Shown here piece by piece: positions 1 to 64,000 of a stretch of 64,000 nucleotides of DNA (positions are counted from its first letter, which is position 1; each line of letters opens with the position of its first letter). Under the pieces are notes generated by a model, which was not told the DNA's origin, searched no databases, and saw nothing but the letters and a program-made list of their open reading frames with translations. The DNA is taken from assembly GCA_039545355.1 (NCBI GenBank), contig BCJJ01000004.1, positions 2,002,801 to 2,066,800 on the forward strand. Direction: 5' to 3'. The translations under genes were made by a program, and so were the position numbers. This DNA comes from Trichosporon coremiiforme (taxonomy: Eukaryota > Basidiomycota > Tremellomycetes > Trichosporonales > Trichosporonaceae).

Positions 1-3000
1 GTAGCGCGCGACACGGAAAAGGGCCATGACACTGTGGTCCTTGAGACCGCGGGAGAGCTGGCGCTGCTGGTTGATCGCCTCGCCGAGCGCCGTGAACCAT
101 GCCGTCGTGAAGGGCTCGGGCTGGGAGCCGCCGCCCTTCTTGAAGAGCCAGGCGACGTAAGGCATTCCGCGAGCGACCTTGCCGACAAGGGGGTCCTTGA
201 CCATGTCGGCGTCGCGGCGGCGGTAGGACGCGATGGCGGCGACAAAGGCAGAGCGCGCCTGCGCGGCCACGTCATCCGTCTTCTTCTCGACGGTCACCTT
301 GGAGGTGTACCAGTCCGTGATGTCCTGGGCCTTAAAGTCAGGGATGTTGCTCATCCAGGCGCTCCACTGGTGACACAGACGACGGTAGCGCAGCAGCGCG
401 ACGATGAGGAAGCCGTACATGACGGGGAGATAGATCTCGAGGTCGTGTCCGTTCACGAGCGAGGAGAGGAGCGGCGAGATGAAGAGGATCGGGAACGTCT
501 GCAGGAACACGTTGCGGCCAGACGGGAGGGGCGAGCCGTGCTGGTGCATCGTGCTCATGATACCGAGCAGGTTGAGGTACGTCGAGATGCCGATGAGGTA
601 GGCGGCGAAGACGAAGCCAGACGCAACCGAGACAGAAACCGCGAAGCCGATCAAGCCAAAGACGGAGACAATGACGGCGAGGACGAAACCGCCTGCGAGG
701 CGCTGGACGTGGAAGAGGATGATGTTGTCATAGGCGTAGTGCGGGAGGTAGTGCGATCCGGCGCTGCCGACCCATCCCGTGACGCCGGCGGTGAGAAGCA
801 GGGCGGTGAGGAGCGCGTAGCCCGCTGCCTCGACCATGTCCGAGTCCATGTAGGCAGTCATGAAGAGTCCGCGTCCGACAAAGGTGAGGAGGATGACGTC
901 GACAATGGCGGGAGCGCAGAAGATACTCATCGCACTCGCGGCAGCGAAGCGCATGCGCCAGACGGTGAAGCGCTCGAAGAGACTGAGCTTGGCGTCGACG
1001 CTGCTCTCAGCCAGCATCTGGAGGATGGCTTCCTTGGTCTTCGGGGGCGCATCGTCCGTGGACGCGTACATCGTCATGATCTCGTTGTTCTGGCGATCCT
1101 CAGCCCTGGGACCTCCGAGGGCCTCGAGCTGACCCTGGCGGCGGTGGTAGATGATGTCTCCGATCTCGCGGGGCACGACGCCAAAGTAGTTCTCGCACTG
1201 CGAGCCGAGCGTCCACAGCTCGGAGAAGACGGCAGCCTGATCCGCCTGCTGCAGGAAGACGGGGCAGCGATCCACACTCTCGAGGTAGACGTCCTCGAAC
1301 GCGGCGCGGCGAAGGCAGGTGAAGAAGATGAGCGCGAAGAGGTCGGCCTGGACGTCGACACGCTCGCCAGAGCCGGGAGGAGCCGGGTCACGGCCATAAA
1401 CGTGGAGCAGCGCCTTGGCTAGCGTCTTGAGCGTCTTGTGCTGGCCCTTGTACAGCGAGTCGACCATGACGTCGTCGATGACGTGGTACAGCTTCATCAG
1501 GTCGGAAATGAGGGGCAGGCGCACGGCGCCGGCACGCGCGTGCTGTTCCAGGCGGAGACAGAGAATCTCGAGCATGCTCATTGATCCATCGAGGGCGCGG
1601 CGCGCGACCATGTTCATCCACGTCGTCTTGCTCGTGCCATCCATGAGGAGTTCGGTCGCGAAGGCGCGGATCGGCCCGCCGAACGGTGTCTCGTCCCCGC
1701 TCAACCTGAGCTGCTGGAGGATGAGGAGGAGTTCGGCCGTGCTGGCGCCCTCGAGAGCGGTGCGCACCGTGTTGGGCAGGCCGCTCGGGTGACCTCCGCC
1801 CGTGAGGTTCTCGAGCACGACCTCGTGGATGAGGCGCGTGACGCGAGCCCGGCCATGGTGCGCGAGCCAGGTGTGGAGGACGACGGCGGCGTCGTTCGGC
1901 GCGGACTGGGAGATGAAGATGTCGAAAACCGGGTTCGGGGACGGGTCGGCCGGGTCGTGCCTGGTGGTGCACACGCCCCAGAACGCGGCGTTTGCGTCCG
2001 GAGCCCGGAACCCCGAGTGGAGACCCTTGTGGATACGGATGCTGCGCGTGCTCAGGCCATGGATCAGCTCGTGCAGGAGAATGTCGGCGTTGGGGTCACC
2101 TGCGAGAGAGCGGAGCTGCGACAGGATCGCCTGCTCCTCGGCGTTCTGCACCGGGTACAGCATACCGAGCGCGCGAAGCTGGGACTGCTCGGCCACGATC
2201 GCGGCATAGTGTCCGTCATGCGGCTCAGAGCACAGCGGGTAGCATCCGTGCTCGCTCAGTTGGTCGCCGTCCGTGCCCTGCGTCCAGAAGTCGCCCTCGC
2301 GGTACCCGGCCATGTATTCTGGGGCAGGCACAAGTTGGGGTACCTCGTACTGCAACCGGGCGAGCTCCTCTGGGAGGTCCTTCTCGACGAGGCAGTCCGC
2401 GACTCCGGGGATGACCCGCTCAATGACAGCGAGCGGGAGGTGGGTCGGCTCGCCATTCGGCGTGAGATCGACAGGCCGCGAGTCGGATGCCCACGAGCGC
2501 TGCAGGTCCACAATCTCCGGTCGACGGAGGTACTCGAATCCACCGATCGTACGGGTGCTAGTGGGCGCGGAACCCAGCAATCGCGGACGGTGCTCAAAGA
2601 CAGCGCCGTAGTGCTCGGCGATCTTGATCGCGCGACGAATGACGGCCGGGTGCGGCCGGTTCTCCCACTGGTCGAGGAAGCCGACGAAGAACTCGGGGCG
2701 GTTTTGGCGCTCGCGTGCGCAGTTCGCCATCAGGTCGCGGAGCGGGCGGGCCTGGAAGAAGTCTCGCGGCTCGCCGGAGGGGAGGATGCATGCACTCTCC
2801 ACGATGAGACCGGCCGGCAGCTCCAGGTTCAGATCGTTCAGGGCCGGATGCTCCTCGTGGATGCACACAATGCTCGAGACGCCGCGGTAGTGCAGCGCGT
2901 CTACCAGAGAGTCGATCTCCTCGGCGGTCGAGCGAGGTGCGACACGGAGTGCAAAGCCGTTCAGCTCCAGCTCCACGAAGCGGTCCAGCAGATCCACGAC

Positions 3001-4032
3001 CGTGTCGCCCAGGTTGGCCAGGGAGAGCGCGTCGTCGGTGAGATCCTCGAGGTCGACGGCGCCGAGCTTCATCTTCTGCGGTCCGTTGCCGTTTCCGATA
3101 GACCACTCGCTACCGGGACGGGGAGAGTAGAGGGTATGGCTCCAGTCCGAGCTCGGCGCGTGGGTGAGGCGCGGCGTCGCTCCCCAATCGCCGCTGGTAC
3201 CGATGCGTGGACTGCCGCGGATACTCCCCCGTCCATTACCCCAGGTATGGCTGAAGTCCGACGGCGTCATGGCCGGACTGCCAGGCAGCTGGGGGGAGCC
3301 GCTCAGCATTTCCCTACTGTCCCGCTTCGGCATGTGCAGGGGGAAGACGACAAAGTCGGCCTTGTTCGACTCGGCGAAGTCGAGGTCGAGGTCGTAGTCG
3401 CTCAGGACAGTGAAGGATTTGGTGTTCTTCAGGCTCCCGCGGAGGGAGAGGTTGGCGAACGAGTCGCGGTGTGACAGCACGGTGCTATCGTCGTCCCGGT
3501 TCCTGCGGAACGAGAAGGCGCCGCGCGCGTGCTGCGTGAAGCGGCGCAGGCTCGCCGTGTTGTATGTTCCCAACGAGGACTCAGAGGGCGCGTAGTAGGA
3601 CGGCCGTGATTGGTGACCCAGGCTGGACGGCGCCGTGTGGCCGTGGGAGGAGGGGGGCTGGCTCTCGGAGAAGCGGGTCGCGAATGACAGCCGCGTGCTA
3701 TAGCTCGTCTGGCGGGAGTGCGTCGGCGTATGCCTTCGAGACGCCATCGACATGCGCGCCGCTTTCCGATCTCGTTCCTTCTCGCTCTCTTTTGGTTTCG
3801 TTCGTACCGGCTGGTAGTTCTTCGGCCGTCTCCGGATGAGCTTGTAGAGGCCGTAGACTAGGATCGGAACGCAGAACGTCACGGCTGCGAGCACGATGCT
3901 GAAGCCCTGGTACCAGTGCGCCAGGCGGCGGTCGGAGGGCAGGATGGCATTGCAGAAGATGTCGAACCCGTTGACGGTGCAGTTGGTGACACCGCCTGAC
4001 TCCTCGAAGCCGGGCTGGAAGAAGGTCGCCAT
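1..4032 (-). CDS. Large polytopic membrane protein, probable Gtb3-type GAG synthase (3' end beyond window)
   Basis: An uninterrupted frame of 1344 codons runs from the ATG at 4032 off the left edge, so the C-terminus is missing. One hydrophobic helix lies near residues 45-66. It is followed by a basic, Ser-rich segment (about 67-300), a long soluble region of mixed alpha/beta character (about 320-1020), and a group of hydrophobic segments at roughly 1025-1225. I do not recognise a catalytic domain in the visible part. In Aspergillus fumigatus the GAG locus encodes a very large membrane glycosyltransferase (GT4 family) flanked by transmembrane segments. Four neighbouring genes here match the other four GAG genes, so a Gtb3-like role in polymerising and exporting the polymer is the best inference, with the GT4 domain expected downstream of position 1. 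The + strand is also open over long stretches, but only as an antisense shadow. Alternative: an unrelated large fungal membrane protein. Confidence 0.6.
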   Translation of the reverse strand, partial: MATFFQPGFEESGGVTNCTVNGFDIFCNAILPSDRRLAHWYQGFSIVLAAVTFCVPILVYGLYKLIRRRPKNYQPVRTKPKESEKERDRKAARMSMASRRHTPTHSRQTSYSTRLSFATRFSESQPPSSHGHTAPSSLGHQSRPSYYAPSESSLGTYNTASLRRFTQHARGAFSFRRNRDDDSTVLSHRDSFANLSLRGSLKNTKSFTVLSDYDLDLDFAESNKADFVVFPLHMPKRDSREMLSGSPQLPGSPAMTPSDFSHTWGNGRGSIRGSPRIGTSGDWGATPRLTHAPSSDWSHTLYSPRPGSEWSIGNGNGPQKMKLGAVDLEDLTDDALSLANLGDTVVDLLDRFVELELNGFALRVAPRSTAEEIDSLVDALHYRGVSSIVCIHEEHPALNDLNLELPAGLIVESACILPSGEPRDFFQARPLRDLMANCARERQNRPEFFVGFLDQWENRPHPAVIRRAIKIAEHYGAVFEHRPRLLGSAPTSTRTIGGFEYLRRPEIVDLQRSWASDSRPVDLTPNGEPTHLPLAVIERVIPGVADCLVEKDLPEELARLQYEVPQLVPAPEYMAGYREGDFWTQGTDGDQLSEHGCYPLCSEPHDGHYAAIVAEQSQLRALGMLYPVQNAEEQAILSQLRSLAGDPNADILLHELIHGLSTRSIRIHKGLHSGFRAPDANAAFWGVCTTRHDPADPSPNPVFDIFISQSAPNDAAVVLHTWLAHHGRARVTRLIHEVVLENLTGGGHPSGLPNTVRTALEGASTAELLLILQQLRLSGDETPFGGPIRAFATELLMDGTSKTTWMNMVARRALDGSMSMLEILCLRLEQHARAGAVRLPLISDLMKLYHVIDDVMVDSLYKGQHKTLKTLAKALLHVYGRDPAPPGSGERVDVQADLFALIFFTCLRRAAFEDVYLESVDRCPVFLQQADQAAVFSELWTLGSQCENYFGVVPREIGDIIYHRRQGQLEALGGPRAEDRQNNEIMTMYASTDDAPPKTKEAILQMLAESSVDAKLSLFERFTVWRMRFAAASAMSIFCAPAIVDVILLTFVGRGLFMTAYMDSDMVEAAGYALLTALLLTAGVTGWVGSAGSHYLPHYAYDNIILFHVQRLAGGFVLAVIVSVFGLIGFAVSVSVASGFVFAAYLIGISTYLNLLGIMSTMHQHGSPLPSGRNVFLQTFPILFISPLLSSLVNGHDLEIYLPVMYGFLIVALLRYRRLCHQWSAWMSNIPDFKAQDITDWYTSKVTVEKKTDDVAAQARSAFVAAIASYRRRDADMVKDPLVGKVARGMPYVAWLFKKGGGSQPEPFTTAWFTALGEAINQQRQLSRGLKDHSVMALFRVARY

Positions 4033-6755
4033 GATCGCTGGTGAGTGTCGGGTTTCGGTCTCACTCTGCGGTAGGTTGGTCGGCGGTAGTGAGGATGGAA
4101 GAAGAGGTGAGGGGAAGAAGGTTTAAAGGAGGGAGGGGATATGGTACAGGCGAGGAGTGTCGAAGAGGGGAGGTCTGTCGAAAGGGGTTAGAGGAGTAGG
4201 TGGTCCCCTTGGTCTTGGTAGTCCAAGAAAAGAATGTGGGTAAAGTTGGAGGTTGTAGTGAAGTGCGATCGCAAAGTCTTGTCAGCTGGTCTCGGTGGAC
4301 CCCGTCGGAGTACGGAGGGCAGGAAGGAGAGCAGGTGATCGTGATCGCTTGCCATACCGTCGGCATCTCAGACTGGGGGAGCAGCCACAGCCACCCCCGC
4401 ACTGAGACAGTCGCACGCTCTCAGCAAGCTCTGCTCGCCGGGGATTGCAGGCCGAGTGACTCCCCTCGCACTTGCACACGGGAGTATGCAGGCGGCGTCG
4501 TGAGCGACAGCCAGGGGGGGCGATAGAGGGCTCAGAAGGGGCTCAGAGGGCTCAAGGTTGTTGACATAACCATGTCTGGATCCGAGGGACTGGCACCAGG
4601 AACGACCCACCGCCGTCGCAGGGTCCACTGCGAGCGAGTGCGACCCGGGCAAAAGGCACGGGCTGCTCCCAGAGACAACTCAGTCCTCCCTGCTCCCTGG
4701 CTCCTTCCAATCTTCCCACAGCGCAGGCTTCAAGCGATGGCTTCGGTCCGGACTTTGCTGGGACATTCCTGCACATTGAGCGACGCGGCATGCCCAGCCT
4801 GCAACTCAGCCGGACCTGCCGTTACATCTCGCACAGGTCCGGGGGCGTCCTTTAGCGTGCTTTGCTGTTCGGTGCGATGCTTCCGACTTCACAAGCCAGC
4901 AGGGCCGCCGCCGCACGGACGTTTCGACCAACGCTGTCCCGCAGCCCGGTGAGAACCCTAAACCCACGGTGCCCTCGATGCACGGTCGAGGACGGCGGTG
5001 TAACCCGATGTGGATGCCGAGGAGGCGGTCTGCGCCCCGACGACGACGCCAAGAACAGAGTAAGGTGTCCTTCTGCATCCCCCCCCCCCTGGTGTGCCTG
5101 CATTGCATGACTCACGAAGATTCCGGGCCAGGGGGGACGAAAGGGGAAGAATCAAGGGAGAATCAAGGGAGAACCAAGGGAGGCCCAGGGGAGGGAGATG
5201 AAAAAAAGAGACAAGGGAGTACTACCCCTGCCCGCTGGGGACCGCTTGCCCTGAGTGTTGCCGAGCTGCACAGTGGAGAGACCAGATTTTTGGGCCATTT
5301 CAGTGATTTCGCTGCTTTCATCGATATAATTCAGTCGCTGCCGTGGGTAGGGGGAGGCTTGCAATTTATCGGCCTCTGCACTCCCCCTCAGATCGCGATC
5401 TGCAACTGTCCCAGATGCACACAATCAGATTGCGAACGGGAACGTTCCTCGGCGCCATCGCCGGCCTTCGGTGTCCTCGCTTGCGGGCATGCAAGGTTGC
5501 CGGACTAGGCTCTGCTCATGGCGGGGTGTGTAAGTGCTCATCAATGCCCAGCAAATGCAAGGAACAGGCAAGGTACGCGCTATGCAGGAACGAAACGAGC
5601 CACTTTCGCGGGCTGGTTTGGTATTTGCTGCACCTTGCTTGAGAATTACTACAATGCATTGCACGGGAAAAGCAAGCTCAACCTCGCCATTCTGTACCGG
5701 GACGGAGAGGAACGAGAGGGGTGAGAGGGACGAGAAGGACGTGTGGGTGGGCGATTGGTAGCTCGACTGAATCGCTCCCGGGCGGTCAGGTGGTGGACCC
5801 AGCGCCAGCCTGCCAGCCAACCGCGCGGGGACGATAACAACGCAATTGGAAGTATCCACGACCCACTGACACACTGCGACCCACTTGAGCCAGCCTGCCG
5901 CTCGCCATCACGGGACGCATTCATCTCACTCTGTAACACGTCCCCTTGATTCTAATGAACACTTTGAGTAATGCAAGCATGCTTTCGTGGGATGCATGCT
6001 TTGAGCAAGCTTCGGTCTGCATGTAATGAAGTCTAATGGTTGCATCGTCCGTGCAGGCCCGGGGTTCAAGTCTCTAAGTCTATGGTTGTTTCGGTGGGGT
6101 GTGTCGCCGCATGCATGCGACGACGGCTGGTATTACAGTTTCATGTTCGGTGGTTGCGTCGCATCCTCGGTTTTTGGGGATAGTGGTAACAGTGTTCTAG
6201 ACGTTGGTTCCTTAGGATGCTTAGGAGGGAGGAAGGGAGGGTTTTCTCGTTTCGTGTCCGCACGCATGTCGGCTTGCGTTGTCGAAAAGGCGATGCAAGG
6301 CGAGAGTAGTGAGGTGATTGATACATGGTGAGGGAGGTCTGGCCACCGCAGCAGAGCAAGACACGGCAGACACGGCAAGACACGGCGGGCACCCGACCGC
6401 CCTAGCGACGGGTGCCGAAGGCATAGCGCCGCTGCCCGTTAACCAGAGGCCGCGCCGAAGCCCGGCGGTGCCGTTGCTGTTGCGGCGGTGCCGTGCCGTG
6501 TGCCCAGCCGTGCCGTGCCGTAGCCCAGCCGTGCCGTAGCGTGCCGTAGTGTCGAGGGTGCCGTAGTCCGTTGGTGAAGGGGGATGGGTGGGATGTTAGG
6601 TTCGCGGACCGTGCGTAGTACGCCGCCCACGGTGCCAGGGCGGGCGAGGCAAGGTTACGCTTTAAGTCTGCTCCGCGCAAGCTTGACCCCATGACGGGTC
6701 CAGCGTTGCGTTGCTGCGTCGCTCGGAGCAAAGGCAGCTCGGCGCAACGACCGGC
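4033..6755. other. Intergenic gap, 2.7 kb, no gene seen
   Basis: No convincing coding frame was found on either strand. The stretch contains a short direct repeat of about 12 bp (agaatcaaggga-like, near 5149-5184) and GCCGT-rich imperfect repeats near 6350-6560. It also has a weak tRNA-like trace near 6020-6085 that does not fold. It presumably holds the 5' region of the gene at 4032 and the 3' region of the epimerase gene. Confidence 0.6.
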
Positions 6756-7949
6756 TTACACGGCGCGGACGCGGGCAACGAAGCGCCACAGGTCGCGGGC
6801 GCTCTGCAGCAGGCTCTCCGTCGTCGACCAGCCAAGCTCGGCGGTGGCGCGCGCGTTGGCAGCGACACAGGAACCGACGTCGCCCTCACGCCTCGGGGCG
6901 AGGACGGAAGGGATCTTGCGTCCAGACGCAGACTCGAGCGCATCGTGCGCCTCGGCCACGGTTGTGCCAGTGCCAGTGCCCAGGTTGAAGGTGCGGAAAG
7001 GCTCGTCGACCTTGGCGTCGAGGGCTGCAATGTGGCCACGAGCAAGGTCGCTGACGTGGATGAAGTCGCGCACGGCCGTGCCGTCCCGGGTCTCCCAGTC
7101 TGAGCCGAAGATCTCGAGCCGCGGGCGGTCGCCCGTCAGGACCTGGGCCAGGACCGGGAACAGGTTCGTCGGCACGCCACGCGGGTCCTCGCCCAGAAGG
7201 CCAGAGGCGTCGCATCCGATGGGGTTGAAGTAGCGCAGAGCGAGGATAGACCATGACGGGTCCGAGTAGGCAAGGTCGGCGAGGATGGCTTCGCCAAAGT
7301 ACTTGCTGCGGCCGTAGGGGGAGGTGAGGCCCATGGCGCCGGGAATGGCAGTGACGGTCTCGCCGTCGCGCTCGTACGTGTGCGGGTGGTGGACGACGTC
7401 CTCCTCCCGCAGCGGGATGCCCTCCTCCGCCTTGGTGCCGTAGACGGTGGCTGAAGAGGAGAAGACAAACTTCTTGATGCCGTAGCTGTCAAGAGTCTTG
7501 AGGAGGGAAACAAGACCGCAGACGTTGTTCATGTAGTAATCGAGGGGCTGGGCGATGGACTCGGAGACAGACTTGAAGGCAGCAAAGTGGATGACTCCGC
7601 TGATACGGTAGCTGTCGAGCACGAGGCGCAGGCCGGGGGAGCGGTAGTCCATCTCGTAGAACTTGAGGGCGGGGACCGTGCGGCCGTTGGCGTTGCACCA
7701 GAGGGCGGCGGCCTCGCGGATCGAGGAGAGGACAGTCTCGAAGGCATTGGAGAGGTCGTCGACGATAACAACATTCTTGCCCGCCTTCAGCAGCTCGAGG
7801 GCAGTGTGCGAGCCGATGAAACCGAGACCGCCGAGGACGAGGACATACTCGGGGCCGGGGGGAGGGGAGCCCGACCCGGGGGTAGTCGGAGCAGTGGAGG
7901 CGTCCGAGAAGGAGGCGACAGAAGACGCCGAGGGAGAGTAGAATGCCAT
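6756..7949 (-). CDS. uge3: UDP-glucose/UDP-GlcNAc 4-epimerase (GalE/Uge3 type)
   Basis: This single-exon protein of 397 residues is an extended short-chain dehydrogenase of the GalE family. It interconverts UDP-Glc/UDP-Gal and probably UDP-GlcNAc/UDP-GalNAc with bound NAD. The NAD motif GGLGFIG is at residues 40-46. The SSSATVY strand is at 164-170 and the catalytic Tyr-x3-Lys is Y212/K216. At the position that decides N-acetyl substrate use (Cys307 in human GALE, Tyr299 in E. coli) this protein has Cys361, within the human-like context REGDVGSC, which predicts acceptance of GlcNAc/GalNAc. There is no C-terminal mutarotase domain, unlike ascomycete yeast Gal10. The ATG at 7949 was chosen because the family starts shortly before the Gly motif. 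The frame is open 57 codons further upstream, but a TATA-like site lies there. It sits among GAG genes, fitting a precursor-supplying Uge3 role. A plain galactose-pathway epimerase remains possible. Confidence 0.88.
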   Translation of the reverse strand: MAFYSPSASSVASFSDASTAPTTPGSGSPPPGPEYVLVLGGLGFIGSHTALELLKAGKNVVIVDDLSNAFETVLSSIREAAALWCNANGRTVPALKFYEMDYRSPGLRLVLDSYRISGVIHFAAFKSVSESIAQPLDYYMNNVCGLVSLLKTLDSYGIKKFVFSSSATVYGTKAEEGIPLREEDVVHHPHTYERDGETVTAIPGAMGLTSPYGRSKYFGEAILADLAYSDPSWSILALRYFNPIGCDASGLLGEDPRGVPTNLFPVLAQVLTGDRPRLEIFGSDWETRDGTAVRDFIHVSDLARGHIAALDAKVDEPFRTFNLGTGTGTTVAEAHDALESASGRKIPSVLAPRREGDVGSCVAANARATAELGWSTTESLLQSARDLWRFVARVRAV

Positions 7950-8018
7950 GATGAGTTTGGCTTTGTCTACAGATGTGATTGAGGGTTGGACAGGTGGAAG
8001 AGAGGCGATGCAGTCTTG

Positions 8019-8026
8019 TTTATAAG
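8019..8026 (-). promoter_or_regulatory. TATA-like element of the epimerase gene
   Basis: The minus strand reads CTTATAAA about 70 nt upstream of the ATG at 7949. This argues against translation starting at the upstream in-frame ATG near 8120. Confidence 0.4.
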
Positions 8027-9616
8027 CACTGAAGGATTGTCGATCTTGGCACTCAGCGTGCGAAGAACATGTGAGACCTGATGATGCACGGGAAGAGACG
8101 CTCCCTTGTTTTGGTCGCAAGGTTGGGAATGCTCATGCAGACTTTCGAGCGGCAGGATGACCGGGAGTCAGCGCTGACCCGGAGAACCCGGCGGAGTGAG
8201 TGAGCGGCGTGGGGGCCGCACTACCAGAAGGAGGCGGGCCATCCTTGCCGTCTGCACAGCGCCAGCGCCTGCGCCTACTGAGACGTGAGATGAGGTAAGA
8301 ACAGCGGACCAACACAGAGCGACGCACGCACCATGACCCGACCCTTTGGCCAGACACAGAGTTTACAGTCTCTGCATATCTGGCACGCTCTGGTCCTGGG
8401 CACCTGGGACGTCTGGGTTCGACCTGGGCACGACATGGGACCTTGACCCGCTGATCCGGGCTGCCCGGTCTCGTCCCGAGCAGGCAAGATGTACCTGGCC
8501 TGCGGCCATGGCCACAGGGCACCAAGTCTGAAGGGGGCGGGGGACCCACTACCTCTGCGACTTGAGACGCACGGTGGTCAGCACCCGTGCAGTGTGCGCT
8601 TGCCTCAGCTTGCTTCAGGCAGAATCAGTCATGAAACCGCGCACTGCCAGAATCCTGAACCCGAAGGCGTCGCAGATCCACCGAGCTGGGAAGCAAAATG
8701 GATGATGTGTTTCCGCGCTCATGTTTCCTGAGTTTTGCTCCTGAGCGAGAGTTAGATCCCAGCTTTCTCTTGTCTGTCGCTTCGCTCCCGGCGAGATCGA
8801 TCTGTAGATGCCCCTTTCGTCGAAATGAGAATGACAGCATTGAGCGCAATGTCGGGTCGGTGCAGAACATTGCTGCGCTCTGACTTGCTATGTGGCAGAT
8901 CCCGATCGATTGGTAACGAGTCACCATGCCGAGACGATCCCAGTGGGATGGCACGGAATGACGAACACAAGCGACACGTCCGGCGGGGATAGCGGGACAT
9001 CATTGATTTAGGTCATGAACGTGATACTGAGACTGAGATCGTGATCGAGGCGTGCTCAGACCTCGGCCACGAACGAGAGAACATCGCACTACTAACGTAC
9101 GTGGAGCATGCAGACTGCGAGCCAGCGGTGGGCCCTCTGATCATCACTCTGCGAGCATGAGGCACGAAAGACGGGCACCTGGAACGCACAAGACAAGCTG
9201 CAGCACTGTACCTAGAAGGAATTTCTCACGAAGTGATCAAGCCGGATGTACCTTTGCATGGAATCAAGACGTAGTGATCACCTGGGGCTTGCATGTGTTG
9301 TTGTGAGCGTAACAGCATGGTGGGTCGGTGTGCTTGTGGGGAGGTTATTCACTTTTTGCGAGAGTTACGGCTGAAAAGCCACACGTCAGCCAGGAGGGAG
9401 GGACCCGGGTCCCGGGCAGTCTAGTGTCTGGCACTTGGCTCTGGGTCGACGGGGCGGAGGAACACCGGGGCCCGGTATTTTGGTTCAGCCTACTGAACTT
9501 GATTACCGCATGAGACGTGGGTTAGGTATAGGGCGCCAGTGAAGCAGGGCCCGGGAGCCGGAGCGTGAGACAGAGCTCATCTGTTGCTGTCTGCCCATGC
9601 CCGGACAGTGAGCGGT

Positions 9617-9653
<37 letters not shown>
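9617..9653. repeat. (TGGC)n tetranucleotide microsatellite
   Basis: About nine perfect tandem copies of a four-base unit lie in non-coding DNA. Confidence 0.95.
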
Positions 9654-9654
<1 letters not shown>

Positions 9655-10103
9655 CGGCTGATGTGAGCGCACCCGGGAGCATTGGGAGACCATCAGTGTC
9701 AGTCTCGGGCGCTCGGGCGCTCGGGGCGCAACAGCTGCCGAGACAGTGCAGGAATGTCTGGTCCGTGGACCCTGAGGGTGTCCAGGCAGGGCTGCCGATC
9801 TCGGTGGCGTCGCGGGGCGTCGCATGTCACGGGTACCTCCCACGCCCTGAGCCCAGGAAAGCTAGCGCTGAGGTCAGCCAGTCACCCAGCGAACCCTCCT
9901 GGCTGGGCTGGCTGAGCTTGGCTGGGGACCCACGCCTGGATGGCTCGGTTTACACTTTGCTCGGTTGCAAAAAGCGCCAAAGGACCGGGGTATGGGGCGC
10001 TGAGCGCGCGTTTCGCGTTTTGCTTGCGAGCTTAGCCTCCCAGCCCTAGGCTTGCCTCCAGTAAACCCTAAACCCACCACTCACTCTCTAGACACTCGTC
10101 TCG

Positions 10104-10163
10104 GGCCATCTCAGGCCATCTCAGGCCATCTCAGACCATCTCAGGCCATCTCAGACCATCTCA
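10104..10163. repeat. 10-bp tandem repeat, six copies
   Basis: The unit ggccatctca is repeated six times. Two copies carry a G-to-A change at the second base (gaccatctca). The length of one helical turn per unit places every copy on the same face of the DNA. Confidence 0.95.
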
Positions 10164-11437
10164 GGCAGCACACGACCACGACTCCCAGAAAAGGCCTCCC
10201 GTGTTTCTGTCGTCACCTGTCCGAGCTACGCCAAGCTACAGCCGTGCACGACTCCCGTCACGCCGTCTGCGTGCATTCGAGTATGCTTTTGTCTCCCTCT
10301 CAGTGCTTTAACCTAGCACTTTTGCGCACAGCGTGGGCCGTCATGCGGCGTCAGCTGGGGGGTCCGTGCGAGCTCGGGAACCAACCGAAATACTGGTCTG
10401 CTTAGTACTTTGAGCACTTTTACAGGAACGCAGCGTAGGCACGGCGGGAAGCACCTCGACGCAGGTCAGCACCCAGGCACACAAGTCGCACTAGCTGCAG
10501 GTAGCGTCAGCAATCACCCCACAAAACGTTCGCAGATGGGCCCTGGTGAGTGGAGGTTCAGGAACAAGAACGCAAGCAACACGTCACGGCATCCAGCCAA
10601 GATGAGAGCACTGGCTCCCGAAGAGCCTGCATCCAGGCTGAGCCTAGGCTGAGCAGGCTGAGACCGGCACCAGATCGATCAGATCGCGACTCAGTGGGTA
10701 CAGGTCCCACCCGCCACCACAGCGCGCCGCCGCAGTTACAGACCCGTCCCAGACTCTCGGACTCAGTTTCGTCACCGCGCCTCAGACCTGGCTGGGTCCT
10801 GGCTTGGTCCTGGCTTTGCCCTAAGCATCAACGTTAACGTTCCAGTGCACCGCATCACGCAAACGTACGCTACGTACAACGACCACGCAACACCGATCGG
10901 CGAGCTTGAGGCAGCATCTCATTGCACTCTCCCAACTTCAAGCCAACCTTCCCACCCAGCTGAGTCATCTGCGCCTTCCAGCAAAGTGCACGTTGGCACC
11001 CAAGCCACCCTCCCAAGCCTACGACATCCCCCCCGAACAGCTCTCCGCGACAAGCTTCAGTACTAGGTCAGAAGACCAGGAACGACACAGGCGCACACTT
11101 TTCTGCCCCTCCTGGCTAGCTGGCACTCCCTGCTATCCCTGCTCCTCCCTGTTCCTCCCTGCTCCCTGCTCGTCGTGCGAAAACATAGAGTATCCGCAAA
11201 GGTTTGTATAGGTTTGGCCTGAAACGTGGCCCTGCGCAGTCTCCGCTGCCATCCATCCGCCTGCCGTGCAGCCGTACGACGTAAGGCCAGTCCCCCTCCG
11301 CGCCCAACGTACTCTGCCGCTCTCGCACCCGCAGCAAACGTGCAGCACGCCCGCGAGCTGACTTCCCACCGTTCCTGCCCATATCGCCGTTTAACCCGGA
11401 TCCGTCAGAGTTGCCAGCCCAAAGCTAGCCCTCCACG

Positions 11438-12607
11438 ATGAAGTTGGGACGGCTCAACCTCCACTTGGGCTCTTCACGAAAGTCCAAGAGTGAGAACCTC
11501 CACCAAGGAAGTCCACCCCGTAGTTCGTCCAGTTCCTCGACTTTGTCCAGTGCTCGCACTTCGCCCAAGTCGTCCACTCCGATCAAACGTCACGCTGGAC
11601 AGTCACCTGGTCCTCTTCTTGCTCCGAGTTCGGCAACCTCTCACCAGCGGCACCCCGGTCTCTACGCCTCCGCCTCCGCTTCCGCTCGCGCCATGGCACC
11701 CACGGCCATCGTCATCCCCCTGTACATCTACCCCTCGCCCGGCGCCTGGGACCCGCTCATCCGCACGGCCAAGGCGAACCCTCTCGTCCCCTTTGTCGCG
11801 ATCGTGAACCCCAACAATGGACCCGGCAACACCGTGCTCCCTGACGCATGCTACCAGGCCGCTCTGGCCGAGCTCTGCTCCGTCCCCAACATAACCCTGC
11901 TCGGCTACGTGCACTGTGTCTGGTGCAAGCGTGACAGCCCCGAGATCGAGTCCGACATCGACACGTACGCGTGCTGGGCCGCCGAGTCGCAGGGCCGCTT
12001 CGGCGTCTCGGGCATCTTCATAGACGAGGCGCCGTGGGATCCCTGCCATCGGCCGTACATGGCCAACTTGGCCGAGTACATCCGCAAGACCTTTGACGAG
12101 GAGACGGGCAGCCCGGGGCTGGTGTGCTACAACCCCGGCGTCGTCGTTGACCAGGGGTATCTCGAGGACTGCGACCTCGCTGTCGTCTTCGAGCAGAGCC
12201 ACAAGGAATGGTACGCCTACTTCCTGCGCAAGGGGCTGGTACAAATCCCGTACAACCTGCGCTCAAAGTGTGTGGCCATGGTGCACTCCTTCGGGCAGCT
12301 GGAGGGGCTCGAGCCCTCGTCGCCGACGTCCCCCACTTCCTCCAACTCCAACAACTCCTGCTCTCCCAACCGTAACGGTCATGGACACGGACACGGGAGG
12401 AACCACAGCATCGAGCTCGACGGCAGCAACGCCGGTGGCGTCGCCAAGGCCGCTATAGCCGTGACGGACCAGATCACGCAGCTCGGCTTCGGCGGCGTGT
12501 TCCTCACGGAGCAGGTGGGCGGATACTCCCACTTCCCCGAGACGTGGGACACGGTCGCGGAACGCTTGACGCAGACCCAGACGCAGGCGAGGAGTACGCG
12601 GTTCTAA
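11438..12607 (+). CDS. sph3: Spherulin-4 family protein, GH135 (Sph3-like)
   Basis: This 389-residue single-exon protein has a Ser-rich, basic N-terminus (1-85) and a spherulation-specific family 4 TIM-barrel domain from about residue 88 (IVIPLYIYPSPGAW). In Aspergillus, Sph3 is a GH135 hydrolase needed for GAG synthesis, with an adjacent Asp-Glu pair and a second Glu. Here FIDEAP gives D196/E197, and VVFEQSH gives E252, so the acidic residues appear kept. A low-complexity Ser/Asn/His insertion (about 295-325) interrupts the domain before the final GFGGVFLTEQVGGYSHFP block. No signal peptide or membrane anchor is visible, unlike Aspergillus Sph3, which carries an N-terminal membrane helix. 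Either an unseen 5' exon supplies it or the protein is intracellular. M86 is an alternative start. It is flanked by the epimerase and the GH114 gene. Confidence 0.85.
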   Translation: MKLGRLNLHLGSSRKSKSENLHQGSPPRSSSSSSTLSSARTSPKSSTPIKRHAGQSPGPLLAPSSATSHQRHPGLYASASASARAMAPTAIVIPLYIYPSPGAWDPLIRTAKANPLVPFVAIVNPNNGPGNTVLPDACYQAALAELCSVPNITLLGYVHCVWCKRDSPEIESDIDTYACWAAESQGRFGVSGIFIDEAPWDPCHRPYMANLAEYIRKTFDEETGSPGLVCYNPGVVVDQGYLEDCDLAVVFEQSHKEWYAYFLRKGLVQIPYNLRSKCVAMVHSFGQLEGLEPSSPTSPTSSNSNNSCSPNRNGHGHGHGRNHSIELDGSNAGGVAKAAIAVTDQITQLGFGGVFLTEQVGGYSHFPETWDTVAERLTQTQTQARSTRF

Positions 12608-13153
12608 GCCGTTGTGATGAACAGCCTGCCAGCCTGCTGCGAGTCGTGATGGCTTCTAGGTTTGGCTGTACTGGTTGCCTGGGTACGATCTGGGGGGATC
12701 GACGCCGACTGCGGAGGCACGGAGGGATGCGACTTCGCTCACTAACGAGGTGCTGCGCACTGGTTCCGATCGTCTGAAACGGGGCTGGCGGAGGCGGTGC
12801 TGAGCTGCGGATCGGCGTTGATAGCACGGACCACTCGAGGTACCGACACGGAGACGGAGATGAGGATACAAGGGCTATAGATAACATGTAAACCCTGAGA
12901 AACTGCACGCCGCACCGTATTTAGACAATAGGGACCAGGGACGATACACTTCATGCAACTATGACTTGCGATTCAAGATAAGCCATGGCGGTGCATTGCA
13001 CAGCCATGATAAGGAGTCCACAGAACTCATGGCTGATGCGTAAAGAGCGTAGTATGCATACTTTGATGGAAAAACGTACCGCCTGGGCGGATGGATTGGG
13101 GCGCGGAACCAGCCGCCGCCCCGTGGCTAGTCTACAACGGAGACTACAATGCT
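12608..13153. other. Convergent intergenic spacer
   Basis: This 546-bp stretch lies between the 3' ends of the convergent sph3-like and ega3-like genes. Nothing coding was seen. It presumably holds both 3' UTRs. Confidence 0.6.
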
Positions 13154-14143
13154 TTACGAGTCGAAGGTCGGCTCGCAGGGCTCGACCCACTGGTCGAGCG
13201 CCATCTTCTTCATGACCATGGAGAAACCCTTGGAGCCGTCGGCATTGCACTGCGCCGCGAGCGCGTCAGAGGGCATCTCAGTGCCCGCCTGCGAGGGGTA
13301 CTCGATGGAGAACACAGGCTTCTTGGCCTCAATCATGCCCTGGTACTGGCCACACTCGCCGTACTCTGCGCACTGCTCGACGACGGAGAACTGGACGCTT
13401 CCCTCGACGGCGGGCACGATGGCGGCGGCATTCTTGAGCCCGCAGCCCATGTTGTGCTTCCCCGCCTCGGCCGCGAGGAACTTGACATAGTCCGACGCGT
13501 CGGCTTCGGTGAGACCCAGGCCGTTCTCGTTGTTGTACGCGTCGACGTTGTCGGGGTCGACGGCGTCGCAGCCCTTGTCGGCCGCCATCTTGATGCGCGC
13601 GCTCATGACACTGCGCACCTTGTCCGAACCGGTCTTGACCCACTTCTCGCCCTTCCACCCCTTCAGGTCGGCACCGAGGTCGGCCTTGTCCCAGTCCTTG
13701 GCGTCGGGGCGCCAGTCCTCGAACGAGCCGGCGGAGAAGTAGCAGATCACCTTCTTGCCTGCGGCGTGGAGGGCGGAGATGGTAGACGCCTCAACGTCGA
13801 AGAGGTCCATGTCGTAGATGTCTACATTGGGGCTGGGCTTGCCGTTTTCGATGGGGACTTGCTCGGAGAGGACAATCTGCCAGGACGCGCCAACGGGGGG
13901 TTGCCAGACTGCCGTGGGGGGCGTGGCGGGGGTGGGGGCAGTAGCATTGCCCGAAGGACCGGGGGAGACGGCAGAGTCAGAGGCGGAAACGGAAACCGAA
14001 GGAGAAGCAGAGGCAGAGGCAGAGGCAGCGTCGTCGGATGCCGAGGCAGAGGGAGAGTGCGATCCCTTACGGGTACACAAGCCGACGGGGATGCCTACCG
14101 CAAAGGGCAGGATGAGGACGAGGAGGAATCCGAGGAGGACCAT
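13154..14143 (-). CDS. ega3: GH114 endo-alpha-1,4-polygalactosaminidase (Ega3-like), membrane-anchored
   Basis: This is a 329-residue protein from the ATG at 14143. Residues 1-21 form a strongly hydrophobic segment that can serve as signal peptide or type II anchor. A Ser/Ala/Pro-rich linker runs from about 25 to 75 and the GH114 domain from about 80 to 322. Family hallmarks are the strand VICYFSAGSFEDWRPD, the acidic cluster DPDNVDAY (D196, D198, D201) and VVEQCAEYGEC (E256). In Aspergillus Ega3 one Asp and one Glu at similar spacing are catalytic. It should cleave deacetylated stretches of GAG at the cell surface. The frame stays open about 27 codons upstream, reading a charged stretch that ends in a tryptophan-lysine-rich junction, and a possible splice acceptor sits near 14224. 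A cytoplasmic tail encoded by a 5' exon is therefore plausible and would make a clear type II protein. Confidence 0.87.
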   Translation of the reverse strand: MVLLGFLLVLILPFAVGIPVGLCTRKGSHSPSASASDDAASASASASPSVSVSASDSAVSPGPSGNATAPTPATPPTAVWQPPVGASWQIVLSEQVPIENGKPSPNVDIYDMDLFDVEASTISALHAAGKKVICYFSAGSFEDWRPDAKDWDKADLGADLKGWKGEKWVKTGSDKVRSVMSARIKMAADKGCDAVDPDNVDAYNNENGLGLTEADASDYVKFLAAEAGKHNMGCGLKNAAAIVPAVEGSVQFSVVEQCAEYGECGQYQGMIEAKKPVFSIEYPSQAGTEMPSDALAAQCNADGSKGFSMVMKKMALDQWVEPCEPTFDS

Positions 14144-15234
14144 TTTCTTCCACAACGGCCAGCGCTGTCGTTTCGTAGTGTTTGACTCGAGGTCGGACTC
14201 TGTCCGGGGTAAGTTTGAGTCTACTGGAGGTTAAAGAATGTGGGTGTTTAAAGAGTGGCTGCGGCGGCTAGATGATGATCGAGCGCCAGCAAGTGTTAAA
14301 CTACGAAACTACAAGAAAGGGGAAGGAAGGAAGAAAAGACGGGAAGGAAAGAAGGGGGGAACGAAGGGATGAATGAGGGACAAGACAAAGGGAAGGGATG
14401 CATGGTGGATGTTATGTACGATCGCATGCATCGACGTCGGACGCGTCGCGGGACGCATCGCGATCGCGAACACGCCGTAAGCAGAAGGTGACCAAGGTGA
14501 AAAGTGACAGTGCGTGGTGAAAGCTTAAAACACGACGTGACCCGGCCGGACCGGTCTGTGGACCTAGCTTGGCAGGATGGACGGGTGCAGCGATGGTCAC
14601 CCGGACGCAAATGAGGGGTCATACGACGGTGGTTGGTGGACTTAAGGACGACTACTACTTTCGAGGTCCTCTCGTAAAGGCAGGCAAGACAAGGACATTA
14701 AGGACAAGGACTCACTGCTGCGTGTGCCATCTTTCTGGTACGAGTTGGAGTCTGGCCCGTCGGACGGGATGAACTGGATGAGAGCTGTGCCCATGGTGTA
14801 GGGTGGAGGGTGGAGGAGTAGGGGTTACGACTCTGGTCTATGTGCGTTGGACTGGGCCCAGGCTAGGCGTGATTGTCGAGCTTGGGGATGTTGCATGAAC
14901 GGAGGTTTGCAGGTGTCACGACGCAGTGCTTGGCATGCGTCGTTTGTTGTCTATGGGGTAGGCGATGTGAGTTGCGAGTCGGAGGTGGGAGAGCGAGCTC
15001 GTCGAGTGTCAAAGTCGAGGTAGATGAAGGCTGCGATGACGGCTGCGATGGCCTGTGAAGGGATCTGAGAATGCCCAGCCTGGACTATTGCGGGACAAGA
15101 CGAGGCTATACTTGGCACAGACCAGTGAATGGCGGGCGCTTTCGCTAGTGCTGAACTCTGCACACAAGCCACTGCAGCGGTCCGCAGTACATGGAACGCC
15201 TAGTGCGTGGTGGTGGTGGGTGTTGGATGAAGGA

Positions 15235-15248
15235 GGGGGGGGGGGGGG
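15235..15248 (+). repeat. Poly-G tract, 14 nt
   Basis: An uninterrupted run of 14 G, which could form quadruplex-type structures and is a likely spot for sequencing length error. Confidence 0.9.
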
Positions 15249-15466
15249 AAGTGAGGCGAGCATGGGAGTGCTGTCGTACCTGGGAGGTGAGGACGTGCAC
15301 TGGTTGCAAGACCGACCTAGGGGCCAAGGGGCTACACTTGGGAAACGGCAGGGGTGTGCAGGGGGCCAGCAAGTGGGTTCTGGCAGTCGACCCCTCTCGC
15401 TGGGGCTCCATGCATGCGACCCGAGTGCTTCATTCATTAGGGTTTGCAGGCCATTGAGCGGTAGAC

Positions 15467-15510
15467 GCTCGGGGTGCTCGGGGTGCTCGGGGTGCTCGGG
15501 GTGCTCGGGT
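15467..15510. repeat. 9-bp tandem repeat, about five copies
   Basis: The unit gctcggggt occurs four times perfectly and then once imperfectly, in the divergent promoter region. Confidence 0.95.
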
Positions 15511-16543
15511 GGTGAGGCGTACGCCACTGCCTGAGACAAGGGGACCGAAAAGTTGTGGGATGACGTGAGACAATACTGCTGCGGTGATCGTCGGCCATCT
15601 CCACCCACCCCTCATTTCTCTCTCCCTCTCTCCCTCTCTGTCTCTCTCTTTTCGCTGGGTCCAAGGTTGTCCGTCGTCCCTCTCCTTTCACAACAAGCTT
15701 TCGGTGCCGAATTTTCAAATCAAAAGCAAAAGGCTGTGCATCTGCCACCTGTCTTGTGCTACTGCTTCAAGACATCATCCGGGGTTTGACCAGCCCCGGG
15801 TCTCGCCCGGCCATCCATGTCGCGGACGCTTGGGTGCCTCATTCCTCGTAGTCGGTCAAGACCCGGACCGATTACACTTTTCGCTTCCATTCTATCTGCC
15901 GAACAGTCTTGCAAGTGGTCGAGACTGCGACTCCCACGCCACCCAGATACGCCCAGATGCATGCAGACAAGACAATCTTGACGTAGCCCCCTGTGCAGGC
16001 TAATCGGCGATCTAGCGATTATCACTGATCCGGCTGATCCACTGATCGCTTACCACTCTTGCTCATGTAATTGGGATCTCGACGCCATGCATGCCCCGAT
16101 CAATTGCAGCCTTTGCCGTAGTTGCCGTCACGCAGGCATGGATCTCATCCATCCGAACCCCTCTGCAAAGTTGTCGTACCTGTCCGTACCTGCGTCTCCC
16201 GTAACGCCCTGCTTCTTTTCAGCCGTGCCAGGCCAGGCTCAGGGCCGTACCGTGTTCCCGGGAGCGCTTCGGACCCCTGGCCAGCCTGAACCACCAGAGA
16301 GTATGAAGCTCGCTGTCTCGCACCGGGTTCCTCCACCGAACACGACGCGGACAGCGCGCTGGAGCGCGTTTCCTTTGCATGTCCGGATTCCGGAAGGGTG
16401 ACCGTGATCTTTTGAGACTCTGGGAAGAAACAGGCTGGCACGGCGGCACGGACGTGTCTCTGCGACGGCGATTGAGCTTCACTCTATTCCTGGAAACTCG
16501 GACAAACAAGCTCCAGTAACCAGAAACCACCCGACCAGCCCAG

Positions 16544-16549
16544 TATATA
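16544..16549 (+). promoter_or_regulatory. TATA box of the agd3-like gene
   Basis: TATATA occurs 56 nt upstream of the ATG at 16600 in otherwise GC-rich DNA. The same spacing is seen at other genes in the window. Confidence 0.5.
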
Positions 16550-16599
16550 GGCGGCGACGGCGTGTCATCTTCTCGTTCTCCCAACGCAACAAGGCAACA

Positions 16600-19230
16600 A
16601 TGCGTGCCACCATCGCTCTCGGAGTCCTCCTGTCCGTCCTCTCAGTGACGGAGGCTTGCGCCAACGCCGGAGCCTGCGGGCACCGCGCGTACCAGCGCCG
16701 CAACGACATCCCCTACCGCGAGTACCCCCGTGACAAGGCCTGTCGTGACAAGAAGCAGAACGGCCGTGCCAACCCCCCGGGACAACTGAAGAAGAAGACG
16801 ACGACGACGAAGAAGACGACGACCAAGCCCACGACGACGGTCAAGAAGCCCACTACTACTGCGAAGGGCGTCACGACGACGGGCAAGGCCACCACGCCGG
16901 CGACGCCCTTCCCGACAACGACGCCCAAGGCCCCCTCCGCCAGCCCCTCGTCCGCCAGCAATGCGGCCTCTCCCTCATCTGCCATCGCGTCCTCCGTCTT
17001 GGAGTCTGTCTCCCCGAGCGTGTCGTCCACCGCTGTTGACTCCTCGTCGGCCGTCTCGCCGTCTGCCGCACCCTCCGAGCCCGCGACGTCTGGATCCGGC
17101 GGCGCCATCCGTCCCTCGGAGACGCCCGTCGTCCCCGAGCAATCGGCTATCCCCGATGCTTCCCCGGACAGCGCAGCTCCCTCCGTTGTCGTCCCGCCCA
17201 ACCCCGCGACCTCGGCTTCTGGCTCCCGTATCGGCGGCGCTACCGTCGATAACCACATCCTCATCCTCGCCAAGGACGAGTACAGCGCCGAGTCCGGCTT
17301 CCATGGTCTCGAGGGCTACGGCATCCCCTACGACCGTGTGCTTGTTCCTCAGGGCGGTGTGTCTCTCCCCGCTCTGAACGACACGGGCACGCACGGCCGC
17401 TACTCTGGTATCATTGTCATGGACGCACTGTCGTACGAGTACCCCGAGGGCTGGCACAGCGCCATCACCGACGAGCAGTGGAAGCAGATCCACGACTACC
17501 AGGTGCACTTCTCCGTGCGCATGGTGCGCATCAACGAGTTCCCCGGACCCAACTTTGGCGCCGAGGTCGACTCTGCCGGAGCCGGCGGCACTGGCTCCGA
17601 GCACGACATCTCCATCACCGACACGGCCGACTTCCCGACCGCTAACCTGAAGACCGGTGCTGGTCTCTCCGCCAAGGGTCTGTGGCACTACCCCGCCAAG
17701 ATTGTCGACAGCGCGACGACCAAGGCCGTCGCCAAGTTTGCGCCTGACGGAACCTATGGTGAGACTGTCGCCGCCGTGATCAACCACTTTGCGGACGGAC
17801 GCGAGCAGTTTGTCTGGTTCACTTCCTGGGCGCCGCAGTGGAGCACGACCTGCGCTGCCTTCCAGCACGCGCACATCCACTGGCTCACGCGCGGCCTCTT
17901 CCTCGGAAAGCGCAAGACGCACCTCAACATTCAGATCGACGACGTCGAACTCGCTACCGACATGTACCTGCCCCCCAAGGCCATCTTCCGCCTCCGGCCA
18001 GAGGACCTCGAGGGCCACGCCAACTGGCAGAAGGACCTGAATGGCCGTCTCCCCGCCGGCTCGAATGTGCGCCTCGAGCTCGGCCACAATGGTAACGGCG
18101 ACATCCTGGCCGCCACTGAGCCCAGCTCCGGCGGCATCTGCACCCCCGACTACGCGGTCGACTACCCCGAGGTCCCCGACACCGAGCTCGAGTTCAAGAA
18201 GCCGCTCGGCACCGGCGTCGACTTCTGGCCTAAGGAGTGGACGACCTACCCTTGGTCGTACCAGTGCACCCAGCGCGACAAGCTCACCGCGTGGTACAAG
18301 GACACCTCGAGGCGCGACCAGTTCTTCCACGTCTCACACACGTTCACGCACGAGGAGATGAACAATGCGACGGGCCGCGACGCCGCGCTCGAGATCCAGT
18401 TCAACCAGGCGTGGCTGAAGCAGGTCGGCATCGCCGACGGCATGTTCTCCCCTAAGGGCATTATCCCGCCCGCCATCACGGGCCTGCACAACGGAGACGT
18501 CATCAAGGCATGGATGGAGAATGGCATCACGCACGTCGTCGGTGACAACACCCGCCCGGTCCTCCGCAACGGCGAGTCGCCTTACCACCCCCTCATCTCG
18601 ACCGTGGACGGTAACGGCTATGCTGGCCTCGTCATTGTCCCCCGCTGGGCGACGTCCATCTACTACAACTGCGACACGTGGGAGTGCGACGTGCAGGAGT
18701 GGAAGGACATCTCGAAGGGCTACGGCGACTACAACGACCTGCTCGCCAACGCGAAGGAGGTCAACACGCCGTACCTCTTCTCCCTCAAGGCCGACCCGTA
18801 CATGTTCCACCAGGCCAACATGCGTCTCGTCGACATGCCCACCATCACGGTTGGCTCCAAGACGGGCCAGATGTCCATGGTCATGGGCTGGGTCGAGAGC
18901 GTTGCGCAGGAGATTGCCCGCGTGACCAACTGGCCCATCGTCTCGCTGAAGCACGACGATTTCGCGCAGTACTTCCTCGACCGCCAGGCTCTGGACGGAT
19001 GCAAGCCCAGCGCCGTGTTCAGGACCAACGCCGACGGCACTCAGATCACCCACGTCGAGGTGCATGCCGACAACATGAACTGCCCCGCCGAGGTGCCCGT
19101 CACCATTCCCGGAGGCGGGGCCAGTGGCGGCCGCACCGACCAGGTCGGCTCTGAGCCCCCCATCATCTGGGTCAAGCTCAACGGCGGCCAGGCCACGGTG
19201 CAGCTTAACAATCCCGTCAAGCTTGCCTAA
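16600..19230 (+). CDS. agd3: Secreted CE18 polysaccharide N-deacetylase (Agd3-like)
   Basis: An 876-residue single-exon protein. Residues 1-20 are a signal peptide. Residues 65-210 form a Lys/Thr repeat followed by a Ser/Pro/Thr/Ala-rich linker, likely O-glycosylated. The catalytic part starts near 217 (DNHILILAKDEY). In Aspergillus, Agd3 removes acetyl groups from GalNAc in GAG, making the polymer cationic and adhesive, and uses an Asp plus an H-x3-H metal site. Here the DDV motif (NIQIDDVELATDMY; D447/D448) and the HVSHTFTHEEMN motif (H580/H584) match that arrangement. Later conserved-looking blocks are GDNTRPVLRN and YQHxN-like segments (HQANMRLVDMP). It is the terminal gene of the GAG group and is followed by a 4.9 kb gene desert. 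The residue assignment rests on motif spacing and not on an alignment. Confidence 0.9.
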   Translation: MRATIALGVLLSVLSVTEACANAGACGHRAYQRRNDIPYREYPRDKACRDKKQNGRANPPGQLKKKTTTTKKTTTKPTTTVKKPTTTAKGVTTTGKATTPATPFPTTTPKAPSASPSSASNAASPSSAIASSVLESVSPSVSSTAVDSSSAVSPSAAPSEPATSGSGGAIRPSETPVVPEQSAIPDASPDSAAPSVVVPPNPATSASGSRIGGATVDNHILILAKDEYSAESGFHGLEGYGIPYDRVLVPQGGVSLPALNDTGTHGRYSGIIVMDALSYEYPEGWHSAITDEQWKQIHDYQVHFSVRMVRINEFPGPNFGAEVDSAGAGGTGSEHDISITDTADFPTANLKTGAGLSAKGLWHYPAKIVDSATTKAVAKFAPDGTYGETVAAVINHFADGREQFVWFTSWAPQWSTTCAAFQHAHIHWLTRGLFLGKRKTHLNIQIDDVELATDMYLPPKAIFRLRPEDLEGHANWQKDLNGRLPAGSNVRLELGHNGNGDILAATEPSSGGICTPDYAVDYPEVPDTELEFKKPLGTGVDFWPKEWTTYPWSYQCTQRDKLTAWYKDTSRRDQFFHVSHTFTHEEMNNATGRDAALEIQFNQAWLKQVGIADGMFSPKGIIPPAITGLHNGDVIKAWMENGITHVVGDNTRPVLRNGESPYHPLISTVDGNGYAGLVIVPRWATSIYYNCDTWECDVQEWKDISKGYGDYNDLLANAKEVNTPYLFSLKADPYMFHQANMRLVDMPTITVGSKTGQMSMVMGWVESVAQEIARVTNWPIVSLKHDDFAQYFLDRQALDGCKPSAVFRTNADGTQITHVEVHADNMNCPAEVPVTIPGGGASGGRTDQVGSEPPIIWVKLNGGQATVQLNNPVKLA

Positions 19231-22200
19231 AATACGGGCAGCCAGGACATTCATAGACACACGATCAGCAGCGGGAATGCATGATAGTTCGGATCACATA
19301 AAAGATACTGACCTGTGCGTTCTCGTGGCCGTCACGTCGGTCGACTGAATGCATGCATTGCCGTCTCCGTCGGCACCGACCGTATCACACCGACATGTCA
19401 CACCAGTGTCGCATGCTCGCCAAAGTGAGACGTTTCCGACACCCGCAAACGTGCGCGCCGGTACTCTGTCGGTCCGCGCGGCCAGACTCGTTCCGCGCCG
19501 CCAGACTCGTTCCCGCAGACCGAGTTTCCCATACACCGGACAAGCGCCACCATTCGCCCAGCGCGTCCAGCACAGCGTGATGCATAGCCTCGGCGCAATC
19601 CAATACAGCGGACAACCCAATACAGCCGGCGGCGCACTCCCCCCCGTCCCCCGATGTGATGTGCACCAATGGCGGTCGTGATCCTGCACAGTGGTATGCC
19701 GAGGCTCAGCCAGCCCCACTCGCCCGAATTGATGCCAGTACGCTGGACCCATTAGGCCAGTGTTAAATACAACGTTGAGCGTATCTTGCACTTTGTCCTT
19801 CGCCGGGGATGTTAAAGCAAATGAATCTGAGCAGATTCACCCACCCTGCTTGTCGTCGACGCCGGTATCCTGGATCTCATCGCCATGGTCGAGCCCACTG
19901 TCTTGCATCCTATCTCATCGACGCCTGCAGTACCTGCAGTGCGTCGCACAGCAGCGTCCTCGGTGGTGGTAACGACGCATGGTGGGGTCGTTCATCCAGC
20001 AAACTCAAAGAGTCAGCTCGGTTCGCTCGGAGTCAGCAACACTTTCAGCCTGAACAACGACGCACACGTCGCACGCCACCAACCTCGGGTGCTTGAGGGG
20101 TCAGTCACCAGTGGCATGTGACGCGGCAGCTGTTACAGCGCGAAGCTTTCCACTGCCCTATGCACTGGCGTAGCTCGGTCTGCACGGCGTACGTGGGCGA
20201 AGACAATGCAGAAGTCTTCCGCGGGTCATAACCTTGGCTCAGCCGTGTGCACCCGGCGCAAGCGGGTGAAGCGCGGAGGAGAAGGCAGGGACGTTGGAAC
20301 GGCCTGTGGAACGAGCCTTGGAGAGTACGAGCGCACGGCGCACAAGGGTATACGATTTCCTCACGAGGCTCGGTCCTCTCGCACGTCTCGTTACGCCTCG
20401 TGTTGCGAGTTTCGGTCTTGAATCTTGAGTTTGGGGCAGCAGAGTTTGCGACCGATAAACACGTCATCCTCGCCTTTGCTTCATTCGTTCCTGACGCCCT
20501 GCAGGCTCATTCTCTCATCGAGCTGCACACTGAAGTTTTGAGACTTTAAGCTCGACATGTTGTTCGGCGTTGCGCTCGTTTCCGATTTTCGTTTTCATTC
20601 TTCCTCTTTTCGCTTTTGCGTTTCGAGCGAGTCGCAAACACCGCAGAATGACTTTGCAAGACTGCGTATGACCTTCATCAAGGCGATGCATAACCCCACC
20701 TAACTTTGCTCGCATTCATGGCCCCCCGTTCCTGTCCCTCCTTGTGGCTTCTGCGTGCCTTGGGCCTTAGCACTCTCTACCGTCGAATGTACCTGCCTGC
20801 ACGGGCATAGTGATTGTCACCAGGAACCCCGATAACAAAGAACACGGACACTCTATGCATGAGGCTGAACAGCAACTTTGTGAGAGCGTGAGAGTCGATC
20901 GAGGAGTAATAAGCACATTAAGCGCGCCGTGCATCGAGCAAGGCACAGAGGGCTCAGAGTAAGCAGAGAGGCATTGGGCGAATCAAAGGAACGTCAATGC
21001 AAACTGTCACACGAGTGGGACTGGTTTCCAGTTGCGGGACTCCGATGCAACTCGGCAACCTTTAATGCGGGGCCTGGCGTATTCAATGCAAAACTCGATA
21101 AAGCTTAAGCGCTTACACCGTGCCAACGCCTCCGTCGCTTTGACTCGGGGCCGTTGTCGGAGTCGGGCTCCCACATCGCAGCGTGGCTTGGAATTGTTCT
21201 AATGGTGATGACAGCGCCGAAAGATCGTGCGACAGAGCAACGTAAGATCTCCCACGGGTGCCACAGCTCCCCACGTTGATATCTTATCTGGTGAGGCTGC
21301 TAAACATCCATAGTCTGGTACCAGACTCACTCACAACGCAACGGCTGACCCGCAGAAATACTGCCGCAAACGGTCGAGTTTCGATACTGTGAGAACTGGA
21401 TGATCTGTGCCATGGTGCAGAAGCATTCTTTGAGGTGGTGCCTACAGAACCCGAGTCAGTGAGCCCACTCACCTCCCCTGCTCCCACGGTTGCCGAAAGT
21501 GCAGTCTTCAATGTCAGTCGGCCATCCAGCTGGAGAGGCCCAAGTGGAGACGTACGTTCAAGAGAAGCCATCCTCTTCATTGCGTCAACAACCCGCAGTT
21601 ATCCGGACCGGAGTTGCGATGTGACAGGGAAGGACAATGCTGGGAAAGGCAGTTTAGGCTAGACAGAGATAGCCTCGGGACAGCGGGGCCGAGCTGGTTG
21701 AGACTATGGCTGACCTGAAAGTGAGCCACTCTCACCGTCAGCTGCGCGCTTCTGATACCTGGGCAGGGTGCCTCTGCCAGTTGCTGGTCGCAGGATGCTC
21801 TGACGGAAGCTCTCAAACTCCTCGTCTAAACGACACGTGTGCCCTTCAGTGGTCGAACAGCAAAGCAAGAAAGCGCTCGAGCAACGTGAATCCGGGGCAA
21901 CAGCAGTCATATTATGTGGAGAGAGGCTCTCCCACCACGCTGGCAACAACCCCCCAGCGCATCTCCCCGAGCCGATATGTTATCGACCTTCCTTCAACAA
22001 TCGATCTTCTCTTTGTCTCCCATACGTCCACTGAACCTCCAAAGGCTGACGTGAAGGCAAAGTTGCCCCAATAGGAGATTGTACTCGGTAGGAAGAGCGG
22101 GCAGTTCCGGCTGACTCGAAAGCGTCACTCCACAGTCTCGCAAGCCACTTCACTGCGTGCGGCTGCTATCCCTTCCAACGGACAGCATAGCTTGCCTCCC

Positions 22201-24098
22201 CATTTAAGGAGGGCTGCTGAGCAAACGAAACCTCGTCTTGCCATAACATGCCACGCTATTCGAGGCTGTCAAGGGATACCAAATCCAACATGTCCCGACT
22301 GCCCAGCCTTGGCCAAGCGTCGATAAACCTCACGGACTATGCGTACCGCAACTGCGGGGCAATATGTCACACCAAAAGTCAGGTTCAACCACGTTCATCG
22401 AGATAATGCCCTATGATATCCTACCTATCGTGGCTGCGACTGCCTACAGCCTCATCCAACGCGTCTGCGGAACATCACCGTCCTCGGTCTATTCATTCAG
22501 CATGCGGTCTGCATCTGTGCCCAATGCGGAAGCTACCATCCCCACCATCCCGCCTCCAGAACGGCGCCTGCCTCGCGAATCTTGGGCGCGCGGACTCTTC
22601 CTCCTGCCTCCTCTCCCAGATCTTGCACCGTTCGATGCCACCCGGCTCCACTGGGCTGCACGCTCAGCAAGTCTCGAGTGGGCAGAAACGGTGGCTTCAG
22701 GAGGCCAGATTGACAATGCCTGCTTCCTTCTGGCTGTGTTGGACAAGGTCATCGAGCAATGCTTAATCAAATGGCGAACCGTGTCGCCGACAGGTCGACA
22801 GCTCTCCCCGGTTCGCCGGCGACGGCATGGTCGTTTAGCGGCGGGTCGGAAGACACGCTGGTGACCTCGGACACGCCCGTTACCTCGCCGGAGCCCTCAC
22901 CTGAGAGGAGCATCTCCAGACCGAAGGCGAGAAGCGGCTGAATCGGCTCGACCGACACCGGCGATGCGTTCCGCCCTATTCATCCTCTTCACCGACTCCC
23001 TCATCACACCCTCTACTTCTGTATCAAATAGCGTGCATGTATCATAGCACCTTTCCGTGTGATTTCTGCTTCTGTGTATCGGATTTACGCAAGTGGCTTT
23101 ACACAACAATGAGCACTAGCACTCGGATGGCATCTCTCCCGAAACTTTCACGGCAATGAGCGGCCAACCTCACACGTCCTACACACGTGACGCCTCGCGC
23201 CTTGCCAGAGGCAAACATACAGGCCAGGCTGTGCTAATCTCGGCTAGCTGGGCTGGTTGGAGGACAGCTAAGGAGTCGGATCAGCGCCATGCGCACTGCT
23301 TTGTTTAATATGAACACCCTCCTCTCCCCACTATACAATATCGATCTCCTCATACGCCAAGCAGGAGTCCTGTCCGATACCCGATACGGCTCATCCAACG
23401 AGGTCTCGGGATGGCCGAGAGCCCGAGAACCCTTCGGACTACCGCGTCCGGCCGCGAGGAATCGAGGACTGTGCGGACTACAATGCTCCTATCGGGGCCC
23501 TTGTCGACATGAGCGTCGACAACCCTTGTCTATAGACCGCCGCGCCGCCACTGATGTTGATCGAGACACGGAGAATTCGACGCGTATTGAATATGGGGGT
23601 ACAGAGACCTGCGGCCGCCGCGAACGTCTCCCCCAACCTGCCAAGTCTCTAACGCAGAGGCTCAATACGTAAGGCCATCTCTTCCGCTGATCATTTTAAA
23701 TATCCGATGAAACGGGATACGGATATGTGGTGCTGTTCGAAGCCTTCGATTCGAGACGTCTTCCACAACCTTGCGCTGCGGGGATGCGGGGTCGCGACGC
23801 CCTAGCACCTCTGCCGTGATGTCTCCCGGCACGGCGTTGGAATCAGCGTTTCCGCCATGCTTTGACTTCTGACTCGTCGACAAACATGAGTCTGTCACTC
23901 CCGCGCCTCATGTTTCGTTATACTTCGTTTCACGTTTCGGGTTAGACCTCAACAGCTCTCCGCACCCGAGCGTTTGCGTTCGAAACTGTCGCCAAATAGG
24001 GCATTGACGCCACTGACGTTTCATTGACCCAGGCGCCGCTGACGTCAATTGACCTTGCGTTGTTACAACAGATGCATGATGCTAGGATGACGCGACGA
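19231..24098. other. Gene-poor stretch, 4.9 kb
   Basis: Apart from one doubtful frame at 22364-22864, nothing on either strand reads as a gene. Base composition drops from the GC-rich coding level to near balance in places (for example 20500-21250 and 22950-24060). No transposon ends, long repeats or reverse-transcriptase-like frames were seen. Confidence 0.55.
22364..22864 (+). CDS. Doubtful hypothetical protein
   Basis: A 166-codon ATG frame. Its middle (about residues 75-138) has a balanced helical composition, including SLEWAETVASGG and LLAVLDKVIEQ. Its last 25 codons turn Arg-rich, as shadow frames do. From about 22759 a different frame reads a plausible Ser/Pro-rich tail ending at 22941, so a real gene, if present, would need an intron between the two. 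No family was recognised. Confidence 0.22.
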   Translation: MSHQKSGSTTFIEIMPYDILPIVAATAYSLIQRVCGTSPSSVYSFSMRSASVPNAEATIPTIPPPERRLPRESWARGLFLLPPLPDLAPFDATRLHWAARSASLEWAETVASGGQIDNACFLLAVLDKVIEQCLIKWRTVSPTGRQLSPVRRRRHGRLAAGRKTRW

Positions 24099-24929
24099 CT
24101 ACCAGTACGAAGCGAAGTACGCGCCGAGGGCGTCCGAGTGTCGCTTCGCGATATTGAAGTACGGGCTGACCGCCTGCCAGGCCGTCACCACCGGCGAGAA
24201 GGTACGTCGTATCGGCTCAAACGTGGTTGCGATGACCTCAGCGGCGCGATGCACCCACTCCCTCGCCGAGCAGACGTACGCTGCAAAGTCCCTCGGCACC
24301 TCTCCCTCGAGCTGAACGATCAGGTCTGGCGTCGGGTTAGCCGTAAGGCTGACCAGGCGGGCGACAGCGGCAGCCCGCTCGCGTATGCTGCTGTGCATGC
24401 GTACCCGGGCGACCTGTTCGTAATAATACTCTACGAGCTCTCTCGTTCGTTCGTCGGTCGTCGAGACGTCGAGGTAGGTGCCGTAGAAGATGGACCATTC
24501 ATACTCCCAAACCAAGCTGCGCGGAGGACGGTCGGACATGCTAACCAGACAGGCGAGCGCGCGAGCCTTCGCGCGATATGAGGAGGCGGGGGACAAAGCG
24601 CGCAGTTTGGCGTATTGACGTTCTACGGCGGCGTGATCGGCGGTTGTGGCCCAGTTCTTGAGGTCGAGGTGGGACAGCCCGAGTCGCTCCAGCTCTGCCT
24701 CGATGTCGATTTCCGTTTCCGGCGTCGTTACTTTCGGCGGAGGCGACGCATCTTGGCCTAGATGCTCTGGCCCGTGCTGTGCTACGAAGCGGCCAGATGT
24801 CTCCTCCTCGGATGGAGCTTTCGGGGTGAGGGTAGACCATCCCGGGCCGTCATCGAGGGCGGTCGCCGAGATACCGAGCGGCACGGCGACGGCGAGAAAA
24901 GCGAAGAGCAACAGGAAGACCAGCTTCAT
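24099..24929 (-). CDS. Secreted unknown protein with internal helical repeat
   Basis: This 276-residue single-exon protein starts at the ATG at 24929. Residues 1-22 are a clear signal peptide. A Pro/Glu-rich spacer follows (25-75). Then come two copies of a helical module, residues about 79-144 and 166-210, each with the pattern (Q/E)-x-A-(K/R)-(L/V) ... RAxALAxLVSMSxxPP or RAAAVARLVSLTANPTP. The same module occurs once in the protein encoded at 31120-32070, so the two genes are paralogues. It is not a family I recognise. It is divergently arranged with the coiled-coil gene at 25656, sharing a 0.7 kb promoter region. Secretion is inferred from the N-terminus, and no function is proposed. Confidence 0.75.
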   Translation of the reverse strand: MKLVFLLLFAFLAVAVPLGISATALDDGPGWSTLTPKAPSEEETSGRFVAQHGPEHLGQDASPPPKVTTPETEIDIEAELERLGLSHLDLKNWATTADHAAVERQYAKLRALSPASSYRAKARALACLVSMSDRPPRSLVWEYEWSIFYGTYLDVSTTDERTRELVEYYYEQVARVRMHSSIRERAAAVARLVSLTANPTPDLIVQLEGEVPRDFAAYVCSAREWVHRAAEVIATTFEPIRRTFSPVVTAWQAVSPYFNIAKRHSDALGAYFASYW

Positions 24930-25655
24930 GATTGCGTCTCGATGGTGGATGAGGAGGATGCAAGATCAGAAGCGCTCCACACGCGCTTCTTGACCATGAG
25001 GAGCGGCGTCGCACCGGTCGCCGAGTTTTAGAGTTGGACGGGCCTGACTGACGTTGGAGTGGAGACGACTTGGATTTAGTCGCTGTAGCTGTGCGGACAT
25101 GTCCGGATGCGGAGAGGAGGTCTCCCACGATCGCCTGATAAGCCAAGTGACCGAGATACGGACGGAATCAAAAAGCCTAGAGTTGAGGAAAAGAGAGCAG
25201 AGGGACGCACTCTGCATGACCTGCATCGCTCGATTACTCATTCGACCACTAACCATCTTCTACAATGGCTTGTACCGAAGCATCTGACTACTGGGCTTAG
25301 GCGCTCAACGCCGTCGAATGTTTCCCAGGCCGGGTCCCCACTCACCACTGATCGCCGCTGCTGTGATCGACTCTCGCCCACTGCCGCAAATCGAGCACTG
25401 ACTGCAGCTCTGCTGCGACCCGCAGGAAGGACGATTGGAGAAGGATTCAATGGCGCGGAGCGACATCCTTCGCGCTTTAGACCGGCGGGGCACTGGTGTC
25501 TCCTGGTGATGACGTTTCGCGTTTCACTCTCAGACTAAAGGGCTAGTCTGCAGCTCGTTCCCATCACTCTCGACGCGTTGTGACTCTTCACTCTTCTCCA
25601 TTACCGTTGCCACCACTATAGCTGTTCATCATGACGCTCCCCGTTGGACAACTGG
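24930..25655. other. Divergent intergenic region
   Basis: About 0.7 kb lies between two divergent genes. No TATA element or motif of note was seen. The ATG at 25631 could be an alternative first exon of the downstream gene. Confidence 0.5.
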
Positions 25656-26255
25656 ATGCTCGTCCCTATGAGCGTAAGCTATCATCACGTCACCGAGCTG
25701 ATTCCAGTCCATACGCCGACAGGCAGCTCGGCTACATACCCCTCCACGCCGCAGTCGGTCGAAACTTTGCGCGCGAACACTCCGCCCTCTCCCTCACCCT
25801 CACCGGCCCCAACACCACAGGACACGACACGCGCCGTCCGCTCCTCCTTCCTCCTGCATCTGAAGCGCAACAGTGCCGCCGACCTTCTCGACTCTGTCGA
25901 GTGGGTGACTGACACGTTCTCTTCTCTTCGCACACAGTTGAGAGACCGTGACGCCGAACTCGCCCTCACGCGGGACTACGTCGCTTTCCTCGAGCACGTG
26001 GTCGAGGAGCGCAACGAGAGGATTCGGATTCTGGAGCAGCAAGCCAGGAGGGACGCGAGGACCATTCAGAAGCATAGGCAGGGACTCGGGATCGCGTGGA
26101 GCGCCATGATGCCCCGTGAAGCGCAAGGAGGGTTACAGCAGGACCGTCGAGGGAACGGGGGAGACGGAGCGCAGAGAGGGCTGAGGACGCAGAGGAGCTG
26201 GAACGGTCTGCTGGCGCGGCACCGAGAGGCTGGGAACGTGGGGCAGGCGCTGTAA
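25656..26255 (+). CDS. Small coiled-coil protein, unknown
   Basis: The frame from the ATG at 25656 gives 199 residues. The N-terminal 60 residues are Ser/Thr/Pro-rich. Residues about 72-145 form a heptad-rich coiled coil (SLRTQLRDRDAELALT, then VVEERNERIRILEQQARRDA). The C-terminal 50 are Gly/Arg/Gln-rich. There is no signal peptide. An alternative model starts at the ATG at 25631 and removes a 34-nt intron (donor GTAAGC at 25674, acceptor TTCCAG near 25707). It joins the same frame and replaces the first residues. Introns this short occur in other genes of the window, so I cannot choose between the two starts. No family recognised. Confidence 0.6.
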   Translation: MLVPMSVSYHHVTELIPVHTPTGSSATYPSTPQSVETLRANTPPSPSPSPAPTPQDTTRAVRSSFLLHLKRNSAADLLDSVEWVTDTFSSLRTQLRDRDAELALTRDYVAFLEHVVEERNERIRILEQQARRDARTIQKHRQGLGIAWSAMMPREAQGGLQQDRRGNGGDGAQRGLRTQRSWNGLLARHREAGNVGQAL

Positions 26256-26406
26256 ATGCTGGCCGCTGAACATGTATCTGTGCTTTGCAGAAGCTAACGC
26301 TGAAACGATGCGCGTGTGATCGCCGGACCGTTCCCTAACTGTGACTTGTCACTTCGCCTGTGCCCTGGGGCACAGACCATCCATCCCTGTTACATCACTA
26401 ACTAGC

Positions 26407-29400
26407 CTACTGGACGTTGATCTCCATCTCGTGGTCGACGTTGACGTCGACGGTGAGAGTGAGAGTGCCGCTCTCGGTGGAGAACTCGGCGGGCGCCGGC
26501 GCCGGCTGGTTGCCGCGGCCATTACCGTTGTTGCCCTTGCCGTTACCATTACCAATACCGTTTCCATTGCCATTTCCGTGGCCGTTGCCGTTGCCATTGC
26601 CGTTGCCATTGCCATTTCCGTTGCCATTTCCGTTGCCATTTCCGTTGCCATTACCGTTACCATGGCCGTTGCCATTACCGTTACCGTTTCCATGGCCGTT
26701 TCCGTTTCCGTTTCCATTGCCGTGTCCGGTGTTGTTGCCGCCACCCTCCTTCTGGCCAGCGACGACAATAGCAGTGATGCGAACAGGGTGTCCGCAGCTG
26801 CCCGAGATCTTCAGCTTGCGGCCATCATACTCAAACTTGAGGTCTGAGACGTCCTTAGGCTCCAGAGAGACACCATCGTCGACGTAGAGCTCGCCACTAG
26901 CCTTACCCTGGGCATCGGGGAAGATGCGAATCTCGAACGGCAGCTTTGCATTCTGCGTTGTGGTCATCGCGTCGCCCTTGCGCAGGGGGAGGATGGAGCC
27001 CGCACGGACGTAGAGCGGGATCGTGTTGTAGGTCACGTTGTCGAGGTGCTTCCACCCGTCACCCTGCACGCTCTCGTACGTGAAGTAGTCGTAGAATGTC
27101 TCGCCTGGCGCGAGCCAGACGTCACTCTGCGTCGCGTTCTCGACGAGCACCGGCGCAACGAGCAGAGACGGGCCATAGTAGAACTGGCTCTCCATCTTGA
27201 CCGTGTCCGGGGAAGGGTGCAGCCACGAGGTGGGCCACATGACGGGCGTGCCGTCACTGCTATGTTTGTGCAGGGCTGTGTACGTATAGTCGAGCAGCGC
27301 GAGGCGCGTCTTGCCGGCATGCCGGGCGGCCTCGGCAGTGATGGGCCAGCGGTAGAACTCCTGCGAGTTGCTCCCGATGTCAACGTGGTTGCGGTAGAAC
27401 GTGTTGAAGGCGCCGAGCCACGCCCACCTGGCGCAAAGCGTCTCAGTCGTGTTATACCCGAACCCGCAGACGTCGGCGCCCACGACTCCCACACCAGAAA
27501 TCGATGACATGGAGAGCATATTGGGGATGACCTGGCGGTACTGCTCCCACGAGGCGCGGTTGTCGCCCATCCAGATCGCGGAGGGCGTGCCGCTGAAGGA
27601 CGCGCGGGCGACCGTGAATGGGCGCACGCCGGGGGTGCGGTGCAAGAGCGAGTTGCGCGTGGCGATGGCGTGGCGAGAGCCATACAGGTTGTGCTCTTCG
27701 TACATGCGCCTGCCATTGCCGAGTACCAGGTCCGTACGCGCAGTGTAGTCGGAGATGTTGCGAATGTACGGGTCCGCGCCTGTCACAGGCTTGCGCAGGC
27801 GGCGATTGTCGATGCGGTACGGAGGGTAGAGCCACTGCGAGTCGAGGCCGGGGGACATGTAGTCCGCCTCCGTGGTGGGATAGTGTCCCGAGGTGTTGTC
27901 ATTCTGGCGCCGCTCGAGTTCCAGATCCGCATCGAACGAGCGCTGCTGCTGAGTCTGCTCGGCCGGCTTGCCCCAGGGGTCAGAGATATTCTTGCCCTCC
28001 TCGAAAGCGGGGAACTCGGGGAGCGTACGGGGAATAAGACGGGGGCGAGAACGGCGGGGCGGGGCCCCGAATAGGCGCGCGACGCGGTAGATGTTGGCCT
28101 GGGGTCAGCGCTTGAAATTGACAGCGGAATAAAAAAAAATGAAAAATCAAAAATCGCCACACCACCACCCGAACGTCTTCTTACGAGTTTTCTACTCAAG
28201 AACTCGTCTTTCCACGCATTTCTCGCGCTCTGCGAGCGTACGCACCTCCAAAAAAGGTTGGAATGTCGCCGGTTCATTCATGTCTAGCCAGATGCCGTCG
28301 ACGTTGACGCCGTTTTCTTTGGAGAAGAAGCGGTCGAACTCCGAGTTCCACCAAGCCTGGGCGTTCTCTGCAGTGAAATCGGGGAACACTGTGGGACCAG
28401 GCCAGACGACAGACTGGTAGATGTTGCCGTCCGGGTACTTCATGAAGACGTTCTGCCTCAGACCGCTCTGGAAGGTCTCGTAATTGGCCACGCTTTCGCT
28501 CTTGGATCCACTGAACAAAGCTGGGTCTACCATCACAATAAAGTTCTGGTCGTTCTTGTGGAGCTTGTCCACGACGTACTGGACCTTGTCGAGAGCAAAT
28601 CGGGGAGGGTCGAGAGTCATGATCCACCGGTTGTACATGTAGTCAATGTCCATCCACTGCGTCTGCATGGGGATGCCCGCGGCCGAGTAGTTGGAGATGA
28701 CCTCTGCAACCTCAAAGATGTCCTTGTAGCCGTAGCGGCACGAGTGGAATCCCAGCGACCAGTAGGGCACCATCGGGCTCGGCTTCCAAATCTGCGACGC
28801 CTGCTTTGCGACCTCTCCAGGAGTGGGTCCATTGAGGAACATGAGGTCCACGATACCGCCTATGACGTTGTATTCGATCCACTTGCCCTTCTCGGGGAAC
28901 TTGACGTCCATGCCGTTCGAGTTGAGGAAGAAGGTGCCCGAGGCAGAGGGCTTGTCGCCGACTTTCTGGTTGATATAGATCGGGTGGCTGCCATAGAGGT
29001 TTGTGTGGGTCGGGAGACCGGCAGCGTCGCGGTTCCAGAGCGTACGGGTGTAGCCGTCTTCCCAGATCGGCAGGGTCAGGTTGTCGTTGTGCTGAGAAAG
29101 ACCCTGGAGGTTGGAGCCGTCCGCAAGCTTGGACTTGACGCGGAGGTATTGCTCCTCAAAGATCAGGGGCTGACCGGTCGTGTCGAACAGCACCTCGCCG
29201 TCAGACTTGCGCGTGATCTTGAACGAGAACGGGTCCTCGACATAGTCGAACTGGAGGTTGGACTCCTTCTGGCCAGAGCCGAGCTTGGGCCAGCCCTGCT
29301 GAACGACATCGTCGGGCACAACGTGGGCCTTGCCCTCGGCGTCGGCGATGTGGACGCGGAGACGATCAGCGGTCTCGTGGCGGACACTGAGCTTCAGTTT

Positions 29401-29589
29401 CTCGTAGTCGGGTCCGTAGGCGTTGCACTGCCCCTTGAGGGTCAGCTCGCCGTCGAGGCCGACATCGCTTTGGGTGACCTTGAGAACGTAGCCCTGGCAG
29501 GCATCGACGTTGCCGGTGTGCTGGACTGGGGAGGGTATGATCTTTACCTGCGCAGCCACGCAGGCTAGGAAGGGGAGGAGTGACCACAT
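26407..29589 (-). CDS. Secreted GH31 alpha-glucosidase, two exons, with Gly-Asn repeat
   Basis: Exon 1 is 29589-28246 and exon 2 is 28098-26407, joined in phase 0 across a 147-nt intron (donor GTGCGT, branch CGCTGAC, acceptor CCCAG). The product is 1011 residues. Residues 1-14 are a signal peptide, followed by the GH31 N-terminal beta-domain and the catalytic barrel. The nucleophile is D436 in [12 protein letters not shown] and the acid/base is D627 in [10 protein letters not shown]. It should hydrolyse alpha-glucosides (maltose, starch oligomers) outside the cell. Residues about 902-972, inside the C-terminal beta-sandwich, are a Gly-Asn repeat with occasional His, encoded by a hexanucleotide repeat. 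Typical fungal GH31 proteins lack this. The linker between the two catalytic halves (about 449-545) is long and charged. Confidence 0.9.
26530..26737 (-). repeat. In-frame hexanucleotide repeat coding for Gly-Asn
   Basis: The plus strand shows alternating ccgtt/gccatt units over about 200 bp inside the GH31 gene. On the coding strand this reads GGN-AAY, giving about 30 Gly-Asn dipeptides with scattered Gly-His. Confidence 0.9.
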
Positions 29590-31119
29590 AGCGCGAGGTC
29601 ATGGGGAAGGGCACGGCACCAGGTTCGCAATGTTTATATCGGCACCATTCGTTGTGTTGAACTCGGCCTCGGCGAGCACTACGCGGTACACAGAGTCTGA
29701 GATGCGACGAGGCACGTAACGTAATGCTCCAGTGGACCATGTTCGGAAGCGTGAAGCCTAAGCGTCGTGTGCGATGGTTGCGGCGTGTGGGCCGACGCGC
29801 GGTGCTCGAGGTGCGCGGTGCATGCAATGTTTATGATCGGGCACCATGTAAAGAGAACGCTAGTTCCCGTTAATTATCGCTCGGCCTTCTCCGTCGCATC
29901 CGCTCGCTTGGGGATTTGGGTGAATGCAACAAGCAACAAGCTCGCGCGGAAAGTCAAAAGACGCTAGGACAAGCTATGACGCTGTCCAGGAACAATCAGT
30001 GGAGGAGACCCTGGCTGGGGCCCTTCCATAGCCACCCGCGGATCACGTGAACCCTGGCACAAACGATCCAGTCCTGGGAAACACGCCGGAGCATAGCATG
30101 GCTTCCTTCGCCGTGCCGAGCGCAGCACCGAGCGAGCTCGAGGGGGTTGTCTTACTCTGTCGGTTGTCAAGGGCACCGATGGAGGATTCATGCTTGAGGC
30201 GGATATCTGGAGGACGGCTCAACTGCGCAAAGCGGTGCAAGGTCGTGCCGGACATTGGATGAATGGTGCCGAGCATGGATGTCGCGGATCCAAGTCGGCT
30301 ACAGTAGTCTTTTCGGCGAGCGCGCCGTGCACCTCGATCGCGTCGCGTCGCCTCCCGGAGAGCACTCAATGGAGCGCGTTGTGCTGCGGATTGCCCACAT
30401 TCTCCCACATATCGCGGATGATGTTGCCCGCTGGCTGACGTGAGAGATGCCCCGGTTTTTGGCCCCGTGGACAATCGGAGTAAGACAATCCCCAGCATAG
30501 AATCGTCTGATCTCAGAGCCAAGACTTCGAGATCGGAATGGGCCGAGGTGAGTCACAACTCTCAGCCGTCCTCAACGCTGCCTGGATTGCGGCAGTGGAT
30601 TCTGTTACCCGCAGGACGTTGCGCATTGAGGTCTGCGGAGGAGGGAGGAATAGGTAGGCAGAGCAGTGTCCAGCCGAGTGACCGTTGTGAACGTCGTACG
30701 ATATCTCGGGGATCGTTAGGTAGACGATAAGCAGAGCGCACAGCACACTGGCATGAAAGGGTTCCTAACAGCGTTTGTTCTATCCAGAGAGATATCGAGC
30801 GTAGGCATCGGGGGAGGCACAGATGATGGAAGCTCTGGTTTCCCACGGGCGACCAACAACAAGTTCAGTCCCGCCATCGCACGAACCGACGTCAAACATT
30901 TACCACCTTTTATCCTCTTGTCTCTCTTCATCCCCATCGAATGAATCGACGTATACGTCACCCAGCACTCCGCCGAATGCGAGATACTGACGACAGGAAC
31001 GGAGCGTGGAACCGCCTTGTAGCCCCTCAACGAGCGTCGCGACGTACCTCAACACTCTACCACCCACTCGACTGTTATCCTGCGGTACCGTGCTAGTCAC
31101 CTTAGATCGCATTGCGGAA
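29590..31119. other. Intergenic gap, 1.5 kb
   Basis: No supported gene. The open frames here are short and Arg/Ser-rich. It contains the promoter of the GH31 gene at its left end and the 3' side of the gene at 31120 at its right end. Confidence 0.55.
29633..29639 (-). promoter_or_regulatory. TATA box of the GH31 gene
   Basis: The minus strand reads ATATAAA, 44-50 nt upstream of the ATG at 29589. Confidence 0.45.
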
Positions 31120-32070
31120 CTACTTCAAGCAGCGCTTAGGCCGGTTACTGATGCAGAGGCGCATCGTCTTCTGCCCGAAGACGATGTCGCGGTACGACGA
31201 GCTCCAGTAGTTCGGCCGCCAAGGCTTCCACCACTTGCCGCCCTCCTGCTCACCCCAGCTAACACGCTCGAGAAACATGCGGACGAACGGCAGGATCTCT
31301 TCCCGAGAGGGCGGCGCATAATGGTCGTCGGAGAACTTGGACGACCATGACACGTACGCGTTACCGACGCGGAAGGACTGGAAACTGGCGTCGACACGAG
31401 CGAGTCCGTTACGCCGCAGGTCGTTAAGGAGCTCGCGTACATCGTTCTGGGACAGCTGGTGGTTCCAGCGGTCGTCCTCCCAGCGCTCGCTCGCAAGACC
31501 CTTGGGCGGCTTGCGCTTGGCCAGCTTCGCTCCGGTCCCGCATGCGCTGATCTCCTCTTCGAGCTCCTTGAGCATATAGGAAGGCGGATCTTCGCTAAGC
31601 CGGAGGAGCGAGGCGATGGCCCGCGCCTTCTCCTCGCTCGTCGCGGAGACAGATATATTCTGCAGCCTCCCGAAGTAGTCGTCCATTCGATCGTGCTCGC
31701 GAGGATCGTCGCTGGCGTAGGGCATCAGGTCGAGGTCGTTCAGTTGAAGGCGCTGCACCTCTGTCTCAAGGTCTACGACCTTCATGACGCGCTGGCACCC
31801 GCAGATTGCCGTATAGGGCTTAGACTCCATGGAGGGCAGCGGCTTCGTCTTCCCGAAGAGAGTCTCCCAGATGTGTCTGAGAAGGCCAAAGGTACGGCGT
31901 CTGCGACGGGAACGCGAGCCGTACTGCGGCATGCCACCGATTTGGCCGATCTGGTCCCAGTAATTTTGCGGGGTCTCGTTTGGCGCGAAGGCAGTGCCAT
32001 TGATTCGTGCGAGTCTCTCCTGCTCCATCGGGTCAATCTCCACGCCTTCCAAGTCGTCGTCCGAATCCAT
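31120..32070 (-). CDS. Unknown protein sharing the helical module of the 24.1-kb gene
   Basis: A frame of 316 codons from the ATG at 32070. It begins with an acidic stretch (DSDDDLEGVEIDP). A basic patch follows (about 52-60), then a helical module at about 103-172 with the core EEKARAIASLLRLSEDPPS, clearly related to the repeats in the secreted protein at 24099-24929. The remainder (175-316) is Lys/Trp-rich. The frame is open for at least 16 codons upstream of this ATG. The frame ending at 32085 lies immediately upstream, carries a signal peptide, and is in a different frame. The two may be exons of one secreted protein, or one gene broken by a frameshift. I found no convincing splice pair that joins them. 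Confidence 0.6.
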   Translation of the reverse strand: MDSDDDLEGVEIDPMEQERLARINGTAFAPNETPQNYWDQIGQIGGMPQYGSRSRRRRRTFGLLRHIWETLFGKTKPLPSMESKPYTAICGCQRVMKVVDLETEVQRLQLNDLDLMPYASDDPREHDRMDDYFGRLQNISVSATSEEKARAIASLLRLSEDPPSYMLKELEEEISACGTGAKLAKRKPPKGLASERWEDDRWNHQLSQNDVRELLNDLRRNGLARVDASFQSFRVGNAYVSWSSKFSDDHYAPPSREEILPFVRMFLERVSWGEQEGGKWWKPWRPNYWSSSYRDIVFGQKTMRLCISNRPKRCLK

Positions 32071-32084
32071 ATCCGAGTCGTCAA

Positions 32085-32657
32085 TCAGTGGTGGGGCTGG
32101 ATTGCGCCATCCACACGGTCGGGAATCGGTCGGAGCGCGATGCGGATGTTGCCGTGGGTGAGGGTGAGCGTCCCAGCAGGCGCGACGGCGTCAGCCTCCC
32201 GATGATGTCCGAGGACGTTGACCCAGTTGCCGATGACAAGCTGGGAGGCTTCGATGGGCAGCCTCCGGTCCGCCATGATGACGAACTCGATGCTGCCTCC
32301 TGGCCGCCGCCAACGATTCTCGTACTGCCCCTGTTCAAGGTAGGAGATGTGGCTGTCCGGGGTCTGCGCAAGCCACTCTTCAAGGTCATCAACCTCTTGC
32401 GACGGAAGCTCTCCCTCGCCCCGCTCCCAGATTGCAGACTCTTCCCTGTCGTTCTCGGGGGCTACGAACACGGTCCTATTCGGGTCTCCTTCCTCGGCTC
32501 CGGCAGCGCAGATACGAGAAGGGGAAGGGAGCTTGAAGGTAAGGTCTATCGACCGCTTTCTGGACGTGCTTCGAGAAGCCTGTCGGATTGGCCACGCTGT
32601 CACGGAAACCATCGCGAACAGCCATGAGATGGCTAGAAGTCGAGTGAGCAAGAACAT
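32085..32657 (-). CDS. Secreted unknown protein, possibly 5' part of the gene at 31120
   Basis: A 190-codon frame from the ATG at 32657. Residues 1-21 are a signal peptide (hydrophobic LLAISWLFAMVSVTA). It contains an acidic region (about 60-90) and a beta-rich region (SIEFVIMADRRLPIEASQLVIGNWVNV). The stop lies 15 nt before the next ATG of the downstream frame, and that frame is already open across the junction. A single gene with an unseen intron or a one-base shift would explain both the missing signal peptide of the downstream protein and the tight spacing. No family recognised. Confidence 0.5.
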   Translation of the reverse strand: MFLLTRLLAISWLFAMVSVTAWPIRQASRSTSRKRSIDLTFKLPSPSRICAAGAEEGDPNRTVFVAPENDREESAIWERGEGELPSQEVDDLEEWLAQTPDSHISYLEQGQYENRWRRPGGSIEFVIMADRRLPIEASQLVIGNWVNVLGHHREADAVAPAGTLTLTHGNIRIALRPIPDRVDGAIQPHH

Positions 32658-33417
32658 GTCGGCTCGGTATCAATGTCTAACGAAAGCTGGGGCGCGTAAG
32701 TGACTGAAATCAACCGGCTGTGCAAAGCAAGCAACTCACCGATTCAACCTGGTCGGGTCAAATAGTGTCGTTGTTTCGTGCCCGCTAACACATCTCACCT
32801 CTGCGTCTTATATGCGTCGGTCGACGATCAGTCATCTGGCGCGGCGGCTCCGTGATTCCTCCCACAGCCCATGAGACCTATTCGTTGCAAGCTTCTCGTG
32901 TGCTCCGAGCACTCAACACCGGCCCTCACATTCAGGCGAAAGGAGACCCGATGTCAAGCGAGCTCAACTCCTCTGACACGAACATCCCGGTTAGGGTCAC
33001 TGTTAGCCTTGGGCTGCGGTAGACCGTTCGCTTACGAAGATATCGGCGCAGCCGTTAGATAGATCGTATAGGCCGTCCACCAGGTACGTTGAACGTTAGT
33101 CGCTAGCCCACGGACGTCGGCGACATCGGCACATGTGTTGGGAGCGCCCACCCCACAAGCGACAGTGCACCATGTGCTGCGGTGACGTGATCCAGGAGTG
33201 GCTACAGGGACGGTCCTGCAAATCTTTCCGCTTAGCGGCGTCCTCAAAATGATAGTGCACTACTCATTACATGACGACGAGCTATAGTTACGAACGACAC
33301 GATATCCTAGATCAACCATTCTGTCCGGATTGCAGCAGCGATGCCTCCACTGGCCGTCCTCCGTCCAAAGCGCACCGCCAGTGCTCCGCTGTTCAACTCC
33401 GTCGCGTTCCTCCTGCT
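32658..33417. other. Intergenic gap
   Basis: 0.76 kb without a supported gene. It holds the upstream region of the minus-strand gene at 32657 and the 3' flank of the minus-strand gene at 34152. Confidence 0.55.
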
Positions 33418-34152
33418 TCAGTCTCCGGGCCAGTCTCTCCGATGCCCGGCGAGATGGTTTTGCTCCCAGTAGAAGAGGAGCACGGTGTGCCTGACCCTAT
33501 CCTCAAGCCAGGTACGCAGTTTGAGCCTAAGCTCGTCCGTCTCCCCCGTTCCTAGCGGAAAGTGCATCGGCCCTGGGACAGAGACGGCCCTGTCGCCGCG
33601 CTCCCCAAACGTCCAACTTAACCCACGCTCCGGCATGTGGATGTGGACGTAGGAGCCGTAATCGTCGTTCAAGCCGCAGCAGTCGCAAGATCGGCCGGTC
33701 CACATCGGCGCCCCGTCCTGTCTAGGCGGGGGAGTAGGAGGGTCTCGTGGGGCCGCCGGTCTCTGTCCAAGCAAAGGGAGCGATGCTCGAAGAGGGCGCT
33801 GCGCATCGAAGGTGCTCAGAGCACGGCGGATGGCGTCGGTGACCTTTGTCGCGAGCATGTGCTGGCGCCTCTTCACGTTCAGCGACACCGTGTGCGGCTG
33901 ATCAGCAACTGTCCTCGCTGCCAGCATCGCAGAGTCCTCCGAGTAGTCGAGCCACAACCGGTCTGTGGACGGGCCGAAAGTGAAGCAGTCCCCAAAGTCT
34001 ACGTCGTGGACATGGCAGAACGATTTGCGTGGAAAGCGCTCATGCCACCAGCACAACTCGCATTCGACGGGGGCATCAGAGTACCCGGCGGCGGATAGGC
34101 TGGGGACGTCGTCAGGTTCGCCGAAGTCAATCTGCCCCGGCCGGCGCGACAT
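33418..34152 (-). CDS. Cys/His-rich unknown protein, paralogue A
   Basis: 244 residues from the ATG at 34152. The frame is open a few codons further up, but without an ATG. Module 1 has the pattern C-x2-C-x2-H-x9-H-x-H-x6-C (C31, C34, H37, H47, H49, C56) and continues to a helix near 95-111. Module 2 starts MWTGRSCDCC and has C156, C159, H170 and H172. A Pro-rich linker (about 131-148) separates them. The plus-strand neighbour at 34863 has the same two modules with the same spacing in module 1. The layout suggests metal binding. No signal peptide, no known family, function unknown. Confidence 0.72.
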   Translation of the reverse strand: MSRRPGQIDFGEPDDVPSLSAAGYSDAPVECELCWWHERFPRKSFCHVHDVDFGDCFTFGPSTDRLWLDYSEDSAMLAARTVADQPHTVSLNVKRRQHMLATKVTDAIRRALSTFDAQRPLRASLPLLGQRPAAPRDPPTPPPRQDGAPMWTGRSCDCCGLNDDYGSYVHIHMPERGLSWTFGERGDRAVSVPGPMHFPLGTGETDELRLKLRTWLEDRVRHTVLLFYWEQNHLAGHRRDWPGD

Positions 34153-34862
34153 GTCCGACCTAGTTGATGGTGCGAACACGTCCGTGGTACCAGATGCTAC
34201 GTTAAAACGGGTTTGAAAGATTGAAGAGCCTCGCTGACATCACCTAAGCGATGGGCGTTGCGACGGCGGCTACTGTCTCATAGTCGGCGTAGCGTCCTGC
34301 TTAGAAACGCTTCCGCTACGACGGACGAAACAATCGGCAATGACGTCGTACACAAACTATCAAACCCCTTCGTATCTAAGGATCGCATGATCTCTGGTTG
34401 GACCGAGCGGGCTCCGAGGACGTTGAACACAAACCCATGCATACCAGTGCAGATGACAGTACGATCTGAAGGGCTCGCGAAGGGGCTTCGTCGCTTGGCG
34501 AATAGCACGTCAAGGATGGGGAGGTTGCAGTCTCCAAAGCAATTGGCCCCTCTGCCTTCGGTCGTGAGGTCCCCGCGAAGAGACTACTCAGTTGTGTTTC
34601 GTCATCCGGCTCACGAGATAGCAGGATGGTCATGTCAGCCAGGTACGGAATCTCGTAACCGCCATCTCGGCCCGCTTGCCGGCTTGTGCTGACTGCTGGT
34701 TGGTCAGCTCCGTCCTAGCCTCCGTCACGCACAGCGCCGTCGACCGCCCGTGCTGTGCATGCAGCACGGTGATTTACACCAGCCGTCTAGGATCCGGGTG
34801 TAGGACATCTACACAAACAATGGCGGCTTTGCAGCATCTCACTTGAGAGCCCCCCATCGTCC
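34153..34862. other. Divergent spacer between the Cys/His-rich paralogues
   Basis: 0.7 kb, shared 5' flank of the two divergent paralogues. No motif or coding frame of note. Confidence 0.55.
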
Positions 34863-35921
34863 ATGGACAACAGCCAGTCAAGCGTTGCCGAGGACGCCGC
34901 CAACTCCCTTCAGCCAGGGAGCGCACACAACGCCCCTGGCGCACAGGGCAGCTCGTCAGAATTGCCAGAGCCCGCGACACCTCCAGCGGCTTGTGAACTA
35001 TGCCAGCTGCACCGCACTTTCACTGGCAAGACATGGATCCATGTGCACATGATCCAGAGGCGGGACTGCTTCACGATCATGCTCGGAGACGACGGGATGC
35101 CATACTACGGACGGATCCTGGATCAGGGCGCAGTGCTGCAGCACCAGGCGGAGCCCGAGAGCGACGTACGGAGGCGGATCAAAGTCGCCCAGCACTTCAA
35201 GATGTACCGCCGAATTGACGCTGCTATCCGCGAAGTCGATCCAAGGCTATCCTTATCGTCCCGCTTCCCCGACTTCTTCTTGTCTCCGCCGATCCCCAAA
35301 CAAAGCTTCGAGACAGTCGCCATCACAGCTCTTCCGGCGGACTTCCTTCCAGGCGGGTTTCGACTCTTCACGAAGCTGGCTGACCTTCCAGCCGCCGAGT
35401 CATGCCCATTGATACCTCCAGCCGTACCTGTGTCATCGACGCCGCCTTCAGAAGCAGAGGAAACGCCACGCAAACCGGATTCGGGGTCGGAGGTCCCTGC
35501 TGCAGCGGGGTCCGAGCGGCAGGGACGAGGCGGCAAGGCGTTGATCTGGACCGGCCAAATCTGCTCGCAGTGCATCCGGGACGAGAGGGAAACGCAGTTC
35601 AGGTCCTTCGCACACATCCACAGTCCCGGGCTTCTGATCTGCACCTCCTGCGAGCTGAAGCCGCCCTTCAAGCGTGTCTGCCATGGCTGCCTTGGCTCGC
35701 CGGTCCATGGCCCTCACCCTGATTGCCCCGAGGGTTTAAGCTGTAGAGCTTGGCACCCCATACTCCGTGAGGGCAGGAGCTGCCCCGGCCACCGCACATA
35801 CCGCCCACCCCGAGACCATCTGTCCATCCGTGATAGGGAACGTCTGATGTTGCTGAGGGTACGCCTCTCGACTGCAATCAGGCGCGCGATTTATGACTCC
35901 TATCGGACGCAACGCGCGTAG
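34863..35921 (+). CDS. Cys/His-rich unknown protein, paralogue B
   Basis: 352 residues from the ATG at 34863. Module 1 is C44, C47, H50, H60, H62, C69, with exactly the spacing of paralogue A, followed by a matching QHFKMYRRIDAAIREV helix. A long Pro/Ser/Glu-rich linker runs from about 135 to 222. Module 2 begins LIWTGQICSQC (C234, C237) with H251 and H253. It then gains two CxxC pairs (C260/C263 and C273/C276) resembling a zinc ribbon, plus further Cys/His residues up to 310. This C-terminal extension is absent from paralogue A. Both share a terminal helix (RLRxxLxxAIRRAI-like). Likely a metal-binding protein of unknown role. Confidence 0.72.
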   Translation: MDNSQSSVAEDAANSLQPGSAHNAPGAQGSSSELPEPATPPAACELCQLHRTFTGKTWIHVHMIQRRDCFTIMLGDDGMPYYGRILDQGAVLQHQAEPESDVRRRIKVAQHFKMYRRIDAAIREVDPRLSLSSRFPDFFLSPPIPKQSFETVAITALPADFLPGGFRLFTKLADLPAAESCPLIPPAVPVSSTPPSEAEETPRKPDSGSEVPAAAGSERQGRGGKALIWTGQICSQCIRDERETQFRSFAHIHSPGLLICTSCELKPPFKRVCHGCLGSPVHGPHPDCPEGLSCRAWHPILREGRSCPGHRTYRPPRDHLSIRDRERLMLLRVRLSTAIRRAIYDSYRTQRA

Positions 35922-36609
35922 AGGGACGAACAGAGGGCCCAGGATCAGTCGGGGGTCGTGAGACTGCCTGTCCACTGCGTAGCTGCCCTCTGCATCCCGC
36001 ATGCCAACGCAGCACCGTCAGACTGATTCACTCTCGCCTGACCCCTGATGCATGCATCTACTCCGTATCGAAGCGAACAAGGCCGGAGACGATTTAACCA
36101 ATTGAGATGATGCAGTTGTGTTGCCTCGATACTTCGGCAACTTCTACCCATGGCCATTAATTCATCCCTTCCAATTCACCGAGATAGTCTGTCGAGTCTA
36201 CGTCTTCGTCTTGGACGACCTTGTGCACACATAATACACGCACTCCATCCCATCCTATGCAGAGATGCAAGAGGCAACAAGAGATGGCCAGTGTGGGGCG
36301 CGGCACCCACTGGGAGGAAAAGCAGCAACAGAGTTTGAGGCACAGGAACGCGCGCATCGAAACGATGCTTGACTTTGTACGAAACAGCTAAGTGATGATG
36401 TTTGGCACCACGAGGTCTGTGTCTGACGCCGACCAACGTCGTAAAGTTGATAACGTTATGATATGAGCCCGATTGGGGAATGGAGGCGGTCGGCGTACTA
36501 CATTATCGCACGAGGCGAATCAGAGCTTACAGGAGCTCCACAACATCAGCATGCTACATAAAGCTTGTGCTCTGCTCCACTCTTGAGGTTTCCTACAGCC
36601 CCAACGACC
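35922..36609. other. Intergenic gap
   Basis: 0.69 kb, 3' flank of paralogue B and promoter of the pepsin-like gene. A weak TATA-like acataaa lies near 36558. Confidence 0.5.
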
Positions 36610-38008
36610 ATGCTCTCTCTTCAACTACCGTGGCTCCTACTTCAGTCCGTCGCTGCCGACAGGATCCCCATCCGGCTCAGACAACGTGATGGCGCCGGGC
36701 TTCAAAGGCGCGGATACGGTGTGACGTGAGCAACTTCGCTTTCGAGGACTGACATCAGCGCCGAGAACAAGTACATCGACATGCAGTACATGGTGGAGAT
36801 CAAGGCTGGGTGCGTGGTCACTATACTGTGCTGACGGGAAGAACACCCTCGCAGAACATCGAGGCCCTGTTCAATATTCACACCCCAGTCATCTCCCTCG
36901 TCGGCCGGCCCAACTGGACAAACGACCCATTCGCTGATGACCCTGGTTTCCTAGGTGAAAAGAGCTCGACATTCAAGCGCCTCAATGAGTCCAGGGCGGC
37001 GGACACACTCACGTTTGGCAATAACACTGACACTGACGCTTTCAGTGGGTCATAAAGCTGCATCGGGCTGATAACAGATTACGACGATTCTGAATCCGGA
37101 GACACCGCAAACTGGGGAGCCGGCTGGGCCAAGGACGGCGAGCAGGAGTCCTTCCTGCACAAGGCTGCGGTCAACTGGACAGACAAGCGCATGGGTCTCT
37201 TCCTCAGTCGTCACCGCAGAGATCCCGGCAAGGAGCATTATGAAGGCAATTTGCCTAACTGGAAAGACAGCGAGCTCATGATCGAGTGAGTCGCTCAACT
37301 GGCAGCTACTTGCGCTGACCACAGCGGTATCAACAAGGACAAGTACACCGGCGACGTCCACGTTTACAAGATGGATCGGCAGCTCGCCCCGCAGTTTGGG
37401 TGGCACGTGCCCGTCCATAGCGTCACGGTGAATGGGAACAAGATTAATGCGGCCGGCAATGCTACCCACGCCGAGCTCTCGACGACCTGGAACTGGGTGT
37501 TGGCCCCTGAGGACGTCGTGCGGAGCATATACGCGGGGATTCCCGGCGCGAAGTTGCGGCCACCCCCAAGCAACCCCGGCAACCACACGTGGGTGTTCCC
37601 CTGCGAGAACGTCCCGAACATCAGCCTATCCATCAACATCGGCGGCGACGAGTACCCAATGGCTGCGGTCGACATGGTCCGGGCCTTGGATGAAGGCCAT
37701 CCGCACGGCGAAGGTTTCACAGCGGGTGCTACTCCTGCTACTGGGTCATGCATAGGGCTCTTCCGCAGCAAGTGAGTTCATGCCCGGCCGCTCTGACATT
37801 CAGCAACTACAACGGGACGGGCTGGCTGCTCGGAACTGGCTTCCTAAAGAACGTGTACACTGTGTTCGACTTTGAGACGCCCGCGGTCGGCTTCGCCAAG
37901 CTCTCGGACAAGGCGCAGCCAGACGTGAAGCCGAGCGGGGCAGGGACGACGAGGGCGTTGTCGGGCGCCGTCTTGGCCATGGCCCTGGCAGTCGGCTGCC
38001 TGTGGTAA
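36610..38008 (+). CDS. Pepsin-fold protein lacking both catalytic Asp; probable GPI-anchored pseudo-protease
   Basis: Six exons: 36610-36725, 36759-36809, 36842-37044, 37078-37285, 37325-37771 and 37804-38008. The five introns are 32-39 nt, each with a TGA(C/T)-type branch site and AG end, and together they give one continuous 409-residue frame. Residues 1-16 are a signal peptide. The A1 protease layout is clear (VEIKAGTPSQNIEALF at 51-66, and WLLGTGFLKNVYTVFDF...VGFAKL near the end). However, the first catalytic motif DTGS is replaced by N67-I-H-T and the second, in HAELSTTWNWVLAP, has Ser245 where Asp is expected. It should therefore be inactive as a protease. A hydrophobic C-terminus after a Pro/Gly/Thr stretch suggests a GPI anchor. 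A second copy lies at the right edge of the window. Confidence 0.82.
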
Positions 38009-38307
38009 AGTAAGTATGTGTTTGAACTGCTATGACCCCTCAGACTGCAATGCGAACGTGAAGTGAAGTTGTGAGCGGAAGCGGAATCACGCGGTCCATT
38101 CTGTTGGTGGAACAGTTGACCCTGACAGATCTGCAATGTAATCTCGGCGTTCAAGGGTTATCACGACAATGTGACTCACCTGACTAACCTACCCTCCAGA
38201 CGAGTTCTGTCCGAAGCCACGCCACAAGCCCTCACTCAGTATTTTGACAATAGTACACTGCAATGTTTATAGATCTGCGGATGAAATGATCCCTGTCCGT
38301 GGTCCCA

Positions 38308-40551
38308 TCAACCAGTGCTCGACCCATTAACAACAGCTGCCCACTCCTCCCAATCATCGTACAACCTACTTCGCCTCCCCGGCCCAATCACCCCCGGATC
38401 CGTCCCCCTGCAGAGTTCCTCCCACTCCCCCGGCCTCTTGAAGCTCCTCACCTTCTCCGGCCCCACGACCACAGCGGCCATCTTGCCGCTCGCAAGGTGC
38501 CACCCAATGTGGCAGTGCAACGGCCACACGCCTGGCGTATTGAGCGGAATGCGAATGATGGCGTAGCTCCACTGCCCGACCATGAGTGTGTCGCGGCGGA
38601 TGGCGTTGTGCGTCTTCTTCCGGATGAAGGGGAGCGAGAGGCGGCCGACGCGCCCCACGCCGCGCGCGATGATGTAGAAGGGATGCCCGTGCAGGTGGAA
38701 CGGATGTCCGATTGGCGGGGGGTCGAGCACGTTCAGCACAATGTCGGCTGATCCCCCGTCGGCCGTGAAAGTGACGGCGGCGACTTCGCTCCGCCCCCCA
38801 ATGCTGAGGCCGTCCATCACCCGCCGCAGCAGGGGGTTGTTGATGTAGTTCTTGTACATGATGCCATTCATGCCGAACCCGATCATGGGCGTGTGTTTCG
38901 TGGGATGGACGAAGACGCCAAACAGCGCGTCGAGGATCCAGTTCTGCCGCGCGTTGCCCGGCACTTCGTTCGGGATGAGGGGCTGCAGGTCCTCCTCCTC
39001 ATCCAGGTCGCGGCAGAAGGCGATGTTGGGGATCTTCAGATTCGACCACTGCTGGGTCTCTGGATGCTTTCGCTCGGAACCCGCGGGTACGTTGCCCGAG
39101 GAATCGGTGTAGCGCAGGATGCCGTGCCCGTTCACGGTAGCGAGGGGGTTGATGCAGTACGTGCCCACCCTGGCGCGCATCCAGAATGCGTCGCCGGGCG
39201 CACCCTTGTCGGCAGTGACGATGACGGAGTACCGCTGCCCGCTTCCCACGGGGATTTCAGTGAGTTCGAGCGGCTTGACGGGTAAGTCGTCCGCCTCGAT
39301 GACGCGGAGCATGTGTCCGTCTACGCTGAAGCGGATCAGAGCCTGGCCGCCATGGTTGATCAGGCGGAGGCGATACCTCTTCCCGCGCTGTATGCGGATC
39401 TCGGCCGGCTCGTTGACACCGCACGGCACGCCGCGCTGCGCTCCAGCACAGTTGCACTGTCCTATCCCATTGATCAACGCTGCGTCCGGCTCAGCCACGA
39501 AGGGGATGCCGCGGTACGGCTTGAGGAGGTTCTCCTCCTCGGCGATGATGACTTCGCTCTGGTCATTCATCCAGTCGGACAGGTACACGACGCGGTCCTC
39601 GTCATAGTCAACCCCTTGCTTCAGCGGGTCGTCGCGGCTGTGGATCACGATGCCGCCCACGAGCCCGTCGGCGAGTGTGTTCCCATAGTGCGAGTGGTAC
39701 CAGTACGTCCCCGCCTCGTGCACCGTGGACCACTCGTAGGTGAACTCGCCGCCAGTCGGGATGGGACACTGCGAGATCCCAGGCACGCCGTCCATGTGAT
39801 TCGTCCCGTTTTGGCGGATGCCGTGCCAGTGGATTGCCTGCGGATGGTCGAGATTGTTGCGTACGCGGATGCGTACCAGGTCGCCCTGGTTCGCCTCGAT
39901 CAGGGGGCCGGGGAAGTGGTTGTTGATCACGGCCATGCGGCGGAGGTATCCCGACGGCCAGCCGGCCGCATACGTCAGGTTGAACTCGTACGCCCTAACC
40001 TGGGGCCGCTGGTTGACCGCCTCTGGCGTCCCGAGCGAGGCAGTGAAGATCGAGGGGTTCACCTGGATCGTCTGAGTTGGGATAGGGGCTTGCGAGTAGG
40101 AGAAGAACGCTCCCCAGGCTGGGAAAGCGGGACCCTTGAACGGCACAGGCAGCGGCATGCTGTAGAACTGCGAGCCGGTCACCTTTGGCAGCGGCGCTGA
40201 GTTGGGCACCGTCGGCGCGGCGCCACCCGTCAGAGTTGGGTAGCCCGTTGGTGCGGTCGTCGCTGCAGAGGCGCCCATGGCCCCCAGCGAGGCTGCTGCT
40301 GCTCGAAGTGCGCTCGACTGGGTGCCAGACAGCGAGAGCGATGGTGTGCCGGAGCCGGCGGCGGTGACCGACGGGGAGGCGTCATTGCTGCTGCCCGGTG
40401 AAGGAGGGGGTGTGGTGTCGGTAAATGCTAATGGTGGCGAGCTGGCGTTGTCGATGAGGGTGATGGACGAAGCTTCTGTGTCTGAGTTGGACTGCAGAAG
40501 TTGAGGGAGAGCGTTAACGATGCCAATGAGGGCGAACAGCGATAACCGCAT
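38308..40551 (-). CDS. Secreted multicopper oxidase (laccase/ferroxidase type)
   Basis: 747 residues from the ATG at 40551, single exon. Residues 1-15 are a signal peptide. Residues 16-125 are a Ser/Thr/Pro/Ala-rich extension not usual in laccases. Three cupredoxin domains follow. Copper motifs are IHWHG (241-244), WYHSHYG (H286, H288), HPFHLHGH (616-623) and HCHIGWH (679-685, with C680 as type 1 copper ligand). It should oxidise phenols or metals with oxygen outside the cell. The substrate cannot be told from sequence. The residue at the usual axial position of type 1 copper, five after the last motif His, is Lys690, followed by Met691, where Phe, Leu or Met is normal. No C-terminal membrane helix, so it is not a Fet3-type anchored ferroxidase. 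Confidence 0.9.
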   Translation of the reverse strand: MRLSLFALIGIVNALPQLLQSNSDTEASSITLIDNASSPPLAFTDTTPPPSPGSSNDASPSVTAAGSGTPSLSLSGTQSSALRAAAASLGAMGASAATTAPTGYPTLTGGAAPTVPNSAPLPKVTGSQFYSMPLPVPFKGPAFPAWGAFFSYSQAPIPTQTIQVNPSIFTASLGTPEAVNQRPQVRAYEFNLTYAAGWPSGYLRRMAVINNHFPGPLIEANQGDLVRIRVRNNLDHPQAIHWHGIRQNGTNHMDGVPGISQCPIPTGGEFTYEWSTVHEAGTYWYHSHYGNTLADGLVGGIVIHSRDDPLKQGVDYDEDRVVYLSDWMNDQSEVIIAEEENLLKPYRGIPFVAEPDAALINGIGQCNCAGAQRGVPCGVNEPAEIRIQRGKRYRLRLINHGGQALIRFSVDGHMLRVIEADDLPVKPLELTEIPVGSGQRYSVIVTADKGAPGDAFWMRARVGTYCINPLATVNGHGILRYTDSSGNVPAGSERKHPETQQWSNLKIPNIAFCRDLDEEEDLQPLIPNEVPGNARQNWILDALFGVFVHPTKHTPMIGFGMNGIMYKNYINNPLLRRVMDGLSIGGRSEVAAVTFTADGGSADIVLNVLDPPPIGHPFHLHGHPFYIIARGVGRVGRLSLPFIRKKTHNAIRRDTLMVGQWSYAIIRIPLNTPGVWPLHCHIGWHLASGKMAAVVVGPEKVRSFKRPGEWEELCRGTDPGVIGPGRRSRLYDDWEEWAAVVNGSSTG

Positions 40552-40629
40552 CGTCACCCGTTTCGATCGTTCCTGTCGAACCTTGATAGAGGGATGAGAT
40601 GACGGTTGGGACTTATCTCGTAGCGACCA

Positions 40630-40636
40630 TTATAAG
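40630..40636 (-). promoter_or_regulatory. TATA-like element of the multicopper oxidase gene
   Basis: The minus strand reads CTTATAA about 80 nt upstream of the ATG at 40551. Confidence 0.35.
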
Positions 40637-42242
40637 AGACGCCTACACGTCGCCACGGCTCGCGACCCCATCATGATATACACACAGAGAAGGGTGCGAA
40701 GGGGAAGGCACGAGCGCGAGCGTGCGACGGCAAGAAGCGTACGCAGGTGACACACACACAGAAGCGTGCAGATGCAAGGCACCCGCCAACGGTTGCCTCC
40801 TCCAACGGATCGTGGACATTCTTGGGTCGCGACAGACGCAGCGGGAGGACAAGGTTCGGTCGCGGCGCGGTGCAGTTGTCGGAGGGTCTGTCGGGTTCCA
40901 ACAGAGTTGCCGGCGACAGGGATCGGCCCGTTTCCTGCAGCTTCATCCAGCAGTGGTGCATGTGACATCGGACAGGGAGCGGGCAAGATCTCGTCCTGAG
41001 AAAGAACAGGTGTGAGGGGTACGCCTCCGAGAAGAACACCCTCATTCCCCGATGCGAGGCCTAGATGAGGCTGTGCCGAGTGACTTGCGACATGTCCCCT
41101 AGCGTCAGACGTTTGGGTGCGCTGGGTGCGAGGGAGCCGCACGTGAGCTGTGTCAGTCTACCGTTCCGGCGTAGTGGTGTCAATGAAAGTCTTAATGAAT
41201 GCAGACTGGTTGATCTGGAGCACCAGCGCGATGTAAGTAAGGTCGGCAGTCCGGTACTAGGACGAACAGTAAGGGCCGTGACGAAGAAGCCGTCGCAGTA
41301 TGAAGTTCGCAGACATCAATTCTAGGAGCCGAAGCCGGGTGGGTCAACATACCCCATAGCTGGACCGTTGATGAGCGTCCGTTCCTTGGACTCTGCGTGC
41401 GACAGCATGTTCGGGGACCTTAGTCGTGAACCTGAGTCGAGAGCAGGCTGCGAAAGTGCGGGAGGGGCAGAGGGGAATAGGGGCAAAGACGACAAGGGAT
41501 GAGATAGGGTCAATGGTGTCAGTTGGACCAGTCACGTGACATTAACGGATATCCGTGGCATTGGTACTCGGGAATCGGTAAGTTGCATTGCACGTCCTTG
41601 AGATCTCCTCAGACGCCCAGACGCTCAGACACGGCTGCAAGTCAGTCCGCTCGTCCGAGTTATCCGTGCAGATAAGGACTTTGTCTATCCGGATCAGGGT
41701 TGGGAGCACATTCCGGTACCATTGACTTCCCCCGCACTTCCCCGGATCCCCGCTTGGCCCCGGGGCGCAAGATATCGGAAGTGCGGTCCGTGCCCAGTCT
41801 GGACACTCATGTGCACGCGGAGAAGAGTTGTTCGTGCACACGAGTAGCGCATACTCGAGTGTGTGCCGCGGGAGCATGGCAGACTGAGTGGTCGCGAACT
41901 TCGAATGGTGGTCAAGTGTACCGTTGGTGGGCAGGGTGACTGAGCAGATCGTGCGGTGGTCGCCGCCGCTTCTTGCTACGACGCCATCAACGGTCACCTC
42001 TTCCAACGGTCAACCACCTCTGCACCATCAGTCAACCCCTACACAGCATGCACTCTGAATACGATGCATGCACAAGCCTGTTCAGCGGACACCCCGATGC
42101 AAGCTGCGCAAGTCGTATGCTTGACGGCTCCGGCATGGCCCTAATCTCGGTGAGCTGCTCTCGGCCGTTGAGGATTGCCGACGACACTCGGAATTCGGCA
42201 AACTCCGACCTGGCGCCATCCGCACACTCCGCATCCCCGCGG

Positions 42243-42248
42243 TATATA
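42243..42248 (+). promoter_or_regulatory. TATA box of the acetoacetyl-CoA synthetase gene
   Basis: TATATA 54 nt upstream of the ATG at 42297. Confidence 0.5.
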
Positions 42249-42296
42249 TCCTCTCGCGACTCCCTCTAGTCGTCCACACTTCACGACTCTAACACC

Positions 42297-44423
42297 ATGT
42301 CCAAACCCGAACTCTACTGGAAACCCGGAGACAGGCGTCCCCATGAGGACGAGGAGCCTTTCGTCGAAAAGTTCCGCAAGGCTGTCAACGCGCGCTACGG
42401 CTACAACCTGCAGGACTGGTGGGCGCTTCACGCCTGGAGCACGAAGAACACGAACGAGTTTCTTGACTTTTGCTGGGACTACTTTAAGCTGATCGGTGAG
42501 CGTGGAGACGGCCCAGCCTTCGTCGAGGGCATTCCCATGGACGAGCCCCAGAAGCTCTTCCCAGGAGCCAAGTTCAAGTGAGTGGTCATGTGAGCTGCTC
42601 CAGCTGACGGCAGTGTCGCCGAGAATATCCTGCTTGGGACCGAGTCGGCGCTGCGTAAGGACAAGTGGGCTATGATCGCGACCGTCGAGGGCGACCCGAA
42701 CGCGGCCAACCCGCACGAGCCCGTCGAGATGCGCCGTATCAGCTACTACGACCTGTACCACGAGGCGCGGGTCGCGGCGCACGCTCTGCGCAAGATGGGC
42801 GTGCAGCCTGGCGACTCGGTCGCGTCGTTTGCAGCGACGTCGTGCGAGATGCTCATCATTTTCATGGCAACCGTCGCCATTGGCGCCATCTTCTCCTCGA
42901 CTCCGGCCGAGTTTGGCGTCAAGGCCGTCGTCGACCGGTACGACATCATCAAGCCCAAAGTCCTCTTCACGATTGACAGGTACCGGTACTCGGGCAAAGA
43001 GCATTCGATCACGGAGCGTGCCCGCGCTGTGGTTGACGAGATTGCCAAGGCGGGCAAGCTCCGCAACGTCGTTACCTTCGGGCAGCTGTCGAAGGACCGT
43101 CAGCCGGCACCCGAGACGCTGGAGGGATACCCGCCGAGCGTGAAGAGCTGGGACTGGGCGAGTTTCATGGAGAGCGGGCGGGATGCGCCGGCCGAGATCG
43201 ACTTCTACCGGGGCGACTTCAGCCATCCGATCTGGATCGTCTTCTCGTCCGGAACGACAGGCAAGCCGAAGAGTATCTATGGCCCAGGAGGAGGAATCTA
43301 CCTCATGCGCCGGGTCGTGATCACGCTCCACCTCAACCTCGACCATCGGGACAGCTACATTCAGTTTGCGACCATGGGCTGGATCGTGTGGAACATGCAC
43401 ATCATGTTCAGCTGTAACGGCGGAACAATCGTGGCCTTCGACGGCTCCCCCTTCCACCCCCAGGACGTCCTCTTCCGCGCCATCGACAAATACCGCGTGA
43501 CGCAGCTCGGCGCGTCGCCGCGCTACATCCAGACGCTGAACAAGGCGGGCGTCCGCCCGAGCGCGAAGCACGACCTCTCCACGCTGAAGCAGTTCTACAC
43601 AACCGGAGCACCAGTCACGGGCGACGTGTACGACTTTTGTGCGCGCGAGCTGAACCGGCTGCTCGTCAACAATGCCGCGGGCGGGACAGAGCTGGGCGGG
43701 TCGTACCTGCAGTCGACCCCCGTGCTGCCAGCGTACAAGGGCGAGCTGCAGACGCCCGTGCTGGGCGTGAGCGTGATCGCGGCCGACGCGAACCAGAAAC
43801 CCCTCGTGGGCGAAGAGGGCATCTTGCTCTTCGACCAGCCGTTCCCGAACATGCCGTACAACTTTGTCGACGACCCGGACCGCAGGCGATACAAGGAGGC
43901 GTACTTTGAGGACTCGGCGAATCCGCCCATGCTCAACATGAACGACGCCGTGCGCATCAACCCCGTCACGCGCGGGTGGACGGTGATCGGGCGCGCGGAC
44001 GGTGTCCTCAACCCCTCCGGGGTGCGTTTCGGGTCCTCGGAGCTCTACTTCATCCTCGAGAAGGACTTTGCGGCCGAGGTCGAAGACTCGCTGGCCGTCG
44101 GGCAGCGGCTGCCGAACAACGACGAGCGCGTCGTCCTCTTCCTCAAGACGCGGGGTGATGTTCCGCTCTCCCCCGACCTGGTGGGGCGGATCAAGCAGGC
44201 GATCCGACAAGCGCTGAGCAACCGCCACGTCCCCGCTGTCGTGACGCAGTGCCCCGCCGTCCCCCTCACAGGGAGCGGAAAGAAGGTCGAGCCCTCAGTC
44301 AAGAAGCTCCTGAACGGCGTCCCGCTCGAGAAGATCAACTTTGCCGGTGTCGAGAATCCAGAGAGCTACGCGTTCTACGCCGACTGGGCGCGCGCCAACT
44401 CGGGCCGCGAGGCGAGGCTGTAA
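42297..44423 (+). CDS. Acetoacetyl-CoA synthetase
   Basis: Exon 1 is 42297-42577 and exon 2 is 42614-44423, with a 36-nt intron (GTGAGT, branch GCTGAC, acceptor CAG). The spliced product is 696 residues, the usual family length. The N-terminal ACS-type domain (WWALHAWST, then FPGAKFNVAENILLG across the splice) is followed by the AMP-binding core with SSGTTGKPK at about 305-313. GWTVIGRADGVLNPSGVRFGSSELY and the C-terminal TGSGKKVEPSVKKLL carry the acyl-adenylate domain and its catalytic Lys. It activates acetoacetate to acetoacetyl-CoA in the cytosol, as in ketone-body and leucine-derived carbon use. The FPGAKFN junction read through the splice supports the intron. No peroxisomal signal (ends EARL). 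Confidence 0.92.
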
Positions 44424-44465
44424 TATCAACGTTGTAGATATAGAAATGCATACAGGGGTCTCAAC

Positions 44466-45158
44466 CTAGCGGGTCAGACTGGCTTGGGCTACCTGCGTCG
44501 CTTCCTGATTGACGGAAGCTCCGCACTCTGCGCACTGACACCCAGCAGCTGCAAGACGGAGGAACACCTGGCGACACGCCTTCTCGTCCGTTTCGAACTG
44601 CATCACCGCCGCGCCAACGGTGGCGAGGGCGTCGCGACTGACCCCCGCCGTCGGGTCCTCGCCGTCCGGAATCGGATCCGCGCTGTACTCGGCGTACGCG
44701 TCTTCGATGTCCTTCTCAACCTTGTTCGCCTTCTCCTGCGCCCGCCCCAGGCGGCGCATGTACCCGTCAAAGTCGGCGAGGCGTTCTCTCGCCTGCGCCT
44801 TCTCCGGGCCCGTGGCCTCAGTGTCGGCGGCCTCGAGCCGGCCCCTGTCCTGTGGCATGTTGCTCGCGCAGCCGTAGATCATGATCCGGGTACAGTCCCA
44901 GTGCACAGGCAGGAGGCCCGTTTCGGCGCGGCGCACGAAACGCGTCGCGGTCGGGTCCTCGGCGATGCGGTCGAATACGCGCAGCACACGCACGTAGCAC
45001 TCCACCCACTGCTCCGTCGCCGTCACCATGAAGCGGGCCATGGGGACGATCTTGGCGGGATCGGAGAAGTGGCACGCCATGGGGGGCGGATTCGCCAGAA
45101 TCGTCTGTACGTCGTCCGAGCGTAGGTTTGGTACTTCGTCCTCTGCGGTGTGGGTCAT
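44466..45158 (-). CDS. Unknown protein, tandem paralogue 1
   Basis: 230 residues from the ATG at 45158. The N-terminal half (about 10-105) matches the neighbour at 45332-46027: VPNLRSDDVQTIL against IPDLSLAEVESIL, IVPMARFMVT against ILPTARFMVT, and MPQDRGRL against LPGDRERL. The middle (about 108-165) is a charged helical, probably coiled-coil, segment. Near the end is a Cys pair motif (CQCAECG). No signal peptide, and no CAAX box, unlike its partner. Both genes have a TTATATA-type element close upstream. They arose by tandem duplication. Family not recognised. Confidence 0.75.
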   Translation of the reverse strand: MTHTAEDEVPNLRSDDVQTILANPPPMACHFSDPAKIVPMARFMVTATEQWVECYVRVLRVFDRIAEDPTATRFVRRAETGLLPVHWDCTRIMIYGCASNMPQDRGRLEAADTEATGPEKAQARERLADFDGYMRRLGRAQEKANKVEKDIEDAYAEYSADPIPDGEDPTAGVSRDALATVGAAVMQFETDEKACRQVFLRLAAAGCQCAECGASVNQEATQVAQASLTR

Positions 45159-45202
45159 GGTGATGCCTGGTAGCTGAAGGGGGCAGGCATGCCGGACGAG
45201 CG

Positions 45203-45209
45203 TTATATA
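45203..45209 (-). promoter_or_regulatory. TATA box of tandem paralogue 1
   Basis: The minus strand reads TATATAA about 45-51 nt upstream of the ATG at 45158. Confidence 0.5.
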
Positions 45210-45331
45210 CCCTCTTTCCCTCGTGTCGGATCCAGGTACGGAGCTTACAGCACTTACGCCGGGGCAGTGCAGGCACCGGCGGCGATGGCCAGCCCGCCTC
45301 CGCTGACCACGTCACATGCATACCACCTTTA

Positions 45332-46027
45332 CTACATGAGGACACACCCCTTGCCGCGCCCCATCCGCGCGTGCTCGCCGCGGAACGCCTCCTCCATGCG
45401 CTCCATGGATCGCTGCAGGTCCGCGCATAGATTCGCCGTCGTGGCGAGGCAACACCCCACAGTGATCCGGTCAAGCGACTGGATGTCATAGTCTGCGCCG
45501 GCGGCGACGTCTCTCTTCGCGCGCTGTATTCGGCGTTCGAACCAGTCGGCGCTGGCGTGCGCGGCCTTGGCCCGGTCGTGCCAGGTATTGAACTCTGCCA
45601 TGTCCGTTCGCGGCGCCAGGCCGCGGGATATCACTACTCGCAATCGTTCGCGGTCTCCAGGCAGATTCTCAAGACACCCGTCGACGATCATGCGGCCCAG
45701 TCTCCACTGCTCGGGCGGGAGGCGGGACAGAATCATCGTCACGAACCCGGCGGCGGATGGATCGCGGCGCAGCGCCAGGTCGAGGCAGCCCACGGCGTCG
45801 AGGAAGCAGGAGAGAAAGTCCTGCGCTAGCGTCACCATGAAGCGCGCCGTGGGGAGTATGCGCGCAGGCTGGCCCACGTATCCGTCCACGTCTGGGTGGG
45901 AGAGGATGGACTCAACCTCCGCGAGGGAGAGGTCGGGTATGTTTCCCCCGCACGTCCACACGTCGCACCGCGCCTCGAGTATCGTAGGAGGGGGCGTCAT
46001 GTCAACCTGGGCGGGCTGGGGATGCAT
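45332..46027 (-). CDS. Unknown protein, tandem paralogue 2, with C-terminal CAAX box
   Basis: 231 residues from the ATG at 46027 (M10 is an alternative start). Residues about 30-128 align with the neighbour at 44466-45158. The C-terminal half is helical and charged. The protein ends GKGCVLM, a standard CAAX prenylation signal (Cys228, terminal Met favouring farnesylation) preceded by a small basic stretch (RMGRGKG). This predicts attachment to the cytosolic face of a membrane. The stop codon directly follows the Met. The tandem neighbour lacks this tail, so the two copies probably act in different places. Family not recognised. Confidence 0.78.
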   Translation of the reverse strand: MHPQPAQVDMTPPPTILEARCDVWTCGGNIPDLSLAEVESILSHPDVDGYVGQPARILPTARFMVTLAQDFLSCFLDAVGCLDLALRRDPSAAGFVTMILSRLPPEQWRLGRMIVDGCLENLPGDRERLRVVISRGLAPRTDMAEFNTWHDRAKAAHASADWFERRIQRAKRDVAAGADYDIQSLDRITVGCCLATTANLCADLQRSMERMEEAFRGEHARMGRGKGCVLM

Positions 46028-46051
46028 GCACTCTGCGTTGAGACGTCAGAG

Positions 46052-46058
46052 TTATATA
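46052..46058 (-). promoter_or_regulatory. TATA box of tandem paralogue 2
   Basis: The minus strand reads TATATAA about 25-31 nt upstream of the ATG at 46027. It is close, which makes the alternative start at M10 worth considering. Confidence 0.45.
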
Positions 46059-46160
46059 CCGCGCTCGGAGGTCAGGTACCAGGTCGCACCGCCCGGTACG
46101 TAAGTCAGCCGCGTCAGGTGGACCTGTGGGCTAGGCACGGATAACATACATCCACTACAG

Positions 46161-47825
46161 CTACAGCTTGCCTGCCGGCTGGAACTCCTCCTTTGCGCGC
46201 GCACGGAGGATGTTGCGGAGAATCTTGCCCGAGGGACTCTTGGGGATGGCGTCAATGACGAGCACGCCGCCACGGAGCGCCTTGTGGTGCGCGACCCTGG
46301 CCGCAACCCACGCCTGCACGTCCTTCGCGACTTTGGCGGGATCCTCCCTGCTCGACGTGACGATGTATGCACGGGGAAGTTCCGTCGCCTGGCTGTCGTC
46401 CTGCACACCTACGACGCCTGCATCGAGCACGGCAGGATGCTGCAGCAGGATCCCCTCCAGCTCGGCGGGCGCGACCTGGAAGCCCTTGTACTTGATCAAC
46501 TCTTTAACGCGGTCCACCACGGCCCACAGCCCATCCTCGGCGCGCACGAGCACGTCTCCCGTCCGCAGCCAGCCCCCAGGCTCCATCGTGCCCCTCGTCG
46601 CGGCCTCGTTCCGGTGGTACCCCTTCATGACGCAGGGACCGCGGACCCAGAGCTCGCCGCGCTCGCCGACGGGCGCGTCGGTCCCGTCCGGCCGCACGAG
46701 GCGGGCCTGGTACGTCGGGCACAGGCGCCCGATACCGAGGTGTCCGGCGGCGGCGTCTTCGGTGAGGGCGAGGAAGATGCCGGGACTCGTCTCAGTCATT
46801 CCGTAGCTCTGGGAGATAGTGCAACGGGGGAACCGGCGCTTGAAGGCGTCGATGAGGTCGCCGCTGAGCGGGGCCGCGCCGCACGACACGATGCGGAGAG
46901 ACGAGAGGTCGTACTTTGGCACGTTTTGCGAGTGCACGAGCAATAGCACGATGGGCGGGACGAACAGGCTGTGCGTGCAGCGGTACTTCTGGACGCAGGT
47001 GAGGAACTGGATCTCGTCGAAGCGGGGCAGAATGATGGTGCGCAGCCCGATGGTGAGGGGCTGGATGAGGAGGGCGATCCAGCCGTAGATGTGCGACATG
47101 GGGAGGAAGCCCAGCATCGAGTCCCCCGGCAGATCGAACTTGGGGTACAGCGGCTGGGAAGCGAGGATCTGCGACGTCAGGTTGTAGTGCGTCGTCATGA
47201 CACCCTTTGGCAATCCAGTCGTGCCAGAGCTGTAGCACAGGACGGCGGTCGCGCGTGACTCGAGGCCGTCAAAGTGCTCCGCCTCGGACGGCGCGCCGAC
47301 GTGGTCATACAAACTCTTGAACCCGTCCCGGCCCTTAGTGTCGAGGACGATGATGCGCGAGTCAGACATGGGGGTCTTGAACTGCTCGCGCGCCTTCATG
47401 AGCTGAGGCAGGTTGTCGGGCGAGACGAAGACGACGCTGGCCCCCGAGTCGTTGACCTGGTGCGCAATCTCGTGCACGTCGTAGCTTGCATTGGCCGGGG
47501 TGACCGTGACGCCGGCAGCGAGGAGGCCGTACGCGGCAATGATCCACTCGAGCCCGTTCAGACCCCAGAGACATCCGACGTCGCCTCGACGGACACCCAT
47601 CGCGTTCAAGCCGGTCTTCAGCCCGAGGGCCGTGTCGCGCAGCTGGCCGCGCTTCAGCTGCCGTCCATTGTGGCCCTCGATGAACGCGACGCCGTCGTCG
47701 GAAATCGAGGAAGGGTTGTGCAGTCCGATACCCTGCGCAGCGGGGAAGATGTAGTCGAATAGCCCGATCTCGGGCAGGAAGGGGTTTGGAAAGTCGGACT
47801 CGTAGATTGCAATGTCGTCTGTCAT
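46161..47825 (-). CDS. Acyl-CoA synthetase, 4-coumarate-CoA ligase-like
   Basis: 554 residues from the ATG at 47825, single exon. It is a member of the ANL adenylating superfamily. The P-loop CYSSGTTGLPKGV is at about 197-209, YGMTETSPG near the middle, GWLRTGDV and VDRVKELIKYKGFQVAPAELE mark the hinge, and PKSPSGKILR carries the C-terminal catalytic Lys. It joins a carboxylic acid (aryl or medium-chain) to CoA through an acyl-AMP. The exact substrate cannot be read from sequence. The C-terminus is GKL, close to but not a canonical PTS1 tripeptide. It sits between the tandem unknown pair and an alpha/beta hydrolase, all on the minus strand. Confidence 0.88.
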   Translation of the reverse strand: MTDDIAIYESDFPNPFLPEIGLFDYIFPAAQGIGLHNPSSISDDGVAFIEGHNGRQLKRGQLRDTALGLKTGLNAMGVRRGDVGCLWGLNGLEWIIAAYGLLAAGVTVTPANASYDVHEIAHQVNDSGASVVFVSPDNLPQLMKAREQFKTPMSDSRIIVLDTKGRDGFKSLYDHVGAPSEAEHFDGLESRATAVLCYSSGTTGLPKGVMTTHYNLTSQILASQPLYPKFDLPGDSMLGFLPMSHIYGWIALLIQPLTIGLRTIILPRFDEIQFLTCVQKYRCTHSLFVPPIVLLLVHSQNVPKYDLSSLRIVSCGAAPLSGDLIDAFKRRFPRCTISQSYGMTETSPGIFLALTEDAAAGHLGIGRLCPTYQARLVRPDGTDAPVGERGELWVRGPCVMKGYHRNEAATRGTMEPGGWLRTGDVLVRAEDGLWAVVDRVKELIKYKGFQVAPAELEGILLQHPAVLDAGVVGVQDDSQATELPRAYIVTSSREDPAKVAKDVQAWVAARVAHHKALRGGVLVIDAIPKSPSGKILRNILRARAKEEFQPAGKL

Positions 47826-47868
47826 CGTGAGTGATATGAGGAGGGGCCATCAGACTGGTGTCACCGCG

Positions 47869-47875
47869 TTATAAG
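47869..47875 (-). promoter_or_regulatory. TATA-like element of the acyl-CoA synthetase gene
   Basis: The minus strand reads CTTATAA about 44-50 nt upstream of the ATG at 47825. Confidence 0.45.
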
Positions 47876-48122
47876 ACAGCAGGCACGCCCAGCCCCGGCA
47901 TGCCCGGTAACTCATGGCTACGCATCCGTGCAGAAGCAATCTCGAGTGGGCAACGGCGAGGAGATGGGCAACGACGGGGCGCTGGACTTGGCGCCCGTTG
48001 ACAGCCGTCGGACGAGGCCGCCGCTCACCCGCTCGTGCCTGCCGTGGCTGGCGGAGATCTGATATCCGTTCGAAACGATGCATCGAGCTCTATCTCTAGG
48101 TTATTATAAAAGTTGTCTATGC

Positions 48123-49074
48123 TTAGAGGCGCGCCGAATCCTCCGCAGCGCCCCTCACGCCCCAGCGATACAGCCACTCGGCGGACTTGCGCACCATCGG
48201 CGGCGTGACAATGTGTCCCACGTCCTGGACCTTGACGCGGACCGCGTTCCCGGGCCCCGCCTCAGCCACGACGCGGCCCCATTCGGGGTCCCCGAGTTCC
48301 GGGGGACAGAGGTCGTCGCCCGTGCCGTTGATCGCGAGGATCTTCTTGCCGACGTATGTGCCCTCGGGCACAGGGGTGTTGTAGAACCGCCGCGTCTCAG
48401 GCGGGTAGTGCACTTCCGTTCCCAGAGCGTGGTCCTGCACGAACCGCCCGACCTGGAGCTTGTGCAGCGCGTCGCTCGGGACAGACGCGATGGGGATCGC
48501 GACGCGGACGCGCGGCTCCTCCAGAAGCATGCGCCATTGAACGTGTCCACCGAGACTGACGCCGCACGTCATCCACTCGACGATGCGCCGCTCGCCATAG
48601 GGGAAGAGGTACTGCTCCATGTTGTCGATGATGAGCTTGTGGTCCTGCACCGCGCCCTGCAGGAACGTGACCATGTTCACGAGCACGCCCGGGTTGTCGT
48701 ACCACCACAGCGGGTCGGGCTTGTCCTTGTCGCGCCGCTTGCCGTGGCCGCGCTGGTCGAGCGTGAGCACGATCACGTCGCGCTCGGCGGGGAACCGCCG
48801 GATCTCGCCGATGAGCCCGTGCGCCATGTTGGCCATTTGGCTCGCCTTGTTCGCCCAGCCGTGACTCAGAATCTGGCGTCAGCATTTGTCGCCACCCGCA
48901 GGACCTTACGACGGCGGCAATGTCCTTGTTCGAGTTTGCAATCTCGTCCAGGCCGTAGACGTACACCTCCATGTCGCCCAGATCGATCGTGCGCTGGGAG
49001 CACGGCGCGTGCCCCAGGTCGAGACTGGGAAAGTCCATGGTATGCAGCGGGTTCTGGTTATCCTCGTCGGACAT
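48123..49074 (-). CDS. Alpha/beta hydrolase, two exons
   Basis: Exon 1 is 49074-48910 and exon 2 is 48872-48123, joined in phase 0 over a 37-nt intron (donor GTAAGG, branch GCTGAC, acceptor CAG). The product is 304 residues. Splicing restores the expected strand-turn IAAVILSHGWANKASQ. It is followed by TLDQRGHGKR, the nucleophile elbow GVSLGG (S161), a candidate acid in NGTGDD (D241/D242) and His275 in DVGHIVTPP. There is no signal peptide, so it is a cytosolic serine hydrolase or esterase of unknown substrate. It lies next to an acyl-CoA synthetase on the same strand. Confidence 0.85.
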
Positions 49075-49590
49075 GGTGAGTGTGGGTGGTGTGGTTGCAA
49101 GAGTGCATGTCTCCGTCTTGTCACGTTCAAGATAAGTTGAAGAAATCAATGAAATGACTAGCGGCGGTAGAGCGAGCTCGGGACGGTGTAGCCGGTTCGA
49201 CTGTGGACTAACGCGGCGAGCGTGCCCGCGCCTCGGTCCCACGCAATCAAGCGCCATGCCCGAGCATCGGCTGCCGATACGTTGCCGCCGACTGCAAAGA
49301 CAATGGATTGATTGCCCGCTGACCCTGGCGCATGGATCAGTGGCGTCCGTCGGAATCTAAGACGCCGAGGGTGTGTTCTGCAAACTGCTGAGAGGAAGGG
49401 CTCCGACTCCGCGGCCGAATCGAACACGAGTCCGTTTCTAGCGCGAGGTCAGCGCCGGGGTAGTGCTGTGGAAGTGCAGTGGGAGTGACGATGACGTGAC
49501 GTGAGAGGCCAAGGCCTATGAACATGCATGGCGCCGGCGGCAGAGTTTCGAACGTGGTATCAACATGTGTTGCACGAGTGCGGCTCCTTC
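49075..49590. other. Intergenic spacer
   Basis: About 0.5 kb between the promoter of the hydrolase gene and the 3' end of the next minus-strand gene. A GGTTCGA box near 49193 has no tRNA fold around it. Confidence 0.55.
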
Positions 49591-50541
49591 TCAGAGCTCG
49601 TCGTGCTGAGTCTCGTTCTCGTTCTCCTCCTCCTCGATCGAAACGCTGACGGACGCAACTTCCAGCTTCGTGCCTTGGCCGATCAGGCGATCGCCATCCA
49701 GGAACTCGGCAGGACGGACATAGTACCCCTCTGCCTCGACCAGGCGGACGAGACCAGGCTTGCCGTCAACCGTGCTGTCCATGAGCGAGAACGAACCAAT
49801 ACCGCAGGTCAGCTGGCGGAGCTCAGGGACCTCCTCCTCCTCGCCTCCGCGGTCAATGTAGAGATCGCTCTCGTGCTCGGGACCAAGGTAGTGGCCGACC
49901 TTGTCGACCTTGAGCACCACCTCGCCCTCGAAGTACCAGGTCACGGTGCGCGCGGCTCGGTCATACGTGACGCGCATGTCGTGCCAGTCTTCCGGAGACC
50001 GCCCAGCGGCGCGGACGAGGTACGTGAACGACGCGTAGTGGTTGTCCTCTGTGCGGGCGAAGGGGAGGCGTTCGTATAGGGCGTACACCACGTCGTTGGT
50101 TACGGCAAAGTCGAACATGAATGAGCGCTCAAAGTCGCCATTGACCGAGGCGACAAAGGCGGGGCGAGGGTCGTTTTCCTCCACGCCGTAGATCTCGCCG
50201 CGGAGACGGGCCGAACAAGATGTGAGACGACCAGTGTCGAAGCCGGGATAGCCCGAGGACGCGGTGTGGTTCGCCGTCACGAGCCACTTGACGTGGTCCA
50301 GGTCGCTCTCGGCTTCGAGGGTGTAGGCAGGGTGGCCGTCGACAGTGCCAGGGGAGACGACGGTGAGACCATGTTTGCCGACTGAGACGTGACCGTCGTT
50401 CCCAACGAAGTCACCCGCTTGGAAGAAGGCCCAGTTTGAGTTAAGGTTGAAGTCTGGGGATGTAAAGTCGTAGATGACGGTCGTGTGACTTGCGACGTGG
50501 GAGAGGAGGAAGAGGCCGAGACCGAGCATGGTGTACGGCAT
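49591..50541 (-). CDS. Signal-peptide protein with C-terminal HDEL, DUF6081-like beta-sandwich
   Basis: 316 residues from the ATG at 50541. Residues 1-18 are a signal peptide. The body reads as a beta-rich, lectin-like fold: TTVIYDFTSPDFN, then DHVKWLVTANHTASSGYPGF, VVYALYERLPFARTEDNHYASF and WHDMRVTYDRAARTVTWYF. I associate these blocks with the family DUF6081, mostly known from bacteria, but this is from memory and should be checked. The C-terminus is Glu-rich (about 298-312) and ends exactly in HDEL before the stop, the fungal ER-retrieval signal. It is therefore predicted to stay in the ER lumen. The acidic tail before HDEL is a common feature of ER-lumenal proteins. Function unknown. Confidence 0.8.
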   Translation of the reverse strand: MPYTMLGLGLFLLSHVASHTTVIYDFTSPDFNLNSNWAFFQAGDFVGNDGHVSVGKHGLTVVSPGTVDGHPAYTLEAESDLDHVKWLVTANHTASSGYPGFDTGRLTSCSARLRGEIYGVEENDPRPAFVASVNGDFERSFMFDFAVTNDVVYALYERLPFARTEDNHYASFTYLVRAAGRSPEDWHDMRVTYDRAARTVTWYFEGEVVLKVDKVGHYLGPEHESDLYIDRGGEEEEVPELRQLTCGIGSFSLMDSTVDGKPGLVRLVEAEGYYVRPAEFLDGDRLIGQGTKLEVASVSVSIEEEENENETQHDEL

Positions 50542-51055
50542 GGTGGGCAGGAGGGATGATGGGGAACAGGCTTCAAAGCGTTTATGCCTTACAAAGTTTG
50601 GAGGGTGATCTGCCCTTCCGGCAGGGAGGCGATCGTTCTCTGTGCTCGGGCCACCAATTGCATCGCTCTCGCTGCTGACATGATCGAGCAGTGCTCAATT
50701 TCAGAAAGGGGTGGTGGATGCGGGACCCCAGAGTGGAGTGAGTATGGTGGAGGGCGGAAAATGTCCGACTCGCCCACAAGATACCGAGGAATGACTCTTC
50801 GCACAACTGTCCACCTTCCATCCCCTCCTTCGGACTCCCTCCGACCCTTCCATCCACCATCACATGGCCCTTCAGCTTCGTACCCTTGGTGGGCTGGGAA
50901 GATGTGACTTGCAAAGCTCACACGACTCACAACACCGGGCACCGTATCGGCTAACCCGGCGATCGATCAGCTGATACCGCCCCGCACCGTCACGCTAGCA
51001 CCCCGACGCCTCGTACTTAAGCCACCACCTTCGATCGAGATGAAGCCTCAACACA
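50542..51055. other. Divergent spacer
   Basis: 0.5 kb between the HDEL protein and the phosphatase genes. No coding frame and no clear TATA. Confidence 0.5.
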
Positions 51056-52779
51056 ATGCTCTCACTCATCCTCACCGCCCTCCTCTCAACGGCATCCGCC
51101 GCGCCGGCCGGCATAGTCGGAAGCACCTATGCCGACGTTTACCCGCCGGGCAGCACGACGGTCGACCGCGGCCTGTTCCCCGACCGCACAGTCGTCGGCT
51201 ACCCGCATGTCACGCGCACAGGTGCCCAGCCCTACGCGATAGTGACCTCGCCAGCGGACCAGTTCCCAAAGGTGCAGCAGCCATTTGGCCCCGTCGTACT
51301 CCCGGAAGCTAAGAACTCGCACGGAGGCAGGGGTAAGAACAACGACGGCGGCAGCAGCAAGAAGAAGGACAAGGGCAAGAAAGACAAGGTGGGTGGCAAC
51401 GACGGCATATCGCTGATGAACACCAGAACCGCTCTCCGATCTACGACTGGGGATACCTGTCCCCGCGGTACAGCTTGCCTTCCGACTTCTTCGGCGCCGA
51501 CGCCGACTCGTCCCCCGTCATTCCCGGCCATTGCCATCTGGATGCCGTCCACCTCCTCTTCCGACATGGCGCGCGATACCCGACCGCAGGCGATAATGCC
51601 GAGCTGCTCGCAACGCGCCTCCTGAACGCGTCCCAGTCTGGCCAGCTGAAGGCTTCCGGCGACCTCTCCTTCCTGAATGACTGGACGTACAAGCTTGGCT
51701 CTGACATTCTGGTTCCCTTCGGCCGGCAGCAGCTGTACGAGCTCGGCGTCCGCTCTCGGATCGCGTACGGCCACCTGCTGAACGACTTCACTTCGCGGGG
51801 CGAGCTCCCCGTCTTCCGCACGGGTAGCATCGACCGCATGGTCGAGACGATGGAGGCGTTCGGGCAGGGTTTCTTCGGGCGCGATTCCCAGAAGCAGTTC
51901 TCCATGTCTATCGCGATCGAGGAGAAGGGCATCAACGCGACCGTATACCCCGGTGGCGGGACGTGTCCGAACTCGGACGCCGATGTCGTCGCGAGCAAAC
52001 TCGGCATGGCCAAGTATGTCAACCGCACGTTTGCGGCCACGGCTGAGCGGCTGCAGAAGGATCTGCAGGGATACACCCTCACTCCGGGGGACGTGTACAC
52101 CCTCATGTCGCTGTGCAGCTACGAGACGCTCGCGCTGGGGTACTCCGCCTTCTGCCCTCTGTTCACACAGGACGAGTTCCTCTCGTACCAGTACGCGTGG
52201 GACATCATGTTCTTCTACGGCAACGGGCCCGGAGGCCAGACGACAGCGGCGCAGGGCAAGGGCTGGGTTCAGGAATTCCTTGCGCGGCTGACGCACACGC
52301 CGATCGAGACATACGACAGCAGCACGAACTCGACGCTGGATGGGAACCCCGCTACATTCCCGCTCAACCAGAGCATCTACGCCGATGCGTCGCACGACTC
52401 CTACATCATGAGCACGTTCACGGCGCTGAACCTGCCGATCCACTCGGGTGCGTTGCCGCTGGACAGGCGCGTCGACGGGCGCGTCTTCACCTCTTCAGCT
52501 CTTGTTCCGTTCAACACCAACTTTGTCGCGCAGGTCCTGTCCTGCGAGGGGGCGGAGGGGCAGCAGATCCGCTTCATCATCAACGACGCCGTCGTGCCGC
52601 TGCACGAGCGGTATGACGGGTGCGACGAGGACGAGGACGGGATCTGTCCGCTAAGCGCGGTCGTGGAGGCGCTGGAGAAGCGCATGGCCGAGATTGACTA
52701 CACGGCCGCGTGTCGTGGTGACATCACCGAGATCACGGACACGGCGCAGCTGAAGGACAGCAATGGGCTGCCGTACTGA
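51056..52779 (+). CDS. Secreted histidine acid phosphatase (phytase/MINPP-like)
   Basis: Exon 1 is 51056-51388 and exon 2 is 51427-52779, with a 38-nt intron (GTGGGT, branch GCTGAT, acceptor CAG), phase 0, giving 561 residues. Residues 1-16 are a signal peptide. A Lys/Gly/Ser-rich stretch (about 86-111) ends exon 1. Exon 2 begins NRSPIYDWGYLSPRYSL and contains the catalytic RHGARYP (R157, H158) and the proton donor pair HD (H434, D435). Several N-glycosylation sites occur (NAS, NRT, NQS). HD in place of HAE places it in the branch 2 histidine phosphatases. It should release phosphate from phytate or other organic phosphates outside the cell. The lysine-rich insert at the exon border is unusual. 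Confidence 0.9.
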
Positions 52780-53912
52780 AGTAGTTTGTGAGGATCAGTC
52801 AAGTTGTACAAATCCATGCAGGCCAAGTTTTCTCTTGCAGGTGGGGGGCGGGGAGATTGTCAGTTCAGCCTCTCGGTGTCCACCGCTATCATTCTCGGCC
52901 TCTTGCATCCCACCACCCCGGTCTCACACTCCTGCCCAGCTGGGCAGTTGGAGCCCATGCATGGATGCTCTGATTGGAAGTCGAAGGGTCAGCTGCGCAA
53001 GACGGTGTGATGAAACAAGTACAAAAGCCGGGCCACGCGCAGCCCAGGGTTCTCCTGCTTGTTCTTGACGCATGGACGAAGTGCGCAGTAGAGCGCAAGC
53101 TTCAAGGGTTGTGCAGAGTCGCGGGAGTGCGACGCCAGAACCTGCAACACGGCCCATACCGCCCATACCCAGACCACACCAGGGTTCTAAGCGAAGCACA
53201 CCTGTCCGGAGCCCGGTCCAGCCGGATAGCTGATGAATTACCCGAAGCGGCGACTTCGGGGTCCTCGAAGGGGTGTCCATCTGACGCTAGGAAGCTGGGA
53301 CTATGAGGCACTATCGCAGTCCTAAGCCGTGCTAGTTTTGTGCTAATCTCGCGCGAACGGCAGCATGGGGTCCTTGAAATAGGGACAACCACCGGCCCAC
53401 GGCCCACGGTCCTGCAGAGGGAACCCACCCATGACAGCCGGCTACTGAATCACTCACTCATGTGGGTTCGATCTTTCCAGATTCTTAGTGTTCTAGGCGT
53501 CTGCCTCTTGCCTGCCGGCTCCACCCCGGCCACCCTGCGTGCTGATGCCGTCCCCGCGCGGGGGTGAAGGGTCCATGGTACATGGACCATGGGCTCAGGA
53601 GGTTCAGCCGGTCTCCAGACCTTCGGCGTCATACTGTTCTCGGCCCGCTGGGCCAACTTGGCCATGCTTGAGCATGAGAGAAACTTAATATAGGCCTTCG
53701 TTCGAAGCGCGTGTGTGCACTTCCTTTCATCTTCATCTCATCATCTCAACTCATCAGCTTCGTATCTTGTGCGGGCCGACACACTCACACTTGTTACGCG
53801 CCTCGCGACTCATCTCGTCCCTTGCGCAACCTCAGCCACGCCGCTCCTTCCCAGTGACTCGCGCACCTCCTGCACACCTGCAGCGTCTCGCCGCTACCTC
53901 GACTCACCCACG
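52780..53912. other. Intergenic gap, 1.1 kb
   Basis: No supported gene. The open frame that enters the next gene from 53715 has no ATG before 53913, so it is treated as 5' UTR. Confidence 0.5.
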
Positions 53913-54662
53913 ATGGGACGCAGCCTCTTCTTCACCTGCACCGCCAACGCGACCTTTGGCGCGACCGAGGCCCTGGGCGCGTGCTGTTCCTCCAACATCT
54001 CCACAGACGTGAACCCGACCTGCGAGACGGCGCACATCGACGAGCTCGCCCACTGCCTCGGCCAGAGGGGGCAGTACATCGACACCTGCGTGCTCGAGGG
54101 CGTGTCGGTGCGCACGTCGACGAGCGACCAGTTCTCGTCTGCCCCCCTGTCCGCTCCGCGACCACGGCTCTCCGTGCTCGCCATGGTGACTGTGGCCCTC
54201 GGACTGCTTGGCGTCGTCAGCGCCGTGCCGACCGGAACGGGGGTGCAGTGCACGCAATTCGCCCCCGCGCCAGAATCCGACTGGCGCTCCGAGCACGGCA
54301 CAAAGTGGACGTCCATCTCCCCCGAGGTGGCCTGCACCGATCTCACGCCCTGTCCCGTGTCGGCGGACACGGGCGCCGAGTGGCGCAGCGCCTTCAGCAC
54401 GCCCAACGACATCACCATCGGCGCCGACATTACGGCCCTCGTCAAGCAGCTCGGGAAGCCGTACGTCGGCGCGGCCAAGTTTCCGCAGGTCGACGCGAAA
54501 TTCTACGTCGCCCCGGGGCACACGGGGGTCATTCGGGCTTGGGCTGGGGCCATGCTCATCCCTGGCACTTTTACCAATTGCACGGACGGGAAACAGTATG
54601 GCGGCGAGGCGCTCGTGGTGGACCCGACACGGGTGGGGATCAACCTGGTCCAGAAGCCGTAG
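53913..54662 (+). CDS. Small membrane protein, unknown
   Basis: 249 residues from the ATG at 53913. The N-terminal 60 residues hold six Cys (TCTANATFGATEALGACC, then TCETAHIDELAHC and DTC). A Ser/Pro stretch follows, then a single hydrophobic helix at about 87-106, and a C-terminal region with four Cys and two N-glycosylation-type sites. The C-terminal part (VQCTQFAPAPES onward) begins right after a signal-like cleavage site, so the protein may instead be processed there. The frame is open upstream to 53715 without an ATG. An unseen 5' exon is possible. No family recognised. Confidence 0.55.
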   Translation: MGRSLFFTCTANATFGATEALGACCSSNISTDVNPTCETAHIDELAHCLGQRGQYIDTCVLEGVSVRTSTSDQFSSAPLSAPRPRLSVLAMVTVALGLLGVVSAVPTGTGVQCTQFAPAPESDWRSEHGTKWTSISPEVACTDLTPCPVSADTGAEWRSAFSTPNDITIGADITALVKQLGKPYVGAAKFPQVDAKFYVAPGHTGVIRAWAGAMLIPGTFTNCTDGKQYGGEALVVDPTRVGINLVQKP

Positions 54663-55721
54663 CCGCCAGTGGGCAATGCCGAAGGCGGGGCGGGGGGTCG
54701 CAGGAGGAAGCAGAGAGGAAGGAGAATGGAGACCACGGAGACACTGGAGGAGGAACCTTGGACATTCTCGTTGACATAACTACTGTAGCACGCATGTAAT
54801 CATCACAAACTACGCGTCTGGTCGTGCGAGCGCGCGTCGAACATTGCAATGGCGAGCTGCCTGCTGCGCGTGCTGCGCTGCTGTCTGGGGATGCTGGGGC
54901 TCATTGGGGCCACCGCGACAACCCGCCACCTCCCCAGCTCCGAACTCGTGTGCCCATATGTCTGCTCTCCTGCTCGCTTCCCCGGCACCACGCCATGCTG
55001 CAAATCTACGAGGGGTCCGGCTGCAGTGGATGCATGTTACCGGTCGTTCAAAAGGACACTAGCGTGCATGTCCATGAGCAAAGTGCCATGGGAACTTTGG
55101 GTACCTTGGACGCGTTCGCCGGTGAAGAGAACGCTAGTCGCCACACTAACACTAGCTCGCCGGGCTACAGCGGGCTACAGCGGGCTACAGCGGGAGGGAG
55201 AGGGCCATGTGCCTTGCTGAAGGCTCGATTAGGCCTAGCGCCGTGGTGATGCTCTACGTATGCTTGCGGCTTTTGTTGTGCATCGTACGTGGTACAACTT
55301 AAGGTGTGGCCGAACACAAGAGCTCGGGGGCCTCGGGGGAGAGATCCCTGCATGGGTCGAGGAAGGAAGCAGCAGTAGGGGCGCAAAGAAGCCGGATGGC
55401 CGAGAATTATGCTTGGACGCCGATGAGGCTGAGGTCGGCCCTGCCCCTGCAGTAGGACAGAAGAAGGTGGGCGAAGCGCTCGCCCGCACGGAGATCCGAA
55501 TCAATGCTCAGTGCAGGAGAGATATCAGCTAAGAGCGCACAGAGTGTGGGGGGAGACGGGCTGTGGGCGGCGATCGTGCTCACGATCAGTGGAGGGTATC
55601 ACCGAATTGCAGCCCGCTCACGCGGCCTGCTCGTGTACCATTGCTAAACTTCAGACATTCATCTCATGGATACAAAGAGTGGAGAGAAAACATAAACCCG
55701 TTTTTATGGTGACCGCATCTA
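54663..55721. other. Intergenic gap with a short tandem repeat
   Basis: 1.06 kb without a gene, between the small membrane protein gene and the 3' end of the catalase gene. It includes three copies of a 10-bp unit at 55161-55190. Confidence 0.55.
55161..55190. repeat. 10-bp tandem repeat, three copies
   Basis: The unit cgggctacag is repeated three times perfectly. Confidence 0.9.
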
Positions 55722-57447
55722 TCAGAGCTTGGCCGAGGGGCCGGCGTTGCCGAGACCGCCCTCAAAGTTGTGGTTGGCAAGGATGATGTTGGAGTCCATA
55801 GCGTTGACCGAGCCGTTGAACTTCATGCCCTTGATGCCGGGGTAGCCCTTGACACCCGTGGCCTTCTCGAGACGGGAGGCGAGGTCCTCGGAACACTCGC
55901 GCCAGATGGCGATCTGGCGCTTGATGATCTCCTTGTCCTTGACGGTCGACATGTGGCCCGAGACAGTCTCGATCCAGCGCTTGCGCTCGCCCTCGGAGAA
56001 GACCTTCTCCCACAGGTTGCGCGGGGCGTTGAAGTCGGCGGGCGTGATCTGCGACAGGTAGGTGACGGCAGTCATGGCAAAGCCGCCGTGCACCTTGTCG
56101 AGGTTGACGCGCTTGTCCGAGAACTTGGGCGGGTCGACCGAGGGCAGGTAGCCGACGCGCGAGCCCTGGTTGTAGAAGGCCATCGGGCCGTCACGCTGGA
56201 ACGACGAGCCCTCGTACTTGGTGTGCGGCTGGTTGACGGGGAGCTGGTGGTGGTTGGCGCCGAGACGGTGGCGGTGCGTGTCGGGGTAGGAGAAGAGACG
56301 CGACTGGAGCACGGGGTCGGCCGAGGGCTCGATACCGGGAACCATGTGCGAGGGCGAGAAGGCGGCCTGCTCGACCTCGGCAAAGTAGTTCTTGGCGTTC
56401 TCGTTGAGCGTAATCTTGCCAATGGTGCGGAGCGGGTAGTCCTTGTGCGGCCAGATGTGGGTGAGGTCGTGCACGTTGATCTGCTTCTTCTCCCAGGCCT
56501 CGACAGCCTGCTCGGGCGTCATGATCTGGACCTTCATCGTCCACGAGGGGTACTCGCCGCGCTCAATGGCCTCGTACAGGTCCTTCTGGCCGTGGTCGGG
56601 CGACTTCTGGGCAGCCTCCTCGTTCGTGAGCGTCTTGATGCCCTGGTCCGAGATCAGGTGGAACTGGGCGTAGACCCAGGTGCCGTCGTTCTTGACGAGC
56701 TTGAGGGTGTGGCCGTAGTAGCCGTGCATGTGACGGAAGCCGTCGGGGATACCGCGGTCCGACATAAGAATCATGACCTGGTGGGCAGACTCGGGGTTCT
56801 GGCTGAGGTAGTCCCAGAACATGGTCGCGTCATCGCCGCCGCCAAGGTGAGTAGCGGGGTGGCGCTGGGAGTCAGATTGCAGCTCAGGAGACACGTAGCT
56901 TCAAGACTCACCTTCTGGGTGTGGATGAAGTGGGGGAACTTGGTGGGGTCGCGGAGGAAGAAGACGGGGGTGTTGTTTCCGACAAAGTCCCAGTTGCCCT
57001 CCTCGGTCTTGAACTTGACGGCGAAGCCACGGGGGTCACGGGCGTTGTCGCTGGATCCAGACTCACCACCGACGGTGGAGAAACGGATGGTGATGGGGCA
57101 CTCGGCTCCCTTCTTGAAGAGGCCGGCGATGGAGAGGTCGTCGAGGGGGTCGGTGCAGACCCACTTGCCGTGGGCACCGGAGCCCTTGGCGTGGACGACA
57201 CGCTCGGGGATACGCTCGCGGTCAAAGTGAGCGAGGAGGCTGGTCGTTAGCTCTGCTCTAGGGCTCGCCGTTGTTCGCGTTGTACTCACTCGAGGAGGTG
57301 GAAGTCCTGGAGGAGGAGACCGCCGTTGTTGCCAGCGCGCTGGGACTGGTAGGGATGGGGGTGGGGAGCGCCGTTGGAGGCGGTGTAGGTGGTGTCGGCG
57401 CCCTTTGCCTGGCGGTCGGCGTCGTAGGACTTGGGCTTGGGGGTCAT
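55722..57447 (-). CDS. Peroxisomal heme catalase, three exons
   Basis: Exons are 57447-57290, 57239-56912 and 56864-55722, with introns of 50 and 47 nt (GTGAGT donors, CTAACGACCAG and CTGACTCCCAG ends). The spliced product is 542 residues. It is a small-subunit, clade-3-like heme catalase. Distal His69 is in [11 protein letters not shown], Asn142 in GNNTPVFF, proximal Tyr355 in [14 protein letters not shown]. Splicing restores the family blocks [18 protein letters not shown] and HTQKRHPATHL. The C-terminus is AKL, a canonical peroxisomal PTS1. It removes hydrogen peroxide made in peroxisomes, for example during fatty-acid oxidation. Confidence 0.95.
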
Positions 57448-59026
57448 TGTGTGAGTCTAGGAATGGAAGAACGAGAGACGGATGATGGAGAGGAAGCAAG
57501 AAGGAAGATGGATGCGTGGCAATAAGAACACTGGAATTGGGTGGACAGGTTGCGGGGTGTGCAGCCAACCGGAGATGGCAGTATCCGAGCCGACCGCAAA
57601 CGCGAGGATGGGCTCTGTCAGCAAGGTGTCGTCGCATGTCGCTCGATCCGATCATGTGTGTGTGTGTGTGTCTACGGTGAGGGCGCGTCGTCTACGGTGG
57701 GGAAGAAGACTGCACCTGGATGAAGCGTCGTAGTGTGGGAACGGATAAGGCCGAGGGCAGGGCGAGCCAGGGCGATTGGGTGGGCAGCAGGCGAGAGGGG
57801 CAAAGAGGGCGCAGCGAACATGAGGTCAGCTGACCAGGTTCGCGTTTGCCGATCCACGCCGGCCAATGACAGCTGCTAGAATGACCGGGGCATCGGCAAC
57901 CATCGGCAACCGGAGCTAACCACCGGCACTTTCCACTTCTCCAGTGGTCCTTGGGTCATCCGCGTGCTGTACACAGGGGAGACCAATCATGGGCCAGTCG
58001 AAATCAAATCAGCCATGGCGCTGGCTTGCCCCAAGGATTATCGGACTCAACCGTCCCCCTCCATTGGGTGACACCCTGCGCAAGCCACGCGACGATATCC
58101 GCATCCCACCAGATAATACCTCAGATAGGACCAGCCCTTTTCGCCTTTTCCCGTTCCACCCCTACTCCTGGGTGCGAGCCGGATTTGTGCTTTGCTGTCG
58201 GACAATCACTCACCACCGCGCAAATCACCTTCCTCTTCTCCTCTTCTCTCTAACCCGGTGTCATCGTCATGTTCTAATTGGGTCTCCCCTCTAGCCCGAT
58301 CATCTCGATTTGCCTGGCGGATACTAAGCGCTCATTCCAACCCAACTAACAAACCACAGCAGCCCTAGTCCCGTTAGCCCGAGCGGAACAGACATCGCGC
58401 TCACGACTCCACTGCGGGGCCGTCGGGGGCCCTGTCTCCTTTATGCTTTCGCTGACTGCGGAACTGGCCGCCTTCGTGTTTTCATGCATCCCCGTGGCCG
58501 TTTGGTCTGGCCACGGGACACCCACTGCCGTCGGGGATGCGACTTTGCGGCAATGGCCATGGCACGGGATCACTCCAGACATCAGACATACAGACCCCAC
58601 CCCGCATTCAACCTCCACCAGCCAACGCATCAGAGCCAAGCCTCCACCGCCTCCACCCCTCAGTGTGGAGCTCCCCACGCCACTGCACCCTGGCATGCTT
58701 ATCGCAGATCGACCACGATATCTTGGAAATTGTCCATCGTCCCATATGTCATGTGCTCTGCCGCCATCCGCAACCACACGAGGACACATGCACATCACCT
58801 TCGAATTCGTCTACAAAGACGCGGCCAAGACACGCATTCCCAGCTTCTTACCCTCTCATCTGTTCCTTCTTTCACTCGTCACCAAAACAAAACTACAACT
58901 TGAGCCTCCAAGCCTAACCCGCTTGCACCGTCGCACAGCCCGACCCACCCGAGCCCGAGCTTCAATCCGAGCGTTACCCCGCATCCACCCCGCATCCAAC
59001 CTCGCCACCACCCCTAGTGGCACACA
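57448..59026. other. Divergent intergenic region, 1.6 kb
   Basis: Promoter side of the catalase gene and of the Ser-rich gene at 59027. It contains a short (TG)n run near 57655-57671. A 209-codon ATG frame at 58443-59072 overlaps the next gene in another frame and reads as Pro/Ser/His-rich noise. Confidence 0.5.
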
Positions 59027-59551
59027 ATGGCTCTCGAAGACCACGCCGTCGAGCTCCGCTCGCGCACCATGACCCCCCTCCCGAGCGCCGAGTGGGAAGA
59101 ACTCGGCATGCGCGTCGAATCGAGTGCGCGCGCGAGTGCATTCCGCCGCCCCTCCTCAACCGGCAGCCTCACATCCCTCTCGTCCCTGTCAACTATGACA
59201 CCCACGAACCCGCGGCAGGCCACCCGACCCGTCCCCGTCCCCTCCGCCGAGCGGGGGCTTCTGCGCCGCATGTCCTCCACCTTCTCGGCCGCCGGCGCAG
59301 TGAGCCTGGGCGTGCAAGAGTGGCCGACAGACTGGCGCACCGACTGGGCCACGAGGCGGACGTTCGCGCCCAGCAGTCCCGAGAGCGTCTCGTCCGTATC
59401 TTCCGTCGCGTCGTCGGCGCCCGCCACGGCTCCTGTGTGGCCCCAGGCCAAAACGCAAAACCCCATGCCTGTGACCATGCCCAATGCACGCCGCGACAGC
59501 CTGCACTCGCAGGAGCAGGAATGCGTCATGGACATGGTGTGTTTGATCTAG
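59027..59551 (+). CDS. Small Ser-rich protein, unknown
   Basis: 174 residues from the ATG at 59027, preceded by a pyrimidine-rich leader. The sequence is low in hydrophobic residues and rich in Ser, Ala, Arg and Pro, with SxxS clusters (STGSLTSLSSLS, ESVSSVSSVASS) typical of phosphorylated disordered proteins. It ends EQECVMDMVCLI. A Cys sits at the third-last position, so this is not a CAAX box. No domain, no signal peptide. Two other frames are also open here, so coding status rests on the ATG context and composition only. Confidence 0.45.
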   Translation: MALEDHAVELRSRTMTPLPSAEWEELGMRVESSARASAFRRPSSTGSLTSLSSLSTMTPTNPRQATRPVPVPSAERGLLRRMSSTFSAAGAVSLGVQEWPTDWRTDWATRRTFAPSSPESVSSVSSVASSAPATAPVWPQAKTQNPMPVTMPNARRDSLHSQEQECVMDMVCLI

Positions 59552-59820
59552 AACGATACTTTGTAACCATTATTTAGTCCCCGATACCCTCGGCGCCGGC
59601 CCGGCGTGGCTGTCGCAATGTACATGTATATCCAATTCGACGCAATACCAATGCATGTGTTGTCTTTGTCTAGCTGTCGGCTAAGCTGTCAAGCGATTCG
59701 GCGCGGGCGCGGGAGGGAGTGAGACTCGTGAAAATGAGGGCGCGTAGGCGCGCGTTGCCTGGCCGCACGGCACTTCGGGGAAAGGAAGCGCATGAAAGTC
59801 GGGCCCTTCTGGTCACCCGA

Positions 59821-59858
<38 letters not shown>

Positions 59859-60351
59859 TGATTGAGAAGCACTTCGAAGCGAGCCGGCCACCCAGCCGGC
59901 TGAGCAGGCAGTGAGGCCCGTCGAATCCACTGATCGCTCTCTCATCGTGGCTACTGGGAGCTAGAGAGCGGCCGAGTGCCATGCGGCCGGTTGCGTATCG
60001 TACAGTGGTACAGAAGTTACATCGGCCTATTCTAAAGTACACAGCATGTCCCTCTCGCCTGCTCTCGCCTGTTCGACGAGGATTCGTCCATATTCGTTCG
60101 TCGGTGTGCGCGGTTGCGTATCCACCTCCAGCCGCTGCGCGTCGGTGATTGTTCACCTCACCTCTCGCCTCATGAGCGCTTGTGCCGGAGGGGGAGGAGA
60201 CAGTCCTTGGTGTTGGGCCGCTTGGGGGCAGGATCGTGGAGGGTCAGTTCGTCGAGTTTGGCCGCCAGCAGACAGTTGCCGAAGCTGGCAGCTGTAGTGC
60301 TTGCGGCCACGCTTGGTCGCTCACCATGTGGTGTGCTTACGCTCTCGGCAC
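59552..60351. other. Intergenic gap
   Basis: 0.8 kb holding the (GA)n run and otherwise nothing recognisable. Confidence 0.5.
59824..59855. repeat. (GA)n microsatellite
   Basis: About 15 perfect dinucleotide copies in non-coding DNA. Confidence 0.95.
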
Positions 60352-61470
60352 CTAGCTCGCCGCCGTCCTGCGCCCCGCAGTTCGCCCCGCGTGCCCTGTC
60401 GACACACCGGCTTTTGCGGTCGCCCCTGTGGAGAATGGGGGTAGGAGCCGGACTCTACCGGATGAGACCGATGGTGGTCGGAACGGCAGATTGCTGCTCG
60501 AGAGACGCCTGGGCCGCGGCGTGAGCGGGTCCTCGGCGTATGTGCCGGCAGGAGACCGTTGCCGTTGCGAGCCCTCGGGACGGTCGCACACAACCTCTAT
60601 CCTGTCCCCCGTTCTTGTCCACTCCTTGGTTGTGATGTCACCCCCGTCCACTTTGGACAGGTCGATCGGAACCGGGCCCAGACCAGGCGGCAAACCGGGC
60701 ATCGGCAGCTGGTTGCGCTCCTCGGTCTCAACAAAATTGTAATGGCCGAGAGCCAGAAGATGCACGAAGCCAGGGCTGTCGTGCTCGTTGGCGTAGAGGT
60801 TGGAGAACTTGACGGAGGAGTCGGTCTCGTAGACGGCGACAGGCACGCGTTCGTTTGGCCCAGAGATCTTGGCTCTTGTACTCCGTATGGCCCAGAGTCT
60901 GGCCCCCATGGACGAGATTGCAAGGCTCGCCTTCGACGGGCTGATAGGCGAGAACCCAGTCCAAACGTGCGCTCCAAGTAGAACGATCGCGTTCGCCGTC
61001 GTGCAGTCGCCGGACAAACATCTCGGTGAACACCTTGGCGAAGGGCCGCCGAGGACCCCTTCCATCTGGGCGACGTTCCGTCACTCTGCGGGGCCGAAAA
61101 GCCTTGGAAGTGTTGTGAACCGTCTGAGTTGGCCAGCCTGCGATCTCTCTGACTTGATGCACGAGCTATTGCTCGCTCGAAAGGCGGGACAGCTCCATGG
61201 CGGCGAGGCTCTCGGGGCTCGTCACTCTCGCGAGGTGTCCCTCTGTCGACCTAAACATTCACCATCTTGGTCAAGGATGTCGAACTGCGGCCCGTGTCAG
61301 CGATGTGCAGAGTCGGTGTTTCCGATGTTGATACTTGCAAAGTTGTCCAGACTCTTGGCGTGCGCGTAGTTCTCGAGCTCCGACGTGGGCGCAATTGTGA
61401 CCGTGGAGTCGGGATGCGAATCGACAGAATCGATGACAATGTTTTTGAGGGGCGGGGCATGGGGCGGCCG
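60352..61470 (-). pseudogene. Degraded coding remnant
   Basis: Protein-like stretches lie on the minus strand in three frames with no way to join them cleanly. First is NIVIDSVDSHPDSTVTIAPT continuing to 61297. Second is a frame over about 61110-60870 reading FAKVFTEMFVRRLHDGERD and VLAYQPVEGEPCNLVHGG. Third, from about 60860, is VPVAVYETDSSVKFSNLYAN followed by GFVHLLALGHYNFVETEERN. The second and third overlap near 60860 in a way that a single base shift would repair, and stops separate the first from the second. This pattern fits an old gene broken by small indels. A gene with unrecognised introns or assembly errors is the alternative. No family recognised. Confidence 0.35.
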
Positions 61471-62360
61471 GGTGGGGGATGTTAAAGGTAATGGGGGTCC
61501 TTGGGCTCTCTCAGCACCTCTTACCGAGTACAGGCATGGTGGTTGCAGATGATCGAGGGACGAGTTGGTTGGTGGTAGATGTTGCAAGTGACACATTGGT
61601 GTCTGACACATCGTTACGCTTATACGCATCGCACGCGCACGCATTGCTTCCCGGATCCTCACGTTCTCTCACGATCGATCCACTTTGCGTCCTGGTCTGC
61701 CCTCCGATTCTGGCCAGCTGCGCCCCGCAACGCGCAACGCCACTCAGCCGCTGGTCCTGATCTAATCGCTGTTGTGAATAGATAACCGCGGTTATCCCAC
61801 GTGGCTGACGGCGTTATCGCCTGTGTTATCGCAGGTCGCCCCTGTTGCCCTCCCGACCCAAACAAACATGGCTTTCAACTGTCCAACGTCCTTCTCTCTA
61901 CTACTTCTCCCTTGCAACAGGCTGGTTGCTCTGCCCACACTCTCCATCGTCATGGGCAACGACAATCAATGTGTCAACACCTTCAGCGACCACTACCGCG
62001 TTGATCCCGCCTCCCTGGCGTGCCCGGACACCACGTTTCCCCACACGCAATAGCTCGAGCCGGTCCTCTCCCCTCCTTTTCACGAGTTTCACACAGCGAG
62101 TCAAGTCGTCTGGTCTGTCGTGCTGCGCCCGCCACAAGACACGCTCGCACGACACGTGACTCAGCGACGGCTCGTCGGACCCCAGACTTCGATCCTCGAC
62201 GAACCTCCATTCGATACGTACATATAGAAGGAACCCCTCTATCTCTGTACTCGTTATCGAATGTATGCTCTAAGTCCCTTATCTTCATCCTGAGGATCCC
62301 TCCTCGATAGCCAGTCGTCACCTCGCGGCCTCGAGTCTAGCTCTTGCCACCCCGTACGAC
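61471..62360. other. Intergenic gap
   Basis: 0.9 kb upstream of the four-exon gene at 62361. No supported feature. Confidence 0.5.
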
Positions 62361-63278
62361 ATGGTCCGCACAGCAGGCGAGCTGGTGTTGGTCCCGGTGC
62401 AAGGGGGACACTGTACCTCAACCAAATCACTTAACTGTCCCCGCCGCGCCAGACGTCGTCGACGAGACGGGCTTCAAGCTCGCCGCGTTTGACAAGGTTC
62501 TGGAGCTGTGAGTTGGGCCATGATCTGCGACAGAGGCGTTGCATTCGGTTCAGGTGCGCGCTCAGTACTGACGATTGCGCAGCATAAGGCACTACCATGT
62601 TCAACGGGCGAACATGACCCCGAAGCACGCATTCACCTGGAGACATTATGTCCGCGAAGTTGAGGGCTTGATGAGCAAAGTGTACAAATGGGTATGTCTC
62701 GCACATGTAGCCCGATGTGCTGACGCCAGGTTGTGTCCGAGTTGCCACCCAACTCGCCGCCGCTTCCCTCACTGCTCCGAATCGCTCCGTCCCCTCGCTC
62801 GGCACTGTATTCCTGGTCGGACATTGTCAACATTTCGAACCGACCCTCTGATCGCGCCGTGTTCGCCCCGCGCGGTGTCATGCCGTCCCCTCCCTCCGCA
62901 CCGCTTCAGGAGCTGTGCGTAGAGGATTTTGGTCGCTTTGCGAGCATGTACTACACTGTTCGCTCCATCACGTTTTGTACGGGAGCCAACGGCGAGATCG
63001 AACGCCGGCCGTTCCTAAGGGAGGGCGGGGCGTTGCCCAGCAAGCTCAAGCCAATGCTCAGCAAGCTCAAGGGGCTGCCCAAGGAGCCCAAGTTGCCCAA
63101 GGAGCTCAAGCCGCTCCGGCGCAAGGCACCTTCCACTCCGCGAACCGTGTCTCGAGCGTCAGGAGCTCAGCGCAGCCCCCTCGGTCAGCTCGCCGCCGTC
63201 ACCAACGCACCGTCTCCTGTCAGGCTGTCCGCTGCTCCGAAGAAGGGGACGAATGGCATTATCCGCTTGCAGGTGTAG
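62361..63278 (+). CDS. Unknown protein, four exons
   Basis: Exons are 62361-62412, 62453-62507, 62583-62691 and 62730-63278, with introns of 40, 75 and 38 nt. Their donors are GTACCT, GTGAGT and GTATGT, and all end in AG after a branch-like site. They join into one 254-residue frame. The N-terminal part (VPVQGGHYVVDETGFKLAAF, then FDKVLELIRHYHV and TWRHYVREVEGLMSKVYKW) is well structured and helical. After about residue 150 there is a Lys/Leu/Pro repeat (KLKPMLSKLKGLPKEPKLPK, about 183-202) and a basic Ser/Ala/Pro-rich tail. No signal peptide or known domain. The basic tail might bind nucleic acid, but nothing shows it directly. Confidence 0.68.
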
Positions 63279-63725
63279 TAGGCGAGGAGGCTGCCTCCAT
63301 TATGCCCAGCCATGCGCATCACGGATGTTGGCCACGGCACATATGGCTTGAGAGCGCGGGGCCGTAGCAACTTCATTTCTGTAGCTTTATGAACTGCATT
63401 GTATATTTCGAGCAGAGCTTTATGAACTGTATTGTATTCGAGCAGTCGCCGCAGGTCTTCACGACACCGCCATAGTGCTCGCCAGACGCAGCATGCGTAT
63501 CGCATCGTAGAGTCTGGAGGGAACGCGCCCTTTGTGCAATCGCGGGCCGGGATCATGATGCTCCCTGGCCCACCAGTGGGGCTGACGGTGTCATCGGCGT
63601 GAGATTCCTGTTCTGTGCCTGCTGTACATCCCGACCCGCCCCGACTGCCAGCCAGCGCTCTCCCTCACAGCAGGCCAAGAAAGAACCATTAATGCATCAA
63701 GTACGACAGCCACAACTACAGTACA
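63279..63725. other. Convergent spacer
   Basis: 0.45 kb between the 3' ends of the four-exon gene and the pepsin-like paralogue. A near-repeat (gagcagagctttatgaactg and a close copy) occurs around 63385-63445. No gene. Confidence 0.55.
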
Positions 63726-64000
63726 CTACCACAAGCAGCCGACCGCGAGCGCGGCGGCAAGGGCGGCGCCCGACACGGCCGTCGCCCGCGCCCCGCTCGT
63801 CGGCTTGACGTCCGGCTGCGCCTTGTCCGAGAGCTTGGCGAAGCCGACGGCGGGCGTGCCAAAGTCAAACACGGTGTAGACGTTCTTGAGGAAGGCGGTG
63901 CCCAGCTCCCACTCGGTCGCGTTGGGGCCCCTGCCTGTCAGTTGTATCCGGGGAAGAGGGATAAGGGGGAGCACTTACATGCTGCGGAAGAGGCCGACGC
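63726..64000 (-). CDS. 3' end of a second pepsin-like protein (5' part beyond window)
   Basis: The last exon is 63930-63726 and the end of the preceding exon is 64000-63979, separated by a 48-nt intron (GTAAGT, branch AACTGAC, acceptor GGCAG). The last exon is 205 nt, exactly as in the gene at 36610-38008, and its product is nearly the same: LGTAFLKNVYTVFDF, VGFAKLSDKAQPDVKP, and a hydrophobic GPI-type tail ending LAVGCLW. The previous exon ends VGLFRS, again matching. It is the C-terminal lobe of an A1-type fold. Whether its catalytic aspartates are kept cannot be seen here. Confidence 0.82.

Follow-up and report, generated by a model that had tools for sequence, protein, structure and literature searches.

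Does the gene cluster at this locus of Trichosporon coremiiforme encode a working galactosaminogalactan (GAG) pathway, and from where did it come? The window, by which we mean the whole stretch of 64,000 nucleotides that was analyzed (C4:2002801-2066800, in a genome of 42.04 Mb in 134 contigs), holds a real, well-identified GAG locus, a further instance of a kind already published: by the account of PMC4817252, such a cluster has been known since 2016 from T. asahii, with lectin evidence. New here are the corrected distribution and probable age of the cluster, a candidate donor, and its duplication in a hybrid. Taken jointly, the evidence makes it very probable that this is a functional GAG cluster, kept intact in both subgenomes of a Trichosporon hybrid and acquired by horizontal transfer from a Sordariomycete, most likely before the Vanrija split, with biochemistry and product predicted by homology.

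Gene content of the locus

All five GAG genes were found where the initial annotation had put them, each as one uninterrupted frame, with the orientation -,-,+,-,+ (Table 1). The neighboring GH31 gene, in contrast to the single-frame GAG genes, is divided between a frame at 26407-28104 and another at 28192-29598, and splice-like sites lie between the two.

Table 1. Features of the window. Gene coordinates include stop codons; start codons are the authors' choice.
Feature	Window position	Strand	Remarks
gtb3, GAG synthase	1..4032	-	5' part, aa 1 to about 1344 of 2913
uge3, UDP-Glc/UDP-GlcNAc 4-epimerase (predicted)	6756..7949	-	397 aa; Cys361 gate
sph3, GH135 spherulin-4 type GAG hydrolase	11438..12607	+	389 aa
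ega3, GH114 endo-alpha-1,4-galactosaminidase	13154..14143	-	329 aa; N-terminal membrane anchor aa 2-20
agd3, CE18 GAG deacetylase with CBM87	16600..19230	+	876 aa
GH31	26407-29598		
Multicopper oxidase	38308-40629		
AMP-binding enzyme	42594-44423		
AMP-binding enzyme	46161-47849		
DUF6081	49591-50694		
Histidine phosphatase	51337-52779		

The one-to-one correspondence of four enzymes with Aspergillus GAG genes, proposed from the sequence at first reading, agrees with both family and structure matches. Pfam scores were 219.9 bits for Sph3 (Spherulin4), 278.9 for Ega3 (Glyco_hydro_114), and 140.9 for Uge3 (Epimerase), while Agd3 matched CBM87_Agd3 (284.3), Agd3_CE (558.4), and Agd3_C (59.5), giving a CBM87 module, a carbohydrate esterase domain, and a C-terminal domain. 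The PDB matches were 6nwz for Agd3 (E 4.7e-205), 6oj1 for Ega3 (1.6e-75), and 5d6t for Sph3 (4.2e-39). Agd3 also has a Ser/Thr-rich linker and, by hydropathy, a signal-like segment at aa 3-21.

The protein cut by the left edge had been taken for the polymerase, with the search for a glycosyltransferase domain to the left of position 1 fixed beforehand as the check. That sequence completes an open reading frame of 2,913 aa, which ends at C4:1998091, 4,710 bp beyond the edge, and carries a C-terminal GT4 domain outside the window at aa 2664-2819 (Pfam Glyco_trans_1_4, 65.8 bits, cut-off 27). Its EX7E motif (E2753/E2761) is invariant in 35 aligned Gtb3 sequences. Hydropathy gives Gtb3 ten transmembrane segments, one at aa 44-62 and nine at 1034-1521, a count that leaves out a further hydrophobic segment (2763-2781) inside the GT4 domain. 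A conserved region at aa 345-500 (window 2533-3000, minus strand) has no Pfam match and a predicted beta/alpha arrangement; GH191 galactosaminidases are among its best structure matches, but they score level with unrelated barrels.

A six-frame search of the whole genome (42 Mb), whose counts are lower bounds for large families, found 2 CE18, 2 Spherulin4, and 4 GH114 matches, of which both CE18, both Spherulin4, and two GH114 fall in the window cluster and in its second copy, described below. By our arithmetic, CE18, GH135, and GH114 would come together at random within 8 kb with odds near 1e-6 per CE18 gene, which bears out the claim that this grouping is beyond chance. The two GH114 genes outside the GAG clusters lie at C11 (L010:4939-5733) and C27:472815-473462; the protein of the former is 31% identical to Ega3 and has a signal-like stretch at its start.

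Catalytic residues

Cys361 of Uge3 aligns with Cys307 of human GALE, the position that we take to be the gate residue for UDP-GlcNAc acceptance in GALE-type epimerases. This is the residue that the GlcNAc-permissive gate of the initial annotation calls for, and Uge3 is by this residue a predicted epimerase accepting UDP-GlcNAc. In Agd3, mutation of seven active-site residues (D377, D378, H510, H514, R613, M666, and H668) is reported to abolish GAG adhesion (PMC7229062); all seven, mapped by counting along the structure-match alignment, are conserved here, and their motifs are present in both cluster copies. The nucleophile D189 and the acid/base E247 of Ega3 are likewise conserved. For Sph3 the support is at the level of motifs, the FxDE and VVFE acidic motifs being shared with 5d6t; the residue numbers available from PMC12054363 did not map cleanly onto our count.

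The Sph3 model contains no 19-residue hydrophobic segment above the threshold, and hence no ascomycete-style N-terminal membrane anchor by that measure. Hydrophobic pieces of open reading frame lie upstream of sph3 in each copy, and none could be matched between the copies. The model may lack an exon; if it does not, Sph3 of Trichosporon functions without being anchored in a membrane. The N terminus as modeled is Ser/Thr-rich and lacks a transmembrane segment (window 11438-11690), and the copies differ in a low-complexity insert near aa 293-330.

Two copies in a hybrid genome

A complete second cluster at C2:42098-64831 has all five genes without a change of order, in the reverse orientation. 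Amino acid identities between the copies are 88.6% for Agd3, 86.7% for Sph3, 87.9% for Ega3, 97.0% for Uge3, and 95.0% for Gtb3, with dN/dS values of 0.112, 0.151, 0.145, 0.054, and 0.052, respectively. Identities of 86.7-97.0% together with dN/dS of 0.05-0.15 place both copies under purifying selection. The family matches, the conserved catalytic motifs, and this selection indicate that the five genes encode predicted working enzymes. T. coremiiforme is described as a hybrid with 7% parental amino acid divergence (PMC6642101), and T. asahii Gtb3 shares 96.9% identity with one of the two copies here and 95.3% with the other.

C4 ends on the right, and C2 on the left, in repeats of the TTAGGGGG type, so that about 57 kb separate the window cluster, and about 42 kb the second copy, from a telomere. 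To the right of the window cluster, towards the telomere, matches between C4 and C2 extend over some 40 kb. On the left they stop just past gtb3 (C4:1998040/C2:64880) and resume in the same relative order (C4:1985.4 kb/C2:68.5 kb) after about 12.7 kb on C4 and about 3.6 kb on C2.

That ascomycete contamination or an assembly artifact could account for the cluster is suggested by its ascomycete-like trees. We regard this as negligibly probable, given that the contig holding the cluster is 2.08 Mb long and colinear with C2 throughout the cluster and over some 40 kb to its right, and that, among the matches listed, T. asahii A1Q1_05471 shares 97% identity with Gtb3 and A1Q1_05476 shares 92% with Agd3. 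The identification of the host as a basidiomycete yeast holds.

Several smaller features of these regions may be recorded. To the left of gtb3 (C4:1983000-2002800), C4 is about 9 kb longer than C2 and includes MFS-like open reading frames, and the stretch is crowded with many copies of a repeat of about 150 bases. The subgenomes share one run of 299 bases at 100% identity (C4:1983179-1983477), pointing to a recent exchange or to gene conversion. Window 53920-54667 has the opposite relative orientation to the adjoining homeologous C2 blocks, a local inversion, and window 37793-38007 and 63706-63904 each match two places on C2, as dispersed repeats do. Directly behind the telomere repeats at the left end of C2 (L018:1-200), a frame read by eye resembles the zinc-binding stretch of a retrotransposon integrase.

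Phylogeny and origin of the cluster

Tree rows were chosen by us, mostly from named matches among those listed (the best 120 of 159 for Gtb3, of 347 for Agd3, and of 7,992 for Uge3), with Dothideomycetes as the outgroup; class labels were looked up for some of the taxa, and in the initial Gtb3 and Agd3 trees the outgroup took in one or two other rows. Gtb3 trees were built from 39 of the 120 listed plus 2 and, with eight rows left out, from 31 of 120 plus 2. Seven rows, namely both copies, T. asahii, Cutaneotrichosporon cavernicola, Vanrija albida, P0122, and P0161, formed one clade (100/100) that was sister to Plectosphaerellaceae (100/100), inside Sordariomycetes, both supports being those of the tree of 31 of 120 plus 2. 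In the Agd3 tree (48 of 120 plus 2), both copies, T. asahii, P0002, and P0003 formed one clade (100/100) that grouped with Plectosphaerella and Diaporthe (98/96) within Sordariomycetes; Plectosphaerellaceae were not one group in this tree, there being paralogues, and Diaporthe lay inside. Uge3 behaved differently from tree to tree. With 42 of 120 plus 2 rows, Trichosporonaceae stood next to Plectosphaerellaceae (94/96). With 38 plus 2 (P0245, P0249, P0250, and P0254 dropped) and 40 plus 2 (P0245 and P0254 dropped), they stood outside Sordariomycetes without strong support, the Sordariomycetes lying on one side of a branch with support of 93 and 75/75, respectively, neither starred; a clade of Trichosporonaceae and Plectosphaerellaceae was not rejected either (p 0.333, 40 plus 2). 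Trees with ascomycete homologues, which the initial annotation had proposed for separating descent from transfer, therefore divide by gene: those of Gtb3 and Agd3 support a probable transfer, while those of Uge3 do not support nesting and do not resolve the matter.

The gene order bears on the same question. The order gtb3-uge3-sph3-ega3-agd3 is that of N. crassa NCU05132-33-35-36-37, which lends independent, partial support to a Sordariomycete source. The gtb3 and agd3 tags are four apart in Sarocladium, Verticillium albo-atrum, Fusarium duplospermum, and Tolypocladium paradoxum, which fits this order, and in Sarocladium the uge3 tag adjoins gtb3. Sordariomycetes do not all share it: agd3 carries the tag right after that of uge3 in Cylindrodendrum and Neonectria ditissima. 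Order and orientation had been read at first as a sign of long separate evolution or of ancient transfer from ascomycetes; the transfer stands, but an order equal to that of N. crassa does not show long separate evolution.

Had the cluster instead descended vertically, it would have been present in the ancestor of Dikarya and lost in nearly all basidiomycetes. The Uge3 trees of 38 plus 2 and 40 plus 2 rows are compatible with such a history, as is the absence of a foreign compositional signature (cluster GC3 0.82-0.87 versus 0.75-0.87 in seven neighboring open reading frames). AU tests nevertheless rejected vertical descent for Gtb3 (p 5.7e-8; 38 plus 2 rows, with the long-branched Claussenomyces row dropped) and, at a moderate level only, for Agd3 (p 0.0101; 43 plus 2 rows, with Bisporella, P0012, P0022, P0023, and P0061 dropped). 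These rejections, the gene order shared with a Sordariomycete, and the restriction of the named basidiomycetes among the matches listed to Trichosporonaceae make vertical descent improbable. The most likely donor is a Sordariomycete related to Plectosphaerellaceae.

Distribution and age

Lee et al. (2016) found the cluster in 28 fungal species, T. asahii being the single basidiomycete among them, and concluded from an Agd3 tree that it had recently been transferred from Sordariomycetes, as the available text of PMC4817252 has it. In the literature covered, from which subscription papers were mostly absent, no report of a GAG cluster in Trichosporonales beyond T. asahii was found. This published distribution needs correction, since predicted Gtb3 or Uge3 genes also occur in Cutaneotrichosporon and Vanrija. 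Among the matches listed, C. cavernicola Gtb3 is 86% and C. spelunceum Uge3 87% identical to the window proteins, and V. albida Gtb3 is 59% and Uge3 73% identical, the two Vanrija genes having adjacent tags (Q8F55_003253/003252). The named basidiomycetes among the 3 x 120 matches listed comprise at least T. asahii (Agd3 and Gtb3), Cutaneotrichosporon (Gtb3 and Uge3), and Vanrija (Gtb3 and Uge3), a lower bound. No Apiotrichum was seen among these named matches; A. mycotoxinivorans is reported to have two or three ugeB genes (PMC8855340, in its available text). The nearest named Uge3 match listed from outside Trichosporonaceae is that of Plectosphaerella plurivora, whose Uge3 and Gtb3 lie on contigs of equal size (442,045). 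A taxonomy look-up places V. albida in Trichosporonaceae, and Plectosphaerellaceae (Verticillium and Plectosphaerella) in Glomerellales, Sordariomycetes.

The Gtb3 proteins of Trichosporonaceae make up a single deep clade with Plectosphaerellaceae as its sister, so that the transfer probably predates Trichosporon, Cutaneotrichosporon, and Vanrija; we infer, as to number and date, that it most likely preceded the split of Vanrija from the other two. If Vanrija on the one hand, and Trichosporon plus Cutaneotrichosporon on the other, had each acquired the cluster separately from related Sordariomycetes, in two or more transfers, this would explain why Vanrija Gtb3 (59%) is about as distant from the window protein as Verticillium Gtb3 is (58%, among the matches listed). 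Such separate transfers seem doubtful, if less so than vertical descent, as the Vanrija and Trichosporon rows share a stem of 0.19 in the Gtb3 clade and form one clade in the Uge3 tree as well (99/94, 40 plus 2). We somewhat favor a single crossing of the whole pathway between phyla, from a Plectosphaerellaceae-like Sordariomycete to the ancestor of Trichosporonaceae, followed by purifying selection and, after hybridization, by two copies. If this is correct, the published transfer, recent and confined to T. asahii, becomes an old acquisition of a whole family.

Proposed pathway and product

By homology, Uge3 would make UDP-Gal and UDP-GalNAc, which Gtb3 would polymerize and export by means of a GT4 domain on the inner face and its ten transmembrane segments. 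Sph3 and the membrane-anchored Ega3 may trim acetylated and deacetylated stretches, and secreted Agd3 would deacetylate part of the GalNAc, yielding a cationic adhesive polymer. The predicted product is a secreted, partly deacetylated alpha-1,4 Gal/GalNAc polymer.

A different GalNAc-rich exopolysaccharide, a Pel-like GalNAc/GlcNAc polymer in place of a GAG with galactose, might also be considered. The best NCBIfam match of the GT4 domain is PelF, at 71.9 bits and below the 100-bit cut-off, and the polymer evidence for Trichosporon in the available text of PMC4817252 consists of lectin staining, T. asahii hyphae staining with the GalNAc lectin SBA, with no sugar analysis. The family-by-family match of the genes to the Aspergillus and Neurospora GAG genes makes a Pel-like product unlikely and a GAG the preferred reading. 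The initial annotation had contrasted the predicted polymer with glucuronoxylomannan capsules; this contrast fails, because a review reports both for T. asahii (PMC5383668, in its available text), and the two are not either/or.

GAG is described as a polymer that serves Aspergillus in biofilms and in immune masking (PMC4817252), and Trichosporon biofilms as highly resistant to antifungals (PMC4215839). Given this resistance, a GAG locus common to the family, if there is one, could plausibly be targeted with GAG-degrading enzymes of the Sph3 and Ega3 types. The published transfer of a whole pathway between fungal phyla is here supported and re-dated, with a donor lineage and further genera named.

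Comparison with known systems

The T. asahii cluster (A1Q1_05471 gtb3 ... A1Q1_05476 agd3) has the same complete five genes by the account of PMC4817252, whereas here the cluster is present twice, in the hybrid subgenomes. The same source reports a MULE protein with the T. asahii cluster; it has no counterpart here, as no PF10551 match was found genome-wide. The N. crassa cluster (NCU05132-05137; PMC11356417) has the same order of synthase, epimerase, GH135, GH114, and deacetylase but carries an extra small gene, NCU05134, between the epimerase and GH135. Ascomycete Sph3 is described with a transmembrane segment near its N terminus (PMC11356417), unlike the window model.

The A. fumigatus cluster (Afu3g07860-07910) has the same five functions, and its solved Agd3, Ega3, and Sph3 structures match the proteins described here. 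Its order differs, with gtb3 at 07860, ega3 at 07890, sph3 at 07900, and uge3 at 07910, the far end from gtb3; agd3 presumably has its place within the same cluster. Bacterial Pel is a partly deacetylated GalNAc-containing polymer whose synthesis has the GT4 polymerase domain in common (PelF, with a match here below cut-off). Unlike in bacterial Pel, the GT4 domain is here part of one fused membrane protein of 2,913 residues.
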